The notes under the pieces: model-generated | The model's input: only the letters and a program-made list of their open reading frames with translations | What the model was told of the DNA's origin: nothing | Databases searched by the model: none | Shown: positions 1 to 64,000 of the stretch, piece after piece | Layout: each line of letters opens with the position of its first letter | How positions within the stretch are numbered: position 1 is the first letter of the stretch | Made by a program: the position numbers and the translations under genes | Source: a virus | Length of the DNA stretch: 64,000 nucleotides | Strand: one strand, 5' to 3' | IMG/VR virus record: IMGVR_UViG_3300044911_003339 | Location: 1-64,000 of that record

Positions 1-618
1 AAGGAGCCCGCCAAGGCCCCCGAGAAGCCCGCCAAGCCCGCGAAGGCGGCCAAGGCTGCTCCGGCCCCGAAGAAGGCGGCCAAGGCCCCCGAGAAGCCCG
101 CGAAGGGCAAGGCCGAGGCCAAGCCCACGAAGCCCGCCAAGCCCGCGAAGAAGGCGAAGGGCAAGAAGGCAACGACGAACGGCAGCAAGGCGAAGCTCCC
201 CGCGAGCTACGACCTGACGCCGAATCCCAACGGCAAGGGCTCGGAGTTCGGCGGCAAGGGCTGGCCGACGGTCATCGCGGGCGGGAAGCTGAAGCCGCTC
301 CCGCGCCCGCGTGCTCTCTCGCCCGAGCAGATGAAGGAAGCGCTCGCTCGCGCGAAGATCGGCGCGCCCTTCGATCTGACGGTCGGGATGAAGGTCATCC
401 GTCACCGCCGCAGCGGCGAGGACGTGATCGTCGAGCTTCGGAAGGATGGATTCCACATGGACGGCGAGACCTACCCGTCGCTCACGGCGTGCGCGATGTG
501 GGCGGAGCGCCGCATGCGGTCGGGCAACGACTACTTCTCGGTCGAGGCGCACGACTGCGTGGAGATCAAGGGCAAGGGCGTGCCCGAGGGCAGCTACACG
601 CGCAAGAGCGCCGAGTGA
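1..618 (+). CDS. Histone H1-like Lys/Ala/Pro-rich protein with DUF2924-like C-terminal domain (5' partial)
   Basis: The reading frame is open from base 1, so the N-terminus lies outside the window. The first ~65 residues are Lys-Ala-Pro repeats like the tails of histone H1/AlgP-type DNA-binding proteins. The last ~95 residues form a compact domain with a GFHMDGETYPSLTACA stretch that resembles DUF2924/RAMA-like domains (pattern: dGF.. G..Y.SLs.iA). A basic disordered tail plus such a domain suggests a DNA-associated, nucleoid-type protein. It is followed by a strong terminator, so it ends a transcription unit. The domain assignment is by eye; the exact DNA target is unknown. Confidence 0.7.
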   Translation, partial: KEPAKAPEKPAKPAKAAKAAPAPKKAAKAPEKPAKGKAEAKPTKPAKPAKKAKGKKATTNGSKAKLPASYDLTPNPNGKGSEFGGKGWPTVIAGGKLKPLPRPRALSPEQMKEALARAKIGAPFDLTVGMKVIRHRRSGEDVIVELRKDGFHMDGETYPSLTACAMWAERRMRSGNDYFSVEAHDCVEIKGKGVPEGSYTRKSAE

Positions 619-633
619 TCGGCACGTGAACAG

Positions 634-666
634 GGCCACCTCGACTTCGGTCGGGGTGGCCTTTTT
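634..666 (+). terminator. Intrinsic terminator with UUCG tetraloop
   Basis: A stem of GGCCACC (634-640) with GGTGGCC (655-661) extends inward to a C(TTCG)G tetraloop at 645-650 and is followed by TTTTT. It sits 15 bases after the stop of the first gene. Confidence 0.9.
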
Positions 667-679
667 CATTCCGTCCGCG

Positions 680-691
680 TAATCGGGTAAT
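680..691 (+). promoter_or_regulatory. Early promoter-like motif TAATCGGGTAAT
   Basis: This is a variant of the 12-base motif that recurs ahead of early genes. It lies right after a terminator and 8 bases before the ATG at 700, with no Shine-Dalgarno between, as expected of a -10 element for a leaderless mRNA. The promoter role is inferred. Confidence 0.5.
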
Positions 692-699
692 GTCCTGGC

Positions 700-957
700 A
701 TGAAGGGCTGGAGCATCAACATCCACAGGCCAGACGACACGCGCGAGGTCGAGCGCGAGCAGCCCCCCGTGCTCGTGCTCGACGGCGGCGAGATCGTGTT
801 CGAGGTGTGGTTCTGGCACGCGCGCAGCGCTCGCTGGTTCGTGATGACGTGGCAGGACGACCCGAGCTTCGCAGCGCGAGGCATCGTCGCCTTCCGGCCC
901 ACGGACGTACCGTCGGCGCTTCGTGAACGCGTGGCCGCTCTCAGGAGCGCGGCGTAG
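700..957 (+). CDS. Hypothetical protein, 85 aa
   Basis: I do not recognise this protein. It is mainly beta-strand-like with several Trp residues in the middle (FEVWFWHARSARWFVMTW) and has no signal peptide or membrane span. It is the first gene after the terminator and the TAATCGGG motif, and its stop overlaps the GTG start of the DNA polymerase by one base (taGTG). That suggests translational coupling and possibly a replication-related role. Confidence 0.7.
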   Translation: MKGWSINIHRPDDTREVEREQPPVLVLDGGEIVFEVWFWHARSARWFVMTWQDDPSFAARGIVAFRPTDVPSALRERVAALRSAA

Positions 958-3185
958 TGGCCGAGCAAATGATCTTCGGAGGTGCGGACTTCGATCCGCA
1001 CCCGTGGCGCGACTCCGAGGAGATCCGCCTTCGTTCAGGCAGAGTGATTACGCTGCGCATGGTGCTCGTCCAGGACGAGAGCGCGCTGCGTGCGATGGAG
1101 ACCATCGCGTCCGTGCTTCCGTGGATCGCCTACGACTCGGAGACCAGCGGGCTCTTCCCGTGGCTCGGAGCGCGAATCTGCGGTCACGCGCTGGCCGGAT
1201 GGATCGACGCGAGGACGATGATCGCGTGGTACGTGCCCGTGCGTCACGTGGGGGCGATCAACTCGCAAGAGCGCCAGCTTGATCCGGCTGTCGTTGCTCC
1301 GGTGATCGATCGGATTCTGCGAAGCCCCGGACGCTGCGCGCTGCACCACGCGAAGTTCGACTGGTCCCAGCTTCGCGCCGATGGCGTCTCGTGGTCGAGC
1401 ATGCTCGTGCATGAGCGGGGTGGAATCGACTGCCGCGACTTCGACGACATCTCGCTCATGGCGTGCATCGCCGACGAGAACGAGCGCAGCTTCGCGCTGA
1501 AGACGCTGGGTCAGAAGTACATCACCGATCACGCTGCTGACGAGCAACACGTGGTCGTGGACTGGATGAAGGCCGACGCGAAATCGCTCGGCATGAAGTA
1601 CAAGCAGCGTGGCCGATCGGCGAAGGCCGACGAGGGAACGCTCGACGAAGCAGACGAGTCCGAAGAGGTCACCTACCTTCAGCGCTACGGGCACTCGCGC
1701 GTACCGCTGAAGCTGGAGGGGCGCTACGCGTGCCACGACGTGTTCCTCACGCTCGCGCTTCAGGAGCACTACCAATGGATTCGCTCTCGGTACGGACGCG
1801 TCTACGATCGCGAGCGCGCCATCGAGTGCGAGCTACACGAAATGGAGTGGAACGGGCTGCTCGCGGTGCCCGAGGAGATCCACAAGACGCACGACCTCAT
1901 GAAGCGCGAGGTCGCGCACTGGATCACGCGTGTGCGCTCGCTGATCGGAATCGACGATTGGAGCGCGACCGACGAGGAGATGCGCAAGCTCTTCTATGAG
2001 ACGTGGGGCTGTGAGGTCCCGAAGGAGAGCGAGGGCGGCAAGAAGAGCGTGGACAAGGAGACGCGCGCGGTGCTCGCGAGGAAGCACCCCGAGCGCGCGC
2101 CCGTGCTCATCGCGATCGATCGTCTCGCGAAGGCGCGCAAGCTGCGCTCGACCTACGCGAGCGGATTCCTGCGCTACGTCACGCCGTCGAATCGCATTCA
2201 CCCGACCTACAACCAACTGGAGGGGCGAGACGAGGGAGGATTCCCAGTCACCGGCCGCCTCTCGTCGTCGGACCCGAACATCCAGAACGTCGCGAAGAAG
2301 CCCTTCCACACGTTCGAGTGCGGCTGCAAGGCGTGCGTCGAGGAGTTCGGCAACGCGCCCGGTCCGAAGAAGACGATCAGCATCCGCCGCTACTTCGCGG
2401 TGCCGAAGGGATTCGTCCGCGCGTACATCGACTACTCGCAGATCGAGCTTCGCATCCTCGCGTGGTACTCCCAGGACCCGAAGCTCCTGGAGTGCTACGC
2501 GCAGAATCTCGACGTGCACGCGATGGTCGCCGACAACGTGACCGACGGCGATCGCGACATCGCGAAGCAGGTCAACTTCGGCAACTCGTATGGCATGACC
2601 GCGATCGGCCTCGCGCGCCGCGTCGTGTGGACCGACCCCGTGACGGGGAAGAAGAAGCGCTACTACGACGACCCCGAAGAGGCGATTCGTCGCGCCGAGA
2701 AGATCCTGGAGGCGTACTTCCAGTGGCTCACCGGAATCCCGATCTTCCGCGCGAACATGTCGATGGGCATGCGGAAGAACGGCTGCATGTTCGAGAACCC
2801 CTTCGGTCGTCCGCGGCGCATCCCCGAGATCGCGTGGAGCGGCGGAGCGAGGAATCGCGCCGAGCGGCAGATGATGTCGAGCATCATCTCCGGGACCGCG
2901 GCCGACTTGATGAAGGAGGGCCTCCTTCGCGTCGCTCGCTACCTCCGGCAGACGGGCGCGGGCATCCTTCGGCAGTCGATCCACGACGAGCTTGTGATCG
3001 ACCTCGTGATGAGGCCGGGCTGGGCGCAGCACCTCCGCAAGCTGCGTGACCTCATGATCGATTTCCCCATGTTCCCCCGCGGCGGAGTCCCCGTGCTCGC
3101 TTCAGCGGCGATCACGACGACGACGTGGGAGGAAAAGCGCGAGATCGAGCTTCTGGACGACGGTTCGTTCAAGCTCGCCGCGTAA
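957..3185 (+). CDS. polA: DNA polymerase I (family A) with 3'-5' exonuclease domain
   Basis: At 742 aa this is a phage-type family A polymerase without a 5'-3' exonuclease domain. The proofreading exonuclease has its first acidic pair in YDSETSG (D60, E62) and the YxxxD motif III in RYACHD. The polymerase domain shows motif A in IDYSQIELR (D492), the finger helix motif B in KQVNFGNSYG, and motif C in QSIHDELV (H676-E678). A small Cys cluster (CGCKAC) lies just before motif A. The GTG start overlaps the upstream stop; an ATG twelve bases later is the alternative. This is the replicative polymerase of the phage; no helicase or primase gene is seen nearby. Confidence 0.97.
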   Translation: MAEQMIFGGADFDPHPWRDSEEIRLRSGRVITLRMVLVQDESALRAMETIASVLPWIAYDSETSGLFPWLGARICGHALAGWIDARTMIAWYVPVRHVGAINSQERQLDPAVVAPVIDRILRSPGRCALHHAKFDWSQLRADGVSWSSMLVHERGGIDCRDFDDISLMACIADENERSFALKTLGQKYITDHAADEQHVVVDWMKADAKSLGMKYKQRGRSAKADEGTLDEADESEEVTYLQRYGHSRVPLKLEGRYACHDVFLTLALQEHYQWIRSRYGRVYDRERAIECELHEMEWNGLLAVPEEIHKTHDLMKREVAHWITRVRSLIGIDDWSATDEEMRKLFYETWGCEVPKESEGGKKSVDKETRAVLARKHPERAPVLIAIDRLAKARKLRSTYASGFLRYVTPSNRIHPTYNQLEGRDEGGFPVTGRLSSSDPNIQNVAKKPFHTFECGCKACVEEFGNAPGPKKTISIRRYFAVPKGFVRAYIDYSQIELRILAWYSQDPKLLECYAQNLDVHAMVADNVTDGDRDIAKQVNFGNSYGMTAIGLARRVVWTDPVTGKKKRYYDDPEEAIRRAEKILEAYFQWLTGIPIFRANMSMGMRKNGCMFENPFGRPRRIPEIAWSGGARNRAERQMMSSIISGTAADLMKEGLLRVARYLRQTGAGILRQSIHDELVIDLVMRPGWAQHLRKLRDLMIDFPMFPRGGVPVLASAAITTTTWEEKREIELLDDGSFKLAA

Positions 3186-3194
3186 TCGTGTAAG
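3183..3194 (+). promoter_or_regulatory. Early promoter-like motif TAATCGTGTAAG
   Basis: This is an exact copy of the recurring 12-mer; its TAA is also the stop codon of the polymerase gene. The next start, ATG 3217, is 22 bases downstream and has its own AGGAGG. The promoter role is inferred from recurrence. Confidence 0.5.
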
Positions 3195-3216
3195 AGAGGG
3201 TCTAGGAGGTCGCAGA

Positions 3217-3861
3217 ATGAGCAACCACGTCCGTGCGGCGGAGATCGTCCGTCGCCTGAAGCTGTCCATGCCGGTGCATCTCACGATGTCCGATCCGTTC
3301 ACGGGACAGCCCTACACGCTCGCGAAGGAGAACCTGCTCTCGCTGCTCGCGCTCGACGTGACCCGGCTCACGTTCGAGGGGCAGGTGGTGCCGGCGCTCC
3401 ACGCGGAGATCGCCCGAGCGCAGCGCGCGTGCGAGGGCGAAGCGATCAAGGCCGAGGTCGCCTACCGCAAGTGGAAGGCGCAGATCGCAGCGCAGACCCG
3501 CGCGCAGGACGGCCGCGTGACCGAGAAGATGGTCGAGGAATCGTACCGTCAGCGCGCGGAGTACGAGACCATGAGCGAAGCGCCCGAGCGCTGGAACCTT
3601 CTCGCTCGCCTCTTCGGCGACCTGAAGGATTCGGTGCGTCTGAAGGGCGAGATGATCAAGGCGCAGGAGCGCTCGCTCGACGCCGCGGCTCGCACCGAGC
3701 CGAGTGAGACGCTCGACCGCCTGGAGGAGTACGCACGCGAGAGCCTCGCGAGCGCCGCGCCGTCCTGGCAGCACATCGTCCCGAAGGACCCGCCCACACC
3801 CCCGCCCGCAGTCGTCGAAGAGCAGAAGTCGCGCGGTCGCAAGCCGCGAAAGGAGACGTGA
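3217..3861 (+). CDS. Hypothetical helical protein in replication block, 214 aa
   Basis: The start ATG follows TAGGAGG with good spacing. The middle (residues ~70-160) is rich in Ala, Glu, Arg and Lys and looks like long helices or a coiled coil. The C-terminus has a Pro-rich stretch (PPTPPPAVVEEQ) and a basic end. No catalytic motif is seen. Its place between polymerase and the gp32-like gene suggests a replication or recombination accessory function, for example a loader or mediator. That is context only. Confidence 0.75.
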   Translation: MSNHVRAAEIVRRLKLSMPVHLTMSDPFTGQPYTLAKENLLSLLALDVTRLTFEGQVVPALHAEIARAQRACEGEAIKAEVAYRKWKAQIAAQTRAQDGRVTEKMVEESYRQRAEYETMSEAPERWNLLARLFGDLKDSVRLKGEMIKAQERSLDAAARTEPSETLDRLEEYARESLASAAPSWQHIVPKDPPTPPPAVVEEQKSRGRKPRKET

Positions 3862-3865
3862 AGAG

Positions 3866-5470
3866 ATGATTCCCGCAGGATGGCTTCCGAACCCGAACGC
3901 GCCCGGTTGGTTCTACAACCCGGCGAACCCCTCCCAGCAGATGCAGGGACCTCCGCCCGCCCCGACGGGCTACGCGCCGCAGCCCGGAGCCGTCGCGCCC
4001 GGCACGTACCAGCCTCCCGCTGTGGACCTCGCGAGCCTCGCGGGGCTCTACAACGTCCCGACGCAGGAGGCCGCGGAGCGCGAGCGCGAGCGCGCGGAAT
4101 CCGCAGCGTACGGCGGCGGCACGGACGACTACATCTTCATCGACTTCGAAGAGAAGCTGAACAAGGTGGGCGAGGAGACCTCGCTTCTGCTTCGGCTGCT
4201 CCCCGCGCCCGCGATCATCGACCCCGCGACGGGACGCACGAAGGACGCGTGGTGCCCCGTGCTGCGTCATCGCGTCTACGCGAATCTTCTCCCCAACCCG
4301 CCGCAGGGGAAGGAAGTCGTGTGGATCGACTGCTTCGAGAACGAGGGCGGCCCGAAGGACTGCCCGCTCGACGCGCTGCTCGCAGAGGCGTCGGCGTCGA
4401 GCAACGAGGAGGCGCAGAAGTTCTGCTCGACGATGAAGCCTCGTCAGCGAATCTACTACCAGGCGCTCAACCTGAACGACATCGCGAGCCACTGGGTCCA
4501 GGAGAAGGACACCGCGGGCAACCCGGTGATCGATCCCCTGACGGGGCAGCCGAAGTGGAAGATGATTCCCGGCATCGTCGCCGTCGGCCCGACCGCACAC
4601 ACCGACGTGCTCGGTCTCTTCCGCCACAAGGGCAACCCCTTCAATCCGCTCGCGGAGGGATTCCCGATCAAGCTCGTCAAGACGAAGACGGGCACGAACC
4701 AGATGGACGTGGAGTACAAGGTCTACGACATGGAGCGCTCCGCGATCTCCGGCCAGGACGCGCACGTGTTCAAGTCGCTGATCGACTTCCACAAGTCGGG
4801 CGTCGTCTTCTTCCGCAAGCGTGAGGAACTGGAGGCGATCGCGGACAAGGTGCGCTCACGCTTCGGGCTGCGTCGCGGAGCCCCCGCGCCGACGGCCCCG
4901 ACCTACCCCGCGCCGACGGGTCACGGCGGTCCTCCGCCCGCCCCCTACACGGCCGCGCGCCCCGAGCCCGCGCTTCCGCCTCCCGCGCCCGCGTCGGCCG
5001 GTCTCCAGCCCGGATGGGAGCCGCATCCCAACTACCCGACGCACGCGTGGAATCGCACCACGAACGCCGTGGTGCCCATCGAGCAGGTGCGCGCCGCGCC
5101 CCCGCCTCCCCCGCCGCAGGCAGCGCCCCCGCCGCCTCCCCCGCAGGCAGCGCCGCCCCCGCCCCCGCAGCAGGCCGCGCTGCCCGCGGGCTACGGACTG
5201 CCGCCCGCCGTGGCTCCTGGGCTGCCCCAGGGCGCTCCTCCCCCGCCTCCGGGGTACGGCGCGCCCCCGCCGCCTCCGGGCCACGCAGCCCCGCCCGCGC
5301 CCCAGGGAGCGCCCCCGCCGCCTCCGGGCCACGGCGCTCCCCCGCCGCCTCCGGGCATGCCGCCCGGTCTCGCACCGAACCTCGCAGCGCCCGCGGGCGG
5401 TGCGGTCATGACGCCCGAGCAGTTGGAGGCGATGCTCGCCTCCGGCCGCATCCCCGGCGTCCCGTTCTGA
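3866..5470 (+). CDS. gp32-like single-stranded DNA-binding protein with long Pro-rich tail
   Basis: This is a 534 aa protein starting at ATG 3866, four bases after the previous stop and preceded by AGGAGA. Residues ~85-330 resemble the core of T4 gp32-type SSBs: an extended beta-rich region with candidate zinc ligands C130, H135, C156 and C166. It would coat ssDNA and work with the polymerase and UvsX encoded beside it. Two short GW-rich modules, GWLPNPNAPGWFYNP near the N-terminus and GWEPHPNYPTHAW near residue 385, flank the core and resemble DUF2510-like motifs. The C-terminal ~140 residues are Pro/Gly/Ala repeats instead of the usual acidic tail. The family call is by pattern and moderately sure. 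Confidence 0.75.
   Translation: MIPAGWLPNPNAPGWFYNPANPSQQMQGPPPAPTGYAPQPGAVAPGTYQPPAVDLASLAGLYNVPTQEAAERERERAESAAYGGGTDDYIFIDFEEKLNKVGEETSLLLRLLPAPAIIDPATGRTKDAWCPVLRHRVYANLLPNPPQGKEVVWIDCFENEGGPKDCPLDALLAEASASSNEEAQKFCSTMKPRQRIYYQALNLNDIASHWVQEKDTAGNPVIDPLTGQPKWKMIPGIVAVGPTAHTDVLGLFRHKGNPFNPLAEGFPIKLVKTKTGTNQMDVEYKVYDMERSAISGQDAHVFKSLIDFHKSGVVFFRKREELEAIADKVRSRFGLRRGAPAPTAPTYPAPTGHGGPPPAPYTAARPEPALPPPAPASAGLQPGWEPHPNYPTHAWNRTTNAVVPIEQVRAAPPPPPPQAAPPPPPPQAAPPPPPQQAALPAGYGLPPAVAPGLPQGAPPPPPGYGAPPPPPGHAAPPAPQGAPPPPPGHGAPPPPPGMPPGLAPNLAAPAGGAVMTPEQLEAMLASGRIPGVPF
5093..5370 (+). repeat. Pro/Gly/Ala-rich coding repeats in SSB tail
   Basis: This is an in-frame array of PPPP blocks separated by Gln-Ala, Gly-Tyr-Gly or Gly-His-Ala, encoded by near-identical GCCCCCGCCGCCTCCGGG units. 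It forms the disordered C-terminal tail of the SSB. It is protein low complexity, not a CRISPR or a regulatory array. Confidence 0.8.
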
Positions 5471-5477
5471 TCTTCAC

Positions 5478-5612
5478 GGTCCAGCCCTCGGGGTGTGAAA
5501 GCCCCTCGATCCCGTGGTCACACGGCTGGAAAGCGACCCCCTGATTGCGCTGGGGTAAGCGGGCAACGTCAAGCCCGTAGCGCAAGAGACGTGACAGCCG
5601 GGAGAGACCGGC
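5478..5612 (+). ncRNA. Candidate structured RNA between SSB and recombinase genes
   Basis: No gene fits 5471-5712, and the sequence is unusually rich in nested complementarities. The 5' half can form a three-way junction: CCAGC 5481-5485 with GCTGG 5525-5529 encloses hairpins GGGG/CCCC (5490-5493, 5502-5505) and CGTG/CACG (5513-5516, 5521-5524). The 3' half has TTGCGCT 5545-5551 with AGCGCAA 5579-5585 enclosing CGGGC/GCCCG (5560-5564, 5573-5577). The loop ACGTC 5566-5570 can pair with GACGT 5588-5592, and CCCC 5538-5541 with GGGG 5552-5555, giving two pseudoknots. A closing hairpin GCCGG/CCGGC is at 5597-5612. I do not recognise a known class. Confidence 0.5.
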
Positions 5613-5653
5613 ACTTCTCCTCGTTCGTGTGCTGCGCTCGTTCACCGGAGACG

Positions 5654-5695
5654 CCTCGGCCGATGCCAGTGGGCGAGCACAGCACAGGGCCGAGG
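5654..5695 (+). promoter_or_regulatory. Leader hairpin ahead of recombinase gene
   Basis: CCTCGGCC (5654-5661) is complementary to GGCCGAGG (5688-5695). The hairpin ends 8 bases before the GGAGG ribosome site of the recombinase gene, so it could affect its translation. An alternative pairing, GTGCTG near 5628 with CAGCAC near 5680, would compete with it. Confidence 0.35.
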
Positions 5696-5712
5696 AGCCC
5701 GCTGGAGGAATC

Positions 5713-6846
5713 GTGAAGCAACGCAAGCCGCGCAAGGTCGAGGACGAGAAGGCACCGAAGCCTCCGAAGAAGGAGGTCGATCGCAAGAAGTCGTCGGTCG
5801 ATACGAGCGATTACCTGAAGCTGCTCAACGACGTGGACGAGAGCGACTTCCTCACGCTCGCCGATCCTGGAATCGACGCGACCGTCACCGACTTCATCCC
5901 GACCGGCTCGATCGCCATCGACCGCTTGATCGGTGGAGGCTGGCCGGTCGGTCGCATCTCCGAGGTCGCCGCGTGGGAGGCCGTCGGGAAGAGCACGCTG
6001 CTCGATCAGTCGCTCGCGCAGTGCCAGCGCATCGGCGGAATCTGCGGTCTCGTGGACACCGAGAAGGCACGCGACACGAGCTACACGAGCACGCTCGGCG
6101 TGGACCCCTCGCAGGTGCTCTCTCCCGATCTCGGAGACGACATCACGATCGAGGGTGCGTTCAACGCGATCGATCGACTGCTCGACGTGCAAGCGAAGAT
6201 CGCCGCGCAGATGAAGAAGGGCATGCCGCCCCCGCCCATGCTCATCGTGTGGGATTCGGTCGCGGGCTGCCCCACGCGCGCGGAGCGCGATGGTTCGTCC
6301 GATTCCAAGCACGTCATGGCCGCGGCGCGAACGATCAAGATGAACCTGCGTCGCATGACCGCGCGCCTCCCGATCCTCCGCACGGCGCTCGTGTTCTCGA
6401 ATCACTTCTACGAGGCTCCGCAGGCGCTCGCGCACGGCCCCTCGCTGAAGACCTACGGCGGCAGCGGCATCCGCTACTTCTCCTCGCTCCGTCTCTGGCT
6501 CACGCGCATCGGCAACCTCACCGCTGGCGATTCGATCGTCGGTCACATCGTCGAGGCGAAGCTGAAGAAGACGCGAATCCAAAGGCCGCGTCCGCCAGCA
6601 CACACCGGCCTCGTGTACGGCGCGGGCTTCGACAACTCCTACACGCTGTTCGAGTGGGGCAAGACCCACGGCGTCGGCGGCGAACACAAGTGGATCGCGC
6701 AGCGTGGCTCGTGGAGCTACCTCATGATGCCCGACGGAGAGTACAAGGCGTTCCAGTCTGGATTCCGTGGCTTCGGAGAGCACCTCCGAGAGAATCCTGC
6801 TCTCTACGAGCAGATGGCCGCGCAGTATCTCTCGGAGGCAACGTGA
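5713..6846 (+). CDS. uvsX: UvsX/RecA-like strand-exchange recombinase
   Basis: The start is GTG 5713, five bases after GGAGG. The frame is open farther upstream, but that part lies in the structured leader. At 377 aa it is close to T4 UvsX in length. The Walker A is atypical, WEAVGKST (G92-K93-S94), where RecA has GPESSGKTT. Walker B is LIVWDSVAG. The N-terminal ~25 residues are highly basic (Lys-Arg rich). It should form ATP-dependent filaments on ssDNA and catalyse homologous pairing with the gp32-like SSB next door. Its end overlaps the next gene by four bases (GTGA), so the two nuclease/recombinase genes are probably co-translated. Confidence 0.9.
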   Translation: MKQRKPRKVEDEKAPKPPKKEVDRKKSSVDTSDYLKLLNDVDESDFLTLADPGIDATVTDFIPTGSIAIDRLIGGGWPVGRISEVAAWEAVGKSTLLDQSLAQCQRIGGICGLVDTEKARDTSYTSTLGVDPSQVLSPDLGDDITIEGAFNAIDRLLDVQAKIAAQMKKGMPPPPMLIVWDSVAGCPTRAERDGSSDSKHVMAAARTIKMNLRRMTARLPILRTALVFSNHFYEAPQALAHGPSLKTYGGSGIRYFSSLRLWLTRIGNLTAGDSIVGHIVEAKLKKTRIQRPRPPAHTGLVYGAGFDNSYTLFEWGKTHGVGGEHKWIAQRGSWSYLMMPDGEYKAFQSGFRGFGEHLRENPALYEQMAAQYLSEAT

Positions 6847-9842
6847 GCAGGACCCGCAAGCCCCGCGCGCTCTTCGCAGCGCCGGCACCGATCGAAGCAG
6901 CCGCGCCGTTCCGCTTCGTCGCGTTCGGCGATCTCCACGTCAGCGCGAAGACGCTCGACCGAGCGATCGATCTCCTCACGCGTGTCGGCGAGGTCGCCGA
7001 CGAGCACGGCGCGGAGATCGTGTGTCTCGGCGACTTCTGGGATCTCCGCAACGTGCTCCACGTGCGGCACGTCGATGCCGTGCTGAGCGTGATCGAGTCG
7101 TGGAAGGCTACCGCGTGGTTCATCCCCGGTAATCACGATCAGGTCACCATCGACGGCAGCGTGCACGGTGTGCGCATCTTCGGTCCGCTCCCGCGCGTGA
7201 AGGTCGCGACCGACCTCATGCTCGACGAAGCGCGCAAGCTCGCGTTCGTGCCGTGGCGCGAGGCCGAGGGCGAGCAGGAGGCCATCTTCCAGCGCGTGCC
7301 CGACGGCTACACCGTCTTCGCTCACGCGGAGCTTCAGGGCGCGACCGCGAACAACGGCAAGCCCGCAGCGGGCAAGCTCGCGCTGCACAGCGCGGAGCGA
7401 TTCCGCGCGCTCTACATGGGCCACTACCACGCGCGACAGAAGCTCGGCACGCGCTCGTGGTACATCGGGTCGCCGTTCGAGATGGATTTCGGCGAGCGAG
7501 GAGAGCCGCACGGGCTCGCGCTCCTGACGAGCGACACCATCGACCCGGCCTTCCTCGACCTCGACCACTACCCCAAGCACTACGTGATCGAGCCTCCCTT
7601 CGACGGCAGGAATCCACTGCCGCCGATTCGTGAGAGCGACATCGTGGAGTTTCGAGGGCCGCGCGAGATGCTCTCGGGAGGGCTCGTCCAGGGCATCATC
7701 GAGAGGCTGCCCACGAAGGACGTGCGCACGGTGCCGGTCGCCGCGCCCGACAAGGCAGGCCCTCCGCAGTTCGCGCTCACGCTCGCCGACGCGCTGGAGA
7801 AGTACGTCGAGCAGGAATCCGAAGCCGCACAGGACCACGGCGCGGACCTCGCGCTCGTGTCGAAGGAGGATCTCCTTCGTGCGGGCCGTGACCTGCTCGC
7901 CCAGGTCCCCGACGCGCGTCTCATCGCACCGGCCGGCGCTCGCGTGCGGGTGCTCGGCGCGTTCGTGATGGACTTCATGCGCGTCCGCGGCGCGGTGAAT
8001 CTCGGGCTGGAGAACCGAGGCACGACGCTGCTGCGCGGTCGCATGGGAGCGGGCAAGACCTCGCTCGTGGATGCGATCACGTGGTGCATCTACGGCGTGA
8101 CGACTCCGCGCAAGGCAGGCGCGGCAGGCGCGTCTCTGCGCGCCGATGACGTGATCAACGACGAGGCCGAGCAGTGCTGCGTCTCGGTCGCTCTGGAGAT
8201 CGACGGCAAGGCCGCGAAGATTTCGCGCACCAAGCGTCGCGGCAAGACCGCGGTGATCGAGATCGACTACGACGGCGTTCCGCCCGCGGGCATCTCCGAT
8301 CAACAGGCGATCGTTCAGCATCTCGTGGGGCTGCCCTACGATCTCTGGCGCTCGTGCGTCTACCTCGGGCAAGGGGCCGTCGCGAACTTCATCACGGACG
8401 CGGACAAGCGCAGGAAGGAGATGCTCTCGACCGCGTTCTCGCTCGGCGCGTGCGTCGATGCGCAGAAGCTCGTTCGCTCACAACTGAAGACCGTCGTCTT
8501 CCAGTGCGAGCGCCTGCGTCTGGAGATTTCGAGCAACACGCGCGCGCTCTCCGAGGTGCAGGCGTTCGACTACGCGAAGCAGATCGCGGATTTCGAGGCA
8601 CGCCGCGAGGCTGCGAAGCAGGCTGCTCGCGACGAGGGCGACGCGGCGAAGCAGGCCATCGCGCAGTGCGAGGAATCGCTCGGCGCAGAGGCGCAGTGGG
8701 TCGAGGCCCGCGCGCAGTACGACGAGCAACTCGCCAAGCTCATGAAGAGCTACGGCGAGGCGTTCGCAGGTCCGAGCGCTGCGTCGCGAGAGCGGCTCGG
8801 AGGGCTCCGCACTGAACTCGGAATCAACCAGCGCGACCGCGCTCGCGTCGAGACGCAGATCGCACACCTGAAGTCCGAGCGCGCATCCGGCCTCGGCGCG
8901 TGCCCCGCGTGCAAGCGTCCGCTCGACGCCTCGGGGCTGGAGACGCAGATCATCGAGGCGGAGGTGAAGCTGCGGCAGTACGACGTGTCGATCCAGGAGA
9001 TCGAGGCGCGCCTCTCGCAGCTTCTCACCGAGCAAGTCGAGGCCGAGGAAGGCGTCGCCGCTCGCCGCGCTGCGATCGAGGAGGACATCGCGAAGGTGCG
9101 CAAGCACATCGACTCGTGCGCTTCAGCGCAGGTCACCTTCGCGCGTCTTCGCGACAACCGAGCCGCGGCCGAGCATCGCCTGAAGAGCGCCCGCGCGCTC
9201 TGGCAGCACCACGAGAGCGAACTGAATCCGTGGAAGGCGAAGCAGGCCGAGCAGGAGGCTCGCGTGTCCGCGCTCCGCGCTGCGATCGAGCGCGACGACG
9301 CGGAGCTTCGCAGCCTCATGCTCACGCGCTCGACGCTGGAGTTCTGGGAGACGGGATTCGGTCAGAACGGGATTCCCGTGCTCGTGCTTCGGCTCGCGCT
9401 CTTCGACCTGGAGGAGCACGCGAATCGCTTCATCGCTGCGCTCACTGAGGGCTCCATCACGTCGCAGCTTTCGATCGAGGGCGACGACCTCATGGTGCGA
9501 TTCTTCAAGCACGAGAACGGGCAGACGCGCGAGCGCACCTACCTGCAACTCTCGGGTGGCGAGAAGCGCTGCGTCGAGATGGCGTTCTCGCCCTTCGCGC
9601 TCTCGGAGATGATCTTCTCGCGCTGCGGCGTGCGCGTGGGGCTGCTCGTGATCGACGAACTGACGACGCACCTCGGGGCCGAGGAGAAGCCCATCGTGTG
9701 CCGGCTCCTGCGCTCGCTCGACCGCGAGACGGTGCTCGTGATCGACCACGACGAGAGCGTGCGCGGCGCGTTCGATCGCTCCATCCTGTGCAGTCGTGAT
9801 TCCGGTGTGCTCGTGCTGACCGAGGGAGGAGTCGAGGGATGA
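6843..9842 (+). CDS. SbcD(Mre11)-SbcC(Rad50) single-chain fusion nuclease
   Basis: One uninterrupted 999 aa frame carries both halves of the Mre11-Rad50 complex (T4 gp47/gp46), normally two genes. Residues ~20-270 are the Mre11-type metallophosphoesterase, with motifs GDLH, GDFWD, GNHD and GHYHA. After a linker to ~365 comes the Rad50/SbcC ATPase: Walker A GRMGAGKTS (399-407), Q-loop region YLGQGAVANF, coiled-coil arms, zinc hook CPAC (C687, C690), signature LSGGEK (903-908) and Walker B VIDE (D938, E939). It should process DNA ends for recombination-dependent replication. The start is GTG 6843, overlapping the recombinase stop. Confidence 0.95.
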   Translation: MSRTRKPRALFAAPAPIEAAAPFRFVAFGDLHVSAKTLDRAIDLLTRVGEVADEHGAEIVCLGDFWDLRNVLHVRHVDAVLSVIESWKATAWFIPGNHDQVTIDGSVHGVRIFGPLPRVKVATDLMLDEARKLAFVPWREAEGEQEAIFQRVPDGYTVFAHAELQGATANNGKPAAGKLALHSAERFRALYMGHYHARQKLGTRSWYIGSPFEMDFGERGEPHGLALLTSDTIDPAFLDLDHYPKHYVIEPPFDGRNPLPPIRESDIVEFRGPREMLSGGLVQGIIERLPTKDVRTVPVAAPDKAGPPQFALTLADALEKYVEQESEAAQDHGADLALVSKEDLLRAGRDLLAQVPDARLIAPAGARVRVLGAFVMDFMRVRGAVNLGLENRGTTLLRGRMGAGKTSLVDAITWCIYGVTTPRKAGAAGASLRADDVINDEAEQCCVSVALEIDGKAAKISRTKRRGKTAVIEIDYDGVPPAGISDQQAIVQHLVGLPYDLWRSCVYLGQGAVANFITDADKRRKEMLSTAFSLGACVDAQKLVRSQLKTVVFQCERLRLEISSNTRALSEVQAFDYAKQIADFEARREAAKQAARDEGDAAKQAIAQCEESLGAEAQWVEARAQYDEQLAKLMKSYGEAFAGPSAASRERLGGLRTELGINQRDRARVETQIAHLKSERASGLGACPACKRPLDASGLETQIIEAEVKLRQYDVSIQEIEARLSQLLTEQVEAEEGVAARRAAIEEDIAKVRKHIDSCASAQVTFARLRDNRAAAEHRLKSARALWQHHESELNPWKAKQAEQEARVSALRAAIERDDAELRSLMLTRSTLEFWETGFGQNGIPVLVLRLALFDLEEHANRFIAALTEGSITSQLSIEGDDLMVRFFKHENGQTRERTYLQLSGGEKRCVEMAFSPFALSEMIFSRCGVRVGLLVIDELTTHLGAEEKPIVCRLLRSLDRETVLVIDHDESVRGAFDRSILCSRDSGVLVLTEGGVEG

Positions 9843-10351
9843 AGACCGCGAAGTACAAGCCCCGGCTCATGCCGGGCGAGCAGTGGTTCGAGGTCGTGTC
9901 GTGCTTCGATCCCGCGCGCATCGAGCACTTCCCCTACGGGCCCAACGGCGAGCGCGCGTTCGTGCTCGGCGCTCTCGACAAGCTGCTCGTGGTCGAGGTG
10001 CCACGCACGATGGACGGCGAGTCGATCGGAGCGCTCGGGCGGCACCTGTCGGAATCGGGTAAGGAAGCACTCATCGTGAGCGAAGGCATCCGGTTCCTCC
10101 GGCTGCGCGCGCTCTCTGTGAGCGAGGAACGAGACATCGAGCGGCAGATCAAGGAGGCCGAAGATGCGCAGCGTGCGAGAGAGGGAGAGCGGCTGGACGC
10201 CCCCGAAGTTGCTGGGGGCGGATCCGGGGTTGGCGAACTTCGGCATGGCGGTTCTGGAGGTGACTCCGGGCCGCGCGCCGATGCTGCTGCACCTCTCGAC
10301 GACGCGAACGTCGGGCGAGCCGAAGAAGAAGCGGACGATCCATCTCGCTGA
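9839..10351 (+). CDS. Hypothetical protein, 170 aa, tail overlaps resolvase gene
   Basis: ATG 9839 overlaps the fusion-nuclease stop (ATGA). The first ~110 residues look like a small alpha/beta domain. From residue ~110 on, the frame overlaps the resolvase gene for 188 bases and becomes a Gly/Asp/Ala-rich low-complexity tail, probably shaped by the other frame. I do not recognise the domain. Its position suggests a partner of the recombination proteins. Confidence 0.65.
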   Translation: MKTAKYKPRLMPGEQWFEVVSCFDPARIEHFPYGPNGERAFVLGALDKLLVVEVPRTMDGESIGALGRHLSESGKEALIVSEGIRFLRLRALSVSEERDIERQIKEAEDAQRAREGERLDAPEVAGGGSGVGELRHGGSGGDSGPRADAAAPLDDANVGRAEEEADDPSR

Positions 10352-10772
10352 CGAGAACTTCATCCGCACGCGTGCCATCGGGCGCGCGCTCGACCACGTG
10401 CTCGTCCAGTACAACCCGGCCGCCATCGCCGCGGAATCTTTCGCGTGGGTCCGAGACGCCTCGTCTGCGGCGAAGACCGCGATGACGTGGGGCGTGCTCG
10501 CGCTCGCGTGCGAGCGTGCATCGCTGCCCCTCGCGTCGCTCGGTTCTCAGGACGTGAAGAAGGCCCTGTGCGGGAAGCGAGACGCGTCGAAGGAATCTGT
10601 CGAGCAGGCCGCGCGCAAGCGTCTCGCTCGTGGGAGCGAGCACGTGATCGCGGCGTTCGAGCAGACGACTTCCGCGACGCATCGAGAGCATGCATGGGAT
10701 GCCCTCGCGACTGCTCTCGTGGCACTCGAACAGAGCGAGGTGATCCGTGCTGTCGTCCGCGCTGCCCCCTGA
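10164..10772 (+). CDS. ruvC: RuvC-like Holliday junction resolvase
   Basis: A 202 aa protein of the RNase H/RuvC fold. The first catalytic Asp is in LLGADPGLANFG near residue 20, the Glu in AAIAAESFAW, and the last acidic position in the HAWDALATA helix. The start ATG follows AAGGAGG with 8-base spacing, which supports it despite the 188-base overlap with the preceding frame. It would cut branched intermediates made by the nearby UvsX and Mre11-Rad50 proteins before packaging. Confidence 0.85.
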   Translation: MRSVRERESGWTPPKLLGADPGLANFGMAVLEVTPGRAPMLLHLSTTRTSGEPKKKRTIHLADENFIRTRAIGRALDHVLVQYNPAAIAAESFAWVRDASSAAKTAMTWGVLALACERASLPLASLGSQDVKKALCGKRDASKESVEQAARKRLARGSEHVIAAFEQTTSATHREHAWDALATALVALEQSEVIRAVVRAAP

Positions 10773-11199
10773 CACCAAGAAGCGGTTCACCGAAGCCGTC
10801 GCGTGGATCAAGAAGAGCGTTGCGCAGCGCATGCGCACGCGCCCCGATCGCGTGCGCGTGAAGCTCTTCTACGAAGAGGCCAAGATCACGCTCCGCGTCA
10901 GCATCCCGGCCACGCTCGAAGTGAGCGTGTCTCACGCGGAGGTCTACAAGCACGCGACTGCGATCTGGAACGACTGGCTCAGGACGAATCCCGATCTCGA
11001 ATACCTCACGACCGAAATGGTGGAGCCGGGGAAGGACACGCGCGCTCTCAACAGCGCCGACTTCGCGCAACGCATGCGCGCTCTCAGGGAGAAGAATCGT
11101 GGCAGTGAAGAAGCTGAAGAAGCCCGCACCGAAGAAGCCGCTGGTGATTCCAACTGCGTCTGGATCTGGAACGACTACCACGGTGGTGCGCAGTTCTGA
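10747..11199 (+). CDS. Hypothetical protein, 150 aa
   Basis: The start is GTG 10747, overlapping the resolvase C-terminus by 26 bases. Residues 1-115 look folded and mixed alpha/beta, with a conserved-looking FYEEAKITLRVSIP strand region. The last ~35 residues overlap the next gene and are acidic. No family is recognised. Confidence 0.6.
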   Translation: MLSSALPPDTKKRFTEAVAWIKKSVAQRMRTRPDRVRVKLFYEEAKITLRVSIPATLEVSVSHAEVYKHATAIWNDWLRTNPDLEYLTTEMVEPGKDTRALNSADFAQRMRALREKNRGSEEAEEARTEEAAGDSNCVWIWNDYHGGAQF

Positions 11200-11866
11200 G
11201 ATCGCGAAGAAGGCGATTGCTCTTCCCGAGCACATGCCTCTTCGCGAAGAGGCGCGTCTTCGCTTCATCATGGACGCCGATGCGAACCCCGTGATCTGGC
11301 ACTGGGAGCGCTACGGCAAGCACCACGGAATCCCTTACAAGACGTGGGACAAGTGGGCCGAGCGTGACGGCTGGCTCGACGCTCGCGGGCAGTTCTGGGA
11401 AGAGGCCCGCGCGAGGCTTCACGCCGAAGCGCAGAAGAGGCTCGCCGCGCACAACGCGCGATTCCTGGAGAAGATGTTCTCCATCGCCGACCCTCTGCTC
11501 GAACGCCTCATGCCGGTCACCGACGAGGACGGCAACGTGGTGCTGGACGAGAACCGCAAGCCCAAGTTCGCGATTCCCTTCCGCTCGTACGAGGGCGCGA
11601 TGTCGGCGCTCGGAGGCTTCCTCGATCGCATCGCGACTCGCACGGGTGACGTGTCGAGACGCGTCGCGACCGTGAACGAGTCGAGCGAGGAGAAGCAGCG
11701 GAGCACGCTGCTCGACCCCGTGACGCAGCGCCGCGCTCTCAGCCCGGCCGACTACCGAGCGCTCGCAGTGACGATGATGCGCCTGCGAGAGCAGAATCCC
11801 GGCGACGACGAGGACGTGCTCGACGCACTGCCCGAAGAAGAACCCGAACAGAAGGAACGCACATGA
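11099..11866 (+). CDS. Putative terminase small subunit / HTH DNA-binding protein
   Basis: This is a 255 aa protein starting at GTG 11099. The basic N-terminus is followed near residue 60 by a helix-turn-helix-like segment, YGKHHGIPYKTWDKWAERD, of the kind seen in small terminase subunits. Long helices follow, and the tail is strongly acidic (DDEDVLDALPEEEPEQ). Small terminases recognise phage DNA for packaging, but the large subunit lies 19 kb away at 31139, so a regulatory DNA-binding role is also possible. Confidence 0.5.
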   Translation: MAVKKLKKPAPKKPLVIPTASGSGTTTTVVRSSEIAKKAIALPEHMPLREEARLRFIMDADANPVIWHWERYGKHHGIPYKTWDKWAERDGWLDARGQFWEEARARLHAEAQKRLAAHNARFLEKMFSIADPLLERLMPVTDEDGNVVLDENRKPKFAIPFRSYEGAMSALGGFLDRIATRTGDVSRRVATVNESSEEKQRSTLLDPVTQRRALSPADYRALAVTMMRLREQNPGDDEDVLDALPEEEPEQKERT

Positions 11867-12069
11867 GCAGCAAGTTGCCGATCGTCGGCACCATCTACAC
11901 GAACGACCGCGCGGGATTCCTGAAGCTCATCGCCGACGCGAACGAGCACAGCGACTCCCACGTGATCGTGAACGCCTTCCCGCTCGGGGGAGACAAGATC
12001 GCCGCCATCTTCAGGCGGCGCGAACGAGAAGAGGCCAAGGGCTCCTTCTTCGACCCGCTGGACGGATGA
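11863..12069 (+). CDS. Hypothetical protein, 68 aa
   Basis: ATG 11863 overlaps the stop of the preceding gene (ATGA). It is a small mixed-charge protein with no membrane span or metal motif. It is followed after three bases by the transglycosylase gene. Function unknown. Confidence 0.65.
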   Translation: MSSKLPIVGTIYTNDRAGFLKLIADANEHSDSHVIVNAFPLGGDKIAAIFRRREREEAKGSFFDPLDG

Positions 12070-12072
12070 ACC

Positions 12073-12696
12073 ATGCGCAAGATTCTCACTCTGCTGCTCG
12101 TGCTCCTGCCCGCGACCGCCATCGCGCAGGACAGCCCTTCGATCGAGCGCGTCGAGCACACGCTGCTCGATCTCATCTCGATCGGCCGCCCTGGGCACGA
12201 GCGACCGAACCCCGCGTGTGCTCGTGCTCGCGGAGGATGCGATGCCCGGCTCCACGCGTTCGCCACCTACTTCGTCGAGGCCGGCGCGCGACACGGTGTC
12301 GATCCTCTGCTGCTGGGCGCGATGGCGTTCCGCGAGTCGAGCCTGAATCCGTTCGCGACGGGCGCGACTCGCGCGGAGGGCGGCATCATGCAGATCAACC
12401 CGTGTCGCTCGGACATCCCTCCCGAGGTCCGCATCTTCGTGGGCCCGTGCCCGACGAGCACGCAGGATCGCGAGAGGCGCGACGCTCGCGCTCGTGCGTT
12501 CCGTGAGCGATGCGAGCGCGAGATCGGCGCGTGTCAGCAGCCCATCGTCGATTACGCCGCGCAGCATCTCGCGGCGTGCATCTCGCGGTGCGGCTCGATC
12601 GAGTCCGGCCTCACGGCCTACAACGGCGGCGGGTGCGGAGAGAGCGATTACGCTGCTCGCGTTCTCCGCACGCGCTCCGAGATGGAACCCGAGTGA
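12073..12696 (+). CDS. Secreted lytic transglycosylase (SLT/goose-lysozyme fold)
   Basis: A 207 aa protein with a clear N-terminal Sec signal peptide (KILTLLLVLLPATAIAQ, cleavage near residue 19). The SLT core follows: catalytic Glu in AFRESSLNPFA (E88), GIMQINP near residue 108, and LTAYNGG near the end. Eight or more Cys residues suggest disulfides and an extracytoplasmic location. It would cleave peptidoglycan glycan strands at lysis or entry. A signal peptide on a phage lysin suggests export by the host Sec system. Confidence 0.85.
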   Translation: MRKILTLLLVLLPATAIAQDSPSIERVEHTLLDLISIGRPGHERPNPACARARGGCDARLHAFATYFVEAGARHGVDPLLLGAMAFRESSLNPFATGATRAEGGIMQINPCRSDIPPEVRIFVGPCPTSTQDRERRDARARAFRERCEREIGACQQPIVDYAAQHLAACISRCGSIESGLTAYNGGGCGESDYAARVLRTRSEMEPE

Positions 12697-12956
12697 GCTT
12701 CGGTCGCGTACGACGCGTGCTCTCGCGCCTCCGAAGCTCCGGCGTGTCGCCCGAGACCGAGGCGCAACTGCGCGTGATCGAGCAGGCTCTTCTCGACGCG
12801 CCCATCGCGGTACGACGCGCGAGCCCGCCGCGTGTGACCCGCATCATGACGCCCGAGCAGATGGATGAGATTCTCTATTCGCTGCTCGGAGAGGTGATCG
12901 TTTCGCAGCTTGTCTCGATCGTTCGGGATGAGCGAGATAGGAGGAATCGGGTATGA
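12693..12956 (+). CDS. Hypothetical protein, 87 aa
   Basis: The GTG start overlaps the lysin stop (GTGA). The N-terminus is basic and the C-terminal half helical (PEQMDEILYSLLGEVIV). Its end overlaps the next gene by four bases. It lies beside the lysin and might be a lysis accessory protein; that is context only. Confidence 0.55.
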   Translation: MSFGRVRRVLSRLRSSGVSPETEAQLRVIEQALLDAPIAVRRASPPRVTRIMTPEQMDEILYSLLGEVIVSQLVSIVRDERDRRNRV

Positions 12957-13267
12957 GTGACTGGAAGCCCAACATGTTCGTTCGACGTGGATACACCGTT
13001 CGCGACGACCGGCTCGACAAGGCCAAGCGTGTCGAGATCATCGTGCGCGTGGACGGGCAGACGATGGCGCAGGTGCAGGCGCGAGAGCCCGGTCTCGTCG
13101 CGTTCGTCTCGCGCCCCGACGAGCCCGGCTTCGACATCGAGATCGTCGAGGCGAGCGGCGCGCGCTTCACGGACATGAAGCTGCCGCCCGCGAAGGGCAC
13201 GCCGCTCTCGTGGCAGCAGGACGCGCTCTTCGGGCCCGTCGAGCCGAAGGAAGGAGACGAGGGATGA
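12953..13267 (+). CDS. Hypothetical protein, 104 aa
   Basis: ATG 12953 follows AGGAGG at 12939-12944. The protein is beta-rich, with no transmembrane or Cys motif and an acidic end. It is coupled to the methyltransferase gene by a four-base overlap, so the two may act together; no family is recognised. Confidence 0.65.
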   Translation: MSDWKPNMFVRRGYTVRDDRLDKAKRVEIIVRVDGQTMAQVQAREPGLVAFVSRPDEPGFDIEIVEASGARFTDMKLPPAKGTPLSWQQDALFGPVEPKEGDEG

Positions 13268-14238
13268 TCGACCTGCGCCACTGCCGGAACGACGATGCCG
13301 TTCGCGGCCTCGCCACGCTGCCGGACAAGTCGGTGGATCACATCATGACGGATCCGCCATACGACGCCGACACGCACGGCAGTGGTGCGATGATGCGCGT
13401 GAGCAGCACCAAGCTCACGCGCGAGTTGAAGGGAATCGACGGAGAGGGGCCGAAGCAGTTCGGCCTCGGCTTCGCGGCTCTCGCGGAGGGACAGATCGAG
13501 TGGTGCGCGAAGCAGTTCGTGCGCCTCTCGCGCGGATGGATTCTTGTCTTCTGTGCGACCGAAGACGTGGGCGAGTGGAAGCGTGCGCTCCTCGCCGCTG
13601 GCGCGCGCTACCGCGGCTCGCACCTCTGGCACAAGACGCGAGCGGCCCCGAAGATCCAGGGCAACGGACCAGCGAAGGGATTCGAGAACTTCGTCCTGTG
13701 CTGGGCTGGCGAAGGCGATTCGAAGTGGAACGGCGGAGGGCGTGTCGGCAACTACAGCTACCCGCCCGACAACTGGCAGGTCGAGGGACAGAAGCCTCAC
13801 GCGCTCATGCGCCAGTTGGTGCTCGACTTCACGCTGCCCGACACGATCATCCTCGACCCGTTCATGGGCCGCGGCACGACCGGCTGCGCAGCGAAGGCGC
13901 TCGGTCGCTCGTTCATCGGCTACGAGGTCGGCGATCGTCAGTTCGGAATCGCCGAGAAGAACATCGCCGACACGAGCGAGATGCGGCAGACGACGATGTT
14001 CGCGGTGCATCGCGAGGTGAAGGCTCGCGCGTACGGCATCGAAGCGACGAAGGTGCTGAAGGCCGAGCAGTACGGCGTGATCGATTACATCGATCGCAAG
14101 CTCGACGAAGAGAGCGGCGCGAACCCTCACGTCGAGACGCTCACGCAACACGAAGAGGCGCACCTGATCCCCGTGACGGTGGATTACGATGCGGTGTGGT
14201 TGGAAGGCTCCGAAGAGGAAGAAGAGGCGGCGGCATGA
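13264..14238 (+). CDS. DNA N4-cytosine/N6-adenine methyltransferase
   Basis: A 324 aa amino-methyltransferase of the beta-type motif order: catalytic motif IV MTDPPYDA (D30-Y33) comes before the AdoMet-binding motif I LDPFMGRGTTG (from ~198). Between them lies the target-recognition region. The C-terminus adds ~90 residues ending in a poly-Glu stretch. It would methylate phage DNA, probably to escape host restriction; no cognate nuclease gene is adjacent. ATG 13264 overlaps the previous stop. Confidence 0.9.
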   Translation: MIDLRHCRNDDAVRGLATLPDKSVDHIMTDPPYDADTHGSGAMMRVSSTKLTRELKGIDGEGPKQFGLGFAALAEGQIEWCAKQFVRLSRGWILVFCATEDVGEWKRALLAAGARYRGSHLWHKTRAAPKIQGNGPAKGFENFVLCWAGEGDSKWNGGGRVGNYSYPPDNWQVEGQKPHALMRQLVLDFTLPDTIILDPFMGRGTTGCAAKALGRSFIGYEVGDRQFGIAEKNIADTSEMRQTTMFAVHREVKARAYGIEATKVLKAEQYGVIDYIDRKLDEESGANPHVETLTQHEEAHLIPVTVDYDAVWLEGSEEEEEAAA

Positions 14239-14417
14239 GCATCGAGGAACGAGAGGACCCCAACGCGGTTTCGGGCTGGACGCTGATCTTCGTGCTGCTC
14301 GCGATCGCAGCGCTCTCGTCGTTGATCAGTCGGCACGCGGCCCCAGACTGCCGGCCGTCGCCCGCGTGCGTCTGCCGTGACCGCGAGGCGCGATGCTGGG
14401 ATGATCCGAGGCCATGA
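14235..14417 (+). CDS. Small single-span membrane protein, 60 aa
   Basis: After 17 polar residues there is one transmembrane helix (GWTLIFVLLAIAALSSLI), then a short Cys-rich tail with four Cys. ATG 14235 overlaps the methyltransferase stop. The topology fits a small inner-membrane protein such as a holin-like, spanin-like or exclusion protein. The sequence does not decide between them. Confidence 0.6.
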   Translation: MSIEEREDPNAVSGWTLIFVLLAIAALSSLISRHAAPDCRPSPACVCRDREARCWDDPRP

Positions 14418-14845
14418 GCTACCTCGCGACGAAGCAGACACCTCCCGACCTCGCAGCCGCGGGCTTCCCGTGGCGCATCACGACCGCCGAGTCGTGGACC
14501 GACGCAGAGTTCCGCGCGCCCATCATCGCGTTCCTGCGAGAGTTCCAGCGCACGCCCGGCCGCAACTGGGTCGCGCGCATCGAGGACGTGACCGAGCACA
14601 TCCTCTCGGGCGCGAACATGAACAAGCCGCTGCCGCGCACCCCGCGCTGGCCCGCCGACGTGCCCGACCCCGTGCGTGTCGGGCTCGCGTCTCTCGTGTT
14701 CCGCGTTCGTAATCGACTCACGGGCAGCGTGTACGAGTACGGCATCCCGTTCGTGGATCGCCTCGAATCGGACCCCGCGCAGACGCGCGACTGGTTGCAG
14801 ACGATGGGCGACACGTTCGACGCACGCGCCCGCGCGAGCGAGTGA
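14414..14845 (+). CDS. Hypothetical protein, 143 aa
   Basis: ATG 14414 overlaps the upstream stop. It is a soluble mixed alpha/beta protein with Trp-containing segments near both ends and no recognised motif. Its stop overlaps the possible GTG/ATG starts of the MazG-like gene. Confidence 0.65.
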   Translation: MSYLATKQTPPDLAAAGFPWRITTAESWTDAEFRAPIIAFLREFQRTPGRNWVARIEDVTEHILSGANMNKPLPRTPRWPADVPDPVRVGLASLVFRVRNRLTGSVYEYGIPFVDRLESDPAQTRDWLQTMGDTFDARARASE

Positions 14846-14910
14846 TGGGAATCAGGTTGCGGCCCAAGGCCGAAGTGCTCGCGATGAGGCGCGCACTGAA
14901 GGAGACCACG

Positions 14911-15444
14911 ATGCAGATCGAGAACCGGAATCTTCCTCTCCACGACTGGGCCAAGAAGGTCGCGGAGGTCTCTGCGAGCAAGGGCTTCGTGCTCGCGACG
15001 TGGGAGACGCTCCCCATGAAGCTCATGCTCATGGTGACCGAGGTGCAGGAGGCGATCGACGCCGCGCCCGGTCGCCGCGAGGACTTCGCGATGGAGCTTG
15101 CGGACATCGCGATTCGCATGCTCGAATCTCTCGACTCGATCTGGCGAGGCCAGTGGAGCGCGGGGCGCGTGACGCGAAGGCAGCGCATCGACGACACCTC
15201 CGGCCTCGTGTGGCGCTCGCCGCCTGAGACGTTCGCTCCCGTGCTCCGCATGCTCGTGCTCGCGTGCGAGGCGTGGCGAAAGGACAACCGGCCGGACGCG
15301 ATGAACGCGCTGGAGATCGCGCTCGTGTACGTGTTCCGCGTGGCGGACTCGACGAACATCAACCTCATGGAAGCCATCGCGGAGAAGACCGCGCGCAACG
15401 AGTTGCGCCCGCACCTCCACGGGAAGGCGAAGGCCAACGCATGA
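14911..15444 (+). CDS. MazG-like NTP pyrophosphohydrolase
   Basis: The helical core has the MazG/dUTPase-type metal-binding pattern: a first EVQEAID helix, then FAMELADIAIR. The family hydrolyses (d)NTPs or alarmone-type nucleotides to monophosphates. ATG 14911 has AAGGAG at good spacing; earlier in-frame starts at 14842/14845 overlap the upstream stop but lack a ribosome site, so the protein is 177 or 200 aa. The C-terminal half contains a second helical part of unknown role. Confidence 0.7.
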   Translation: MQIENRNLPLHDWAKKVAEVSASKGFVLATWETLPMKLMLMVTEVQEAIDAAPGRREDFAMELADIAIRMLESLDSIWRGQWSAGRVTRRQRIDDTSGLVWRSPPETFAPVLRMLVLACEAWRKDNRPDAMNALEIALVYVFRVADSTNINLMEAIAEKTARNELRPHLHGKAKANA

Positions 15445-15980
15445 CGACGATTCCGAAGTTCGGCGATCCGCAGCTACTCCCCAAGCCCGATCTCGTGCGC
15501 CCCTCGCGCGAGCGCAGCCCTTGGGACAGCGGCGGCAATCTGAAGTCGGGTGGAGCCGGGCCGTACCCGGAGGGCTTCCTCGACGCACCCGATCTCCAGC
15601 CTCTCGGAGACCCGCACAACCCGCACTCACGCTACGTGCGCCGACGAGGCGACGAGTGGAGCACGAGCACCATCCGCGCGCAGGTGCTCTCCTGGGTCGC
15701 CACGTTCGCCCGAGACCGCGCGTGGGTCGCAGGGTGGCAGGTGGTGGAGCGCTGGGCTCCGCAGCGCTCGCAGGAGCTTGGAACGAGGCACCTCGTGGTC
15801 CGCGTGTCGCGCCGCACGCCTCCCTCGCCATGCGCACGCACGACGCGGCAGCCGCAGGTCACGCAGATCGAAAGCTCGGCGATGGTCCCGCGAGGGGCCG
15901 ACACGAGCACGACCGAGCTTGCGAGCATCCTCGCGAGCATCGCCACGGCGCTCGACGCCGAGCATGTGAGGCAGCCGTGA
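15441..15980 (+). CDS. Hypothetical protein, 179 aa
   Basis: ATG 15441 overlaps the MazG-like stop. The N-terminal ~70 residues are Pro/Gly-rich and probably disordered. A Trp-rich segment (VLSWVATFARDRAWVAGW) and a helical C-terminus follow. No family recognised. Confidence 0.55.
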   Translation: MTTIPKFGDPQLLPKPDLVRPSRERSPWDSGGNLKSGGAGPYPEGFLDAPDLQPLGDPHNPHSRYVRRRGDEWSTSTIRAQVLSWVATFARDRAWVAGWQVVERWAPQRSQELGTRHLVVRVSRRTPPSPCARTTRQPQVTQIESSAMVPRGADTSTTELASILASIATALDAEHVRQP

Positions 15981-16108
15981 GCGAAGAGCGAACCGTCGTG
16001 AACCACAACCACGTTGCTGATTACACGGGCTGCGGTTGCTTCGTGTTCCTCAGCGTGTGCGTGATCTGCCTGACCCTCATCGTGCTCGCGGAGGGCGGAC
16101 ACCTGTAA
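15977..16108 (+). CDS. Tiny membrane protein, 43 aa
   Basis: The GTG start overlaps the preceding stop (GTGA). The second half is one hydrophobic helix, GCFVFLSVCVICLTLIVLA, with three to four Cys on the N-terminal side. Its TAA stop is part of the next TAATCGTGTAAG motif. It may be a holin or exclusion peptide; function unknown. Confidence 0.55.
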   Translation: MSEERTVVNHNHVADYTGCGCFVFLSVCVICLTLIVLAEGGHL

Positions 16109-16117
16109 TCGTGTAAG
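16106..16117 (+). promoter_or_regulatory. Early promoter-like motif TAATCGTGTAAG
   Basis: An exact copy of the recurring motif. It uses the upstream stop codon as its first three bases. The next ATG (16126) is 8 bases downstream, too close for a normal leader and ribosome site, so a leaderless transcript is likely. Confidence 0.55.
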
Positions 16118-16125
16118 AGGCTCTC

Positions 16126-16434
16126 ATGCCGATCTTCACGAAGAGCTACACGCACGTCTGGGACGAGAACGCTCCGCGCTGCGGTCTCGCCACGCCCGGA
16201 GGCGAGTGCAACTGGGCCCGCGAGCCCGGCCTGCCATGGTGCAACGCGCACCTCTGCGCGTTCTACTGCAAGCTCTACACGCGCGGGCTCCGCACGGAAT
16301 CGCTCCCTCAGATCCCGCTTCCCGCGGGGCTGACCATGGAGCGATTCCGTGAGGCGTTCGGGCAGTACATCACGCACGTCGAGGAGATGCACCGAAGGCA
16401 GTCCGCGCCCGGCGCGAAGGAATCCAGGAGGTGA
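16126..16434 (+). CDS. Cys/His-rich putative zinc-binding protein, 102 aa
   Basis: Cys and His residues are spaced through the first 50 residues (CGLATPGGEC, WCNAHLCAFYC), which suggests one zinc site. The C-terminus is helical and basic. The start lies 8 bases after the promoter-like motif, making it first in a new transcription unit. Confidence 0.6.
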   Translation: MPIFTKSYTHVWDENAPRCGLATPGGECNWAREPGLPWCNAHLCAFYCKLYTRGLRTESLPQIPLPAGLTMERFREAFGQYITHVEEMHRRQSAPGAKESRR

Positions 16435-16685
16435 CCGTGGAGAAGTTGAGATTGCATCCTTTCACGTTCCTCGCCGTGTTCGCTCTCGCGATGCTCGCGG
16501 GTGGACTGATCGGCTACGCCGCGCGAGCACAGCCCGACCGCTTCGACAACGAGGCGTTCGCGGAGGGCTTCGATTACGGCTACCGCGCCGCGCAGGACGA
16601 CGACACGATTCGCGAGGTCTGCCCGGTCTGGTACTGCGAGGGCGAGATGGCGATCGAGCGCGACGACGATGCAGGCGCGCCATGA
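16431..16685 (+). CDS. Membrane-anchored small protein, 84 aa
   Basis: A basic start is followed by one transmembrane helix (FTFLAVFALAMLAGGLIGYAA), then an acidic soluble tail with two Cys. GTG 16431 overlaps the upstream stop; GTG 16437, just after AGGAGG, is the alternative. Possible lysis or exclusion protein. Confidence 0.6.
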   Translation: MTVEKLRLHPFTFLAVFALAMLAGGLIGYAARAQPDRFDNEAFAEGFDYGYRAAQDDDTIREVCPVWYCEGEMAIERDDDAGAP

Positions 16686-16864
16686 AGTGCCCCAACTGCG
16701 AGGGCGAGATGGAGCGCGACGAAGTGGACAACGGCGTGTGCATGCAACCCGTTGGTCCGTGGGGCTGCCCCGCCTGTCACTACGTCGAGCCCCGCGACAC
16801 GTGGGAAGTGATCTCGTGGGAGCCGATGACGGTGCCCGACCTCTACCCGAAGAAGGAATCGTGA
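16682..16864 (+). CDS. Zinc-ribbon protein, 60 aa
   Basis: Two CxxC knuckles, CPNC at residue 3 and CPAC at residue 32, form a classic zinc ribbon. The rest is short and acidic. ATG 16682 overlaps the upstream stop. Small zinc ribbons of this type in phages often bind nucleic acid or host proteins; the target here is unknown. Confidence 0.65.
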   Translation: MKCPNCEGEMERDEVDNGVCMQPVGPWGCPACHYVEPRDTWEVISWEPMTVPDLYPKKES

Positions 16865-16874
16865 CCTGCCACGA

Positions 16875-17081
16875 ATGCGGCGAGACGCTTCGTCAGTGCG
16901 CGCCGAGGACACGAAGCGACTCTGCGAGGCACACGAAGCGGCGATCAAGCGTGAGCGTGCGAGGACCGCGAAGTGGCGTCGTATCGCCCGCGCGTTGCAG
17001 CGCGAGGCCGACGCCTACACCGAACGACAGATGCGCGAAGCCGAAGCCGTGAAGGGGTACAGGACCGATGACGAACGCTGA
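16875..17081 (+). CDS. Probable zinc-finger/helical protein, possibly frameshifted
   Basis: This frame gives a helical basic protein (EDTKRLCEAHEAAIKRERA onward). The better start signal is GTG 16861, just after GAAGGAATC and overlapping the previous stop, and that frame begins VTCHECGETLRQC. Joining the two near 16898 would give a complete CxxC...CxxH zinc finger followed by the helix. So this may be one gene carrying a one-base frame change or a programmed shift. The ATG at 16875 lacks a ribosome site. Confidence 0.45.
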   Translation: MRRDASSVRAEDTKRLCEAHEAAIKRERARTAKWRRIARALQREADAYTERQMREAEAVKGYRTDDER

Positions 17082-17325
17082 AGCCATCGCAGAGGCCACG
17101 CGCCTCGCGAGCAAGCTGGAATCTCTCATCGCCGAAGGCGTCATCCCGCCGCGGCCCAACTACATCCACGACCACACCGGCTACCAGCGCTGGTACGACG
17201 AGCACGTGCGTTGCGCGACACCCGCGCATCGTCACATCCAGCGCGAGCACCCGAGCCCGTACTGCAAGCTGTGCACGACCCCAACCGAAGAGCCGCGACG
17301 CGTGCGTCGTGTGCGAGCCGCGTGA
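17068..17325 (+). CDS. Hypothetical His/Cys-containing protein, 85 aa
   Basis: ATG 17068 lies inside the end of the upstream frame. It has a helical N-terminus, then His-rich and Cys-containing segments (HVRCATPAHRH, YCKLC) that could bind zinc, and a basic tail. Function unknown. Confidence 0.6.
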   Translation: MTNAEAIAEATRLASKLESLIAEGVIPPRPNYIHDHTGYQRWYDEHVRCATPAHRHIQREHPSPYCKLCTTPTEEPRRVRRVRAA

Positions 17326-17341
17326 GCGGAAGGAGACGACC

Positions 17342-17824
17342 ATGAAGATTCCCGAAGAGCCCCAGCGTCCCCCGTTCGCGTCGAAGGTGGTGGAGGAGTG
17401 GTTCGACGCTCACCCGCTGCTTCACGTCGCGCCGTGGGCAGACGTGCTCGCGTTCATCCGCGCCGACTCTCCGCCCGAGGTGCGCGCGTGGGCCGATGCA
17501 CACGAGGAGTGGAAGCTCGCACACGAGGAGTGGCGCAAGAAGCTGCCCGTCGATTACGACATGTTCCGCGCGCACGGCAAGGTGCGATTCTACGGCGGAG
17601 ACTGGATCGACATCTTCGCGTTCCCCGGCACCGTGATCGAGGGCACCGTCGGAGACCAGCGCTGCACCGTGCTCCTCTACGACGCGATCAAGGCCGCGCA
17701 CGAGCGCATGGAGGAGCCCGAGTTCGTCGCGTTCGTCGCGACCGTCTACGAGCACATCCGCATGCGCGAGGCCGCGCACAACGCGCTCGTGGCGCACCTG
17801 CTCACCGGCCAGGGGCGAACGTGA
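17342..17824 (+). CDS. Hypothetical protein, 160 aa
   Basis: ATG 17342 has AAGGAG at proper distance. The protein is acidic and helical, with a tandem-like AHEEWKLAHEEWRK segment and a beta-rich middle. No motif recognised. It is coupled to the lipoprotein gene by GTGA. Confidence 0.65.
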   Translation: MKIPEEPQRPPFASKVVEEWFDAHPLLHVAPWADVLAFIRADSPPEVRAWADAHEEWKLAHEEWRKKLPVDYDMFRAHGKVRFYGGDWIDIFAFPGTVIEGTVGDQRCTVLLYDAIKAAHERMEEPEFVAFVATVYEHIRMREAAHNALVAHLLTGQGRT

Positions 17825-18393
17825 GGGCCCTCGCTCTCCTCGTCGTGACGCTCGTGGGCGCATGCTCGCCCACGGTCGTCTACGTCTACCCCGACGCTCC
17901 CTCCGAGGACGCTGGTGTCCAGGCGCTCCCCGATGCCGTCGTGCTCGCCGACGATGCCACGTGGGACGCGTCGTGGGACGAGCACGCGTGTCTGCCCGAT
18001 CGCGTCGATGGTGGCGTGTCGAGCGCGGACTGCCACCGATTCCCCGATCGGCCGGTGTGCGACGGGCTCGTCACCAACACGTGCGTGCCCGAGCCGACGA
18101 CGTACTGCGGTGCGTGCGAGACCGACGAGCAGTGCCATCGAGGCGTCGATCTCCGAGCCGATTGCGTGTTCATCCCCTACTACGCCGATCGCTCGGGAAT
18201 CAACTACAACGATCAGGCGTGCCTCTCGCGATGCGCGACGGACAGCGATTGCGACTTCCTGCCTCGCCCCACGTGGGCCGGTGCGAGGTGCATGCGATTC
18301 TCTCGCGGCTCGTACTGCATCGTTCCGCACGCTTCCGACCCGCCCGTCGGAACGTGCTCGGACTTCATGGGCGGACGAAGGGGATCACCATGA
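17821..18393 (+). CDS. Cys-rich secreted lipoprotein, myxobacterial-like
   Basis: A 190 aa protein. The N-terminus RALALLVVTLVGAC is a lipoprotein signal peptide with a lipobox ending at Cys15. After an Asp/Ala-rich linker come about 14 Cys in the pattern CxxDxxC...C seen in many outer-surface proteins of Myxococcota (CETDEQC, CATDSDC). A phage lipoprotein may act in superinfection exclusion by covering a receptor. It may also have been acquired from the host. The start is GTG 17821, overlapping the previous stop. Confidence 0.75.
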   Translation: MRALALLVVTLVGACSPTVVYVYPDAPSEDAGVQALPDAVVLADDATWDASWDEHACLPDRVDGGVSSADCHRFPDRPVCDGLVTNTCVPEPTTYCGACETDEQCHRGVDLRADCVFIPYYADRSGINYNDQACLSRCATDSDCDFLPRPTWAGARCMRFSRGSYCIVPHASDPPVGTCSDFMGGRRGSP

Positions 18394-19049
18394 CCGTCGA
18401 TGAAATCGTCGAGACGCTCTCGTGGGGCCTCTGCCCGCCCAAGGCGCACAAGGAGAAGGGCTGCACCACGTGCGACCGCAAGCTGGCCGCCATCGCAGCC
18501 GTGCGCGCCCTGGAGAAGCGCGCCACGGACGCGGAGCACAAGCTCGCGAAGCTCCGAGAGGAAGCCGGGGCCAGCATCGAGCGCTACCTCGCACAAGCCA
18601 CCCCTGGCACGTGGCAGCCGACGATGGACGGGCTGCATCAGGCGAGCGTCCGCCAGGGAGGAATCACCGGGCCGGTCATCTTCGCGCACACGGAAGAGGC
18701 GGTCTGGGACAGTCGGGCAATCGCTGACACGTGCATCGTTGCGGCAGGAATCCGCGTGCTGCGCGCGCTCGTCGCCACACCGGCCGTCGAGCCCGCTCCC
18801 CCAACCTCCCCCCACGTGAAGGTCGCCGTCTCCCAACTGGCTCCCGGCGACTGGATCATCCTGCCGGAAGGAGTCGGCCCCAACGCAGGGCAGAGGGTGC
18901 TCGTCGTGAACGCGAGCCCCATGCTGGAGGGAGGCCCGGTGTGGGGTGTGGGCTACGAGCCCGCCAACCCGACGGCATCGCTGCACCTGTGGTGCGCGCT
19001 CGCGACTCGCGAGGTCGAGAGAATCTCTTCAGCCGCCGACGGGAAGTGA
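18390..19049 (+). CDS. Hypothetical protein with N-terminal Cys motif, 219 aa
   Basis: The N-terminus has a Cys cluster (LCPPKAHKEKGCTTC), then a coiled-coil-like stretch (residues ~35-70) and a beta-rich C-terminal half. ATG 18390 lies within the last codons of the lipoprotein gene. No family recognised. Confidence 0.6.
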   Translation: MTVDEIVETLSWGLCPPKAHKEKGCTTCDRKLAAIAAVRALEKRATDAEHKLAKLREEAGASIERYLAQATPGTWQPTMDGLHQASVRQGGITGPVIFAHTEEAVWDSRAIADTCIVAAGIRVLRALVATPAVEPAPPTSPHVKVAVSQLAPGDWIILPEGVGPNAGQRVLVVNASPMLEGGPVWGVGYEPANPTASLHLWCALATREVERISSAADGK

Positions 19050-19052
19050 GCG

Positions 19053-19751
19053 ATGGCGAGTCGGAAATCGGCGGAGCACGTCGGGCTCGCTGACCTGACC
19101 GGAACAACGGTGCATCGGCTCGACGGGAGACTCGTGTCGCTCGGGCCCGTGGTCGGGTTCAGCGTCTCGGCCAGCGTGAGCGAGGAAGGCGTGAATGCGG
19201 CGAGCCCGGAGGCCAGAAGTGCCGCAGAAGCCGTCAGAGACCGGCTCCACGCGCTGCTGACTGTCACGCGCGCGCAGGAGGCCCGGACCTTCGCGTCGGT
19301 GCGCGACTGGGCGTGGCGTGCACCTGCGATGCGATGCTCGCACTGCGGTCAGAGGATTCCCGACCACGAACGCAAGACGGTGCTGGGCTCGGTCGAGGAT
19401 GTCGTCGTGGACCTGCACCTCGTGCGCGCCGCGCTCGCAGCGATGCCCGAGACCCACGCGCTCCGAGTGACACCGGCCGAGCGACGACTCGTGATCTCGT
19501 GCGCGCCCTTCAGCATCGTAATCGCCGCGCGCATCCCGAGGCCTGAGGAGAAGATTCACCCGCTGCCCATGGTGCCCGCGCCGCTGCTGCGAAGGCAGGA
19601 CAAGCCCGCGAGGAAGGGCACGGACTACGGCTTCAACGCGTGGCCGCGCAAGTGGCCGAGCAAGGCTCGTAATCGTGTAAGCCCTGGGCAGGAGGTGAAT
19701 CGTGAGAGTGAGCGCAGCGAAGGAGACGAAGAAACGGATCCGCGACAGTGA
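19053..19751 (+). CDS. Hypothetical protein with CxxC motif, 232 aa
   Basis: The middle has CSHCGQRIP, half of a zinc ribbon. The N-terminal ~60 residues are Ser/Ala/Val-rich. The frame runs through the TAATCGTGTAAG motif at 19670 and overlaps the next gene by 50 bases, so its last ~25 residues are probably a read-through tail. Confidence 0.6.
   Translation: MASRKSAEHVGLADLTGTTVHRLDGRLVSLGPVVGFSVSASVSEEGVNAASPEARSAAEAVRDRLHALLTVTRAQEARTFASVRDWAWRAPAMRCSHCGQRIPDHERKTVLGSVEDVVVDLHLVRAALAAMPETHALRVTPAERRLVISCAPFSIVIAARIPRPEEKIHPLPMVPAPLLRRQDKPARKGTDYGFNAWPRKWPSKARNRVSPGQEVNRESERSEGDEETDPRQ
19670..19681 (+). promoter_or_regulatory. Early promoter-like motif TAATCGTGTAAG
   Basis: An exact copy inside the end of the upstream frame, 20 bases before GTG 19702, which has AGGAGG at 19690. 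It belongs to the leadered class of these motifs. Confidence 0.5.
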
Positions 19752-20298
19752 CGTGATCGAGGCCGTGCGCCTCGTGCTCGCCGTCGCGAGTGAGAAGCTC
19801 TCGTTCCCCGCCGACCGCGAGATCGTCGTCAACGTGTGGCTCGTGCGCACGCGCATCGGCCTCGTCCGGCAAACCAAGACGAGCAACGTGTTCACGGCGT
19901 TCATCAACCCGAAGGGCACGCGCGCCGAGTGGGCCGAGGAAGCGCTTCGCACGCTGCTCGGGACCTATGCGATGCGCGAAGTGATCCGTGCTCGCGTCGA
20001 GGCCAAGGGCATCCAGACGCGCTGGCCTTCGCGTGCACCTCGCGTCGTGCGTGAAGCGACGAAGGTCGAGAAGCTCGCGGAGGTCGAGTCGCGCATCGCA
20101 GAGTGGGAATCCAAGCTGAAGGATGCGACTCGCGCGCAGCGTCTCGCACGCACGAAGCTGAAGGGCTACCGCGCCTCGGCTCGCAGGCTTCGCTCTGAGG
20201 TCGCGAAGCAACCCACCACCGAGATGAACGCGCTCGACTTCTCCGAGGTCATGCGCATGAAGCGCGAGCGCGGAGAGATGCGAGAGGTGCTCGCATGA
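19702..20298 (+). CDS. Hypothetical basic coiled-coil protein, 198 aa
   Basis: GTG 19702 follows AGGAGGTGAATC. The N-terminal ~110 residues look alpha/beta. Residues ~115-165 form a basic coiled coil (EKLAEVESRIAEWESKLKD). It has an overall positive charge that fits nucleic-acid binding, but there is no recognised family. Confidence 0.65.
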   Translation: MRVSAAKETKKRIRDSDVIEAVRLVLAVASEKLSFPADREIVVNVWLVRTRIGLVRQTKTSNVFTAFINPKGTRAEWAEEALRTLLGTYAMREVIRARVEAKGIQTRWPSRAPRVVREATKVEKLAEVESRIAEWESKLKDATRAQRLARTKLKGYRASARRLRSEVAKQPTTEMNALDFSEVMRMKRERGEMREVLA

Positions 20299-20693
20299 AG
20301 CGCGAAGCCAAGACCTACACGATCGGCGATCGCACGCTGACCGTGAGGCAATGGGCCACGGAGATGAAGATTCCCCCTGGCTACATCCACAACCGACTCG
20401 CGCTCGGGTGGGGCATCGAACGCGCGGTCATGACACCCGTGCTCACGCATGGAGGCCGGCGCGCGTTGCTTCACGAGCGCAAGCCACGCGAGAACGAGAC
20501 CCACCGCGTGTTCCCCGAGCGCGAAGGCAGCGGCTACGTGCCACTGCCGAAGAGCGAGAAGCAACTTCGCGAGGAAGCGGCGGACGCGCGCATCGAGGAA
20601 GAGATTCGCAAGCTCCGAGCACTCGTGCTCGTGGTGCCCGATCAACGTCACGTGGACTGCGACTGCTCCGCGTGCCTTCCCCCGACCTACTGA
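20295..20693 (+). CDS. Small HTH-type protein, 132 aa
   Basis: Residues ~15-45 (LTVRQWATEMKIPPGYIHNR, then a Gly-Trp and ERA) match the helix-turn-helix module common in phage DNA-binding proteins. A CDCSAC cluster lies near the C-terminus. Probably a DNA-binding regulator; target unknown. Confidence 0.55.
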   Translation: MKREAKTYTIGDRTLTVRQWATEMKIPPGYIHNRLALGWGIERAVMTPVLTHGGRRALLHERKPRENETHRVFPEREGSGYVPLPKSEKQLREEAADARIEEEIRKLRALVLVVPDQRHVDCDCSACLPPTY

Positions 20694-20700
20694 GGACATC

Positions 20701-20889
20701 ATGAAGATTCCCAGACTCACGACGAAGGCTCTCGACGCAATCGCGGACGCACTCGCCGCAGCGCTCGCGGGTGAGGAAGGCGAGGGAGACATGGCAGGAA
20801 CCTCGTTCGCGGATCTAGAGCAAGCGCAGCGCTGGGTCCGCGCCGAGAAGGCCCGACGCGCATCGCGTAAACGCGCGAGGACGCCATGA
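20701..20889 (+). CDS. Hypothetical protein, 62 aa
   Basis: ATG 20701 follows GAGGACATC. It is a small helical protein with an Ala-rich centre and a basic end (RRASRKRARTP). It sits directly upstream of the HicA-like gene with a four-base overlap, but it does not resemble a HicB antitoxin. Confidence 0.55.
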   Translation: MKIPRLTTKALDAIADALAAALAGEEGEGDMAGTSFADLEQAQRWVRAEKARRASRKRARTP

Positions 20890-21077
20890 AGCGCGACCTG
20901 AAAGAGATCCTCGCGAAGCTCACACGCGCCGGCTGGGAAGCTCGCGTGACCGGCTCGGGACACTGGCGGCTACGCGCTCCCTCGGGCGCTCTCATCTTCA
21001 CGGCCTCGACGCCCAGCGATTACCGCGGGCTCGCGAACCTGAGAGCACGCCTGCGACGTGCGGGAGCGCCGGTATGA
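20886..21077 (+). CDS. HicA-like (dsRBD-fold) protein, 63 aa
   Basis: The length and pattern match the HicA/YcfA fold: a short N-terminal helix ending in AGW, then GSGHWRLRAPSG (the catalytic-His region of HicA mRNA interferases), a strand, and a final helix (LANLRARLRRAG). No HicB antitoxin is recognisable beside it. It may therefore be a solitary RNA-binding or RNase-like protein, not a toxin-antitoxin pair. Confidence 0.65.
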   Translation: MKRDLKEILAKLTRAGWEARVTGSGHWRLRAPSGALIFTASTPSDYRGLANLRARLRRAGAPV

Positions 21078-21514
21078 CGATTCCGTACGTGCGAGGTTCC
21101 GACACGAGTCGAGCCGCTGCCGAGTCCATGGTGGAGAATCGTCTCAACGAACTACAGCGACACGTGCTCGCGTTCCTGCGAAGCCGCGGTGCTCGCGGCG
21201 CATCGGACGAGGAGATGCAGGAAGCGCTCGGCATGGCCGCGAGCACGCAGCGCCCGAGACGCGTCGAGCTTATGCGCAAGGGCCTCGTCGTTGCGTCCGG
21301 CACGACGAGCATGACGCGCTCGGGCAGGCAGGCCGAGGTCTGGCTCGCGGCCGAGCCGGGGAGCGCCGTGGACGCGAGCGATGACACGCGCGCTCCGACG
21401 AAGGCGCAGATCGCGAAGGCCGTTGCAGCGATGCGCGCTGCGTGGCGCGCGGGTGTCGCGATGGACGACGACGTAATCGCTGTCATGCGCTGGCTCGCGA
21501 AGAAGAGCGCGTAA
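21074..21514 (+). CDS. Winged-helix DNA-binding protein, 146 aa
   Basis: Residues ~22-95 form a winged helix: LNELQRHVLAFLRSRGARGA, DEEMQEALGM, then a recognition helix and a wing ending SGRQAEVWL. Similar phage proteins begin with GSDTSRAAA, as here. A helical C-terminal tail follows. It is likely a transcription regulator of the early region. Its TAA is part of the next TAATCGTGTAAG. Confidence 0.65.
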   Translation: MTIPYVRGSDTSRAAAESMVENRLNELQRHVLAFLRSRGARGASDEEMQEALGMAASTQRPRRVELMRKGLVVASGTTSMTRSGRQAEVWLAAEPGSAVDASDDTRAPTKAQIAKAVAAMRAAWRAGVAMDDDVIAVMRWLAKKSA

Positions 21515-21523
21515 TCGTGTAAG
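21512..21523 (+). promoter_or_regulatory. Early promoter-like motif TAATCGTGTAAG
   Basis: An exact copy overlapping the stop of the winged-helix gene, 20 bases before ATG 21544 with TAGGAGG between. Leadered class. Confidence 0.5.
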
Positions 21524-21543
21524 GCAGGACGTAGGAGGACCCG

Positions 21544-21792
21544 ATGAAGAAGCGCAACGAGGAAGACACGAGGCCGCAGGTCGAGCGAGACATCGACACG
21601 ATCAAGCATGAGCTTCTCCTGTTTCGGGAGAGGGAGCACGCTTGGGCCAAAGCGCGCGCCGACCTGGAGCGCGCAGTTGCCGCAGAGCAGGCAGCCGCCG
21701 CAAAGGAGCGAGAGCGCTCCGCCTCCTGGAGCGGGATCTGCGCAGAGCAACGCACGCCCTGCTCTCGCTCATCGGCACGGCCGGGATGTTGA
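21544..21792 (+). CDS. Hypothetical coiled-coil protein, 82 aa
   Basis: ATG 21544 has a strong TAGGAGG. Residues ~10-60 are a charged Ala/Glu/Arg coiled coil. The last 20 residues are Ser/Arg/Cys-rich and less natural. Function unknown. Confidence 0.6.
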   Translation: MKKRNEEDTRPQVERDIDTIKHELLLFREREHAWAKARADLERAVAAEQAAAAKERERSASWSGICAEQRTPCSRSSARPGC

Positions 21793-21796
21793 AGCC

Positions 21797-22036
21797 GTGA
21801 CCGGCCGCGTACGACTCGGAAAGGGCCGACTGCCGTCTGCGGAGGTGTGCTTCGCGCGGTACCTGGCGGCGTGCGACGCGCTGCATGCGATTCGCGCGCG
21901 TGCTGACGCTGCTGCGCGAGAGCATGCGAGCATGCGAGGCACGCCGAACGAGATCGCGAAGGTGGGCGGCGAGGCCGATGGGCTGCGTGAAGCGGCCGAC
22001 GTGCTCGAATCGGCTCTCAGGAAGGCGAAGCCGTGA
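21797..22036 (+). CDS. Hypothetical helical protein, 79 aa
   Basis: GTG 21797 starts four bases after the previous stop. The protein is helical (ARYLAACDALHAIRARADAA) and overlaps the next GTG start by four bases. No family recognised. Confidence 0.5.
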   Translation: MTGRVRLGKGRLPSAEVCFARYLAACDALHAIRARADAAAREHASMRGTPNEIAKVGGEADGLREAADVLESALRKAKP

Positions 22037-22284
22037 CCGATTACCAGTGCGCGCTGACCGCCGACGGACAGTGGCACACGACGCAAGAGCAAGCGGCACC
22101 TCCGGCGATCACGCGCGGAGGTGCCTTCTCGACGTGCGCGGTGTGGCTCGACTTCAAGCGAGGATTCGAGCGCCGCCGCCCGACGTGCCCCGAGTGCCTT
22201 CGCGCATGCGAGCACGACGAGCAACGCAGGAATCGTGTAGAACCAGCGCGGGTGCGAAGGCCGCGCCCAATGGAGGCAGCATGA
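22033..22284 (+). CDS. Small Cys-containing protein, 83 aa
   Basis: GTG 22033 overlaps the previous stop. A TCPECLRACEHD segment could bind zinc. The basic tail is encoded across the GAATCGTGTAGA motif at 22230, so the last ~15 residues may be non-essential. Confidence 0.5.
   Translation: MTDYQCALTADGQWHTTQEQAAPPAITRGGAFSTCAVWLDFKRGFERRRPTCPECLRACEHDEQRRNRVEPARVRRPRPMEAA
22230..22241 (+). promoter_or_regulatory. Early promoter-like motif GAATCGTGTAGA
   Basis: A variant copy inside the end of the upstream frame, 39 bases before the Tad2-like ATG (22281). If active it would drive the anti-defence gene separately. Confidence 0.4.
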
Positions 22285-22523
22285 CGTTCGGAGATGCGAT
22301 CGAGGCGATGAAGCGGGGAGAGCGCGTGTCGCGCAAGGGCTGGAACGGCAAGGGCATGTGGCTCGTGCTGATCATGCCGGGCAACGCGATGCACGTGTCG
22401 AGCGCGGGAGGATTCGAGATGCAGCCGTGCATCGGCATGAAGACGGCGCAGGGCACGATGCAGCCCGGATGGCTCGCGTCGCAGGCGGACATGCTGGCCT
22501 CCGACTGGGAGGTCGTGTCGTGA
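22281..22523 (+). CDS. tad2: Tad2-like anti-Thoeris protein (DUF2829)
   Basis: The 80 aa sequence matches the DUF2829 family along its whole length: start MTFGDAIEAMKRGERVSRKG, then GWNGKGMWLVL, a PCIGMKTA segment, and the ending WLASQADMLASDWEVV. Characterised DUF2829 proteins (Tad2) bind and sequester the cyclic-ADPR-type signal of Thoeris defence, so NADase effectors stay off. Conservation of the GWNGKGM and PGWLASQ...DW segments suggests a working ligand pocket. ATG 22281 overlaps the upstream stop. Confidence 0.88.
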   Translation: MTFGDAIEAMKRGERVSRKGWNGKGMWLVLIMPGNAMHVSSAGGFEMQPCIGMKTAQGTMQPGWLASQADMLASDWEVVS

Positions 22524-23251
22524 CGATGCGAGGCTGGGAGAACTACCTCGTGCGGCTCGGGATCGACGCGCTCGACGCCACGATGCGAGAGAGCACGCCG
22601 ACGAGCCGCGTGCGGTTCGAGAATCACCTTCGCGAGCGCATGCAGAACGCGGCGAAGGTGATCCACATGGAGGTCGAGAAGAAGAGCGAGCCCGTTCGCG
22701 ACATGCAGGTCGAGGTGATGATTCGCGACCTGCTGTCCGAGGTGCCCGTCGGGCGAAGGCCCGAGGCGCTTCGCAAGATCGAGGGCATGTGTCGCGCCGT
22801 GCGGCAGGTCGCCGACACCGGGCTGCTCGCGCGCAACGAGGCGGTGCAGGAGTTCATCCAGCGCATCGACGCAGCGGTCGTCCGGCACTCGGGCGACGAG
22901 GGGCGCTACGAGCCGTCGATCAAGTGGCTCGCGGGCTACGTCGAGAAGCTGTGCGAGGAGAGCGCTGCGCTGCGCTCTGTCGCGGAGGGCCGCTCGCCTG
23001 ACCCGGAGATGGCCGCGGACCTCGACGTGACTCGGCGGAACGCGGAGGTGGCGGAGAAGGCCGCCGACGACGCAGAGGCGAAGCTGAAGCGCGTGCTCGA
23101 CGCGTGGTCGCGCGTCGATGTCGGCGACCTCGCCTCGGGCATCTACGCGGCAGCGGGAAGCGGCGACGAGGGACGCGAGCGGTACAAGGCCGCAGCGCTC
23201 GCCATCGACGAGATGAACGAGATCGTCGCGAAGCTCGCGGAGGGCAAGTGA
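22520..23251 (+). CDS. Hypothetical helical protein, 243 aa
   Basis: GTG 22520 overlaps the Tad2 stop; ATG 22526 is an alternative. The protein is almost wholly helical and acidic, with coiled-coil-like segments near residues 30-60 and 160-200. No catalytic motif or membrane span is seen. Co-translation with Tad2 might link it to counter-defence; that is context only. Confidence 0.6.
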   Translation: MTMRGWENYLVRLGIDALDATMRESTPTSRVRFENHLRERMQNAAKVIHMEVEKKSEPVRDMQVEVMIRDLLSEVPVGRRPEALRKIEGMCRAVRQVADTGLLARNEAVQEFIQRIDAAVVRHSGDEGRYEPSIKWLAGYVEKLCEESAALRSVAEGRSPDPEMAADLDVTRRNAEVAEKAADDAEAKLKRVLDAWSRVDVGDLASGIYAAAGSGDEGRERYKAAALAIDEMNEIVAKLAEGK

Positions 23252-23805
23252 ACCCTCTCGCGCAAGCGCTGCTCACGGGGCTCATGCTCCGCTTCGGATT
23301 CCTCTCGCGTGCGGAGATCGACGCGGTGTGGGCTTCGATGGTCGAGCGGCTCGGAACGGACCGCGCCATCGCGCACGTCCAGGGCGTCATCGACACGACG
23401 CTGGAGGCGCTCCCCGAGGGCTGCCCCAACGACCTCGCGGGGCGAGCAATCGCAGGTGCGGTCAAGGCCATCGTCGCGGAGTGGATGCCGCGCGTCGCCA
23501 CGCTGAAGGAGATCGAGGGTGGCGAGTTCAACCCGCTGCTGACGCATCTCATCGTCTCGTGGCGCGCACGCACGAGCGACCTGCTGACCGACGAGAACGA
23601 AGCCGAGTGGTGGAATCTGCTCGTGGAGGCGCACGGGGTGGCCGGTGCGAGCGAGCAGATCGAGCGCACCATGACGCACGCGGCGAGCAGCACGATCCGC
23701 ACGGAGAGCGACGACATGAAGCACGCGATGGCCGTCGGGCACGAGGCGGTGCGCGCGCTTCTCCGGCTCGTGGACGAGACACGCGCGAAGCTCACGCCTT
23801 CGTGA
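23248..23805 (+). CDS. Hypothetical helical protein, 185 aa
   Basis: GTG 23248 overlaps the preceding stop (GTGA). It is an all-helical soluble protein of unknown family that ends an operon: the next feature is an untranslated stretch with a promoter-like motif and a terminator. Confidence 0.6.
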   Translation: MNPLAQALLTGLMLRFGFLSRAEIDAVWASMVERLGTDRAIAHVQGVIDTTLEALPEGCPNDLAGRAIAGAVKAIVAEWMPRVATLKEIEGGEFNPLLTHLIVSWRARTSDLLTDENEAEWWNLLVEAHGVAGASEQIERTMTHAASSTIRTESDDMKHAMAVGHEAVRALLRLVDETRAKLTPS

Positions 23806-23820
23806 GAGACGCGAGAGTCG

Positions 23821-23832
23821 GAATCGTGTAAG
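23821..23832 (+). promoter_or_regulatory. Early promoter-like motif GAATCGTGTAAG
   Basis: A one-base variant of the 12-mer, 15 bases after a stop and 46 bases before the Lys-rich mini-ORF, which has TAGGAGG. The ~210 bases from 23806 to 24016 hold this motif, the mini-ORF, a terminator and a second motif. Confidence 0.5.
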
Positions 23833-23878
23833 AGGGGCTGTCGCGCGGGCGCAGGGCTCGCGCTGTAGGAGGAGCGAC

Positions 23879-23941
23879 ATCAAGAAGGCGACCGCAGCCT
23901 TCGCGAAGGTCGCGAAGAAGAAGGCCGCGAAGAAGGGCTGA
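23879..23941 (+). CDS. Lys/Ala-rich mini-protein with apparent AUC start, 20 aa
   Basis: AGGAGG (23867-23872) is followed after 6 bases by ATC and an open frame, KKATAAFAKVAKKKAAKKG, then TGA. No ATG, GTG or TTG is in frame. The composition matches histone-like basic tails such as that of the window's first gene. The frame is flanked by a promoter-like motif and a terminator, so it looks like a real single-gene unit using the rare AUC start, or an ATG mutated to ATC. Confidence 0.4.
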   Translation: MKKATAAFAKVAKKKAAKKG

Positions 23942-23967
23942 ACCACACACGTTGATCGCGAGGATTC

Positions 23968-23995
23968 GGGGCGGACTGATTCGTCGGTCCGCCCC
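23968..23995 (+). terminator. Perfect 9-bp hairpin, likely terminator
   Basis: GGGGCGGAC (23968-23976) pairs fully with GTCCGCCCC (23987-23995) around a 10-base loop. There is no T-run after it, but it stands exactly between two transcription units, one base before the next promoter-like motif. Confidence 0.6.
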
Positions 23996-23996
23996 G

Positions 23997-24008
23997 TAAT
24001 CGTGTAAG
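23997..24008 (+). promoter_or_regulatory. Early promoter-like motif TAATCGTGTAAG
   Basis: An exact copy directly after the hairpin and 8 bases before ATG 24017 of the AAA+ gene. Leaderless class. Confidence 0.55.
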
Positions 24009-24016
24009 GGGTGAGC

Positions 24017-25903
24017 ATGAAGATCCAGATCACCAAGCAGTTGTCGCAAGAACTGAGTCGTCTCAGCAAGAAGGGCGCGGACTACGTGCCCGAGCACGGC
24101 GAGGCGGTTCGCATTCTGTTGCAGACGTTCAACTTCGAAGTGGACGAATACCGCTGGAGTCGTGACCGCGAGATCGACATCACGCGCACGCCGCACGACA
24201 AGCTCCAAGCGCTGCTCGCGAGCTTCCGCAAGCTGAAGGGAATCCGCGGCTACAAGTCCGCGTCGCTCGACATCGAGACGTGGCTCGACTCCCGCGACAA
24301 GACCGGCACGAAGAAGGCCCGCAACGTGAAGCACTACTGGCTTCTCGCTCGCGACTTCTTCGCGCACCAGAAGCACCAGCGGCTCTACGAGCAGGACGAG
24401 AGCGGAGCGCAGCGCGCGTACCATCTCGCCGCGCTCGATTACGAGCCGCAACGCACCTACAGCTACGGCACCTCGCCTGCTCGCGTCATCTTCACGCTCG
24501 CCTACCGCGAGTTCGGATTCGTCCGCACCACGAAGCGCTCGCACACGCTGGAGGAGTGCACCGTGGTCGAGGGTCTGCGCAAGGTCGGCCTCTTCCCGGA
24601 GAACGCATCGAACCGCGAGGAGTACCTGCTCGAATACGCGCGATGGCGCTCGCTCGCGGAGCGCATCGGCCTTCAGTGCTGGGCGCGCGGGCAGGCGAGC
24701 GACGACCTCGACGGGAATCCGAAGCGCACGGGATGGTGGTGGTCGCGCAACGTCGTGACGCTCGACCCGCAGGGCGAGGCCGGCAAGGTCGTGATCGACG
24801 TGTTCGAGGAAGAGAGCGACGTGAGGCAGGAGGATCGGTGGTACCGCACCGACAGCCGAAGCTCTTCGGACAAGATCGACAACGCGTACTGGGAGAAGCT
24901 CCGCGTCGCGAAGGACGAGGATGCGGACGAGGACGTGAAGGAAGAGCACGTGCACGAGGACGACGAGGACGAATCGTCTTCTCCTTCCGCTGAAGAGGGC
25001 GGCGAGGTCGGCGAGGGCCCGCTGGAGATTCCCGTCTACCCGATGCTCGCGGTGTTCGACATGAAGCGACACCTGCGACTGCGCGTGCACGTGTCGCAGT
25101 TGGAGGATTACGCCTTCGACCCGCGACTCGGCGAGCGTCTCATCCTGCCGCCCGACGTGCGCGACCTCGTGACCGTGCTCCTCTCGCACAAGGCGCAGTT
25201 CGCGGACGTGATCAACGGCAAGAGCGGCGGCGTCTGCATCCTGTGCGCGGGCCCGCCCGGCACGGGCAAGACGCTGACGGCGGAGGTCTACTCCGAGATC
25301 ATGCGGCGTCCGCTCTACGCGGTGCAGACGGCGCAACTCGGGACCTCGGCGGAGGAACTGGAGAACGAGCTTCGGCGCGTGTTCGCGCGAGCGCAGCGCT
25401 GGGGCGCGATTCTCCTGCTCGACGAAGCCGACGTGTACGTGCGCGCTCGCGGTGACGACCTCGACCAGAACGCGATCGTGGGCGTGTTCCTCCGTGTGCT
25501 GGAGTACTACCAGGGAATCATGTTCATGACGACGAACCGCGTGGACATGGTGGACGACGCGATCGCGAGCCGGTGCATCGCGCGCATCGACTACAAGATT
25601 CCGCACCCCAACGACCAGAAGCGGATCTGGCGCGTGCTCGCCGACTCGTCGGGCATCGAGCTTCCCGACGCGACCATCGAGGAGATCGTCGCCGCGTGGT
25701 CGGACCTCTCCGGCCGCGACATCAAGAACCTGCTGAAGCTCTCGCGCATGGTGACGAGCGCGAAGAGCGAGCCGATCACGAAGGCCACGATCGAGTTCGT
25801 GAAGCGCTTCAAGCCGACGGGCGCGCAGGAGGTCTACGACACGCGCGAGGGTGGCTCTCTCACGCTGCGTCAGAAGGGCGTGCGCTCTGTGAGGAACGCA
25901 TGA
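24017..25903 (+). CDS. AAA+ family ATPase, 628 aa
   Basis: The AAA+ module lies in residues ~390-560: Walker A GPPGTGKT (412-419), Walker B ILLLDEAD (D469-E470), sensor region MFMTTNRVD, and a likely Arg-finger segment near IASRCIARI. The N-terminal ~300 residues are an unknown domain. An acidic Ser/Asp/Glu linker (~300-345) separates the two. Such phage ATPases may remodel DNA or protein complexes; a replication loader or host-takeover role cannot be told apart here. ATG 24017 is preferred over GTG 24011. Confidence 0.9.
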   Translation: MKIQITKQLSQELSRLSKKGADYVPEHGEAVRILLQTFNFEVDEYRWSRDREIDITRTPHDKLQALLASFRKLKGIRGYKSASLDIETWLDSRDKTGTKKARNVKHYWLLARDFFAHQKHQRLYEQDESGAQRAYHLAALDYEPQRTYSYGTSPARVIFTLAYREFGFVRTTKRSHTLEECTVVEGLRKVGLFPENASNREEYLLEYARWRSLAERIGLQCWARGQASDDLDGNPKRTGWWWSRNVVTLDPQGEAGKVVIDVFEEESDVRQEDRWYRTDSRSSSDKIDNAYWEKLRVAKDEDADEDVKEEHVHEDDEDESSSPSAEEGGEVGEGPLEIPVYPMLAVFDMKRHLRLRVHVSQLEDYAFDPRLGERLILPPDVRDLVTVLLSHKAQFADVINGKSGGVCILCAGPPGTGKTLTAEVYSEIMRRPLYAVQTAQLGTSAEELENELRRVFARAQRWGAILLLDEADVYVRARGDDLDQNAIVGVFLRVLEYYQGIMFMTTNRVDMVDDAIASRCIARIDYKIPHPNDQKRIWRVLADSSGIELPDATIEEIVAAWSDLSGRDIKNLLKLSRMVTSAKSEPITKATIEFVKRFKPTGAQEVYDTREGGSLTLRQKGVRSVRNA

Positions 25904-26115
25904 AGCTCTACGTCATCACGACTCGCACGAAGGACCACGGCGACAAGTACGTGCTCCGCGCACACCTCGTGACGCCCAGCGGTAGCTTCCCCGAGGCGAT
26001 TCCGATCGCCGTGGTGGACACGATCGAGGAAGCGCGCGAGCACGTGCCGTTCGGCTGCATGAACCTCGGACGCGACGAGCAGGATGATCCCGTCATCGTC
26101 GAGACGTGGCTCTGA
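25900..26115 (+). CDS. Hypothetical protein, 71 aa
   Basis: ATG 25900 overlaps the ATPase stop region (ATGA). It is a small alpha/beta protein (LYVITTRTKDHGDKYVLRAH). It is coupled to the AAA+ ATPase and could be a partner. Family not recognised. Confidence 0.6.
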   Translation: MKLYVITTRTKDHGDKYVLRAHLVTPSGSFPEAIPIAVVDTIEEAREHVPFGCMNLGRDEQDDPVIVETWL

Positions 26116-26117
26116 GG

Positions 26118-26129
26118 GAATCGGGTAGA
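26118..26129 (+). promoter_or_regulatory. Early promoter-like motif GAATCGGGTAGA
   Basis: A variant of the 12-mer, two bases after a stop codon and 7 bases before ATG 26137. Leaderless class. Confidence 0.45.
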
Positions 26130-26136
26130 ACCGCGC

Positions 26137-26895
26137 ATGCTGAAGTGTGATCACTGCGCGCAGCGGTTCGTGCTCACGGTCGTGATCGGGCCCGTCGCCG
26201 ATCCGACCGTGTGCGCGCGTTGCTGGCGAGAGAGGACGACCGTCGTGCTGCCTGCGAAGACCGAGCTTCGATTCCACCTCTACGCGCAGCCTCGCGGCTC
26301 GACCGGCCTCGTGAAGATCGGGCGCTGCGACCATCACGCGAGCGGCGGCTACTCGCTGGAGTTCGACAAGCCCGCGCTCGCCGACATGCAGCGCTGGATT
26401 CTCGCGAGCGCGCACGAGTGCTCGACGTGGGCCGACTTCGGCCTCTCGGCGCTCCCCGACACGCTCGACGACATCCACGTGTGGGCCGACTCGGTTCTCG
26501 TGATGAGCGGCTCGCGCCTGCCCTCGGGCTACTGCGAAGGCGTGGCCGAGAAGATGATTCTCTTCCCTCGGGCCGGTGCGACGACGTTGCCCGCGCGTGC
26601 CACGGCGTTCCATTCGCTCGCGTCCGTGACGCCGTGCCCCATCGAGGGCTGCCGCCTCATGGCGTGCCCTGGGAGGCCGCTCTGCGTCTCGCACTGGGCG
26701 ACCCTGCCCGAGCCCGAGCGGGAGGCCGTCTGGCGAACGCCTGAGGGCCCTGCGCGCGATGCGCGGTTGCGGGAGGCGGTCGAGAAGGCGAAGCTCGGGA
26801 CGTGCCGCCCCGCCGACGCCCCGCCGCCCGTGCCGCCTCCGGTCCCCGAGACTCCCGTGGCCGCTTCGCGCGTGCGCCGGCCGAGGCTCGCGTGA
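26137..26895 (+). CDS. Zinc-ribbon-containing hypothetical protein, 252 aa
   Basis: It starts with a zinc ribbon, CDHC (residue 4) and CARC (residue ~27), followed by a beta-rich domain. A second Cys/His cluster (CPIEGCRLMACPGRPLCVSH) lies at ~170-190. The C-terminus is Pro-rich and basic. The start lies 7 bases after the motif. Possible nucleic-acid-binding regulator. Confidence 0.6.
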   Translation: MLKCDHCAQRFVLTVVIGPVADPTVCARCWRERTTVVLPAKTELRFHLYAQPRGSTGLVKIGRCDHHASGGYSLEFDKPALADMQRWILASAHECSTWADFGLSALPDTLDDIHVWADSVLVMSGSRLPSGYCEGVAEKMILFPRAGATTLPARATAFHSLASVTPCPIEGCRLMACPGRPLCVSHWATLPEPEREAVWRTPEGPARDARLREAVEKAKLGTCRPADAPPPVPPPVPETPVAASRVRRPRLA

Positions 26896-27209
26896 CGCCG
26901 CTCTCGCCGCTGTTCTACGTCGAGTGCGCCGCGTGCGGTGCAGAGGAGCCTGCCGTGCGCCGCGAGGGCCGCATCGAGCCTCCCGACGGCTGGGCCATCC
27001 TCACGCCCGAGTGCTGCGGAGCGAAGCGCGATCTCTTCGCGTGCGAGACGCACGGCTGCCCGACGAAGACCGTCGAGCGGATGTTCGACGGGCACCCGGA
27101 GACCACGCGCCTCTTCGTGATCATCCTCGGGAAGCCTCGCGACGACGGCACGCCCTCGCGATTCTTCTACGTGCGTGAGGGCAAGCGAGTCCGCCTCGTG
27201 CCCGCGTAA
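26892..27209 (+). CDS. Cys-rich putative zinc protein, 105 aa
   Basis: GTG 26892 overlaps the upstream stop. Several Cys pairs (CAAC, ECCGAK, CETHGC) suggest one or two zinc sites, followed by a short alpha/beta tail. Its TAA belongs to the next TAATCGTGTAAG. Confidence 0.6.
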   Translation: MTPLSPLFYVECAACGAEEPAVRREGRIEPPDGWAILTPECCGAKRDLFACETHGCPTKTVERMFDGHPETTRLFVIILGKPRDDGTPSRFFYVREGKRVRLVPA

Positions 27210-27218
27210 TCGTGTAAG
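27207..27218 (+). promoter_or_regulatory. Early promoter-like motif TAATCGTGTAAG
   Basis: An exact copy sharing the upstream stop codon, 7 bases before ATG 27226. It is the last copy seen in the window, and none occurs in the late block. Confidence 0.55.
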
Positions 27219-27225
27219 CCCTCGC

Positions 27226-27939
27226 ATGGCCGACACGAGACACATGACCGAGGACGAGTTTCGTCAGCACCTCCGCAGGCTGCGCGGCGAGCCTGTCCTC
27301 TCGCCGCCCACGCTGCCCTGCTTCGGCCCTCGCGATTCCGTGCTCGCGTTGCTGGCGAGCATGGACAGGGCGCTGCGCTCTGCCTCGTTCGGGCATCGCC
27401 TCTACTGGGGTCGCTGGGCTCGTGAGCACCTCGCTCCTCACGCGAAGCACGCACACGCGACGGACTGCGATTTCGACACGGACATCAAGGGCGCGCCGCT
27501 CGTCCGGTTCTCCGGCCTGATCTCTGGGCACGACTCGGACGATCTCATCAAGTGGCAACTGCACAACGCGGACGGGTCGTCGCTCTACCTCTCGCTGAAG
27601 CACTACGAAGCCGCGCTCGCGCCCGGAGGCATGGAATCCGTTTGGGCGGTGCTTCGCGAGCTTGCGGAGTTCAGGGTCGGTCCGGTTTCGTCGATCATCG
27701 CGACGAGCGTGTTCCGCACGCAGGGCGTGCGTCTGCTCGTGAGCGAGATTCAGACCGAGGACGCGGATCGCAGGCTCGCTCTCCGCCAGTGGTGGGGCGA
27801 GCAGGCGGCACTCACCCTGGGTCCGCAACCGCTCATCGTCGCGCCCGGCACGCGCGACGACATCGACCGGACGACCATCATCATCGAAGCAACGACGAGC
27901 AGCGGCGAAGAGTTCGAGTTCGCATTGGAGGTACCGTGA
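27226..27939 (+). CDS. Hypothetical protein, 237 aa
   Basis: ATG 27226 is chosen because it lies 7 bases after the promoter-like motif; an earlier in-frame ATG would read through the motif. It is a soluble alpha/beta protein with no motif I recognise. Its end overlaps the deoxyribosyltransferase-like gene. Confidence 0.65.
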   Translation: MADTRHMTEDEFRQHLRRLRGEPVLSPPTLPCFGPRDSVLALLASMDRALRSASFGHRLYWGRWAREHLAPHAKHAHATDCDFDTDIKGAPLVRFSGLISGHDSDDLIKWQLHNADGSSLYLSLKHYEAALAPGGMESVWAVLRELAEFRVGPVSSIIATSVFRTQGVRLLVSEIQTEDADRRLALRQWWGEQAALTLGPQPLIVAPGTRDDIDRTTIIIEATTSSGEEFEFALEVP

Positions 27940-28388
27940 GAATCTACGTTTCGACACGAGGCGACACGCTCGGGATGTCGCAGGCAAAGCGCGCAGCCGA
28001 GCTTCTGGAGGCGCACGGGCACGAGATCACCTACCGATGGTGGGAGACCATCGAGGCCCAGCACGCGGGAGGCACGACGAACGACGCGGACCTCACGCCC
28101 GAGCAGCGCGAGATGTTCGCTGAGGCCAACTTCGACGGCGTGCTGACCGCGCAGGTGCTCGTCTACATCGAGCCGCACGAGAAGAGCGAGGGCGCGGCGT
28201 GGGAGCTTGGCGTGGCGTGGGGCCTTCGCTACATGCTCCGCCGCGAGGACATCACCGCGCTGCCCGTGATCGTCGTCGGCGCTCGTCGGGGATTCATGTT
28301 CTCCGAGTTGAGCGATTTCCGCGTGCCCGAGATCGCGCTCGTGCCCAAGCTCCTCGACACGATGATGCTGCGCGCGAGGCGGCGATGA
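27936..28388 (+). CDS. Nucleoside 2-deoxyribosyltransferase-like protein
   Basis: At 150 aa with a Rossmann-like layout, it starts RIYVSTRGDTL, has GHEITYRWWE after the first helix, and carries the family's GAAWELGVAWGL helix and PVIVVGARRG strand. These match the nucleoside 2-deoxyribosyltransferase/DRHyd fold, which includes base-exchange enzymes and related NAD- or nucleotide-cleaving proteins. In a phage it could act in nucleotide salvage or signal degradation. The substrate cannot be told. Confidence 0.65.
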   Translation: MRIYVSTRGDTLGMSQAKRAAELLEAHGHEITYRWWETIEAQHAGGTTNDADLTPEQREMFAEANFDGVLTAQVLVYIEPHEKSEGAAWELGVAWGLRYMLRREDITALPVIVVGARRGFMFSELSDFRVPEIALVPKLLDTMMLRARRR

Positions 28389-28789
28389 CGATGCTCTCCG
28401 AGATCGTTCGCAAGCAGCGCTGGCTCGCCGAAGAGCTTCCGCGCCTTCGTCGCCAGATCGAGGAAGAGGTGCGCGCGCAGACGCACGCCGAGCACGGGCT
28501 CGACGCCGTGATCGCGGCTGCGTTCGCGGAGCCCTACGACCGCACGACCGGCAAGACGATCGGCCTGCGCATCCCCGACGAGCTTCGGCTGCGTCTGGAG
28601 GCACAGGTGGGGCGAGGCGCGGATTCCTACTCGCACCTCGTGATGGTCGCGATTCGCGTCGGCGTCGCGGCGATGGAGAACGCGCCGATGCCCGTCGAGA
28701 GCGAGGACGTGGAACCCGAGCAGGAGCCCGTGCATCATGACGCAGATGAACCCGCCGAAGAGGATGCCAGTGACCCCGATCTCGACTGA
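28385..28789 (+). CDS. Ribbon-helix-helix-like protein, 134 aa
   Basis: Residues ~60-95 (GLRIPDELRLRLEAQV then SYSHLVMVAIRVGV) have the strand-helix-helix pattern of RHH/Arc-type DNA-binding proteins. The N-terminus is helical and the C-terminal tail strongly acidic. It is likely a dimeric transcription repressor. Confidence 0.55.
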   Translation: MTMLSEIVRKQRWLAEELPRLRRQIEEEVRAQTHAEHGLDAVIAAAFAEPYDRTTGKTIGLRIPDELRLRLEAQVGRGADSYSHLVMVAIRVGVAAMENAPMPVESEDVEPEQEPVHHDADEPAEEDASDPDLD

Positions 28790-29219
28790 GTTCCTGGAGG
28801 AGATTCGCGCGTTCCTGCGCGCGAACGAGAGCCTCGTCCCGTCGGCCGGCGCTCTCGCCGATCGCCTCGACGCCGTGCTCGGCGCGGAGCCCACCGTGAC
28901 GCGTGCGTGGCTCCTCGCGTGCCTCGCTGCCGTCGAGGCAGAGATGCCGCCTCCCCCGCCTTCCGAGGCAGAGGCGAAGCTCGACGGCTGGGACGACACG
29001 ACGCGACCGCTCGCGCTCTACGTCCAGCGCATCACCGGCCGACAGCCGATCGTCGTGGGCCGCGTGATGACCTTCTGGCTTCGCGACTCGTACGGCGAGG
29101 TCTGCGAGCGGGAGTACGACCTCTCGCAGCATCATCCGCGCGAGGACGTGCTGCTCGGGCTGCGAGCAGTGCAGCGCATCGTTCGGCTCGACCACAACGG
29201 CGGGCCGCTGGAGGACTGA
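28737..29219 (+). CDS. Hypothetical protein, 160 aa
   Basis: This frame overlaps the acidic tail of the RHH gene by 53 bases; later in-frame ATGs at 28746 and 28764 are possible true starts. It is an alpha/beta protein with a Pro-rich break in the middle. No family recognised. Confidence 0.6.
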   Translation: MTQMNPPKRMPVTPISTEFLEEIRAFLRANESLVPSAGALADRLDAVLGAEPTVTRAWLLACLAAVEAEMPPPPPSEAEAKLDGWDDTTRPLALYVQRITGRQPIVVGRVMTFWLRDSYGEVCEREYDLSQHHPREDVLLGLRAVQRIVRLDHNGGPLED

Positions 29220-29221
29220 AC

Positions 29222-29626
29222 ATGGCGAAGGACAGGGGACGGGTGCCGCTTCAGGCGGCACTGCTGGAGAAGGAGATTCGGCGGCTGACGCTCGCGGGAC
29301 AGCGTGTGCAGGACGAAGCGAACATGCGTCGCTTCTTCATGGCCGCGGTGCTCCGCAAGGTCGGTCGCGTCGTCGAGTTGACCTCGGCGGACATCGAGGA
29401 GACGAAGCGAATCCTCGCTGCGCACGAGGCCGACCTTCGCGTCGAGCCGCTCGACGACAGCGATGGCGGCGTGCGGCTCTCGTTCGTGCTCTCGCACGAG
29501 CCCACGAAGCCGACCGCGCAGACGGTGCTGACTCACGCGCTCGCGAAGCCGGTGCCGTGGTGGCGTCGTGCGATCGCGAGGGCGAAGCTGTGGTGGTGGG
29601 GCGTGAAGCTCGAAAGGGGCGAGTGA
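29222..29626 (+). CDS. Hypothetical protein, 134 aa
   Basis: ATG 29222 starts two bases after the preceding stop. It is helical in the first half, and the C-terminus has a Trp-rich basic segment (WWRRAIARAKLWWWG) that could be amphipathic and bind membrane. Function unknown. Confidence 0.6.
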   Translation: MAKDRGRVPLQAALLEKEIRRLTLAGQRVQDEANMRRFFMAAVLRKVGRVVELTSADIEETKRILAAHEADLRVEPLDDSDGGVRLSFVLSHEPTKPTAQTVLTHALAKPVPWWRRAIARAKLWWWGVKLERGE

Positions 29627-29629
29627 GAG

Positions 29630-30565
29630 ATGACGACGGCGAAGTACATCACCTATCACGATTACGCGGGCTTCCTCGTGCGAGGGGACTACCCGATCGC
29701 GATCGTCCCGACCGAGACGCGGCACATGCACGTTGCCGCGTACCTCACCGCGCAGATGGAATCGGCGCGCTGGGGTACGGTGCAGAGCTACGACGGCGCG
29801 GGCATGAGCGCGGGCCTGCTGCACAACATCGCGGTGCAGCCGCGCGACCTCGCGCAAGGCTCGCTCTGGGCGCTGCTCGACGCGATTCGCGATGCGGTCG
29901 CGCTGCCGAACAATCTTCTGCCGCCCTTCCGCGCTCTGGAGGAGATCCTCGCGCGCCTCGACGCCGCGGGGCTCGTGCTCTCCGAGGACGGCAAGCTGCG
30001 CGAGAAGCGCGCCGGCTCACTGGCGACCGGCCAGACCATCCGCAACCTGCTGAACGGCAGCGTGAACGGCAAGACGCCTCCGAAGGGGCCCGAGCACGAG
30101 AACGCGAAGCGCTGGGCCCTGCTCTTCTCGGAGGTGTTCTCCGACCCGCGCACGCACGACGCGCAGGTGCGCTACGCCGTGCGCTGGCTCTGCCAGGGGC
30201 GCGCCGCGGAGGAACTGGAGGTCTACCGCGCGTTCGTGCACGAGTCGGTGGACAGCCCCATCGCGCTGAACCGCTCGGACCTCCCGATGGAGGTCGATCT
30301 CGCGATGTGCGTCTACCACTCGTTCTCCGCGAACGGGCCGACGCCTGCCGCGAAGATTCTGAGCGACACGCTGCGCGCGTTCCCGAAGGTGCCCGAGACC
30401 TTCGCGAAGCGGCTGATCCGCAAGCTGGGCACGAGCGACTTCGGCCGGTGGAAGGACGACCCTGACGACAAGACGGGGCGCTACGACCACACGCGCAAGG
30501 CGGTCGAGGCGAGCGGTCTCTGGCCGAAGGCGATGGTGGCCGATCTCATGCCGAGGAATCTGTGA
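29630..30565 (+). CDS. Putative cell-wall hydrolase-like protein, 311 aa
   Basis: ATG 29630 follows three bases after the previous stop. The N-terminal segment TVQSYDGAGMSAGLLHNIAV resembles the active-site region of muramidase/chitosanase-like proteins (pattern: YD.AG.S.GLLq). The rest is helical and lacks a known cell-wall-binding repeat. It lies at the border of the early and late blocks. The assignment is weak. Confidence 0.5.
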   Translation: MTTAKYITYHDYAGFLVRGDYPIAIVPTETRHMHVAAYLTAQMESARWGTVQSYDGAGMSAGLLHNIAVQPRDLAQGSLWALLDAIRDAVALPNNLLPPFRALEEILARLDAAGLVLSEDGKLREKRAGSLATGQTIRNLLNGSVNGKTPPKGPEHENAKRWALLFSEVFSDPRTHDAQVRYAVRWLCQGRAAEELEVYRAFVHESVDSPIALNRSDLPMEVDLAMCVYHSFSANGPTPAAKILSDTLRAFPKVPETFAKRLIRKLGTSDFGRWKDDPDDKTGRYDHTRKAVEASGLWPKAMVADLMPRNL

Positions 30566-30831
30566 TGGCGCGTCTGCCGCCGCGCGTGGGAGACCAGATC
30601 CTCGTTCGGCTGCCGGGCGACTTCGACACACACGGCTATCCGGCCATCGTGATTCGGGTGTGGCGCGTCAACGGCGTGCTGCACCTGAACGCCGCGGTCT
30701 TCGTCGATTCCGTGGCGAAGAGCGCACAGGCCATCGGACCCGTCGTGACCGCCGAGGACGTGCTCGCGCTCGACCGCGCGAACGCCGCTCGGGGAGGTTG
30801 GTACTGGCGCGAGGACAGTGGCGGGGGCTAA
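30565..30831 (+). CDS. Hypothetical beta-rich protein, 88 aa
   Basis: ATG 30565 overlaps the upstream stop (tgATG; GTG 30562 is an alternative). Small beta-rich protein (GDQILVRLPGDFDTHGYPAI) without known family. It ends just before a short hairpin. Confidence 0.6.
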   Translation: MARLPPRVGDQILVRLPGDFDTHGYPAIVIRVWRVNGVLHLNAAVFVDSVAKSAQAIGPVVTAEDVLALDRANAARGGWYWREDSGGG

Positions 30832-30846
30832 GCTGATCACTCCCTT

Positions 30847-30860
30847 CCCGCGATTGCGGG
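30847..30860 (+). terminator. Short GC hairpin between early and late blocks
   Basis: CCCGC (30847-30851) and GCGGG (30856-30860) form a stem with loop GATT. No T-run follows. It may be a weak terminator or an mRNA-stabilising hairpin. Confidence 0.35.
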
Positions 30861-30879
30861 CTCCCGGAGGAATCAGAAC

Positions 30880-31131
30880 ATGCCGATCGCCGACACCAAC
30901 CAGCGTCATCGAGCCCGCATCCGACGCGGGCGCACCGTCCGCTACAACCCGACCACGGCGCAGGCCGCGGCAAACGGAGCGGGCCCGTGGCTCGCGTCCA
31001 TCACCAACATCGACGCCTCCGTGCGCTTCCCCGCGCAGATCGACGGCTTCGTGCTCCGAGCCGACGGCACGACGGCCGCGCTCTCCAACGTGCGCATCGG
31101 CGGAGGGAGCGGTCAGGCCAGCCTGATCTGA
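30880..31131 (+). CDS. Small hypothetical virion-region protein, 83 aa
   Basis: ATG 30880 has CGGAGG upstream. The N-terminus is basic and the C-terminus beta-rich, ending in Gly-rich turns (VRIGGGSGQASLI). It lies directly before the large terminase and is probably a late gene. Function unknown. Confidence 0.6.
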   Translation: MPIADTNQRHRARIRRGRTVRYNPTTAQAAANGAGPWLASITNIDASVRFPAQIDGFVLRADGTTAALSNVRIGGGSGQASLI

Positions 31132-31138
31132 GGCAGCC

Positions 31139-32872
31139 GTGACCACCACTACAGGGGAGTCCACGCACCGGGCCCGGAAGCCACGAATCGTCTCAGACGA
31201 TCGCGCGCTTCCGGGCTCTGTCGTTTTCTCGGCTGCATCGCCCGACCCGAGCATCGAGGTCTCGGCGGAGTTCGATCCGTCGGACCCGTACTGGCGCACC
31301 GTCTACGACGGCATGCTGCGCTCGTCGCTCGCGTTCTTCTCGAAAGAGATTCTCGGGCTGCACATCGGTCCGCACATGCACGCGTGGGACCGGATGATCG
31401 GGGAGCATCGGCGTCTCGCGGTCAACGCAGCGCGCGACCATTCGAAGAGCACGTTCTTCAGCTACGCGTTCCCGATCTGGCGCGCGTGGTCCGAGCCCGG
31501 AGTCGAAATCTACATCTTCTCGGCGACCATGGAGCAGGCCGTCGAGTTCATCGACATCATCATCTACGGCCGCGCGAACCTGCGCGGGATGATCGACATC
31601 CCCGAGCTTCAGCACCTCGTGCCGGACCTCGACGAAGTGCGCCGCAATCCGAAGGTGCGTCTCAACCGCGCCGACGTTCGATTCCGCAACGGCTCCCGCA
31701 TCCGCGCAGTCGGCTACGGCAAGGCGATTCGTGGCCGTCACCCGAAGTACATCATCCTCGACGATCCGCTGAACGACGAGGACATGTGGAGCGAGACGGT
31801 CCGTCGGAAGAACATCGAGTACTTCAAGAGCGCCATCGTGAACATGGCGACGCCCGAGGGTCAGGTGTGCGTCGTCGGGACGCCCTACCACGCGGCCGAC
31901 CTCTACGGCTGGCTCCGCAAGAATCCCGTCTACAAGTTCCGCCGCTTCCCTGGTCTCTTCCGCGACCGCCGCACGGGCGAGGAGCGCGCGCTCTTCCCGT
32001 GGCGATGGACCGTCCCCGCGCTGAAGGGGAAGCGCGACGAGATCGGCTCGGTCGCGTTCGCTCGCGAGATTCTCTGCGAGCCGGTCACGGACGACCTCTC
32101 GATCTTCCCGTCGCATCTCTTCCCGCCGCTGCGCGACGAGACCCTGCGACTCCGGCCGACGCTGGCCGAGCTTCGCGCACGCAGGATCACGACCTTCATG
32201 GGCGTGGACATCGCGCGCTCTGCGAGCGTGGGCGCGGACTACTTCGTGATCTTCGTGCTCGGCCGTGACCCTGCCGGCCAGCGCTACATCGTAGACATCA
32301 TCCGCAGCCGCGGCCTCACGTTCCGCAAGCAGTTGGAATCCATCGCGCTCGCCGCGCAGAAGTACGATCCTGCGCTGATCTACATCGAGAGCAACGCGAT
32401 GCAGCAGGTCTACACGGACGAGATGCGGCGAGCGACGGACCTGCCCGTGCGCGAGTTCGTGACGCTGGCGCAGAACAAGTACCCGCTCGACCGTGGCGTG
32501 CCTTCGCTGCGCATCATCCTGGAGAACGAGAAGCTCACGATTCCGTATGCGAACGACGTGTACACGCGCACGACGATCGACACGTGGGTCAGCGAGGCGA
32601 CGCAGTTCGGATTCGTCGATGGCAAGCTCCAAGGCATCGGCGAGCACGACGACACCGTGATGGCGTGGTGGTTCGCCGAAGAGGCCGCACGCTCGGGTGG
32701 CTTCTCGTTCGCGTTCGGCGACGAGGACGAGGCAGCCGACGAGGACGAGAACGAGACCGGAGAATCCTGGGAAGACGTGTTCCTCGGGGGCGAAGAGGAG
32801 CGCGAGGATTCGGGCGAAGATCGCGCGAAGGGTCCCGACGACCCTGGCGGGCTCTCAGCGTTCAACGAGTGA
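31139..32872 (+). CDS. terL: Terminase large subunit (DNA-packaging ATPase-nuclease)
   Basis: At 577 aa it is normal for TerL. The ATPase half has a degenerate Walker A (AARDHSKST, near residue 100), a strand that carries the YIFSATMEQA motif, and Walker B YIILDDP (D208-D209). The nuclease half starts near residue 350 with GVDIARSASVGADY (D357) of the RNase H-like fold. The C-terminus is a Glu/Asp/Gly-rich tail. It pumps DNA into proheads and cuts it. The GTG start is at 31139; an early ATG is not available. Confidence 0.93.
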   Translation: MTTTTGESTHRARKPRIVSDDRALPGSVVFSAASPDPSIEVSAEFDPSDPYWRTVYDGMLRSSLAFFSKEILGLHIGPHMHAWDRMIGEHRRLAVNAARDHSKSTFFSYAFPIWRAWSEPGVEIYIFSATMEQAVEFIDIIIYGRANLRGMIDIPELQHLVPDLDEVRRNPKVRLNRADVRFRNGSRIRAVGYGKAIRGRHPKYIILDDPLNDEDMWSETVRRKNIEYFKSAIVNMATPEGQVCVVGTPYHAADLYGWLRKNPVYKFRRFPGLFRDRRTGEERALFPWRWTVPALKGKRDEIGSVAFAREILCEPVTDDLSIFPSHLFPPLRDETLRLRPTLAELRARRITTFMGVDIARSASVGADYFVIFVLGRDPAGQRYIVDIIRSRGLTFRKQLESIALAAQKYDPALIYIESNAMQQVYTDEMRRATDLPVREFVTLAQNKYPLDRGVPSLRIILENEKLTIPYANDVYTRTTIDTWVSEATQFGFVDGKLQGIGEHDDTVMAWWFAEEAARSGGFSFAFGDEDEAADEDENETGESWEDVFLGGEEEREDSGEDRAKGPDDPGGLSAFNE

Positions 32873-32968
32873 TCCGGCCGATTCGTTGACCTCGCGCGTG
32901 CTCTGGCGCACTCTCTCGGCTGACCCGCCGTGCGAGACACGGCCAAGCCCTCACACGGAGAAAGCACC

Positions 32969-33382
32969 ATGCCGCGCGAATCCTACGCCCAGTCCCAGTT
33001 GCCCGCTCGCGGGCGAGATGCCGTCCCCTACCCGGACTACAAGACGCTCGTCGATGGTCTGCTGCTTCGCACGAGTGAAGCGCGCTCGGGCGGCGTCACC
33101 GGCACGGGTGCGGCGATCGACGTGACGCTCGACTTCGACCCCGCGGTCGTCATCCTCATCAACCGCACGGCACCGTGCCTCGTCATCAAGCTGCCGGGCA
33201 TGGCGACCTCCTCGTCGCTGAAGGCCGTCACCGCGGGCACGCTCTCGTTCGCAGCCTCGACGTGCACGCTCGGCGCGGTCGGCGAGAACAAGTTCACCAT
33301 CGGCACCGACGCCGACATCAACACGGTCGCCGAGGAGATCGAGTGGGTCGCGTTCGGCTTCTCGCCGAAGGACGGCGACTGA
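32969..33382 (+). CDS. Putative virion protein, 137 aa
   Basis: ATG 32969 has GGAGA upstream; the frame is open 13 codons farther. The body is beta-rich with Thr/Ala/Gly-rich strands, typical of head-decoration or small structural proteins. A strong terminator follows it. The 96-base gap before it holds no gene. Confidence 0.6.
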   Translation: MPRESYAQSQLPARGRDAVPYPDYKTLVDGLLLRTSEARSGGVTGTGAAIDVTLDFDPAVVILINRTAPCLVIKLPGMATSSSLKAVTAGTLSFAASTCTLGAVGENKFTIGTDADINTVAEEIEWVAFGFSPKDGD

Positions 33383-33403
33383 TCGCTGATCAGCCTCTCG
33401 GGG

Positions 33404-33437
33404 AAGGGCTCTGGCGTGCTGCGCCAGAGCCCTTTCG
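33404..33437 (+). terminator. Strong intrinsic terminator
   Basis: AAGGGCTCTGGCG (33404-33416) pairs fully with CGCCAGAGCCCTT (33422-33434) around a 5-base loop and is followed by TC. It separates the terminase unit from the next virion genes. Confidence 0.85.
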
Positions 33438-33470
33438 CGATTGTGGAGGGTGCGTGCTAGGCTCGTCCGC

Positions 33471-33890
33471 ATGAGCACCAGCGTCGATTCCGCCAACTCG
33501 ATTCTGAACCTGATCTACCGAGCGGCAGCGTGGGCCGACGTTGCGGAGAACGACGCCTCGTCTCCTGCGACCGTGCTCGACATCGCGCTGCACACCGCCG
33601 CTCCCGCGACGAGCGCGCAGACGAGCAACGAGGCCACGTTCACGAGCTACGCGCGCGTGTCGGTCGCGCGCTCGGGTGCGGGCTGGAGCTTGGCTTCTGG
33701 AGGCTCGCTTCAGAACGCCGCCTTGATCCAGTTCCCCGAGTGCACGGGCGGGTCGAACACCATCACGCACGTCAGCGTCGGCATCTCCGGCACCATCATC
33801 CACTACGGCGCGCTCTCTTCGTCGCGCGCCGTCTCTGCCGGCATCCAGCCGCAGTTCGCGGCCGGCGCGCTGGTCTCGACGATGACCTGA
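33471..33890 (+). CDS. Putative phage structural protein, 139 aa
   Basis: ATG 33471 is taken because it follows the terminator; the frame opens 10 codons earlier inside it. The segment LDIALHTAAPATSAQTSNEA followed by a YARV strand matches a small family of phage structural proteins (pattern: aLHTadPg..g.Q..Ne..YtgYaRv). The rest is Ser/Thr/Gly beta structure. Likely a tail or capsid-surface component. Confidence 0.65.
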   Translation: MSTSVDSANSILNLIYRAAAWADVAENDASSPATVLDIALHTAAPATSAQTSNEATFTSYARVSVARSGAGWSLASGGSLQNAALIQFPECTGGSNTITHVSVGISGTIIHYGALSSSRAVSAGIQPQFAAGALVSTMT

Positions 33891-33900
33891 GAGGGGAATC

Positions 33901-34077
33901 ATGAACCACGACACCAAGAACACCGGCTACGCGTGCTCGGTCTGCAAGGCGTCTGCTCTCGTGGTGAACGGGAAGCTGATTCGCTCGTGTGAGCACTCGG
34001 CTCCAGTCCTCGCCGACATGACCGCGACCGTCTCGCAGCACGGTGGGGTCTCCCTCCCGCAGCCGCAGCGGGTGTGA
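33901..34077 (+). CDS. Small zinc-ribbon-like protein, 58 aa
   Basis: ATG 33901 follows GAGGGGAATC, ten bases after the previous stop. CSVC near residue 12 and CEH near residue 30 could hold one zinc ion, and the tail is Pro/Gln-rich. The coding frame fits neatly between its neighbours. Function unknown. Confidence 0.6.
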   Translation: MNHDTKNTGYACSVCKASALVVNGKLIRSCEHSAPVLADMTATVSQHGGVSLPQPQRV

Positions 34078-34078
34078 C

Positions 34079-34927
34079 GTGGGCTTCAGCAACTTCGGGT
34101 CGCTGAAGGAGGCTGCGGACTCGGGTCAGGTCCACACAGCGCATCTCCGCAAGGTGCCGTCACAGGCATCCGTTGCGGGCGGCTGGGTCGATCTCTCGAT
34201 GGCGGCTGGGAATCCTCTGCCCAACTACTACGCGAGCAGCCCCTTGGAGGCCGCGGTGCTGAACGGCTTCCGCGGCATCTTCCACGGCGACGCGAAGGCA
34301 CCGGCCACCAAGCACATCCTCGACATCGCGCTCTGCACTCCGACTGCGGCTCTCGTCGGCAACTACCAGCTTCTCGATTACCTGCTCTACTACCCCTTCG
34401 TCGATCTCGACGACCCGGCCGCGCAGGCGATGACGAATCTCGTCACCCTGCCTCGGTACGCAGACGGCGAGGGCGTGCGCGCGATGCTCGTCGCTCTCGC
34501 GCCTACGATCGGTGGAGGCAGCTTCACCTACAGCTACGTGAACTCGCAGGGGCAGGCGAAGTCCTCTCCCGTGATCTCGTGCAACACGTCGGCCGACAGC
34601 ATCGCCACGCTCGTCACGTCGCAGCAGGGCACCGTAGCGGGCGGGACGGTCTTCCTGCCGCTGGCGACCGGCGACACGGGCATCCGTCAGATCACCGGAG
34701 TGCAGATGCTCGTGCCCAACGGCGGGCTCGGTGCGCTCGTGCTCGTGAAGCCGCTCGCAGGCGCGACGGTGCGCGAGATCAACGTGCCCGACGAACGGAA
34801 CTACATGAACGAGATTCCGTGCGCTCCGCAGATCGAGGACGGCGCGTACCTGAATCTCATCGTCAACTGCGCAGGGTCCGTCGCCGCAGGCACGGTGGCG
34901 GGTCGCGCGACCTTCGTCTGGCGGTAG
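34079..34927 (+). CDS. Virion protein, paralogue of the next gene, 282 aa
   Basis: GTG 34079 starts one base after the previous stop. It is beta-rich and Gly/Thr-rich throughout, with no enzyme motif. Its C-terminal ~90 residues (GDTGIRQITGVQM, then LVKPLAG and IEDGAYLNLIV) match the C-terminus of the following gene, so the two are tandem paralogues. Probably a tail, fibre or capsid-surface protein. Confidence 0.7.
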   Translation: MGFSNFGSLKEAADSGQVHTAHLRKVPSQASVAGGWVDLSMAAGNPLPNYYASSPLEAAVLNGFRGIFHGDAKAPATKHILDIALCTPTAALVGNYQLLDYLLYYPFVDLDDPAAQAMTNLVTLPRYADGEGVRAMLVALAPTIGGGSFTYSYVNSQGQAKSSPVISCNTSADSIATLVTSQQGTVAGGTVFLPLATGDTGIRQITGVQMLVPNGGLGALVLVKPLAGATVREINVPDERNYMNEIPCAPQIEDGAYLNLIVNCAGSVAAGTVAGRATFVWR

Positions 34928-34936
34928 AGGTCACAC

Positions 34937-36097
34937 ATGGGATTCACGTCGCAGGATGCGCTCATCAACGCGATTACGACGCTCGGGCAGTACGTGCGTC
35001 GTGAGGGCCAGAAGATCACCTCGCCAGCGCACACCGCGGGCGGCTGGCACATGCTCTTCGGCGGCGCGGGCTACCCGAACGCGACCACCTACCCAGCAGC
35101 CGCGGACCTCGTGTTCCAGGCGTGCACCGAGACCGGAGGCGACGCGGCCGGCGCGACGATTCTGGGGATGCAGCACGGAGGAGTTGTCGAGAGCGGCAGC
35201 GTCACGAAGCACCTTCTCAGCATGGCGGCCCTCGTCGTCGCGGCGGCCGGCGCGCCGTGGCAACTGAAGCTCGTGGACCTTCAGGGCTACTACCGCATCG
35301 CGACGACGAACCTCACAGGCACTGGCTCGCGCACGCTGATCAACACGAACACGTTCACCGCCGACGCGGGCACCGACCTCATCACGTACACGAACGACTG
35401 GTCGAACTTCACGAAGGTGAGGTTTACGACCACGACGACGCTTCCCGCAGGTCTCTCGCTCAACACGGATTACTGGCTCATCCGGCAGAGCACGACGACT
35501 GCGCGTGTCGCTTCGTCGCTCGCAGACGCCATCGCGGGCACGTACATCGACATCACCGACGCAGGCACGGGCACGCACACGCTCACCATCCAGATGCGCG
35601 AGCCGGACGGCGTGGGCTGCGAAGCTGCGTTCGTGATCCAGACGGCTCCTGCGACGGGAGGCCCGAACCTCACGGCGTCGAGCTACACGAACGCGGCCGG
35701 CGCGACCGGGCGTGCGTTCCAGGGCTCGCCGACCTTCGGCGCGGCAGCCGACGCCTACGCGACCCGCATCCCGCACTCGGGCAACGCTGCGGGCCGCTAC
35801 GGACCGTTCCTGCCGAAGCAGGGCGGCGACACGGGCATCCGATCGATCCAGAGCTTCACGCTGAGCGGCGGCACCGCCTACACCGGCACGGGTGTCGCTG
35901 CGCTCACGATCGTCAAGCCGCTCGCCGATATCATGGTGCCCGTCAGCGGTGCGTACTCCGAGCGCGATCTCGTGAATCAGGTGATGTCCCTACCGAGGAT
36001 TCGCGATGGCGCATGCCTTGGCTGGATGATGTTCTCGACGGGCGCGACGACGAGCAACTCGCCTGTGAACACGGTAATCGACGCCGCGTGGGGGTGA
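34937..36097 (+). CDS. Virion protein, longer paralogue, 386 aa
   Basis: ATG 34937. It shares the C-terminal pattern GDTGIRSIQSF, TIVKPLAD, IRDGACLGWMM with the preceding protein. It also carries an extra Thr/Asn-rich beta domain (~120-230) with a WLIRQSTTTARVA segment typical of phage appendage domains. No catalytic motif. Likely a surface-exposed virion protein after gene duplication. Confidence 0.7.
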   Translation: MGFTSQDALINAITTLGQYVRREGQKITSPAHTAGGWHMLFGGAGYPNATTYPAAADLVFQACTETGGDAAGATILGMQHGGVVESGSVTKHLLSMAALVVAAAGAPWQLKLVDLQGYYRIATTNLTGTGSRTLINTNTFTADAGTDLITYTNDWSNFTKVRFTTTTTLPAGLSLNTDYWLIRQSTTTARVASSLADAIAGTYIDITDAGTGTHTLTIQMREPDGVGCEAAFVIQTAPATGGPNLTASSYTNAAGATGRAFQGSPTFGAAADAYATRIPHSGNAAGRYGPFLPKQGGDTGIRSIQSFTLSGGTAYTGTGVAALTIVKPLADIMVPVSGAYSERDLVNQVMSLPRIRDGACLGWMMFSTGATTSNSPVNTVIDAAWG

Positions 36098-36100
36098 ACC

Positions 36101-37255
36101 GTGGCGCTCATCCGCAACGGCGTGTCGCTCAACTCGAATCCGATGCGCGTCGGGGGAGGACCGAACGTCAACTCGATCAACCGACCCATCGGGCCGGGCG
36201 CGCAGCGTGGCTTCTACGCAGGCGAGGGCACGGTCGTCAGCGGAGCATCGATCGCCGACACGGCGGCGTTCCCCAACGGCTACGAGGGCGGGACAGCGTG
36301 GCTTCTCGCGCCCCGAGGCGGCGGTCTCTCCGCCTACACGACGTTCACGCACCCGAACGTCGTCACCGCGGCGCTCGCCTCGGGCATCAACATCGGGGCG
36401 ACGCTCACGTCAGACGGCACGATCACGACCGCTGCGATTCAGGCGCTCGCGAATCTCGTCTCTACGCTCACGGCGAACGGCGCGGTCACGACCGCGGCGA
36501 TCACGACTCTCTCGAATCTCGTCGCGTCGCTGACGGCGACGACCACAGTCACCGCTGCGATTCAGGCGCTCGCGAACCTCGCAGCAACACTCACGGCTGA
36601 CGGCTCGATCTCGAACGCAGAGCTTTCACTCGTCGTCGGGCTCGCGTGCTCGATGGTCTCCGACGGTTCGATCTCGACGGCGAACCTGAAGCTCGTCGTC
36701 GGAATCGTATGCGCCATGCTCTCCGACTGCGGCGTGAGCGGCACCCTCACCGCTCCGGCCAACCTCGCGGCGACGCTGCTCGCATCCAACAACGTGACGG
36801 GTGCGCTCTCTGCTCTGAGTAATCTGATCTGCGAGATGACCGCGAACGGATCGCTCGTCGCGTCGCTGCGAGGCACTCTGAGCATGAGCGCTGTGCTCAC
36901 GACTGCCGGAAGCTCGACGGACGCTCCCACGCCAGCGGAGATTGCTGTTGCCGTCTGGCAGTACGTCCTGAGCGGTGTGACGGCAGGCGACCGCTTGTCG
37001 GAGGTCACCGCGGCCCGGATGTCGCTGCTCTCGACCGAACTCGACCCCTCGCTGTCCGGCAGCACGGCGGCGCAGATGGTGCTCGCGCGGAAGATCCTGC
37101 ACAATCGCCTGGAAGTGGACATCGGCTCGCAACGGCTGGTGCTCTACGACGACGACAACACGACCGTGCTGAAGCGCTGGCCGCTCCAGACCACCGGAGG
37201 CGAGCCGGTCACCACCTCGCCTGGTGTGCAGACGAAGAGAAGGGCTCCGACGTGA
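36101..37255 (+). CDS. Repeat-containing virion protein, 384 aa
   Basis: GTG 36101. After a Gly/Asn-rich N-terminus, residues ~90-270 contain eight to nine tandem 20-21 aa repeats of the type LANLvstLTAnGavTtaai. The C-terminus has the phage tail-end signature VWQYVLSG followed by LVLYDDDNTTVLKRWPL, known from many small tail/appendage proteins. It probably forms an elongated beta-solenoid-like fibre part. Confidence 0.7.
   Translation: MALIRNGVSLNSNPMRVGGGPNVNSINRPIGPGAQRGFYAGEGTVVSGASIADTAAFPNGYEGGTAWLLAPRGGGLSAYTTFTHPNVVTAALASGINIGATLTSDGTITTAAIQALANLVSTLTANGAVTTAAITTLSNLVASLTATTTVTAAIQALANLAATLTADGSISNAELSLVVGLACSMVSDGSISTANLKLVVGIVCAMLSDCGVSGTLTAPANLAATLLASNNVTGALSALSNLICEMTANGSLVASLRGTLSMSAVLTTAGSSTDAPTPAEIAVAVWQYVLSGVTAGDRLSEVTAARMSLLSTELDPSLSGSTAAQMVLARKILHNRLEVDIGSQRLVLYDDDNTTVLKRWPLQTTGGEPVTTSPGVQTKRRAPT
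36367..36912 (+). repeat. Tandem 60-63 bp coding repeats (20-21 aa units)
   Basis: Eight to nine degenerate units with a core 'L....aLaNLv.tLTadGsi' lie in one reading frame. Variation among units is spread out, which suggests old duplications kept for structure. Confidence 0.7.
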
Positions 37256-39552
37256 AGATTCGCAAGTCGATCACACAGGGGCTCAACGAGGTCGGCGGGC
37301 AGGTCTCTCAGGGCCTCAACGTCGGTGGCGCGGTCCCCGCCTCAGAACCGGCAAGCACGGGCTTCGTGCTGATCCAGGAACCGGCGCGGCACCCGAGTCG
37401 CCGGTTCCCGCACATGCAGACCGAGAGGCTTCGTCGCCTCGCGGAAGCAGGACTCGGCGAGACGCAGCGCTTCGTGCGCAGAATCTCGCAGACGGAGGAA
37501 GAGGGCACGCGCCCCGCTCCTCACGTCCTCTCGCCCGAGGACGTGACGCGACAACTGGGAGTGCCGCTCGACCTCGAACAGAAGATTCACGCCATCGTGC
37601 GTGAATCGATTCCTCCGAGCGACGGATCGAAGATCGTGGACGTGAAGCGCTTCGGCAGCGCTCGAACGCGACTCCTCGACTTCATGCGGAGACAGAAGGT
37701 CACCCTCGACTCGGACCTTCGCGCAGAGATCATGCGTCGCGCCCTTCACTACTGGCGAGCAAACTTCCGCGTCGATTACGGACGCACCCCGGAGATGCGC
37801 ATGGGCAAGGCACTGGTGATCCCCAAGCAGCGCTTCGTGCTCATGAAGGGCCCGAAGGTAGAAGCCCCTGGCGCGAGCCCGACGGGTCGAGTCTCGATGC
37901 ACCCGATGCACGTGGACGCGTCGTCGGGGAAGGTCGGCCACAAGTACATCGCGCGCAAGCCCGATGGGCATGGCGGCTGGCTCTACAAGTACCCCGGCGA
38001 CACCGAGTTCCGCCCCGGCGCGGGAATCGAAGAGGGGCACACGCAGGCCCCCGAGGGCGCGCACCTCGGCGTGCACGAGAGCGGATTCCGCCCGACGCAC
38101 GAGCGCCACGCGGACGGTGGGCACACGTTCCACTTCGGAGAGGACGTGTCCGCCCACATCCCGGCCAACGCGGACCGCGAGCACCACCGGAAGGAGCACG
38201 CGAAGCACGGGGCCGCCTACAAGAAGGCGATGGCCGAGGGCAACGAGGAGAAGGCCAAGGGGCACCTGCGCGCCTACCAGATGCACGCCGAGGCCCACAA
38301 CCGCGCCCTCTCGGCCGAGCGCAAGGCCGCGAAGACGGGCATGGCTCCGCCAGGGCACGGGCTGCCTCCTGACGTGGGCAGTCAGGTCGAGGGCAAGCCC
38401 CAGAAGCAGCCCCCCGGAGCAGGCGGTCCTGCTACGATGCCCGGTGCCCCTGGCGGCTCTCCAGGCCAGCGACCTCCTACGCAGGGCGGGATGGCCGCTG
38501 GGGGCGCTCCGATGACTCCTGGGGGCGCAGGGGAGCCCCCGCAGGGCTTCGCAGCCCGCACGCCTCCCGGAGCCGACGTGGGGCAGTACCGCCAGCATCT
38601 CCAGGCCGCGAGCGACGCGATGTCGAACCTCGCGGCGACGCATGCGCACGTCGCGGACCTCGACGCCCGCATCAAGACCGTGAAGGCGGATCGCTCGCTG
38701 CACCCGCGCATGAAGAAGCAACTCGCGGCGCAGCTACAGGCGGAGAAGGCGCAGGCGGAGCTTGACCGATTCCAGCACGAGGACGCGCACGACGCGGCCA
38801 TGGAGCAACTGAAGTCGATTCACTCCGCGCTCCGAAAGGAGAAGCTGAAGCACCACCCGATCGTGAAGATGATCGACGGGCTGCTGAAGCTCATGCAGAG
38901 CTTCGCGTCGAAGATGGGCCACGGGCCGAACCCGAAGGGCGAAGAGGGCGCGAGCCCCAACGAGCGCCAGCGGGTCGTGGACTTCTACAGCGCCCGTTCC
39001 GACGCAGCCGGCGAGGCGAAGGCCGGCGCAGGCGGCGAGGAGTTCAAGCCACGCGAGCGTACGCTCTCGCTGCGCGCTCCCACCGACACGGGCGGAGCCA
39101 AGCCCGTCGGAGAGAATCCCGCTGCGAGCCCCGCGACCCTCGCACAGAAGCGCGAGGCTCCGAAGACGGCGGCGAGCGACAGCACGTGGGACGCGGACCT
39201 CGCGAGCGCGAAGGCGAAGCGTGACGAGACCGAGCGTGCTGCGAGTCAGGCTGGCGACACGTGGCGGAATCGCCAGATCGCGCAGGGCAAGGACACGCAG
39301 GGCATGCTGCGTGAGCAGCTTCGCGCTCCCACGGAGACCTCGGAGGCCAAGACGGCAGCGCCGAAGCGCCCGACTGCGGCGGGCACGGTCGCGCCGCGGA
39401 AGCGGGCCGCGAAGTCGGCGACCGAGGCGGACCTCATCGATCTCCGCAAGGCGCTCGCGCTCGCGCACGAGGGCCTGCGTGAGACCGCGCTGACCGACAA
39501 GCGAATCGTCTTCACGCCCCCGACCGAGCGCCGCGTGCGCCTGGAGTGGTGA
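37252..39552 (+). CDS. Large virion-region protein with KYxxR motif, 766 aa
   Basis: GTG 37252 overlaps the upstream stop. The N-terminal ~220 residues are helical with basic patches. At ~228 comes GHKYIARKPDGHGGWLYKYP, a motif shared with other giant proteins downstream. A His-rich segment follows (~260-310), then a Pro/Gly-rich disordered region, a coiled coil (~450-560) and a basic Lys/Ala/Thr-rich C-terminus. I recognise no enzyme domain. It is expressed with capsid genes and may be an internal head or ejected protein. Confidence 0.7.
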   Translation: MKIRKSITQGLNEVGGQVSQGLNVGGAVPASEPASTGFVLIQEPARHPSRRFPHMQTERLRRLAEAGLGETQRFVRRISQTEEEGTRPAPHVLSPEDVTRQLGVPLDLEQKIHAIVRESIPPSDGSKIVDVKRFGSARTRLLDFMRRQKVTLDSDLRAEIMRRALHYWRANFRVDYGRTPEMRMGKALVIPKQRFVLMKGPKVEAPGASPTGRVSMHPMHVDASSGKVGHKYIARKPDGHGGWLYKYPGDTEFRPGAGIEEGHTQAPEGAHLGVHESGFRPTHERHADGGHTFHFGEDVSAHIPANADREHHRKEHAKHGAAYKKAMAEGNEEKAKGHLRAYQMHAEAHNRALSAERKAAKTGMAPPGHGLPPDVGSQVEGKPQKQPPGAGGPATMPGAPGGSPGQRPPTQGGMAAGGAPMTPGGAGEPPQGFAARTPPGADVGQYRQHLQAASDAMSNLAATHAHVADLDARIKTVKADRSLHPRMKKQLAAQLQAEKAQAELDRFQHEDAHDAAMEQLKSIHSALRKEKLKHHPIVKMIDGLLKLMQSFASKMGHGPNPKGEEGASPNERQRVVDFYSARSDAAGEAKAGAGGEEFKPRERTLSLRAPTDTGGAKPVGENPAASPATLAQKREAPKTAASDSTWDADLASAKAKRDETERAASQAGDTWRNRQIAQGKDTQGMLREQLRAPTETSEAKTAAPKRPTAAGTVAPRKRAAKSATEADLIDLRKALALAHEGLRETALTDKRIVFTPPTERRVRLEW

Positions 39553-40262
39553 TGTCCAGCAAGGCCGAAGCCGTCGTCGTCGCGAAGGCGCTCGCGCTCA
39601 TGGGCAAGCGAGGTCGCCGAGGTCCCGTCGAGGACGAGGTGGCTCCGCGTCGCGCGAGCACGAAGCTCCATCGAGGCCGGAAGATGCCGGCCGAGCCTGC
39701 GTCTCGCTGGCCTCACAGCGCGAAGCGGCCGAAGGCCGTCGTCCAGCCCGACCTCACAGAGCCCGGTGTGCAAGGTCGCCCGCCGAAGTCGAGCGAGACG
39801 CCCGTCTACGGCAAGGGCTCGACCATCGGACCCGGACCAGGCGGCGGAGGGATTCTCGGCAAGCGGAAGGGGAAGCGCCCCTACGCACGCTCGCCGAAGT
39901 ACACGACGCTCGACATGATGGCGGCCGATCTCCACGGCAAGGTCGTCGGCCCGATGGGGTCGAAGGAGAACTCAGGCACCAGCTACGGGCCCGGCCCTGG
40001 ATGGAACTCGAACCCGATGCCGGACTTCGGCGACATGTTCCCCGGCCGAGACCCGAAGGGGTCGGAACGCGAGGAGACGAAGGCGCAAGCGAATCGCATG
40101 GTCTCGAATCGCAAGCGCAACGAGGGTACGATGGGGTTTCACGGAACCCCTCCCAAGCCGACGCTTCGGGCTGAAGCGAAGGAGCAGTTCTTCATCACCG
40201 CGACGCGCGAGAGCGAGAACAAGCCTCGCCTCTACGCGCGCGTCGGCTACAAGAGGTCGTGA
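39552..40262 (+). CDS. Basic Gly/Pro-rich protein, 236 aa
   Basis: ATG 39552 overlaps the preceding stop (tgATG). It is low-complexity, Lys/Arg/Gly/Pro-rich and probably mostly disordered. A short folded end (QFFITATRESENKPRLYARV) may be beta structure. It could be an internal DNA-binding virion protein; there is no family match. Confidence 0.6.
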   Translation: MSSKAEAVVVAKALALMGKRGRRGPVEDEVAPRRASTKLHRGRKMPAEPASRWPHSAKRPKAVVQPDLTEPGVQGRPPKSSETPVYGKGSTIGPGPGGGGILGKRKGKRPYARSPKYTTLDMMAADLHGKVVGPMGSKENSGTSYGPGPGWNSNPMPDFGDMFPGRDPKGSEREETKAQANRMVSNRKRNEGTMGFHGTPPKPTLRAEAKEQFFITATRESENKPRLYARVGYKRS

Positions 40263-43200
40263 TGCCGCTCGGTCACAAGTACATCTCGCGCAAGCGCAAC
40301 GCTTCTGGCGGTTACGATTACGTCTACCCGCATCCCACGACGGGTGAACGCGTTCGCATCCGCACTTCCCTGCGTCTCGACGGCGAGCATCGCTCGGTCA
40401 CGGCCGAGAATCCCGAAGACCGCACGATGTCGGCGACAGCCTGGTCGCGTCGCGGGGCAGACGGCAAGACGCTGACCGAGGCTCACTCTGCGCTCGACGA
40501 GGCCGAAGCTCCGATTCATCGCGCCGCGGTCGCTGACACGATGAACCGGAAGAAGACGATCACGCGCCTCTCGCACAAGACCTCCAGCTACGGCGAGAAG
40601 CACGGCATCGGCCCTGACGACAAGGGAGGCTCTGCGGTTCGTGACGCCGCACGCAAGGCGGCGTGGGCTGCTTCCGAGCCGCCCACTGGAGGCCACACCC
40701 GCGAGACGCACGAGAAGGCCGCGAAGGCGCACGAACACGCCGCGAAGCTCGAACGCGAGGCCGGGCGACGTGATGGCTACGTGAGGCACGCTTCGATGGC
40801 CGAGCAGCATCGCAACGCGATGGAGCGGCTGGGCTCCTCAGAATCCGATTCACCAGTCTATCCGTTCTGGGTCCGCAACCAGAGGACCGGGGTCTCCGAG
40901 GGATTCAAGACGCGTGAGCAGGCCGACACGCACCTGCGGCACTACGTGAAGAATCCCGAGGACCACATCATCGAGCAGGTCGGCGCGAAGGGTCCGAAGG
41001 TCAACGTGGACCACCTGCTCTCCGGCAACATGGGAATCCCGCGCATCGAGATGCCGCAGATCCGTTCCTTCAAGCTGCCCGAGTTCCTCTCCAAGCTGGA
41101 GAAGAAGGGCATCAAGGCGACGAAGGGTGAGCGCGCAGTCGGCTCGCTGAAGCCGACGCAGAACGAGATCCACGGCGAGCGCGTCCAGGAGATCATCGAA
41201 GACCCGAAGGAGCGAGAGAATCTCGCGAAGCAGATCATCATCTCGAACGACGGCTTCATCCTCGATGGGCACCATCGCTGGGCAGCGCTCACGACGATCG
41301 ACCCGAAGGCGAAGATCAAGACGCTCCATGTGGACATGCCGATGCGCTCTCTGCTGAAGGAGGCGCACGCGTTCGAGGGTGTGGAGTACCAGAAGAGCGA
41401 ACAGGAGACGGACATGGGCGGCGACCTCATCGACAACCTCGAACTGCTCGCGAAGGGCGACACGCTCGTCGGCTTCTACTCGCCCGGTGTCGCTCGCGGC
41501 GGCAAGTACTACCGCCGAGTCCCGACCGGGAATCCGAAGCACCCGTGGAGGTACTTCTACACGGAGGCGGAGTACAAGGACGCGATGAAGGACGCTTCGC
41601 ACGTCGGCGGGACCGAGGCGAAGCGGGCGCGCGTGAAGAAGCGCGTCTTCGTGAGCGAGAAGGAGGCGCGCGAGAAGTACGGCCTTCCTGGTACGACGAA
41701 GGAGCTTCACGCGCCGGACGGGAACTACCCGCCCGAGCGGAAGAAGCTCCACGAGGAGATCATCTCGCACTTCCTCGACGGCAAGGGGAAGCCCCCCGCA
41801 GGCAAGAAGCCCGTCGCGCTGCTCACCGTCGGAGGTCCGGCCGCGGGCAAGTCCACGCTGCTGAAGCACCTCGGCGAGAACCTCGACGATTACGTGATGA
41901 TCGCCGCCGACGACGTGAAGGAGAAGCTCCCCGAGTTCCAGCGCGCGCTCAACCTCGGGAATCGCAAGGTGACGCAGCCCGACGGCTCGGTCACGAGCGT
42001 GCCAGTCACGGCGAGCCACTCGGGCTGGATGGCGCACGACGAGAGCACGGACATCTCCGACGAACTGGAGAAGCGCGTCATCGCCTCGGGCAAGTCGGCC
42101 ATCTTCGACGGCACGGGCAAGAACGTCCCGAAGATGCTCGCGAAGATCGCCGCGCTGAAGAAGGCCGGCTACCACGTGCGCGTGGTGATGCCGCACGTGC
42201 CGATGGGCGAAGCGATCAAGCGGCTGCACTCGCGCTCGGAGGACACGGGCCGCACGCTGCCCGTCGATGCGGCGATCGACATGCACCGGAAGATTCCGGG
42301 CAACTTCGAAGCCATCGCTCGCGCTGCCGACGACTTCTCGCTCTTCAAGTCGGGCAACCCGCCGAAGCCGATCTGGACGGGCGGCGCGGGTCAGGAGGAC
42401 AAGATCCACGACCACGAGGAGATGTCGAAGTTCAACCTCGCGCGAGGACTGCACCAGGACATCGGCGCAGAGGAGAAGGCGGGCGGAATCTACAAGAAGA
42501 GCGAGGACCCCGAAGCGCTCGACGCGACCGGCCCGAAGCAGCCGCACCACACCATGAACGAGTTCATGGAGATCCTCTCGCGCTGGAACGGCTCCATCGA
42601 CAACCACGAGGACGGCCGGAGCAAGGTGCCGCACGACGGCGACATCGAGGACGGCCTCGCGGACGTGATTCCCGACGCGGAGGACGAGACCGTCAAGCAC
42701 CTGAAGCGTCGTGCTCCGAAGGCCAAGAAGGCGAAGGGCGCTCGCTTCATGGAGCGAGGCGAGGTCGAGAAGAGCGGCGACCTCATCGACTCGCTGGAAG
42801 CTCTCGTGAAGGGCGGCGAGGCTGCGGGGCACAAGCTGGTGCACTCGGAGAATCCGCGTGCGCACGGAGGAGACGTGACGAAGAGCGACCGCTCGCGTCG
42901 CCTGGAGGAGAAGATCATGAGCGACGAGATGCAGAAGGGCCTCTACCAGTTCCAAGGTCTCGGCTCGGGCGAGGTCCCGGACCAGTACCTCTACGATTAC
43001 CTCTGCGCGTTCGTCGAAGAGGCGTACGAGCACGAGCGGCAGGAGAAGGTGCACCAGAACACGCTCGTGCCGCCGTCGAGCACGGGGGCGAGCATCGAGG
43101 ACGTGTGGGCGACCGCCGTCTTCAACGAACTCGTCAGCATGATGGGCTCGAACGCGAACCTGAAGCGCGCGGCGGTGAAGTACAACGTCACGAAGGACGT

Positions 43201-43624
43201 GATCGCGCACATCCTCCGCAGCAAGGGCCTCGTGCGCCCCTTCTCCGACGCCGGCACGTGGACGAGCGACTACGACTCGATGCGCGCGATGGACGGCGAG
43301 GGCGTCACGCGCCCGCTCGTGCTCTCCGAGTCGGCCCGCGCGCAGTACCGCGACATCGTGCCGGATCCGTTCGGGCACAACGTCGGAGTCGCGCTCGCGA
43401 AGGCCGAGCCCGCGCCGACCGCGCCGCTCTTCATCGACGATTCCCACGACCCGCACGGGAATCTCGCGAAGGCCGAGCGTGCTCGCCTCGCACTCGTGGA
43501 CTACCGGCAGAACGCCGAGTGGCGGCCGAACGTCTCGCCGACGTGTATGATCCACGGCAGCGCGGATCTCACGAAGTCGATGAATCTCTCGAACCCGCAC
43601 GCTCGCTGCACCTGCCCGCGCTGA
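40262..43624 (+). CDS. Virion polyprotein: ParB/Srx-like domain plus zeta-toxin-like kinase, 1120 aa
   Basis: It starts at ATG 40262 with the motif GHKYISRKRNASGGYDYVYP. Residues ~290-380 contain a ParB/sulfiredoxin-like nucleotide site (IISNDGFILDGHHRWAAL, D335). A second copy of the motif, GGKYYRRVPTGN to YFYTE, lies near 412. Residues ~515-700 form a zeta-toxin/P-loop kinase: Walker A GGPAAGKST (524-532), IAADDVKEKLP and IFDGTGKN segments. Two short repeats, GDLIDNLELLAKGD (~386) and GDLIDSLEALVKGG (~838), bracket the kinase part. Likely packaged, perhaps processed by the prohead protease, and delivered to the host. Confidence 0.75.
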   Translation: MPLGHKYISRKRNASGGYDYVYPHPTTGERVRIRTSLRLDGEHRSVTAENPEDRTMSATAWSRRGADGKTLTEAHSALDEAEAPIHRAAVADTMNRKKTITRLSHKTSSYGEKHGIGPDDKGGSAVRDAARKAAWAASEPPTGGHTRETHEKAAKAHEHAAKLEREAGRRDGYVRHASMAEQHRNAMERLGSSESDSPVYPFWVRNQRTGVSEGFKTREQADTHLRHYVKNPEDHIIEQVGAKGPKVNVDHLLSGNMGIPRIEMPQIRSFKLPEFLSKLEKKGIKATKGERAVGSLKPTQNEIHGERVQEIIEDPKERENLAKQIIISNDGFILDGHHRWAALTTIDPKAKIKTLHVDMPMRSLLKEAHAFEGVEYQKSEQETDMGGDLIDNLELLAKGDTLVGFYSPGVARGGKYYRRVPTGNPKHPWRYFYTEAEYKDAMKDASHVGGTEAKRARVKKRVFVSEKEAREKYGLPGTTKELHAPDGNYPPERKKLHEEIISHFLDGKGKPPAGKKPVALLTVGGPAAGKSTLLKHLGENLDDYVMIAADDVKEKLPEFQRALNLGNRKVTQPDGSVTSVPVTASHSGWMAHDESTDISDELEKRVIASGKSAIFDGTGKNVPKMLAKIAALKKAGYHVRVVMPHVPMGEAIKRLHSRSEDTGRTLPVDAAIDMHRKIPGNFEAIARAADDFSLFKSGNPPKPIWTGGAGQEDKIHDHEEMSKFNLARGLHQDIGAEEKAGGIYKKSEDPEALDATGPKQPHHTMNEFMEILSRWNGSIDNHEDGRSKVPHDGDIEDGLADVIPDAEDETVKHLKRRAPKAKKAKGARFMERGEVEKSGDLIDSLEALVKGGEAAGHKLVHSENPRAHGGDVTKSDRSRRLEEKIMSDEMQKGLYQFQGLGSGEVPDQYLYDYLCAFVEEAYEHERQEKVHQNTLVPPSSTGASIEDVWATAVFNELVSMMGSNANLKRAAVKYNVTKDVIAHILRSKGLVRPFSDAGTWTSDYDSMRAMDGEGVTRPLVLSESARAQYRDIVPDPFGHNVGVALAKAEPAPTAPLFIDDSHDPHGNLAKAERARLALVDYRQNAEWRPNVSPTCMIHGSADLTKSMNLSNPHARCTCPR

Positions 43625-43660
43625 ACGCGCAGGAGTCGCCCCGAGGCGTAGAGGAGACGC

Positions 43661-45460
43661 ATGGGCCTGTTCGACAAGTTCAAGGATGGATTCGAAGCGC
43701 TCGCGAAGGCGCTCGGCGAATCCGAGGAAGACGGCGAGGACATCCCCTTCGACAAGATGCGGGATGCCCTCGTGCGTTCAGGTCTCGCGGAACCGACGGA
43801 GGAGAAGCCGCGCGCGCTCTTCCACGATCCCTACGCGGTCACGGACTGGGGAGGCTGGCGAGAGCGACCGTCGTCGATGACGTACGAGACGCTTCGCATG
43901 ATGAGCGTGAAGAACACGGTCATCGCCTCCATCATCCAGATCCGGTGTAATCAGGTCGCGCAGTTCGGTCGGCCTCAGCAGGGCCCGTACGACAAGGGCT
44001 ACCGGATCATCCCGCGCGACAGGCGGGACAAGAAGAAGGTGCTCACGCCCGCGGAGAAGAAGCAGGCCGCGGAGATCGAGCGGATGCTGGAGACGACGGG
44101 CTTCCTCCTGCCCGGCGAGAAGCCCGCGGATCGCGACAGCTTCCGCACCTTCTTGCGGAAGGCCACGCGCGACATCCTCACCTACGACCAGTGGGCGTTC
44201 GAGAAGATTCGCGACCGCAAGGGTCGCGTCTCGCGCTTCATCGCGCTCCCCTCAGAGAGCATCCGGCCGGCGAGCGCGGACATCGAGCACATGGACGTGA
44301 AGTCCCTGCGCGAGCGCGTCTCGCACGTCCAGGTCTACGAGGACACGCCGATCGCCGAGTTCAGCCCCGAGGACATCGCGTGGTGCGTGATGAATCCTCG
44401 CTCCGACCTGCGCGCGAACGGCTTCGGCTTCTCGTACATCGAGATGCTCGTCTCGCTCGTGACCGCGTGGCTCTACGGGTTCGAGTACAACCAGCGATTC
44501 TTCATGCAGGGCAGCGCCATCAAGGGCATCCTGAACGTGAAGGGCGCGATTCCCGATCGTCAGCTTCGTGCGTTCCGACGCATGTGGTATTCGATGGTCT
44601 CGGGCGTGAGCAACGCGTGGAAGACGCCGATCCTCAACAGCGAGGATCTCCAGTGGGTCCCGCTCCACGTGAACAACCGCGAGATGGAGTACGGGCAGTG
44701 GATGGACTGGCTCACGAAGCTCACGTGCGCCGTGTTCGGAATCGATCCCGTCGAGATCAACTTCATCTTCGGCAACAGCGGGCAGTCGTCGTCGCTGAAC
44801 CAGTCGCGCCCGAACGCGGCGGAGGTCCAGGAGTCGAAGGACAAGGGCCTCGTGCCTCTCATGGACCACATCGCCGACAACCTGAACATGCACATCATCT
44901 GGGAACTCGCACCAGATTTCGAGTTCGCCTTCACGGGCTTCGACGCGCAGGCCGAGGAGAAGGAGCAGGAGGGTCGCATCAAGGCGGTCACGAACTACAA
45001 GATGATCGACGAGGTGCGCGCGCTCTACGAAGACGATCCGCTGCCGAACGGCATGGGCCAACTGATTCTGAATCCGACCTACATGCAGTGGGCGATGCAG
45101 AAGGAGCAGGCCGCGATGGGCGGACCTCCCGGTGGAGGTGAGGGCGACATGGGCATGGGCGATCCCGACGCGCTGCCCTCCACAGCACCGGGCAACGACG
45201 AGGAAGACCTCGCAGGGCCTCCCCAGAAGGGCCCGCCCAAGCCCGGCCAGCCCCCGAAGGGTCCGCAGGGCCCGCAACCCCCGAAGGGCGCGCAGAAGCC
45301 CCCAGGGAAGCCCTTCGGCTCCCCCGGTGAGGAAGCGCTCCAGGCGTCAGCCTTCGTCGAGCGCACGGCGCGTGGCATCCTCCGCAAGTCCCGCGTACAC
45401 ACGCGCACCGAAGGCGGGCGGGAAATCATCGACATCGAACTGCCGGAGGATCCGACATGA
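43661..45460 (+). CDS. Portal protein (HK97-like family)
   Basis: A 599 aa protein with typical portal features: an N-terminal helical stretch, the wing/stem core (DILTYDQWAFEKIRDRKG, FSPEDIAWCVMNPRSDL, SYIEMLVSLVTAWLYG), the FGIDPVEINF segment and the SSSLNQSRPNA loop. The C-terminus adds a ~100-residue Pro/Gly/Lys-rich tail. It forms the dodecameric ring for DNA entry and exit and seats the terminase. ATG 43661 follows AGAGGAGACGC. Confidence 0.93.
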   Translation: MGLFDKFKDGFEALAKALGESEEDGEDIPFDKMRDALVRSGLAEPTEEKPRALFHDPYAVTDWGGWRERPSSMTYETLRMMSVKNTVIASIIQIRCNQVAQFGRPQQGPYDKGYRIIPRDRRDKKKVLTPAEKKQAAEIERMLETTGFLLPGEKPADRDSFRTFLRKATRDILTYDQWAFEKIRDRKGRVSRFIALPSESIRPASADIEHMDVKSLRERVSHVQVYEDTPIAEFSPEDIAWCVMNPRSDLRANGFGFSYIEMLVSLVTAWLYGFEYNQRFFMQGSAIKGILNVKGAIPDRQLRAFRRMWYSMVSGVSNAWKTPILNSEDLQWVPLHVNNREMEYGQWMDWLTKLTCAVFGIDPVEINFIFGNSGQSSSLNQSRPNAAEVQESKDKGLVPLMDHIADNLNMHIIWELAPDFEFAFTGFDAQAEEKEQEGRIKAVTNYKMIDEVRALYEDDPLPNGMGQLILNPTYMQWAMQKEQAAMGGPPGGGEGDMGMGDPDALPSTAPGNDEEDLAGPPQKGPPKPGQPPKGPQGPQPPKGAQKPPGKPFGSPGEEALQASAFVERTARGILRKSRVHTRTEGGREIIDIELPEDPT

Positions 45461-46221
45461 GCGTCCGCACCTTCCTCGACATGAGCTTCCAGATCGGACT
45501 GGAGAACAGTCTCGACGATTCGCTGTTCGAGCGCACGAACTCGCAGCTTCTCGACACGCTTGACCACGCAACCGGAGGTGTCGTGTCGCTCGCGGCGCTT
45601 CAGACGAACGTCACGCTGCCCTTCGGCGACGTGACCGAGGCGCGAATCCTCTACATCGAGGCCGAGGACGGCGACGTGCGCTTCACGCTCGGCGGCGGGC
45701 TCGCGACCTCGGGGCGTATCGACGCCGTGGGCGCGGCCTACCCGACGGGCTTCGTCGGCGCAGAGACGCTCGACTTCGAAGTGGACGCCACGGCGATCGC
45801 CGTGACCTTCACGTCGGGAGACCAGACGATCACGCAGGTCATCAACCGTATCAACGCGGCGTGCGCGCTCGCGGGATTCGCCACGCCGATCGCGAAGGTG
45901 AGCGCGGGGCAGCTTCGCCTCGAAAGCCCGACGACGGGCACGTCTTCGTCGATCGAGATCATCGGAGGCACAGGCCGCGCGACGCTCGGCCTCCCCGCTC
46001 CCTCCACCATCAACTCAGGTGCGAACTCGACGCCCGGCACGAGCCCCGTGGAGCTTCGTCGTCCCGCGGACCCCGCGGGCGCGAGCGCCGCGGCAGGCGT
46101 GAAGGCGATCTTCTTCGGCACCGTGAAGACGAGCAGCATCGTCATGGAGAATCTCTCCGACAACGTGACGAAGGTGCGCTGGGCGATCGCGGGAGACCTC
46201 ACGACCGACGACGCGTGCTGA
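45457..46221 (+). CDS. Putative structural protein next to portal, 254 aa
   Basis: ATG 45457 overlaps the portal stop. It is beta-rich and Thr/Gly/Ser-rich in the C-terminal half, like head-decoration or adaptor proteins. No family recognised. Confidence 0.6.
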   Translation: MSVRTFLDMSFQIGLENSLDDSLFERTNSQLLDTLDHATGGVVSLAALQTNVTLPFGDVTEARILYIEAEDGDVRFTLGGGLATSGRIDAVGAAYPTGFVGAETLDFEVDATAIAVTFTSGDQTITQVINRINAACALAGFATPIAKVSAGQLRLESPTTGTSSSIEIIGGTGRATLGLPAPSTINSGANSTPGTSPVELRRPADPAGASAAAGVKAIFFGTVKTSSIVMENLSDNVTKVRWAIAGDLTTDDAC

Positions 46222-46231
46222 CGGAGGTCCC

Positions 46232-48046
46232 GTGGCTCGCGTACGCATCGAAGCCCCCGAGGGACTGGACCGACTGACGCTCGCGCAGATCGTCGTCGGT
46301 CCTCACCTGCTTCTGAAGTCCCAGCACGTCCGGCATGCCGGCGAGCGGACGTTCTCGCGCTACGTCGCGCTCCAGGAGTTGAACGAGCACGTCGTGAAGT
46401 CGTTCGAGGAGACGCTGAAGCAAGCGCTGAAGCGCGCGGACGATTACATGCAGCGCACGGTGCTGCTCGCCGACGTGGGGCTGCGGAAGGCGGACGAGCA
46501 CCTCCCCGCGTTCCCTCCGCTCTTCACGCCCGAGCAGATGGAGGCGGTGCGCCGCATCCTCACCGATCACGTGCACGGCTTCATCGCGACGACCGTGGAT
46601 CCGAATCTTCTCTCGCAGCACGAGGTCGCGCGCCTGATCGCCGAGGGAGTGATTCCCGCGTCGATGAGCTACGTGTTCCAGGCCGAGCCGGGGCAGGAGG
46701 CTCCTCTCGCCGAGGACTGGATCGGAGCGGCCTACACCTACGGCGCGATGCTCGGCTCGATGCGAGAGGGCGATGACGCCGCCTACGTGAAGTCGCTGTC
46801 GTGGCCGACGTTCGCCAAGAAGCAGAAGGCACAGCCGCTCGTGCTGACCCCGCACGAGCAGGCCGCGCTCGACGTGGCGAAGCACAGCGCGGGCATCCAC
46901 TGCCGCGGGCTCGGGAACGAAGTCGCCGACGACTTCTCGACGATCGCCATCGACACGGACCGCGCGCTGCGGAAGCGATTCGAGCACGAGATCCAGACCT
47001 CGACCGAGGCGAACATCGCGCGCCGCGACGCGTGGCGGAAGCTCGCGAGCGACCTCGGGCACAAGACCGGGGACTGGGCGCGAGGCTTCGGGCGCATCGC
47101 CGCGACCGAGAAGCAGCGCGCGTTCCAGGAGGGATTCTCCACGACGCTGAAGAAGCGCGAGAAGAAGCGCCCCGAGGACGTGCGCGTCGCCAAGCTCCCG
47201 GCACCCGACGCGTGCCCCGACTGCGTGCGCCTGCACCTCACCGCAGGTCCCGGTTCCAAGCCGCGCATCTTCTCGCTCGCAGACCTGGAGGCCAACGGCT
47301 CGAACATCGGCGTGAAGCGCGCCTCGTGGAAGGCCGTCGTCGGGCCGGTGCATCCGTGGTGCGGGTGCGAACTCGTGCACGTGCCCGACGGCTGGGATTT
47401 CGACGACGAGAACAAGCTCATGCCCACGAAGCTCGAACGCAGCGCACGCCTGGAGGCGGACCTGCGGAAGAGCGCGGACAAGCAGCGACACCTGACCTAC
47501 AGGGAATCGGTTCCCGAGAAGGGCATCGTCGTTCGCGTCGGCGACCCGCTCACGCGAGCGGAGATCGACAAGGTGATCGCGCGCACGCCCGAAGTGCTGT
47601 TCGACCACAAGGTCGGCGTCACGCTCATCACGACCGATCTGCCGACGGTGCAGAACGTGCTCGACCCGCACGATCTCGCCTACTGGACGGGCAACGAGAT
47701 TCGCCTCTCGCAGACTCTCGCGCCCGAGCGCGTGAACCTCGTGCTCATGCACGAGTTCGGTCACGCGCTGAACGTGTTCCTCTACCAGAAGTTCGACGAG
47801 AACACGGACCGCGTGCGCGCGTGGCACGACGCCCTGTTCGCCATCGCGAAGGTCGAGGGCTTCGTCTCCGATTACGCGACCCGCGAGCCGATCGAGAACG
47901 CAGCCGAGGTGACCCGGCTCTACCTCTACGACCGGCCGAAGCTCATGCGGGAGTTCCCGCGGCAGTTCGCCTTCTGCCAGAAGGACTACCGCGACATCCT
48001 CCCGCCCTGGAAGTGGAGGAACGATGGCGATTCTAAAGATCGCTGA
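46232..48046 (+). CDS. MuF-type minor head protein fused to HExxH peptidase, 604 aa
   Basis: Residues ~190-390 are the MuF/minor-head domain, ending with the Cys-containing CPDCVRLHL (C328) and VGPVHPWCGCELV segments seen in this family. After a linker, residues ~430-600 carry a zinc-metallopeptidase motif LMHEFGHALN (H507-E508-H511). MuF proteins are packaged near the portal, and in many phages and prophages their C-termini carry toxin or enzyme domains. The peptidase may act on the envelope or on host proteins after delivery. GTG 46232. Confidence 0.82.
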   Translation: MARVRIEAPEGLDRLTLAQIVVGPHLLLKSQHVRHAGERTFSRYVALQELNEHVVKSFEETLKQALKRADDYMQRTVLLADVGLRKADEHLPAFPPLFTPEQMEAVRRILTDHVHGFIATTVDPNLLSQHEVARLIAEGVIPASMSYVFQAEPGQEAPLAEDWIGAAYTYGAMLGSMREGDDAAYVKSLSWPTFAKKQKAQPLVLTPHEQAALDVAKHSAGIHCRGLGNEVADDFSTIAIDTDRALRKRFEHEIQTSTEANIARRDAWRKLASDLGHKTGDWARGFGRIAATEKQRAFQEGFSTTLKKREKKRPEDVRVAKLPAPDACPDCVRLHLTAGPGSKPRIFSLADLEANGSNIGVKRASWKAVVGPVHPWCGCELVHVPDGWDFDDENKLMPTKLERSARLEADLRKSADKQRHLTYRESVPEKGIVVRVGDPLTRAEIDKVIARTPEVLFDHKVGVTLITTDLPTVQNVLDPHDLAYWTGNEIRLSQTLAPERVNLVLMHEFGHALNVFLYQKFDENTDRVRAWHDALFAIAKVEGFVSDYATREPIENAAEVTRLYLYDRPKLMREFPRQFAFCQKDYRDILPPWKWRNDGDSKDR

Positions 48047-51000
48047 TCTCGTGAAGAGCGGAGGTCCGTACATCGGGCCGAAGGGCGGTGTGTGGGCCGA
48101 CCCGCAGCACACGGTGCCGTGGAAATCGGATCATGAGGACACCACCTCTCACTTGTTCCACTCCACGCCCGCGTACGCGATGAGCCGGATCAAGCGGGAA
48201 GGTCTTGCTCCGCGCAAGGGCGCAGGTCTCTTCCAGCACGGCGGCTACGATCTGCACTCGCAAGGCAAGGTGTTCCTCTCGAACAACCTCTACGCGGCGA
48301 AGCAGTGGCACAGCAAGGTCGAGGCTCAACTCGAACACCACCACGATAATCCGAAGCACCACGTTGCAGTCATGCTTCGTGTGAAGCCTCGGGAGACGCA
48401 TCTCGACGATGTTGGAGACCGCGATGTGAGCGGCTCTCGCTTCGTGCGCGACGTTGTGCCTGCAACCGACATCGAGTTCTTCCACGAAGGTACGAAGCGC
48501 TGGAAGCCGGTGAAGGATTACAAGCACGGCACGCACGGTATCCCGGACGACCACTACGAAGCTCACGCGCCGCGCGACGAAGAGGCAGACGCCGCCGAGA
48601 AGGCCGCAGCGAAAGAGGCACGACGCGCGAAGCGCGAAGCCGAGGAGCAGGCGACTCGCGCGCGGCTCGCGGCGCTCCAGGAGGAGCGCGCGAAGCGCGA
48701 GGCTGCGGAAGCGCAGGTTCACTTCAGGGATTCTGACGAAGGCAAGGCAATCCTCACGCGCTGGAAGGGCCTCTCCCCCGAAGAGCGTCAGGCGAAGGCG
48801 AAGCGCATCCTCGACGCGCCCCGCCCTTTCCCCGGCGCTCCCTCGATGCTGTCGCTCGGGCAGCGAGGCGAGGTGTGGCGCGAAGCTCTCGGAGTCGATG
48901 AGAAAGGGAATCTCGTGAAGTCGCGATTCATCATCAAGGCAGGCCCCTCAGGTGGGGGTTGGATGCCGATCCCCGGAGGCCACCACGGAGGGCTTCGGCG
49001 ACGACACGGCGCGGGCTGGGAGTACTGGTACCCGAACGGAGCCCCGCACTTCGTGCTCCGCGAGCAGAAGCACCCCGAGGAGCAGCACGGGCACGAGCAG
49101 ATCGACCCGGAGCCCTCGCACTGGGCCCTCGTCACGCCCGGCCCCGGCCTGCCCCCGGTCGGGTGGACCGCGGGCGGCGTGAACCCGCACGACACGAAGA
49201 CCCCCGTGAAGGAGGCCGGTGTCTCGGGGAAGCTCTACCGCATCAAGAATCCGCACATCCGAGAAGGCTGGGCGCTGCTCACCGACGTGCGCTCGGGCGA
49301 GGACCACATGGTCCAGCACGACCGCGTGATGCCCGTTCGGTGGCTTTCGCCCGAAGAGAGGGCTCTCCAGGGCTCTACAGAGCCTCAGGAGCCGTTTTCG
49401 ACCTGGAAGCCAGGGGTGGGTCCCTCCAAGCGCCCGAGCGGCGGAGGGGCGTCTGAGGGCAAGCGGATGCCCTCCTTCCCCGACTCCCGAGCGCTGCCCG
49501 GAACCGAGACGCACAAGCTGGAGAACGGCGCGTACGTCTGGCGCAAGGTCACGCGGTACGAAGCCGACGAGGACGGCACCACTCGCAAGGTCGAGCGGCT
49601 CGCGCCTGGAATCCCCGACTCCGACAAGATCGCGCTCATCGCAGAGTACGAGGGCCTCGTCGCCAAGACGGCGAAGCGCGTGCGCAGCGCGTTCGGGCTC
49701 AGCGCCCGCCTCTCCACCGGCCCCGGTCAGCGCACGGTGGACGACACGCTCGTCGAGCTTCGGCAGGCCGGCGTGGAGGGTCTGCTCCACGCCATCGACA
49801 GCTATCGCCCCGTGGGCCCGTTTGCAGCGCACGCCCAGCAGTACGTTCGCGATTACGCGCGTCTCCACGCCGCACGGGAGTTCGCGGGAGGCATCGCGAT
49901 CCCGCGGCGGCATGCGCGCCTGCTCTCGTCCTACATCGCGGCCCGCGCAGAGGCCGCGCGCGTGAGCGGAAGCCACGACCCGAGCCCCGAGGTGGTCGCG
50001 GAGTTCTGGAAGCCGAAGAAGCGGGACCTGCACTCGGGCCTCTCGCCCGAGGAAGGCGGAGGAACGATTCCTCTCGCTGGCTACACGCTGAAGCGCAAGA
50101 CGACCTCGACCGATCCCGAGACGGGCAAGAAGAAGACGACCGTCGAGGGCGAGGACGTGGTGCAGCAGCCCGGCCGCCTGGAGTGGGCGCAGCAGTTCCA
50201 CGCGTTCCTCGTCGGGCAGGGAGGCATGGCGGACATCGACGAGCAGGCCGCGCTGTTCCCCGGCCTCGGCGTCGGCACGGGGCTCGGCGCGGACGAGCGC
50301 ATCGCCGTGCGCGAGGCGATGATGCGCGCGCTCCCTCCCGACGGGACGATCGTCACGGTCCAGGCGGGCCCGCAGGCCCAGTTCCGCGGCGAGACCTGGA
50401 AGGCGATCGACCTCGCCCTCGGGCTCTCGTCGGGCGATCCGCTGCCTCTCGACGAAGTGGTCCGTCGCGTGCCCGTCGAGGGATCGCGCGGAGGTGAGTG
50501 GAAGCGTCTCGGAAGCTCGCGAGCGCGCGCCGCGATCGAGGCGCTCATCCGCGACGGCCTGAACACGGTCGCGCGTCACCTGCGAGGCGACGAGGACCGA
50601 GCAGCGTCGCTCGCGCAGGCCCTCGTGACGAAGCTCGTGCCGACCGAGGCTCCGAAGGAGCGGCTCCCCACGATGCGAGAGCGAATCCGCGCTGCGATGG
50701 CCCGCATCACCCCGGCCGAGGTGCAGCGCTGGCGCGAGGAGACGCGAGCGCGCTACCCCGAGCGGCCCGACATCGGCCGACGGATGTCTCGTGTCACCGA
50801 TTCCGAAGCGAAGCGCCGCATCGTCGAGGAGCGCATCGCCGCAGCCCCGCTCACGCCCGAGATGCACGAGGCGATGCTCCGCACGATGACGGCGATTCGC
50901 CAGGGCGTCTCGGCCTCGGGCCAGAACGTCTTCGGCGTCGTGGACCCGAAGGGGTCGAAGAAGAGCCTGCGCGTGCACTCGCTCTCCAAGGCCGGCGACC

Positions 51001-51137
51001 ACGGCGCGTCCGATTCGGCTATGGTCGGGGAGTGGCTCCGGTTCCCGGAGCTTTCGCGACTTCGCTGGGCGAGCGAAGATCCGCTCGTGCACGCTCCGAC
51101 GATCGCTCGCGCACGGTTCGATTCCATCATCGGGTGA
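48024..51137 (+). CDS. Virion-region polyprotein: ADP-ribosyltransferase-like plus sigma-70-like domains, 1037 aa
   Basis: ATG 48024 overlaps the MuF gene by 23 bases. Residues 13-33 have GPYIGPKGGVWADP, a motif found in phage polyproteins. Residues ~40-175 resemble an ADP-ribosyltransferase/KptA-type fold (LFHSTPAYAMSRIKREGL, then KVFLSNNLYAAKQW). A coiled coil (190-240) and a variant of the shared motif (HHGGLRRRHGAGWEYWYP, ~320) follow. Residues ~530-640 align with sigma-70 regions 2-3: LIAEYEGLVAKTAKRVRSAF, LRQAGVEGLLHAIDSYRP, FAAHAQQYVRDYARLHAARE, GIAIPRRHARLL. A region-4-like helical part lies at ~750-860. Roles are inferred. Confidence 0.75.
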   Translation: MAILKIADLVKSGGPYIGPKGGVWADPQHTVPWKSDHEDTTSHLFHSTPAYAMSRIKREGLAPRKGAGLFQHGGYDLHSQGKVFLSNNLYAAKQWHSKVEAQLEHHHDNPKHHVAVMLRVKPRETHLDDVGDRDVSGSRFVRDVVPATDIEFFHEGTKRWKPVKDYKHGTHGIPDDHYEAHAPRDEEADAAEKAAAKEARRAKREAEEQATRARLAALQEERAKREAAEAQVHFRDSDEGKAILTRWKGLSPEERQAKAKRILDAPRPFPGAPSMLSLGQRGEVWREALGVDEKGNLVKSRFIIKAGPSGGGWMPIPGGHHGGLRRRHGAGWEYWYPNGAPHFVLREQKHPEEQHGHEQIDPEPSHWALVTPGPGLPPVGWTAGGVNPHDTKTPVKEAGVSGKLYRIKNPHIREGWALLTDVRSGEDHMVQHDRVMPVRWLSPEERALQGSTEPQEPFSTWKPGVGPSKRPSGGGASEGKRMPSFPDSRALPGTETHKLENGAYVWRKVTRYEADEDGTTRKVERLAPGIPDSDKIALIAEYEGLVAKTAKRVRSAFGLSARLSTGPGQRTVDDTLVELRQAGVEGLLHAIDSYRPVGPFAAHAQQYVRDYARLHAAREFAGGIAIPRRHARLLSSYIAARAEAARVSGSHDPSPEVVAEFWKPKKRDLHSGLSPEEGGGTIPLAGYTLKRKTTSTDPETGKKKTTVEGEDVVQQPGRLEWAQQFHAFLVGQGGMADIDEQAALFPGLGVGTGLGADERIAVREAMMRALPPDGTIVTVQAGPQAQFRGETWKAIDLALGLSSGDPLPLDEVVRRVPVEGSRGGEWKRLGSSRARAAIEALIRDGLNTVARHLRGDEDRAASLAQALVTKLVPTEAPKERLPTMRERIRAAMARITPAEVQRWREETRARYPERPDIGRRMSRVTDSEAKRRIVEERIAAAPLTPEMHEAMLRTMTAIRQGVSASGQNVFGVVDPKGSKKSLRVHSLSKAGDHGASDSAMVGEWLRFPELSRLRWASEDPLVHAPTIARARFDSIIG

Positions 51138-51145
51138 GGTTCTCC

Positions 51146-51490
51146 ATGAAGAGGTTCTCCATCGACCCCGCCACGCTGCCGACCACATGGCGGGTCGGGC
51201 GGCGTGTCGGCAATAGCGGGCTGGAGCACGCCTTCGATCTCCGCCGTCGGGATGACGGCGGAATCTCCATCTCGAACGTCGAGCACCCGCTCACGGAGAC
51301 CGAGCGCACCATGCTGCTCTCGCACTTCGGCAAGGCGCGCGTCGTGACGATCGGAGGCGAGGCCGACAACGGCGCGCTCGTGACGACGATGCAGCGCCAC
51401 GAGCCGGGGGAGATCGAGAACTTCGTGGAGGCGGTCTACTCGCTGCCCTCACCCTTCATGGTGATGCCGAACGCTCGGAGGGAGACATGA
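51146..51490 (+). CDS. Hypothetical protein, 114 aa
   Basis: ATG 51146, nine bases after the previous stop. Mixed alpha/beta with no motif. It is wedged between two giant virion-region genes and overlaps the next by ATGA, so it may be a chaperone or partner of one. No family recognised. Confidence 0.6.
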   Translation: MKRFSIDPATLPTTWRVGRRVGNSGLEHAFDLRRRDDGGISISNVEHPLTETERTMLLSHFGKARVVTIGGEADNGALVTTMQRHEPGEIENFVEAVYSLPSPFMVMPNARRET

Positions 51491-54400
51491 GCCGGTTCGT
51501 GATTCCTGCGCTCCGCGCCGCACTGCCGGACGCCCTGGCGAAGTCGTTCCAGCGAGGCCCGCTCGCGCAGCACAAGTACCTGAAGCGAGAGCCCTACTTC
51601 GTCGGGGGCAAGCTGCGCTGGAGGTACTGGTACGCGAGCGACGAGCTTCGCAAGCAGGGCATGGTCGAGCACGACCCCGCGGGCGAGCACGAGCACCACC
51701 TGCTCGCGAACATCGCGGACATCTACGAGCACTTCAAGTCCGTGATCCGCTCGACTGCTGCGACCCCGACGACGGCGATCGAGGGAATCTTCCAGGCCGC
51801 GGTCGATGACCCGAAGGCGCAGCGCGTGCCACAGGTCGCGATGTCTCCGGCGTTCCAGGCGCAGCACGTTCAGCCGTTCATCGACGCAGAGGCGAAGGGA
51901 GCACCTCCCGAGGCGAGCCCGATCGTGCGCGTGCACGACGCGCTGGAGATGGTGCCCGACTACCTCCTGAAGCTCGTGATGGGCGGGACGAAGAACACGA
52001 AGCACCCCGGCTACAAGGGGCTCGGCCCGTACCCCGGTCTCTCCGCGCTCGTGATGAATCGCCAGGAGGACGAGGGAGCGGATTACGCGAACACCGCAGG
52101 TTGGGCGCATCCGAAGACGGGCGAGCTTCACCTGCTTGGCGGCGGCTCGGGCAAGCACGGCAGCGATTCGAGCTACTCCTTCCTCGACGGCGGCGACCCT
52201 GCCACGGCTCCCACGCCGACGGACTTCAACGACGCGAAGGTGCATCTCGAAAAGGTCGTCTGGCACGAGCTTGGGCACCACGTGCACTTCACGCTGGAGA
52301 CCGAGCAGCCGGACGTGATGGATTCGTGGAGGGACCTCTCGACGGGTCCGGGTCCGAAGCCGACGGCCTACGCGCACACGGCATGGTGGGAGGACTTCGC
52401 AGAATCCTTCTCGGGCTGCTTCGCGCTCCCGAAGGTGATGGCGATGCGCTGCCCCGAGCGATACGACTGGATGCGACAGCACGTCCTGAAGTCGCTGCCC
52501 GAGAGGTCCGCGCTCCTGAAGATGTCGGACGAGGAACTCGCGTGGTGGAACAAGAAGAAGACCACGCCGCCCGGCAAGCTGCTGATGCACCTGAAGTCGA
52601 ACGCGCCCGCGCGTCGCTTCGGTGCCTACTACAGCGACAAGGACCAGTTCTTCACGGTCGGCAAGGGAGGGCGCACGGTCTACCTGCGCTTCGGTCCGTC
52701 CGAGCCTGATCAGGAGGACGGCTGGACGCAGGTCCCCTCGACCATCGACCCGGAGACCGGGCTGCCGGTCTACGACGCCGCCTACGGTCCGCGCTTCAAG
52801 GTGCAGGGCAACCTGAAGGAGATGTACGACGAGCGCGGGAATCCGCTCGACGACTTCCAGGCGTTCCTCTACCTCGGACAAGACGACCCCGAGGTGCAGA
52901 AGTTCGTCGCCGACACGATGGAGAAGTACGTCGCGACGTTGCCTCCGAACTCGCCGCAGCCGACGGAGTACGACGCGGTGCAGTGGCTCGCCGCGAAGGG
53001 CGGCGACGAGGCGAAGGCTCTGGAGACGCGTCTGCTCTCGTACAAGATGTACACGTCGCTCGGCTACAAGCGGGAGTCGGAGAAGATTTCCGCGAAGGAA
53101 GCCCACACGACGGAGAAGGAGCGCAAGCGAGTCGAGAAGGAGCGCGCGAAGGGCGGCACGGGCTACCTCGATCGCCACGACTGGGTTCCGGTCGAGATTC
53201 CTCGCTCGGAGTTCGTTCAGAAGTCGGGCACCTTCAAGTTCGACAACGTGCGACCCGCGGAGTACCAGCCGTGGCAGGCCCGCGAGTGGGATCCCGTCAC
53301 GAAGACCTCGCGTGTGAAGACCGTCTACGACCCTGCGGCCGGCAAGGTGGTGCCCGTGCGCACGGCGACGGTCTACGAGCAGGAGAACCCCGACGGCACG
53401 ACGTTCCGTGTGACGGTCGCGGAGGGCGAGCCCTTCTCGATCGGACAGACCATCCTCGCGCCGGTCAGCGTGAAGCTGCCCGACGGTCGCATCTCGCAGG
53501 ACTGGCAGCCCTACAAGCTGTCCGTCGAAGACGGCGAGATGACCGTCACGAACCTCGCGAAGAAGTTCCGCGTCGATCCTGAGGCGCTCCTTCGTCAGAA
53601 TCACCGCTACATGCGCGGGCAGATCACGGACCCGATGCTCGCCGCGCTCCTCAACCCGAGCGGCGAGGTGATTCGCGATCAGTTCGATCTCATGCGCCTC
53701 ATGAAGCTCGCGGCCGAGCAGCCCACGCCGCCGACCGCGTGGGTCAGCGTCCGGGGCAAGACGGGCTCGATCGCTCACTTCAAGGTGAGCTTCGACGGCT
53801 CGGGCCCGCCGCGCGTCGAGGGTCGTCAGTGGGCCGCGAAGCTCGGGAAGGACCCGACCGAACCCATCCGCCTCGATCAGATTCTCGGGAAGGACGACGA
53901 ACTCATCGGCGTCGAGACCGTGCGCGAGCGGAAGGCGAAGGAGGTCAAGATCAAGCCGGGCGGCCTGGTGTGGGTCACCGTCAAGAATCACCTCGGCGAC
54001 GCGAAGCGCGTGATGGCGCGCTACATCGAGAAGAAGTCGTTCGAGGAGAAGGGCAAGAAGAAGAACGCCCACGTCGTCCAGGTGCTCCCCGGTCAGGGCA
54101 CGGGTCTGCCGAAGGACCGCGTGATCGTCACGCGCGTGAACAAGAGCGACGAGAGCCAGATCCCCGGCAAGCCGGAGATTCGTCGGCGCTTCGTCGAGCC
54201 GATGCAGAAGGACGTGCTGCTCTACGCCGACGAGGTGCGGGTCGGCTCGGGCGACCGAGACACGAGCGGCGTGATCAAGATCCTCCCGCCGAAGAACGGC
54301 TCGGTCACGAAGGCGCAACTCGCTGCGATTCCTGGCGTGCGCATCATCGGACTGGAGAAGGCACGGAACAAGAAGGGCGGAGCAGTCACGGAGGAGCTTC

Positions 54401-57400
54401 CCGAGGGCGTCGAGCTTGCCATCTCGCCCCGTGACCTCCCGGCCTTCCGGGAGTACCTCGGCGGCTTCGTGATGGACGAGCGCGTCTCGTCCATGATGGA
54501 CGAGCAGGCTGCCATCATCCGAGAGCGCGCGCTCCAGGTGACCGGAGAGGACTGGCCTCCCGCAGACCAGATCGTCGATGCGGACGGCAACGTGAATCCC
54601 AACGGAGTGCTGCGCGGCATGGTGACGGGCGCGATGGGCATGCAGCCCGGCGCGCATCGCATCGAGGCGCTTCAGCGCGTCGCGATGAACAACGGTCGCC
54701 TCATCGCTGCGCACTTCATGGGCACGGGCAAGACCGCGTTCTCGATCGCAGCCGCGCAGATGATGCGGAACCTCGAATCCCGCGAGCAGCCCGGCAAGCC
54801 GCACCCGAATCAGGTGAAGAAGAAGGTGCTCGCGCTCGTGCCGCTCAACACCGCGAACAACTACGCCGACGAGGTGGAGGTGTTCACCGGAAGGCCCGCA
54901 ACGATCATCGGCTCGGGCTCGCTCGCGGGCAGCGTGCGGATGTTCCGCATGCCGAAGGACCAGGGCCAGAAGAAGAACGAGACGCGCGAGGCGTTCATCG
55001 CGCGCTCGCTCGCCGCATGGAAGGCGGCGGTCAAGACCGACCCGACGCTGTGGAACCCGTGGGCAGACGATTCCCAGATGTGCGTCTGCCCCTACGAGTA
55101 CTTCCGCGACAACGAGGAGTTGATGCGGGCCACGGAGATGTTCGACGGGCTCGTCGTGGACGAGGCGCACAACATCGCACGTGAGAACGAACTCTCACGT
55201 GCGGTCGAGCGCTGGAATCCGAACATGAACATGTTCCTCATGCTCACCGGCACGCCCGTGACGAACACGCTCGACGTGCTCCCGCGTATGGCGAGCCTCG
55301 TGAGCGCGGGCAAGGTGAACCTCGGCACGAAGCAGGAGTTCACGGAGCGCTACCTCGTCGGCTCGGCTGTCGCGAAGGGCGAGGGCGCGAAGAATCCTCC
55401 GAAGACGGACCTCAACCCGCAGCGTGCCGGCGAACTGGCGGCGATCATGCGTCCGCTCATGCACATCGCGACGACGCAGGACGTGAAGGGCAAGACGATG
55501 CCCGCGGTGCTGCTCGACGAGAACAAGCCCGCGCACATGATCGGTCAGCAGGCGCGCATGTACCGACTCTCGATGGCGAAGTTCACGCCCGAGGAGAAGG
55601 CGGCGATCATCGAGAGCGGTGCGGTCGGCACCGACGAGTCGTACGCGCTCGATGACGAGGGTCGCCGCAAGATCGGTGTCGCTCGCTCGATCGCGAACTG
55701 CCTCGCCTACAAGGCACCCGACCAGCGTGAGAATCTCACGTACGAGTCGAAGAGCACCGAGGAGAAGAAGGGCAAGGTCATCGAGAAGACCGTCACCCGC
55801 GTCTTCTCGCTGCCCACGCACGCGATGATGACGACGAAGCGCCCCGAGGGCTGGGGCGGGAAGTGGCCGACGTTCTCGGAGGTCGAGAAGGGAATCGTCG
55901 AGCCGGGCTACTACAACGTGCTCTCGGAGTACTACGAGCGCCTCTTCGGCGTGACGTACGACTCCGTGGAGGGCAAGCCCATCGCGAAGGAGATCCTGGA
56001 CGGCGTGAAGCGCGGCGACTACGTGACGCCGAGCGGCGCGCCGTGGGGTACGGTCGTGAATCCCGATTACGGCCCAGAGGGCATGATCTGTCGCGGCACG
56101 CTCGACCCGGTGACGGGCAAGATCGAGCCGCTGCGGAAGGAGATCGTCGAGAACGGGCAGAAGCGCGTCGTCGAGGTCAAGCCGGGCACGCGCTTCATCC
56201 GCGATCCGAACTCCAAGGCGGCGGGCCTCTTCTACCACGAGGATGACTGGAACTTCACCGGCCGCTTCATCGACTCGGGCGAGGGAGGCGGCGGCGAGGG
56301 TGGAGGCGAGGACGATCCGTCCGACCCGAAGCCCGCGTCTGCCGGCAAGCAGGCCCCGAAGGACCCCTCGCTCTCCATCCAGCGTTCGACGAAGCGCCGG
56401 AAGGAGCGAGAGATGTTCGACCTCGCGGTCACGGCGGGCAACGCGAAGAGCGACGAACTGGAGCAGTACATCCACAACGCGCTTCGCGACGACAACCTCG
56501 GGCCCGATCAGCAGTTCATCCTCTTCGGGAATCGCATCGGCTCTTCCTTCCGCACGATGGAGAGCAAGCTCCGCACGATGGGATTCCAGGACGTGAACGA
56601 AGCGCTCGGGCACCCCGAGTGGAGCACGGCCGAGGACAAGGCGATGATGCCTCGGAAGTTCTTCGTGACGTACGCGGGCAAGGGAGCAACGCTCGGCGAC
56701 CGCGACATCAACTCGGAAATCTTCCGACAGAAGCTCGACCAGTTCGGCCACAAGACCGGGCAGTCGATGTTCGTCTTCCGCACGCTCAACGGCGGCACGA
56801 AGAAGCCACCCAAGGTCGGCGAGATGCGCGAGGGCTGGAGCCGTGGCCAGCGGAAGCGCATCGCCGACGCTCTCGCGGAGCCCACGCGCAAGACGGCCGA
56901 GGGCAAGCCTGCGGGCCTGGAGGTGCCGATGCGCGTGACGAGCGTCGAGGTCGATGGTCGCATCGAGCAGCGGTACCTCTACGAGTCGGACATGAAGCCG
57001 AAGGATCGCGCAGAGTTCCTCCGGCTGGAGAAGGAGCGCCGCGGCGCGGACAAGGCGCGCAAGCAGGCGATCGACGGCGAGATGCGCGCGCTCGCCGACC
57101 GCTACTGGAGCGACCGGATTCCTCTGTCCGATCACTACCAGTACGTGCTGAACAACACGCAGATCATGGTGGCGACCGACGCCGCGAACGTCGGCCTCAA
57201 CTGGCCTGCTCCCAAGCTCGTCATGTACGACTCGCTCTTCTCGCCGATGGACGAGTGGCAGCGCATGACGCGTGCGGCCCGCATGCTCGACGCAGCGGTC
57301 ACCGGACCCGCGAAGAAGTACGTCGAGAAGATCGACGCGAAGCTCTCCGAGATGGAGAAGCAGACCGGGCTGAAGGAGTACGGACCAGAATCTTCCCTTC

Positions 57401-58122
57401 AGGCGGTGCAGGACGCGATCGAGTCGCTCCCCGAGGACGAGCGCGCCGAGCTTCTGAACCTGGAGGGAGGAGGCCCCGATCAGATCGTCGAGGCCATCTT
57501 CAGCCGTCGCGCCATGGACAAGATCGCGAAGCTCCGCCCCGAGGTCGGCGCGCATCTCCGGCAGGCCGGCGCTGCGCCTGATCCCGATCGCCCCGAGATC
57601 CGCATCCGTCCATCGGCCATCCAGGAATCCGACGTGACGAACGAGATCATCCGCAAGCACCTCACGCCCTTCGAGCAGCGCGTGCTCCGAGGACGCATGT
57701 ACCTCGTGGACGTGAAGCGGCTCACGACCTCGTGCGACGTGCCCGAGATGAAGTCGATTCGCATCGAAGACCCGATGACGGGCAAGAAGACCACGGTTCA
57801 GGTCCCGACCGGCAAGTGGTCGGTCGAGGCTCCGACGCAGGCCGAGCGAAGCCAACTCACGCAGGGCCGCATGAAGATGGTGCCCTACGAGAAGGCGATG
57901 AAGGCGTTCCAGAACGCGCAGCCGGTGAAGACCGACTACGACTTCCTCGTGACGCCTCGCGGGAGCGTGCGTAGCTTCTCGATCATGCCTGAGGAGATCG
58001 AGCGCGAGAAGGCGAGTCGCGCGAAGCGCGAGGTCGCGAAGCCGAAGCCCACGAAGACGAAGAAGTCGGAGAGCTACAGCCGATTCTTCATTCCAGCGCG
58101 AACCGCGCGCGGGGAGGCGTGA
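51487..58122 (+). CDS. Giant HExxH peptidase-DEAH helicase protein, 2211 aa
   Basis: The N-terminus carries the shared motif QHKYLKREPYFVGG to RYWY (~28). Residues ~180-340 have a metallopeptidase site WHELGHHVHF (H260-E261-H264) with a downstream EDFAES as likely third ligand. Two large middle regions of unknown fold follow. Residues ~1050-1940 are a superfamily 2 helicase/SNF2-like motor: Walker A MGTGKT (to T1083), DEAH (1225-1228), LTGTPV, TDAANVGLNW and QRMTRAAR. Residues 1950-2211 are helical and basic. It resembles in plan P1 DarB (a packaged antirestriction helicase), though there is no sequence proof. Confidence 0.88.
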   Translation: MSRFVIPALRAALPDALAKSFQRGPLAQHKYLKREPYFVGGKLRWRYWYASDELRKQGMVEHDPAGEHEHHLLANIADIYEHFKSVIRSTAATPTTAIEGIFQAAVDDPKAQRVPQVAMSPAFQAQHVQPFIDAEAKGAPPEASPIVRVHDALEMVPDYLLKLVMGGTKNTKHPGYKGLGPYPGLSALVMNRQEDEGADYANTAGWAHPKTGELHLLGGGSGKHGSDSSYSFLDGGDPATAPTPTDFNDAKVHLEKVVWHELGHHVHFTLETEQPDVMDSWRDLSTGPGPKPTAYAHTAWWEDFAESFSGCFALPKVMAMRCPERYDWMRQHVLKSLPERSALLKMSDEELAWWNKKKTTPPGKLLMHLKSNAPARRFGAYYSDKDQFFTVGKGGRTVYLRFGPSEPDQEDGWTQVPSTIDPETGLPVYDAAYGPRFKVQGNLKEMYDERGNPLDDFQAFLYLGQDDPEVQKFVADTMEKYVATLPPNSPQPTEYDAVQWLAAKGGDEAKALETRLLSYKMYTSLGYKRESEKISAKEAHTTEKERKRVEKERAKGGTGYLDRHDWVPVEIPRSEFVQKSGTFKFDNVRPAEYQPWQAREWDPVTKTSRVKTVYDPAAGKVVPVRTATVYEQENPDGTTFRVTVAEGEPFSIGQTILAPVSVKLPDGRISQDWQPYKLSVEDGEMTVTNLAKKFRVDPEALLRQNHRYMRGQITDPMLAALLNPSGEVIRDQFDLMRLMKLAAEQPTPPTAWVSVRGKTGSIAHFKVSFDGSGPPRVEGRQWAAKLGKDPTEPIRLDQILGKDDELIGVETVRERKAKEVKIKPGGLVWVTVKNHLGDAKRVMARYIEKKSFEEKGKKKNAHVVQVLPGQGTGLPKDRVIVTRVNKSDESQIPGKPEIRRRFVEPMQKDVLLYADEVRVGSGDRDTSGVIKILPPKNGSVTKAQLAAIPGVRIIGLEKARNKKGGAVTEELPEGVELAISPRDLPAFREYLGGFVMDERVSSMMDEQAAIIRERALQVTGEDWPPADQIVDADGNVNPNGVLRGMVTGAMGMQPGAHRIEALQRVAMNNGRLIAAHFMGTGKTAFSIAAAQMMRNLESREQPGKPHPNQVKKKVLALVPLNTANNYADEVEVFTGRPATIIGSGSLAGSVRMFRMPKDQGQKKNETREAFIARSLAAWKAAVKTDPTLWNPWADDSQMCVCPYEYFRDNEELMRATEMFDGLVVDEAHNIARENELSRAVERWNPNMNMFLMLTGTPVTNTLDVLPRMASLVSAGKVNLGTKQEFTERYLVGSAVAKGEGAKNPPKTDLNPQRAGELAAIMRPLMHIATTQDVKGKTMPAVLLDENKPAHMIGQQARMYRLSMAKFTPEEKAAIIESGAVGTDESYALDDEGRRKIGVARSIANCLAYKAPDQRENLTYESKSTEEKKGKVIEKTVTRVFSLPTHAMMTTKRPEGWGGKWPTFSEVEKGIVEPGYYNVLSEYYERLFGVTYDSVEGKPIAKEILDGVKRGDYVTPSGAPWGTVVNPDYGPEGMICRGTLDPVTGKIEPLRKEIVENGQKRVVEVKPGTRFIRDPNSKAAGLFYHEDDWNFTGRFIDSGEGGGGEGGGEDDPSDPKPASAGKQAPKDPSLSIQRSTKRRKEREMFDLAVTAGNAKSDELEQYIHNALRDDNLGPDQQFILFGNRIGSSFRTMESKLRTMGFQDVNEALGHPEWSTAEDKAMMPRKFFVTYAGKGATLGDRDINSEIFRQKLDQFGHKTGQSMFVFRTLNGGTKKPPKVGEMREGWSRGQRKRIADALAEPTRKTAEGKPAGLEVPMRVTSVEVDGRIEQRYLYESDMKPKDRAEFLRLEKERRGADKARKQAIDGEMRALADRYWSDRIPLSDHYQYVLNNTQIMVATDAANVGLNWPAPKLVMYDSLFSPMDEWQRMTRAARMLDAAVTGPAKKYVEKIDAKLSEMEKQTGLKEYGPESSLQAVQDAIESLPEDERAELLNLEGGGPDQIVEAIFSRRAMDKIAKLRPEVGAHLRQAGAAPDPDRPEIRIRPSAIQESDVTNEIIRKHLTPFEQRVLRGRMYLVDVKRLTTSCDVPEMKSIRIEDPMTGKKTTVQVPTGKWSVEAPTQAERSQLTQGRMKMVPYEKAMKAFQNAQPVKTDYDFLVTPRGSVRSFSIMPEEIEREKASRAKREVAKPKPTKTKKSESYSRFFIPARTARGEA

Positions 58123-58123
58123 G

Positions 58124-58429
58124 ATGCCGTTGCTCGGGAAGCAGATCGACCCCATCTCGATGTTCCAGGGAGGCCCCTTCGGCGGGGCCCCTCAGGGCGC
58201 GATCGACCTGGAGGCGTTCGAGAAGATCACCAGCGCGGACCTCGCCTTCAAGCGGCTGAACTGGCTCCGCAACTACGACGTGGTGCTGCGCGGCTTTCAC
58301 GCGCCGTCCGACATGCAGCGCATGTGGCGCGCGGTCTTCCGCTCCTCACTCGCCTACGGCTCGCCCATCCCAACCGACATGATTCCGTACGCACGCGCGC
58401 TCGGCGTCGTGATCCCGTCGAGTTCGTGA
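58124..58429 (+). CDS. Hypothetical protein, 101 aa
   Basis: ATG 58124, just after the helicase stop and following GGGGAGG. Helical C-terminal half (DMQRMWRAVFRSSLAYG). No family recognised. It is coupled to the next zinc-ribbon gene by TGATG. Confidence 0.6.
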   Translation: MPLLGKQIDPISMFQGGPFGGAPQGAIDLEAFEKITSADLAFKRLNWLRNYDVVLRGFHAPSDMQRMWRAVFRSSLAYGSPIPTDMIPYARALGVVIPSSS

Positions 58430-58656
58430 TGCTGTGTCCTCACTGCGGATCGGCTGTCTTCAAGTCGAGCGGCGACGCCCGGCTGAAGGCGCGCGTCACG
58501 GTGCTCGTGCTCCGCAAGGGCACGGGAGGCGAGGTGCAGGTCGAGACGAACTGCGATTCGTGCAAGGGAGCAATCCTTCTTCCTCTCGTGCTCGCAGCCG
58601 GTCCGTTCGAGATTCGAAAGTCGGACCAGCCGCGACTCGTCGTGAGGCGGACTTGA
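58429..58656 (+). CDS. Com-like zinc-ribbon protein, 75 aa
   Basis: CPHC at residue 3 and CDSC at residue ~44 form a zinc ribbon resembling phage Mu Com, which activates translation of a modification gene. Here it precedes the head protease. ATG 58429 overlaps the preceding stop. The exact role is unknown. Confidence 0.6.
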   Translation: MLCPHCGSAVFKSSGDARLKARVTVLVLRKGTGGEVQVETNCDSCKGAILLPLVLAAGPFEIRKSDQPRLVVRRT

Positions 58657-58717
58657 CGCTGCTGCCGGATTCGTGACACACCATGGACCGTGGCCTGCTC
58701 CCGTGTGGAGCACGAGA

Positions 58718-58753
58718 GGCGACCGAAGGAGAAATCCATCGGTCGCCTTTTTC
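58718..58753 (+). terminator. Hairpin-T5 terminator with ribosome site in loop
   Basis: GGCGACCGA (58718-58726) pairs with TCGGTCGCC (58739-58747), followed by TTTTT. The loop contains AAGGAG and, 6 bases later, ATC (58738) in frame with the protease gene. It may be a plain terminator or a structure that affects protease translation. Confidence 0.75.
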
Positions 58754-58782
58754 GTTCTCGGGTCGCAGATCGCGCGGACGCG

Positions 58783-59538
58783 ATGAAGACCTCTCCCCAG
58801 CGCAAGTTCAGCTTCGACTTCGATGTCGAGGTGTTCGAGAAGGCGAGCCCCGAAGGAACGGAGCGCCGCATCGGCGGAATCGTGTCCACCGATCACCTCG
58901 ATCGTCAGAGCGAGGTGCTGCTTCAGGAGGGCCTGGACTTCTCGCCCTTCCTGAAGGGCGGGTGGTTCAACGACAACCACGAGTCCACGACGGACAGCGT
59001 GATCGGCTACCCGACGGCGGCCGAGCTTCGTCACCTGCCGGACGGCAGGAAGGGCTGGTACGTCGAGGGCTACCTCCTGAAGACCGACCGCGCGAATCGG
59101 ATCTGGGACCTCGCGACCGAGCTTCAGCGCTCGGGCTCGGGGCGCAAGCTCGGATTCTCGGTCGAGGGCTCGATCGCCGAGCGCGACCCGGACGACCCGA
59201 AGAAGGTCCGCAAGGCCGTCGTGCGCGAGGTCGCGATCACGAAGTGCCCGGTCAACACGAACACCGCGCTGCACGTGCTGGCGAAGTCGCTGGCCGTTGG
59301 TGCGGGTGGGCCGCCCTCAGGGCCGACGGGTGACGCGAGCGTGCTCGCGCCCGAGGCTCTGGAGGGCGTGAGTCCCGCGCGCCCGAGTCCGAAGGACCCG
59401 AAGAAGCGCCGCAAGGTCAAGCAGCGGATGAACAAGTCCGAGGCTGTGGATTTCTTGCTGTCGGTTCGGCCTGGGATGTCTCGGGCGCTCGCAGAGCGCG
59501 TGGTCGAGTACGCGATTCGGTGGCACCCGGCCGCCTGA
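58783..59538 (+). CDS. Prohead maturation protease
   Basis: The start is ATG 58783, 251 aa; an AUC in frame at 58738 with a better ribosome site is noted. The sequence follows the prohead-protease (S78/U35-like) pattern: RIGGIVSTDHLDRQSEVL, the catalytic-His segment WFNDNHEST (H ~66), and the Ser segment LGFSVEGS (S ~125). The C-terminal tail (Lys/Arg-rich) ends in a short helix and is probably removed on maturation. It should cleave scaffold, capsid and perhaps the giant cargo proteins. Confidence 0.88.
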   Translation: MKTSPQRKFSFDFDVEVFEKASPEGTERRIGGIVSTDHLDRQSEVLLQEGLDFSPFLKGGWFNDNHESTTDSVIGYPTAAELRHLPDGRKGWYVEGYLLKTDRANRIWDLATELQRSGSGRKLGFSVEGSIAERDPDDPKKVRKAVVREVAITKCPVNTNTALHVLAKSLAVGAGGPPSGPTGDASVLAPEALEGVSPARPSPKDPKKRRKVKQRMNKSEAVDFLLSVRPGMSRALAERVVEYAIRWHPAA

Positions 59539-59553
59539 AGAGGAGAAGAGGAC

Positions 59554-60588
59554 ATGAGCGGAAGCAACGTCGAAGTGGACGTGAGCGGTCTGGAGGCCAG
59601 CCTGAACGATCTCGTGAAGGCAGCCGACGCGACCGATCTCGTCAAGGGCAAGGGCGCAGGCGGTTCGGTGAACCGGGACTACTCGGGTCACATGGACGAG
59701 CGCGGCAAGGTCGGCGGAGGTGCCGCGGGCAGCGGCGACATCGGCGGCATCGACGACATGATGATCGGCAAGATGGGCGAGACCGCGATGTCGGCCCTCG
59801 CGTCGGCGGGCTTCAGCGCGCCGCAGATCGCCGCCTTCATGTCGGGCAAGGCCGCGGACGAGGACGAGGACGAGAGCGACGACGAGGACGAGAGCGACGA
59901 CGAGGACATGAGCGGTCAGGCCGACGGCTCGTTCGTCTCGCACAACCGCCCCGAGCCGACCGGCAAGATGGCTCCTCCGATGCCGCCCTTCCGCGGCAAG
60001 GCGAAGAAGAGCGGCGCGGGCGAGGGCGAGCCCCTCAACAAGTCGCTCGACATGCTCCGGCAGGACCCGGACATCGGCGACGCGATCGACGTGTCGGCGT
60101 ACCTGGAGGCCATGACCGCGCGTGTCGCCGAGCAGATCGACGGGCTCGCGAAGGGCGTCCACGGCGCGCGCACGGAGCAGGCGCAGGTCAACCGCGCGAT
60201 GGCCGCGGCACTCTGGCAGACCGGCAAGCTGGTGAAGAGCCAGCAGGCGATCATCCAGGCGCTCGGCGAGCGTCTCGGAATCGTCGAGGCGACGCCGGTC
60301 CCGCCGAAGGGCGTCCAGGACCCGCGTCGGGCTGCCGCGCTCGCGAAGGGATTCGCGGGCGAGGCGGGCGGGCCGGGCTCGCGTCAGATGAAGAAGAGCG
60401 AGATCCTCGGAGCGCTCTCCTACATGACGCTGGAGAAGGGCATCCGCGAGATCAACGGCCAGAAGACCTCCGAGGTCATCTCGCTGTTCGAGGGCGGCAA
60501 CGTGATCGCCCCCGAGACCATCCAGGCGGTCGAGAGCTTCCTCCGCCAGAACCCGAGCGACGCCGCGAAGGCGCTCTCGTACCGCTGA
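59554..60588 (+). CDS. Putative scaffold protein, 344 aa
   Basis: ATG 59554. The position between protease and major capsid protein, the high charge, an acidic Asp/Glu/Ser run (~108-122) and helical C-terminal half are typical of capsid scaffold proteins. Its N-terminus has VSGLEASLNDLVKA, resembling the DLIDxLExLxKG repeats of the 1120 aa polyprotein and possibly a packaging tag. Confidence 0.65.
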   Translation: MSGSNVEVDVSGLEASLNDLVKAADATDLVKGKGAGGSVNRDYSGHMDERGKVGGGAAGSGDIGGIDDMMIGKMGETAMSALASAGFSAPQIAAFMSGKAADEDEDESDDEDESDDEDMSGQADGSFVSHNRPEPTGKMAPPMPPFRGKAKKSGAGEGEPLNKSLDMLRQDPDIGDAIDVSAYLEAMTARVAEQIDGLAKGVHGARTEQAQVNRAMAAALWQTGKLVKSQQAIIQALGERLGIVEATPVPPKGVQDPRRAAALAKGFAGEAGGPGSRQMKKSEILGALSYMTLEKGIREINGQKTSEVISLFEGGNVIAPETIQAVESFLRQNPSDAAKALSYR

Positions 60589-60604
60589 ACAACGTCTGGG
60601 CTCG

Positions 60605-60622
60605 CTCGGAAGTGATTCCGAG
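60605..60622 (+). other. Hairpin upstream of capsid gene
   Basis: CTCGGAA (60605-60611) and TTCCGAG (60616-60622) form a perfect 7-bp stem. No T-run follows; it is probably an mRNA-stability or processing hairpin in the capsid leader. Confidence 0.35.
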
Positions 60623-60658
60623 TGAATCCACCGAACCGAAGAGAGAAAGACCAGGATC

Positions 60659-62083
60659 ATGAACACCACCCCGTTCGTCAGCGCACGCGACTACGGCGGC
60701 TTCGGGTCGAGCAGCCCCGACGAGATCGCCGCACTCAGGAAGGCCCTCTACGCGGGCCAGGACGTGAACGCCCCCGCGGTCGTTCCCGGCGAGGGCTTCC
60801 CGCTCCGCACCGAATCTCTGGAGGCGAGCTTGAAGGTGCTCACCTACGAGATGGACGAGATCAAGCTGTTCAAGACGATCAGCAAGATTCCCGCGACGAA
60901 CACCGTCGAGGAGTTCAACCGTCTCCTGAGCTACGGCCGCGGCGGCAGCCGACGCTTCAACCTCGGCTGGATGACCGAGGGCGATCTTCCCGAGGAGGAG
61001 GACTCGACCTACGAGCGCATCACGATGCAGATCAAGTTCCTCGGCGTGGTCGGCCGCGTGACCCACGTCGCGAACACGATCCGCGCCGCGCACGGCAACG
61101 TGATCGCGATGGAGACGCAGAACAAGACGATGGAACTGCTGAAGCAGTTGGAGAACGCGCTGTTCTTCGGCGATTCCTCGCTCATCCCCGAGCAGATCGA
61201 CGGCCTCGAACGCCTCATCACCGCGGGTGCTCCGAACAACGTCATCGACCTCCGCGGTGGACCGATCACCGAGGAGATCATGAACGACTCGCTGCTCCAG
61301 ATCCGCGACAACTTCGGCATGGCGACCGACTGCTACCTCGGCACGGGCCCGTTCGCGGACCTCGCGAAGCAGGTCTACGACCGTCAGCGCTTCGGCGTCG
61401 CTCCGGCTCCGGGCGTGCTCGGCGCGCAGGTGACGGCGTTCCAGGGCCAGCACGGCAAGGTGTCGATGCACGACCACGTGTTCATCACGGAGGGTCAGAC
61501 GGCGCTCGCTGCGGGCCTCGGCTCGACCACGAAGCGCGCGGCGGCTCCGACCATCACCGTCGCTCCCGCGGCCGGTGCGGCGGCGGGCTCGCTCTTCACC
61601 GCGGCCGACGCGGGCACCTACATCTACCGCGTGGTGGCGGGCAATCGCTTCGGCCTCAGCGTCCCCGTGAACTCGGCGGGCGTGGCGGTCGTCGCGGGCG
61701 ACGGCGTGACCTTCACGGTCGCGGACGGCGGCCCCCCGAGCGCGACCTTCTACGAAATCTACCGCACGACCCCCGGAGGCTCGGCGGCAGATGCTCGTCT
61801 CATGACGCGCGTCGCGCGCACGGGTGCCACGCAGGTCATCACCGACCTCAACGCGGACATCCCCGGCACGTCGAAGGGCTTCATGCTCATGCAGAACGCG
61901 CGCTCGTTCTCGTGGGCGCAGCTTCTCCCGATGACGCGCATCCCGCTCGCCGCGATCGACACGTCGATCCGCTGGGCGCAGGTGCTCTACGGCGGCGTGA
62001 AGATGTACACGCCCGCGAAGAACATCGTGTTCAAGAACATCGGTCGCCTGCCCGGCTCGCTCCCGTCGTCGGTCGTCCCCTGA
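60659..62083 (+). CDS. Major capsid protein with Ig/Fn3-like insertion
   Basis: A 474 aa protein. The first ~280 residues match HK97-fold capsid proteins (GEGFPLRTESLEASLKVLTY, FLGVVGRVTHVANTIRAA, LENALFFGDSSLIPEQIDGL). Residues ~285-405 are a Thr/Gly/Val-rich immunoglobulin/Fn3-like domain (YRVVAGNRFGLSVPVNSAG, TFYEIYRTTPGG) that would project from the capsid. The fold resumes at ALPMTRIPLA-like end sequences (RIPLAAIDTSIRWAQVLYGG). It forms the shell around the packaged genome. Confidence 0.88.
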   Translation: MNTTPFVSARDYGGFGSSSPDEIAALRKALYAGQDVNAPAVVPGEGFPLRTESLEASLKVLTYEMDEIKLFKTISKIPATNTVEEFNRLLSYGRGGSRRFNLGWMTEGDLPEEEDSTYERITMQIKFLGVVGRVTHVANTIRAAHGNVIAMETQNKTMELLKQLENALFFGDSSLIPEQIDGLERLITAGAPNNVIDLRGGPITEEIMNDSLLQIRDNFGMATDCYLGTGPFADLAKQVYDRQRFGVAPAPGVLGAQVTAFQGQHGKVSMHDHVFITEGQTALAAGLGSTTKRAAAPTITVAPAAGAAAGSLFTAADAGTYIYRVVAGNRFGLSVPVNSAGVAVVAGDGVTFTVADGGPPSATFYEIYRTTPGGSAADARLMTRVARTGATQVITDLNADIPGTSKGFMLMQNARSFSWAQLLPMTRIPLAAIDTSIRWAQVLYGGVKMYTPAKNIVFKNIGRLPGSLPSSVVP

Positions 62084-62108
62084 CGTGAGCGCCGTGAGCG
62101 TGTAGGCT
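62080..62108 (+). promoter_or_regulatory. Candidate late promoter, CTGACG-N17-TAGGCT
   Basis: A -35-like CTGACG (62080-62085) and a -10-like TAGGCT (62103-62108) are 17 bases apart, inside the gap after the capsid gene. GCGTG followed by TAGGCTCG also occurs at ~33452-33465 ahead of another virion gene. A hairpin directly downstream argues against strong activity. Confidence 0.3.
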
Positions 62109-62111
62109 CGG

Positions 62112-62143
62112 AAGGCGAGCGGGCTACGGCTCGCTCGCCTTTC
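62112..62143 (+). terminator. Intrinsic terminator after capsid gene
   Basis: AAGGCGAGCG (62112-62121) pairs with CGCTCGCCTT (62132-62141), a 10-bp stem followed by TTC. It likely reduces transcription beyond the capsid gene. Confidence 0.75.
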
Positions 62144-62165
62144 ACGTTTGTAGGAGGATTTCCCC

Positions 62166-62621
62166 ATGGCCCGAATCCAGAACAAGAATCTCCCGTGGAC
62201 CCAGCTTCGCCTGCGGAGCGGCAAGGTCGTCCAGACCGACGGCGACGGCGTGCTCTCGGACATCTCCGACGAGGACGCGAAGATGCTCGGCGCGACCCCC
62301 GGCTGGCGCGTGGCAGGCGCGATCGGCGAGGTCCGGTCCGACGGCATCGCCACGGTCTCCAGGCGGGCTCCCGTGCCCCCGAAGGTCGAGGAGGAGCCTC
62401 CCGCCGCCAAGGTCGAGCCGAAGGCTCCCGAGAGCCCGGAGCAGGCCGCGAGCGAGACCGAGGAGAGCGAGGAGGCCGAAGGGCCGGACATCGACGGGCT
62501 CCGGTCGAAGGCCGAGGCTCTGCGCATCGCCGAGGAGTACGGCGTGGAGGGGCTGACCGAGGACATGAAGCTCGCCGACATGAAGGCGAAGCTGAACGCG
62601 GCCCTCTACCCCGAGGGCTGA
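62166..62621 (+). CDS. Head/adaptor protein with HeH/LEM-like C-terminus, 151 aa
   Basis: ATG 62166 has TAGGAGG. A beta-rich N-terminus is followed by a Pro/Glu/Ala-rich acidic linker, then a helix-extension-helix (LRSKAEALRIAEEYGVEGL, DMKLADMKAKL) like HeH/LEM/SAP motifs that may bind DNA. Such proteins often lie between capsid and head-completion genes. Confidence 0.65.
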   Translation: MARIQNKNLPWTQLRLRSGKVVQTDGDGVLSDISDEDAKMLGATPGWRVAGAIGEVRSDGIATVSRRAPVPPKVEEEPPAAKVEPKAPESPEQAASETEESEEAEGPDIDGLRSKAEALRIAEEYGVEGLTEDMKLADMKAKLNAALYPEG

Positions 62622-62662
62622 ACTCGCCGCAGAACTGATCTGCGCGGAAACGGAGGATTCTC

Positions 62663-63016
62663 ATGGCGGCTCGTGGCGACGATCTCCTCGACTTCTACAG
62701 GCGGGATCCCGACAAGGCGATCGTGCTCGCGCTGACGAACGTCTCCGCGCAGATCCCCGCGCCCCTGCCTCCCGGCAGGTACTTGCTCATCCTGCGGGCA
62801 GTCGCAGGCGTGTGGGCCTGGTTCCGGGCGGAGCCCTACGAGGACGGAAGCACCGTGACCGTGGTGGCCGCGCAGGGAATCCCACTTTCCATCGACGGTC
62901 TTCAGACCATCGAGATCAACGTGAGGAAGGGTCACAACGACCGCATCGCCGCCATCACCGAGGCCGGTGTCGGCACGCTCTACATCGTGCCTCTCGCGCG
63001 GCCCGCGCGCCGCTGA
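62663..63016 (+). CDS. Hypothetical structural protein, 117 aa
   Basis: ATG 62663, with AGGATTCTC upstream. It is a beta-rich protein with Pro-rich turns (QIPAPLPPGRYLLIL), likely a small head or tail component. No family recognised. Confidence 0.6.
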   Translation: MAARGDDLLDFYRRDPDKAIVLALTNVSAQIPAPLPPGRYLLILRAVAGVWAWFRAEPYEDGSTVTVVAAQGIPLSIDGLQTIEINVRKGHNDRIAAITEAGVGTLYIVPLARPARR

Positions 63017-63026
63017 AGGAGTCCCC

Positions 63027-63680
63027 ATGCCGCTCCCGCGCATGCGCACTGACGGTGCGCAGCCCATCACGAACGATGGCACCGTGCCGATGGCGGCTCC
63101 GCTGTCTCTCGGCGGGAATCGTATCGAGCGCCTGGGGCCTCCGACGCAGCCCGACGATGCGGCTCGACTGGCGGACGTGAGCGGGGGCGGGGCTGCGGAT
63201 GAGGTGACCTACGACGATTCCGCGGTCTCGCCTCCACTGGGAGCGGCCGATGTGCAGGGCGCGCTCGACGCCGTGAAGGGAGACCTCGCAGATCGCGCAA
63301 CGAGCAGCGCGAGCACCTACGCACCAACCATCACGCCCGTCACGCCCGGCACGCTGGTCGCTGCTGCGGCAGCGAACTTCAGGTACTTCCGAATCGGCTC
63401 GATGGTTCACGTCATGGGCACGCTCAACGTGACCCCTGCCTCGCTGGCGGGCAACAACCAGATCGACATCTCGCTGCCTGTCGCAACCGCGAGCGTCGCT
63501 GACCTCACGGGCGTCGCAGCAGGCTCGTCTCTCCCCGGATCGAGCTTCGACGTGATGTTCGTCCACGGGCCTGTGGTCGGCTCGGGAGGCAACGCTCGCG
63601 TCTACTTCTCGCTCGCCATCGCGAACGCTCCGGGCACGCAGTTCAAGCTGCCCGTGAGCTTCTCCTACACCGTCTCGTGA
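63027..63680 (+). CDS. Putative tail/appendage protein, 217 aa
   Basis: ATG 63027 has AAGGAG. The N-terminus contains ITNDGTVPMAAPLSLGGNRI and the segment PPLGAADVQGALDAVKGDLA, patterns of tail-fibre and appendage N-termini. The C-terminal ~120 residues form a Gly/Thr/Ser-rich beta domain with IGSMVHVMGTLNVTPASL, typical of phage appendage ends. Confidence 0.65.
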   Translation: MPLPRMRTDGAQPITNDGTVPMAAPLSLGGNRIERLGPPTQPDDAARLADVSGGGAADEVTYDDSAVSPPLGAADVQGALDAVKGDLADRATSSASTYAPTITPVTPGTLVAAAAANFRYFRIGSMVHVMGTLNVTPASLAGNNQIDISLPVATASVADLTGVAAGSSLPGSSFDVMFVHGPVVGSGGNARVYFSLAIANAPGTQFKLPVSFSYTVS

Positions 63681-63706
63681 TCAACCCTCTTGCCGTGAGG
63701 TTTCAG

Positions 63707-64000
63707 TGGACGCAGCGACGAGCACGCTCATCACACAAGGTGGAATCTTCGGAGCGTTCTTCGTCTTCGTCACCATCCCTCTCGCGCTCTACGCGCGCAC
63801 GCTCGCTCAACGTCTCAACGAGGTGCAGGCCCAGCGCGTAGCAGATGCCCGTGAGGTGCGAGACACGCTTCTCGCCGTCACGGCTGAGTTCTCTGGGGCC
63901 TTGCGAGAGCAGGTCCGCACTTCGACTGAAGTGAAGGGGGTCTACGAGCGCACCGTAGCGACCCTCGAACGCGTGGAGAAGAGAATCGAGACGCTGGAAG
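63707..64000 (+). CDS. Membrane protein with coiled coil, holin-like (3' partial)
   Basis: A frame starts at GTG 63707 (GAGG upstream) and runs off the window. It encodes DAATSTLITQGGIFGAFF followed by a hydrophobic helix, then a long charged coiled coil (EVRDTLLAVTAEFSGALREQ). One N-terminal membrane span plus a coiled coil fits small holin-like or lysis-associated phage proteins. The rest of the gene is not visible. Confidence 0.55.

Follow-up and report, generated by a model that had tools for sequence, protein, structure and literature searches.

A single-chain Mre11–Rad50 (SbcD–SbcC) protein encoded in a recombination and replication operon of a phage

Does a phage encode the Mre11/SbcD nuclease and the Rad50/SbcC ATPase as one polypeptide, and what would such a fusion change? 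An earlier note on this DNA proposed the fusion against a background in which SbcD/SbcC and T4 gp47/gp46 are separate subunits, a picture that is incomplete because viral fusions were published in 2011 (PMC3175470); the gene described here is a fresh example of a kind recorded in viruses since then. The window, the whole 64-kb stretch of DNA that we analysed, belongs to a virus record of 105,161 bases, and its terminase, portal and major capsid genes support its identity as a phage. A single unbroken frame of 999 codons and a stop begins at a GTG preceded by a GGAGG-CAAC ribosome site. Its start overlaps the stop of the upstream UvsX gene (GTGA) and its 3′ end overlaps the downstream gene (ATGA), by four bases in each case, and the 999-aa product has no second match anywhere in the record. 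Its translation reads as an entire Mre11/SbcD nuclease and then an entire Rad50/SbcC ATPase, the latter with a coiled coil and CxxC hook. Frame, motifs, profiles and relatives bear out the proposed fusion, and we consider, with a probability of roughly 0.86, that the product is a single-chain phage Mre11–Rad50 of the SbcCD and T4 gp47–gp46 type, an end-processing nuclease that would feed recombination-dependent replication.

Table 1. Features of the fusion gene and its operon in the window. L087 and L088 are two related IMG/VR contigs.
Feature	Position	Strand	Basis
Family A DNA polymerase	957..3185	+	Pfam and PHROG; kept in L087 and L088
SSB-like protein ending in a proline-rich tail (probable start, from relatives)	3866..5470	+	Weak phrog_1192 match
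UvsX/RecA-like recombinase, directly upstream of the fusion, 4-base overlap	5629..6846	+	phrog_97 E=5e-52; Pfam RecA E=2e-32
Fused SbcD(Mre11)–SbcC(Rad50) gene, 999 aa	6843..9842	+	Open frame; PHROG and Pfam match both halves; fusion also in L087 and L088
Mre11 phosphoesterase (nuclease) domain, residues 22–242, metal ligands complete	6906..7568	+	phrog_100 E=6e-28; phage SbcD alignment; pLDDT mostly >90
Capping-domain-like region, residues 243–309	7569..7769	+	Position relative to phage SbcD; predicted strands and helices
Predicted Rad50-binding helix-loop-helix, helices 314–332 and 341–353	7782..7901	+	AlphaFold2 secondary structure; aligns with C-terminal helices of separate phage SbcD
Linker, residues 358–367	7914..7943	+	10 residues in alignment; pLDDT <50 at 360–363
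Rad50 N-lobe with Walker A, residues 368–545	7944..8477	+	AAA_23 E=1e-16
Antiparallel coiled coil, residues 546–835, with CPAC hook 687–690 (8901–8912)	8478..9347	+	Helices flank hook
Rad50 C-lobe: LSGGEK signature, Walker B VIDE, H-loop VIDHD	9348..9839	+	Motif alignment
Small conserved gene, directly downstream of the fusion	9839..10351	+	Shared, among loci compared, with L087 and L088 alone
RuvC-like Holliday junction resolvase (start uncertain; frame as listed shares bases with preceding gene)	10164..10772	+	phrog_159 E=4e-23; Pfam RuvC

The motifs named in the earlier note, from GDLH to VIDE, are all found. In the Mre11 half, the five phosphoesterase motifs are GDLH (D30, H32), GDFWD (D64), GNHD (N97, H98), FAHAE (H161) and GHYHA (H194, H196), and each of these residues is invariant in an alignment with four Herelleviridae SbcD proteins. 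This half matches phrog_100 (SbcD) over residues 19–273, and its profile matches solved SbcD and Mre11 chains. The Rad50 half matches phrog_77 (SbcC) over residues 378–994 and carries the full bipartite ABC ATPase set of Walker A (GRMGAGKT; K405, T406), Q-loop, signature (LSGGEK; S904–G906), Walker B (VIDE; D938, E939) and H-loop (VIDHD; H969), with the CPAC hook (C687, C690) at the apex between two long predicted helical arms. Pfam Metallophos in the first half and AAA_23 in the second each score above the Pfam cut-off. Among the window protein, L087 and L088, the nuclease domain (51–54% identity) and the two ATPase lobes (47–54%) are the best kept parts; the capping-domain-like region (27–34%) and the coil (22–36%) are weakly conserved. 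The CxxC is present in all three, and the arms plus hook span 289–291 residues in each. In L088 (5929-8955), Walker A reads APVRTGKT, with the first glycine lost and the remaining ATPase intact.

The AlphaFold2 model of the 999-aa protein (mean pLDDT 87) runs from a phosphoesterase fold through a helix-loop-helix and a low-confidence turn at 360–363 to an ABC head from residue 367, with antiparallel arms around a hook at about 687. It is a model of one chain with a pTM of 0.56, and placement of the head relative to the nuclease, dimerisation and docking of the helices lie beyond its reach. The input alignment comprised 43 sequences, without rows from annotated phage and plasmid records, and in some rows of separate SbcD MAFFT put the C-terminal tail in the wrong place, so that it is chiefly the fused rows that inform the model over residues 300–367. 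The best PDB fold matches are Rad50 chains of Mre11–Rad50–Nbs1, SbcCD also being among the matches. In BFVD the model has many full-length matches to viral proteins of about 920–1420 residues, with alignments longer than 1000 columns.

A search of the linker region for a Rad50-binding helix, which the earlier note had suggested, gives a predicted helix-loop-helix at 314–353, just ahead of the 10-residue linker; by analogy with separate Mre11 proteins it would dock on the Rad50 coiled coil. Judged by secondary structure and position, the helix-loop-helix is retained, and fusion thus appears to supplement the usual contact between the Mre11 C-terminal helix and Rad50, not to substitute for it. 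The usual Mre11–Rad50 complex is M2R2 and already 1:1, so the stoichiometry said to be forced by fusion is no departure; what fusion changes is the linkage of nuclease to ATPase in cis. Natural single-chain enzymes of this kind are useful tools: with nuclease and ATPase equal in amount and in cis, mixing single-mutant chains can ask which head drives which active site.

Could the frame instead reflect an assembly or sequencing error that joined two genes, with a stop or frameshift lost from the record? Separate genes are the rule in our sample, where 85 of the 94 distinct phage SbcD/SbcC pairs are unfused and some of these lie in frame with a single stop codon between them; the nine fusions are the window, L087, L088 and a second phage clade of six (L039, L042, L048, L060, L065, L067). 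Against an error, L087 and L088 are independent contigs that encode the full-length fusion without a stop, at 41% and 39% identity to the window protein, and in the alignment share a linker of 10 residues with it. GC3 stays between 0.82 and 0.94 in every 50-codon block of the gene, the junction (residues 251–400) included, and inspection of the sequence near the junction found no internal start codon with a ribosome site that would yield a free Rad50. This continuity of codon-position GC and the two intact relatives exclude, as far as sequence allows, a stop or frameshift near 7650-7940, which the earlier note had named as the result that would split the gene. An error is thus very improbable, and the independent relatives largely refute it.

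If the fusion is genuine at the level of the gene, the protein might still be cleaved in the cell at a flexible linker, the working enzyme being an ordinary two-subunit complex. The low model confidence at 360–363 is compatible with this, and the retained helix-loop-helix could keep the halves together after cleavage, yet the linker length is constant in three proteins that are just ~40% identical, and in the clade-2 fusions the helices run almost directly into Rad50. We therefore regard cleavage as unlikely. Another reading takes the gene for a defence-type SMC ATPase with a nuclease, like LmuB of Lamassu, instead of a replication and recombination enzyme. The PADLOC LmuB profile does match the Rad50 half (E=4e-22) and Lamassu chains occur among the fold matches to the model, but the match to phage SbcC phrog_77 is much stronger (E=2e-56), the ATPase is joined to a complete Mre11 half, and the gene is located, in a replication operon kept in two other phages, after UvsX and before RuvC. 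Its neighbours in the window are replication and recombination genes rather than the LmuA and LmuC of a defence operon, and we consider a Lamassu-like role highly improbable.

The search for other fused SbcD–SbcC architectures that the earlier note proposed yielded eight further loci in IMG/VR and the annotated Rhizobium phage RHph_TM30. L087 and L088 are the nearest relatives found, through alignment-based scans of IMG/VR; scans of IMG/VR for close relatives, run with the fused protein or with UvsX alone, returned nothing, and a genome scan gave only one relative, unfused, in a Bacilli MAG. Next-nearest to the window clade come rows in which the pair is unfused, and several of these (L089, L090, L093) have a related polymerase, UvsX or RuvC gene. 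In L093, SbcD and SbcC share a frame and are separated by a TAG and one further codon, GCC, before the ATG, and several other pairs are similar, so the loss of a single stop could make a fusion. The window gene probably arose in this way, by stop-codon loss between adjacent genes of an operon.

A quick tree of the sampled phages needs two changes for the fused state; for these sampled phages a tree that holds all fusions together is equal or better (p-AU 0.57) and a single origin is not rejected. Tentatively, and at slightly less than even odds, we suggest that SbcD and SbcC have fused repeatedly in phages, the window operon being one independent event, and that each lineage has kept a set linker length because cis pairing of nuclease and ATPase is selected. 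If so, such pairing might, for example, make assembly faster or keep Rad50 from occurring free. LMTA-57 (1009 aa), which heads the structural matches, hinted that Listeria phages are generally fused, an idea that we rejected because the related LMTA-94 has two genes; for LMTA-57 itself, an artefact of sequencing or annotation may explain the fused entry. Adjoining SbcD and SbcC genes also occur on Acinetobacter baumannii plasmid p5768 (L168, 4482-7538), which carries RecA-type recombinase and ribonucleotide reductase genes, a phage-plasmid-like content.

The order polA, one small gene, SSB-like, UvsX, fusion, one small gene, RuvC is common to all three members of the window clade, although L088 breaks off inside polA, and by its gene assignments this is a recombination and replication block. 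The product of the small gene next to the fusion has no family match, and homologues of the SSB-like protein occur, among the loci compared, in L087 and L088 only. That protein (window 3866-5470; L087 3174-4655; L088 3114-4781) has GWxPHP…W/YN repeats and a long proline-rich tail, and the window copy has a PPGY reminiscent of WW-domain/PPxY pairs. Elsewhere in the window, a 1121-aa frame beside the portal gene (40259-43624) has an internal zeta-toxin/kinase-like domain (PF06414, residues 509–690, E=5e-20) and also matches a minor-head-protein PHROG, and a 630-aa AAA ATPase (24011-25903) has an ATP-dependent protease PHROG as its best match (9e-74).

The gene content of the phage suggests that it replicates by recombination, and resection of ends by gp46/47 prepares for the loading of UvsX in T4 (PMC3016280). 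Given that parallel and the recombination and replication operon, the fusion most likely acts like T4 gp46/47, in ATP-gated end processing that would feed UvsX. We infer stoichiometry, activity and pathway as follows. Two chains would come together at their Mre11 and Rad50 heads to form the usual M2R2 complex. On binding ATP, the Rad50 heads would close on DNA, and hydrolysis would let the Mre11 sites cut; the hook would join the coiled coils or keep DNA ends together. The resulting 3′ single strands could then be coated by the SSB-like protein and UvsX from the same operon and start recombination-dependent replication, the intermediates being resolved by the RuvC-like enzyme.

How does this protein compare with known systems? 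Yoshida, Claverie and Ogata described thirteen Mre11/Rad50 fusions in 2011, among them those of Mimivirus (R555), Bacillus phage 0305phi8-36 and bacterial plasmids; their survey also covers fusions from eukaryotes and marine phage metagenomes, and they argued that such proteins are common in aquatic viruses (PMC3175470). Like the window protein, R555, the 0305phi8-36 protein (A7KV18) and the Clostridium kluyveri and Deferribacter plasmid SbcDC proteins place nuclease and then ATPase in one chain; most of the published fusions keep the helix-loop-helix and a short linker, and their viral or mobile setting is shared. The window gene has one frame with Mre11 first and Rad50 second, and its linker of 10 residues falls within the 9–12 proposed to suit the known complex. 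Compared by published description, the Bacillus phage fusion is without the capping/helix-loop-helix region and one of its P-loop NTPase segments was not observed, whereas in the window protein a matching capping-like and helix-loop-helix region is predicted and the ATPase segments are present; R555, compared in the same way, has changed metal ligands, whereas those of the window protein are complete. With the window clade, a family seen until now chiefly in database surveys gains members with full motif sets. PHROG profiles 77 and 100 are ~970–990 positions long, and in phrog_77 SbcC starts at about position 296, a hint that fused proteins were among the sequences from which these profiles were built.

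Closest to the window protein, the L087 and L088 proteins share its fusion and operon, L088 differing in Walker A. The 'recombination endonuclease protein' of Rhizobium phage RHph_TM30 (QIG71347.1, 959 aa), a single annotated CDS in a cultured phage, likewise matches Metallophos and SMC_N/AAA_23 as well as phrog_100 and phrog_77, but is only ~18% identical over the ATPase half, has GQHD in place of GNHD and lies among other gene neighbours. T4 gp47/gp46 and Herelleviridae SbcD/SbcC have the same domains with a short coiled coil, the T4 pair within a UvsX-type recombination system, and differ in being encoded by separate genes, often with small genes between them.

Follow-up and report, generated by a model that had tools for sequence, protein, structure and literature searches.

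A sigma-70-like domain within a large polyvalent-type protein encoded among phage head genes

Some phages are known to package an RNA polymerase, as N4 does, or an enzyme that modifies the polymerase, as with T4 Alt. The giant virion RNA polymerase of N4 is ejected and starts early transcription (PMC5512222, PMC12633501), and it is the transcription module named among polyvalent proteins in the portion of PMC5512222 used here. Polyvalent proteins, as that portion describes them, are large, mix unrelated domains, lie beside virion genes and are predicted to be injected; their InPases are considered likely to be packaged. T4 Alt is a head-packaged ADP-ribosyltransferase that acts on host RNA polymerase (PMC5512222). 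The T4 late sigma gp55, which is paired with gp33, has homology to sigma region 2 only, lacks a canonical region 4 and serves late promoters of 8 bp that have no -35 element (PMC2988020). Phage sigma factors appear solely as stand-alone proteins in the part of PMC7824862 on which we draw.

Here we analyzed a 64,000-base stretch of viral DNA (hereafter the window), which belongs to a virus record of 105,161 bases (IMG/VR IMGVR_UViG_3300044911_003339) and encodes a 1037-aa protein, P0001. Like the polyvalent proteins, P0001 and its homolog at locus L061 of another virus are large, combine unrelated domains and are encoded beside virion genes. The likeness extends to an InPase (L061), an ADP-ribosyltransferase (ART)-like domain, and metallopeptidase and SNF2 neighbors. 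Unlike the proteins of PMC5512222, in whose main text the word "sigma" occurs 0 times, P0001 carries a sigma-like domain; the word is likewise absent from the main text of PMC9503650. N4 delivers a whole polymerase, whereas P0001 is proposed to supply no more than a specificity factor to the host enzyme. The proposed role also resembles that of T4 Alt, which has no sigma domain in the passages of PMC5512222 that cover it, while the ART assignment of P0001 is weak. As proposed here for P0001, gp55 pairs sigma region 2 with a -35-less promoter; gp55, however, is described in PMC2988020 as a small separate late-gene protein, whereas the P0001 domain is one part of a giant whose gene sits in the head block. 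The cellular comparison is with sigma-70 group 3 (FliA/WhiG, SigB/SigF/SigG) and RpoS, which have regions 2.1 to 3.1 in the same order as P0001, but the viral domain sits mid-protein in chains of 1000-2000 aa and its region 4 is not confidently detectable.

Our searches of the open-access literature turned up no phage sigma domain fused within a virion-region or polyvalent protein, and a sigma domain in a polyvalent protein is what is new here. If P0001 is a packaged sigma, it would represent a third, cheaper route to take over transcription at time zero, the polyvalent-protein repertoire would gain a transcription-initiation domain, and an ejected protein would be linked, concretely and testably, to a phage-specific promoter. 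If the domain is instead a core-binding decoy, it would be a bacterial RNA polymerase inhibitor not previously recognized in the literature searched.

Gene neighborhood and protein layout

The genes that frame P0001 are as follows.

31139-32872: terminase large subunit
43661..45460, + strand: portal protein (phrog_12, 9.9e-51)
46232..48046, + strand: P0002, upstream neighbor of 604 aa, minor-head-like with an HExxH metallopeptidase (both weak)
48024..51137, + strand: P0001, multidomain protein (open reading frame; homologs with matching gene order at L061 and L091)
51487..58122, + strand: P0003, downstream neighbor, 2211-aa giant with an SNF2/DNA-helicase core (SNF2-rel_dom 4.8e-11; phrog_62 1.2e-27)
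58690..59538, + strand: head maturation protease (phrog_1028, 4.8e-50, frame 58657-59535)
60659..62083, + strand: major head protein (phrog_752, 4.3e-87)

An earlier note on this DNA had placed the gene among head genes. The surrounding portal, head protease and major head protein genes bear this out, as does a gene order shared with L061 and L091. The L061 virus carries P0002, P0001 and P0003 homologs in that order, and a 41-kb contig of this virus is collinear onward through the structural genes; L091 has a portal gene followed by the same three homologs. In all three viruses, the P0001-type gene therefore stands between a minor-head-like/metallopeptidase gene and an SNF2-helicase giant. In G006, which contains no P0001 homolog, different genes come after the P0002 homolog. 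P0002 is conserved in L003, L005, L006 and L008, and its own matches are faint (TIGR04549 4.9e-5 and Peptidase_Mx1 0.0024, both under cut-off; 0.31 and 0.46 with the phrog_4728 and phrog_115 head models).

Several further features of this region were observed. Directly upstream of the portal gene, window positions 40259-43624 encode a protein of 1121 aa that contains a Zeta-toxin-type kinase domain (5.4e-20) and also matches a minor-head-protein PHROG (9.6e-12). The upstream neighbor in the L061 virus (L061:2-2437) has an extra C-terminal AstE/AspA-type domain (PF24827, 2.1e-6), which is absent from the Pfam matches of the window's P0002. By eye, one SNF2-helicase giant (L069:686-6229) seems to be interrupted by an intein-like insert (GLGKAASVDERILTPQGW ... 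HVVTHNT).

Within P0001, whose open reading frame was confirmed in the window, the following parts were delimited.

48045..48152, + strand: module-entry motif, residues 8-43 (DLVKSGGPYIGPKGGVWADPQHTVPW...), 64% identical to the L006 motif
48129..48548, + strand: tentative ART/RNA 2'-phosphotransferase-like domain, residues 36-175 (NCBIfam PRK00819)
48936..49040, + strand: Gly/Trp-rich linker, residues 305-339 (alignment with L061)
49611..50042, + strand: sigma-70-like domain, region 2 to region 3, residues 530-673 (profiles, homologs)
49752..49787, + strand: assigned region 2.2 (VELRQAGVEGLL), residues 577-588 (alignment with sigma factors)
49818..49865, + strand: assigned regions 2.3-2.4 (PFAAHAQQYVRDYARL), residues 599-614 (alignment with sigma factors)
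49890..50006, + strand: assigned region 3.0-3.1 (GIAIPRRHARLL ... DPSPEVVAEF), residues 623-661 (sigma HMM, alignment)
50289..50588, + strand: region-4 candidate, residues 756-855 (kept in three viruses; chance-level to marginal against sigma region 4)

P0001 begins with PYIGPKGGxWADP, and nine viral loci were retrieved with this N-terminal module-entry motif. The earlier note held that P0001 shares a motif with other giants; PYIGPKGGxWADP is indeed present in large proteins of other viruses, but P0001 does not match GHKYxxRxPDGKGGWxYxY, the repeat of the other giants in the window. The latter occurs in up to six copies per protein in L008:2130-6425 and adjacent frames and apparently serves the head-region giants of this virus group as a linker or module-entry motif. 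The Gly/Trp-rich linker marks the start of a stretch conserved with L061.

The ADP-ribosyltransferase-like domain named in the earlier note survives in part. The NCBIfam RNA 2'-phosphotransferase model PRK00819 matches whole P0001 at E=0.029 and the 48024-48600 fragment at 0.0089, but neither Pfam nor a PDB sequence search returned an ART match. A PHROG of unknown function, phrog_13493, also matches this part (0.08 in P0001, 0.0024 in L061), which is 81% identical between the two proteins. The ART-like character of the N-terminal domain is thus weakly supported and is treated as provisional throughout. The L061 protein additionally contains an InPase (Pfam PF18823, 1.7e-33), a likely packaged type that supports a polyvalent context for P0001; an InPase-similar stretch was also noticed by eye in L091. 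With several disparate domains per polypeptide (InPase, sigma and ART-like in L061; sigma and ART-like in P0001), we consider P0001 very probably a polyvalent-type protein.

Sigma-70 homology in three viruses

The earlier note had described a large protein at 48024-51137 with sigma-70-like motifs. The reading frame and all four motifs were located (IALIAEYEG at residues 536-544, GIAIPRRHARLL of region 3 at residues 623-634), the motifs together spanning window positions 49629-49925. P0001 taken alone gave a modest signal. Pfam, PHROGs and PDB sequence searches with it returned no sigma match, and against NCBIfam the whole protein had SigF as the best of four matches (E=0.018, far under the curated cut-off). 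A 150-aa fragment reached 6.8e-4 with SigF and 0.041 with sigma70-ECF, both under curated cut-offs. We then used a sigma HMM from 14 fetched sigma factors, 12 of them distinct (RpoD, RpoS, RpoH and FliA of E. coli plus Streptomyces plasmid sigma factors). It scored P0001 at 21.3 bits over residues 515-673, compared with 4.8 for the best of 4000 shuffles and -3.9 for the reversed protein. When 1514 six-frame stretches from this phage and its relatives were scored, those of P0001 included, the runner-up reached 8.0 bits and was the phage's own stand-alone sigma-like gene. Region 2 alone scored 9.5 bits, exceeded by one of the 4000 shuffles (10.6), and region 3 alone was at chance level against shuffles. 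Because single regions fail the shuffle test, the signal requires the regions in order.

Searches for close relatives of whole P0001, made with its own peptides, found none in the collections of viral contigs, phages and genome contigs. The 150-aa fragment gave no tblastn match in phages and nine plasmid records, none significant: two of the nine are annotated SigB/SigF/SigG, four are IstA transposases, and the other three were not recognized as sigma. The N-terminal motif led to L061, where an open frame of 1652 aa aligns with P0001 as a homolog (508 bits for residues 5-302, 210 for 305-690 and 43 for 708-953). Its sigma part, 43% identical to that of P0001, scored 21.2 bits with the sigma HMM. 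All three NCBIfam matches (E<=10) of a 1605-aa part of L061 are sigma models (best, FliA_WhiG, 6.2e-4), and a 163-aa fragment matches PHROG 351, "RNA polymerase sigma factor", at 1e-9; Pfam Sigma70_r2 reached 0.037, under cut-off. A second frame of 1993 aa, L091, was retrieved with the ART-like part. Its sigma domain is 40% identical to that of P0001 and scored 25.6 bits, and again three of three NCBIfam matches are sigma (best 2.2e-4).

The domain is not universal among proteins that share the other modules. TIGR02937 was found in two of seven records with the entry motif, both from the L061 virus (L071 is the same virus, with 10,277 bases identical); one of the five misses, G018, is an L061-virus fragment that stops before the domain. 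The ART-like part retrieved seven loci, of which two are the L061 virus and one is L091; the L088 contig ends before the sigma place, and L089, L090 and L092 show no sigma domain.

Profile comparison with sigma factors, which the earlier note had proposed as a check, gave a clear result for regions 2-3. Profiles A4 (two sequences) and A7 (three) consist of viral sequences with no cellular sigma; matches of a further profile, A1, to the PDB were discounted as circular, as A1 includes sigma factors. A4 found nothing in genome contigs. Against the PDB (E<=10), it returned 25 rows, 20 sigma and 5 dynein light chain, with RpoS best at 4.2e-5. Searched against all PDB sequences, A7 placed sigma factors in the first 36 rows (best RpoS, 2.9e-6), the six rows under 0.001 all being RpoS; the best 60 rows comprise 49 sigma and 11 dynein light chain. 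These sigma rows are not independent, because many are near-identical RpoS, RpoD or SigA entries. By hhalign, A7 aligned to the sigma alignment with 96.9% probability and a score of 72.7, whereas none of 60 column shuffles exceeded 17.3; a two-sequence, A4-type input gave 95.0% and 57.9 (maximum 18.7 in 120 shuffles). Chance resemblance or composition bias is ruled out by the shuffles, the reversed protein, the column shuffles and the control frames. With homologs in two further viruses, we regard the sigma homology of P0001 as settled: residues 530-673 are almost certainly, as judged from sequence comparison, a sigma-70-family homolog covering regions 2-3.

Against group 3 sigma factors and RpoS, P0001 aligns from region 2.1 to 3.1 in order at about 20-27% identity. 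L579, Q581, G586, L587, A590, F600 and P627 are common to P0001, L061, RpoD, FliA and Streptomyces SigF. The region 2.2 glutamine is present in P0001 and L061 and absent in L091. At the region 2.3 position where Tyr is, we assume, the -10-reading residue, P0001 and L061 have His and L091 has Tyr; the roles of the region 2.2 and 2.3 key residues are likewise ones that we presume. An extended loop precedes region 2.2 in P0001 and L061, and L091 is without it.

The region-4-like segment that the earlier note had placed near residues 750-860 was not confirmed. Residues 756-855 are conserved across the three viruses and score at chance level against sigma region 4 for P0001 and for the two-sequence viral input. 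With A7, hhalign to region 4 alone gave E=0.017 and a probability of 2.7%, reached by none of 60 shuffles, and the score of this stretch against the full sigma profile was reached by 4 of 60. The stretch has no PDB match, and Sigma70_r4 was not found in the virus record. The TIGR02937 match of L091 extends to model position 151 of 165.

Two AlphaFold2 models of P0001 fragments, built without an alignment, had low confidence (pLDDT 43.5 and 50.9), with helices where regions 2.1, 2.2, 2.3-2.4 and 3 are expected. Foldseek returned no match at E<=0.001; among its 25 non-significant rows, rank 1 was 9a7s_A, "RPSD-RPOB" (E=2.0), and rank 5 was sigma-B (E=5.6). In VIA-align, a dioxygenase gave the best Z for the low-confidence model (6.8), and sigma chains gave 4.9, 3.5 and 2.5. 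Neither of these fold searches is counted for or against the sigma assignment.

A 12-bp repeat and the possible roles of P0001

The 12-bp repeat KAATCGKGTAAG has 11 exact sites in the record (10 forward, 1 reverse), and the reversed pattern has 0. Eight promoter-like sites fall in the window.

3183..3194, + strand: KAATCGKGTAAG, exact
10052..10063, + strand: KAATCGKGTAAG, exact
16106..16117, + strand: KAATCGKGTAAG, exact
19670..19681, + strand: KAATCGKGTAAG, exact
21512..21523, + strand: KAATCGKGTAAG, exact
23821..23832, + strand: KAATCGKGTAAG, exact
23997..24008, + strand: KAATCGKGTAAG, exact
27207..27218, + strand: KAATCGKGTAAG, exact
Beyond the window (record positions): 87763 (-), 88623 (+) and 100086 (+), exact

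The sites lie just upstream of non-structural genes, and no exact site occurs between 27,218 and 87,763 of the record. At 4 of the 11 (16104, 23995, 27205 and 87763), a start codon follows the 14-base core by 7-8 bases; two lack a clear start, and the remaining sites are followed by a ribosome-binding-like site and, 12-27 bases downstream, a start. No column is conserved in the 60 bases upstream of 14 hand-chosen KAATCGKGTAAG-type sites, three of them looser. Taken together, KAATCGKGTAAG looks like a -10-only, partly leaderless candidate promoter. G005, a contig whose portal part is identical, contains it five times; the other 14 records have 0 copies. The 41-kb L061-virus contig has no exact copy; it covers only the structural block, which has none here either.

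The record also encodes a stand-alone ECF-like sigma gene outside the window (L002:1462-2022, record position 103722 onward). Its Pfam Sigma70_r2 match (26.5 bits, over cut-off, 103761-103937) lies approximately 3.6 kb downstream of the 100086 repeat copy. The earlier note's 12-mer promoters are real as a repeat, but because of this second sigma-like gene they are not tied to P0001: either a host sigma or the stand-alone phage protein could read KAATCGKGTAAG.

The role that we favor, with about even confidence, is that of a polyvalent-type phage protein, incorporating a divergent sigma-70 domain (regions 2-3, FliA/SigF/RpoS-like), that is packaged, ejected and steers host polymerase. P0001 would be made late, packed into the head together with the neighboring giants, and enter the cell along with the DNA. 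Sigma region 2 would then dock on the host RNA polymerase core and direct it to phage promoters of the -10-only type, with the KAATCGKGTAAG element of the non-structural genes as candidate target; through its ART-like domain the protein might also alter the host, much as T4 Alt modifies RNA polymerase. By analogy with T4 gp55 and its promoters, a -10-only KAATCGKGTAAG would be a fitting target for a sigma that has region 2 and lacks a clear region 4. The parts of this proposal differ in strength. Packaging is probable. Given homology, polyvalent type and packaging, a promoter-reading early sigma falls a little short of an even prospect. The most specific version, in which a virion-delivered region-2/3 sigma, on one polypeptide with host-modifying domains, captures host core before phage expression and starts the non-structural genes at leaderless, -35-less KAATCGKGTAAG, is on the unlikely side.

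Region 2 is the core-binding part of a sigma factor, and P0001 has no convincing region 4, as would be expected if the domain were a sigma mimic that occupies host core in competition with the sigma factors of the host, acting as a transcription shut-off effector and reading no promoter. The altered region 2.3 residues of P0001 and L061 and the fusion to effector-type domains point the same way. Nevertheless, region 3 is retained collinearly, PxxH and PTPEE parts included, and region-2-only sigma factors such as T4 gp55 can read promoters (PMC2988020), and we judge such a mimic unlikely. The location of the gene within the structural block, and the precedent of gp55 with its region 2 homology and -35-less promoters (PMC2988020), would also agree with a sigma made and used within the same infection for late genes and not ejected. 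This option is quite improbable: the fused polyvalent-type domains are predicted to act post-injection, no late-promoter repeat was recognized in the structural block, and KAATCGKGTAAG has no exact site from 27.3 to 87.7 kb. Less probable again is a sigma-like helical relic that now binds DNA or protein and plays no part in transcription. It would account for the strong divergence. P0001 and L061 share 81% identity in the ART-like part and 43% in the sigma part, and constraint on the latter is therefore weaker or of another kind. However, all three viruses keep the domain open and collinear, and it is recognized as sigma independently in each.

Other sigma-like frames

Several further matches were considered and set aside. 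The PF04542 match in G008/G009 (12.2 bits) was rejected as chance, as the L019 frame looks tail-tape-type; that in G006 is an ordinary small ECF-like gene; and the 10122-10769 frame, with a weak match to the sigma region, is RuvC-like. A search for T7-type RNA polymerase gave no match, and its control also matched nowhere. On a Streptomyces fungicidicus plasmid (L043, W03:C1:55256-55678), a sigma-70 match lies inside a 1292-aa frame, unusually long for a cellular sigma. The frame of the stand-alone sigma-like gene continues into a Lys/Ala/Pro-rich tail at the end of the record. Window positions 1-135 and the end of L002 contain similar Lys/Ala/Pro-coding repeats; with similar repeats at both of its ends, the record may therefore join end to end.
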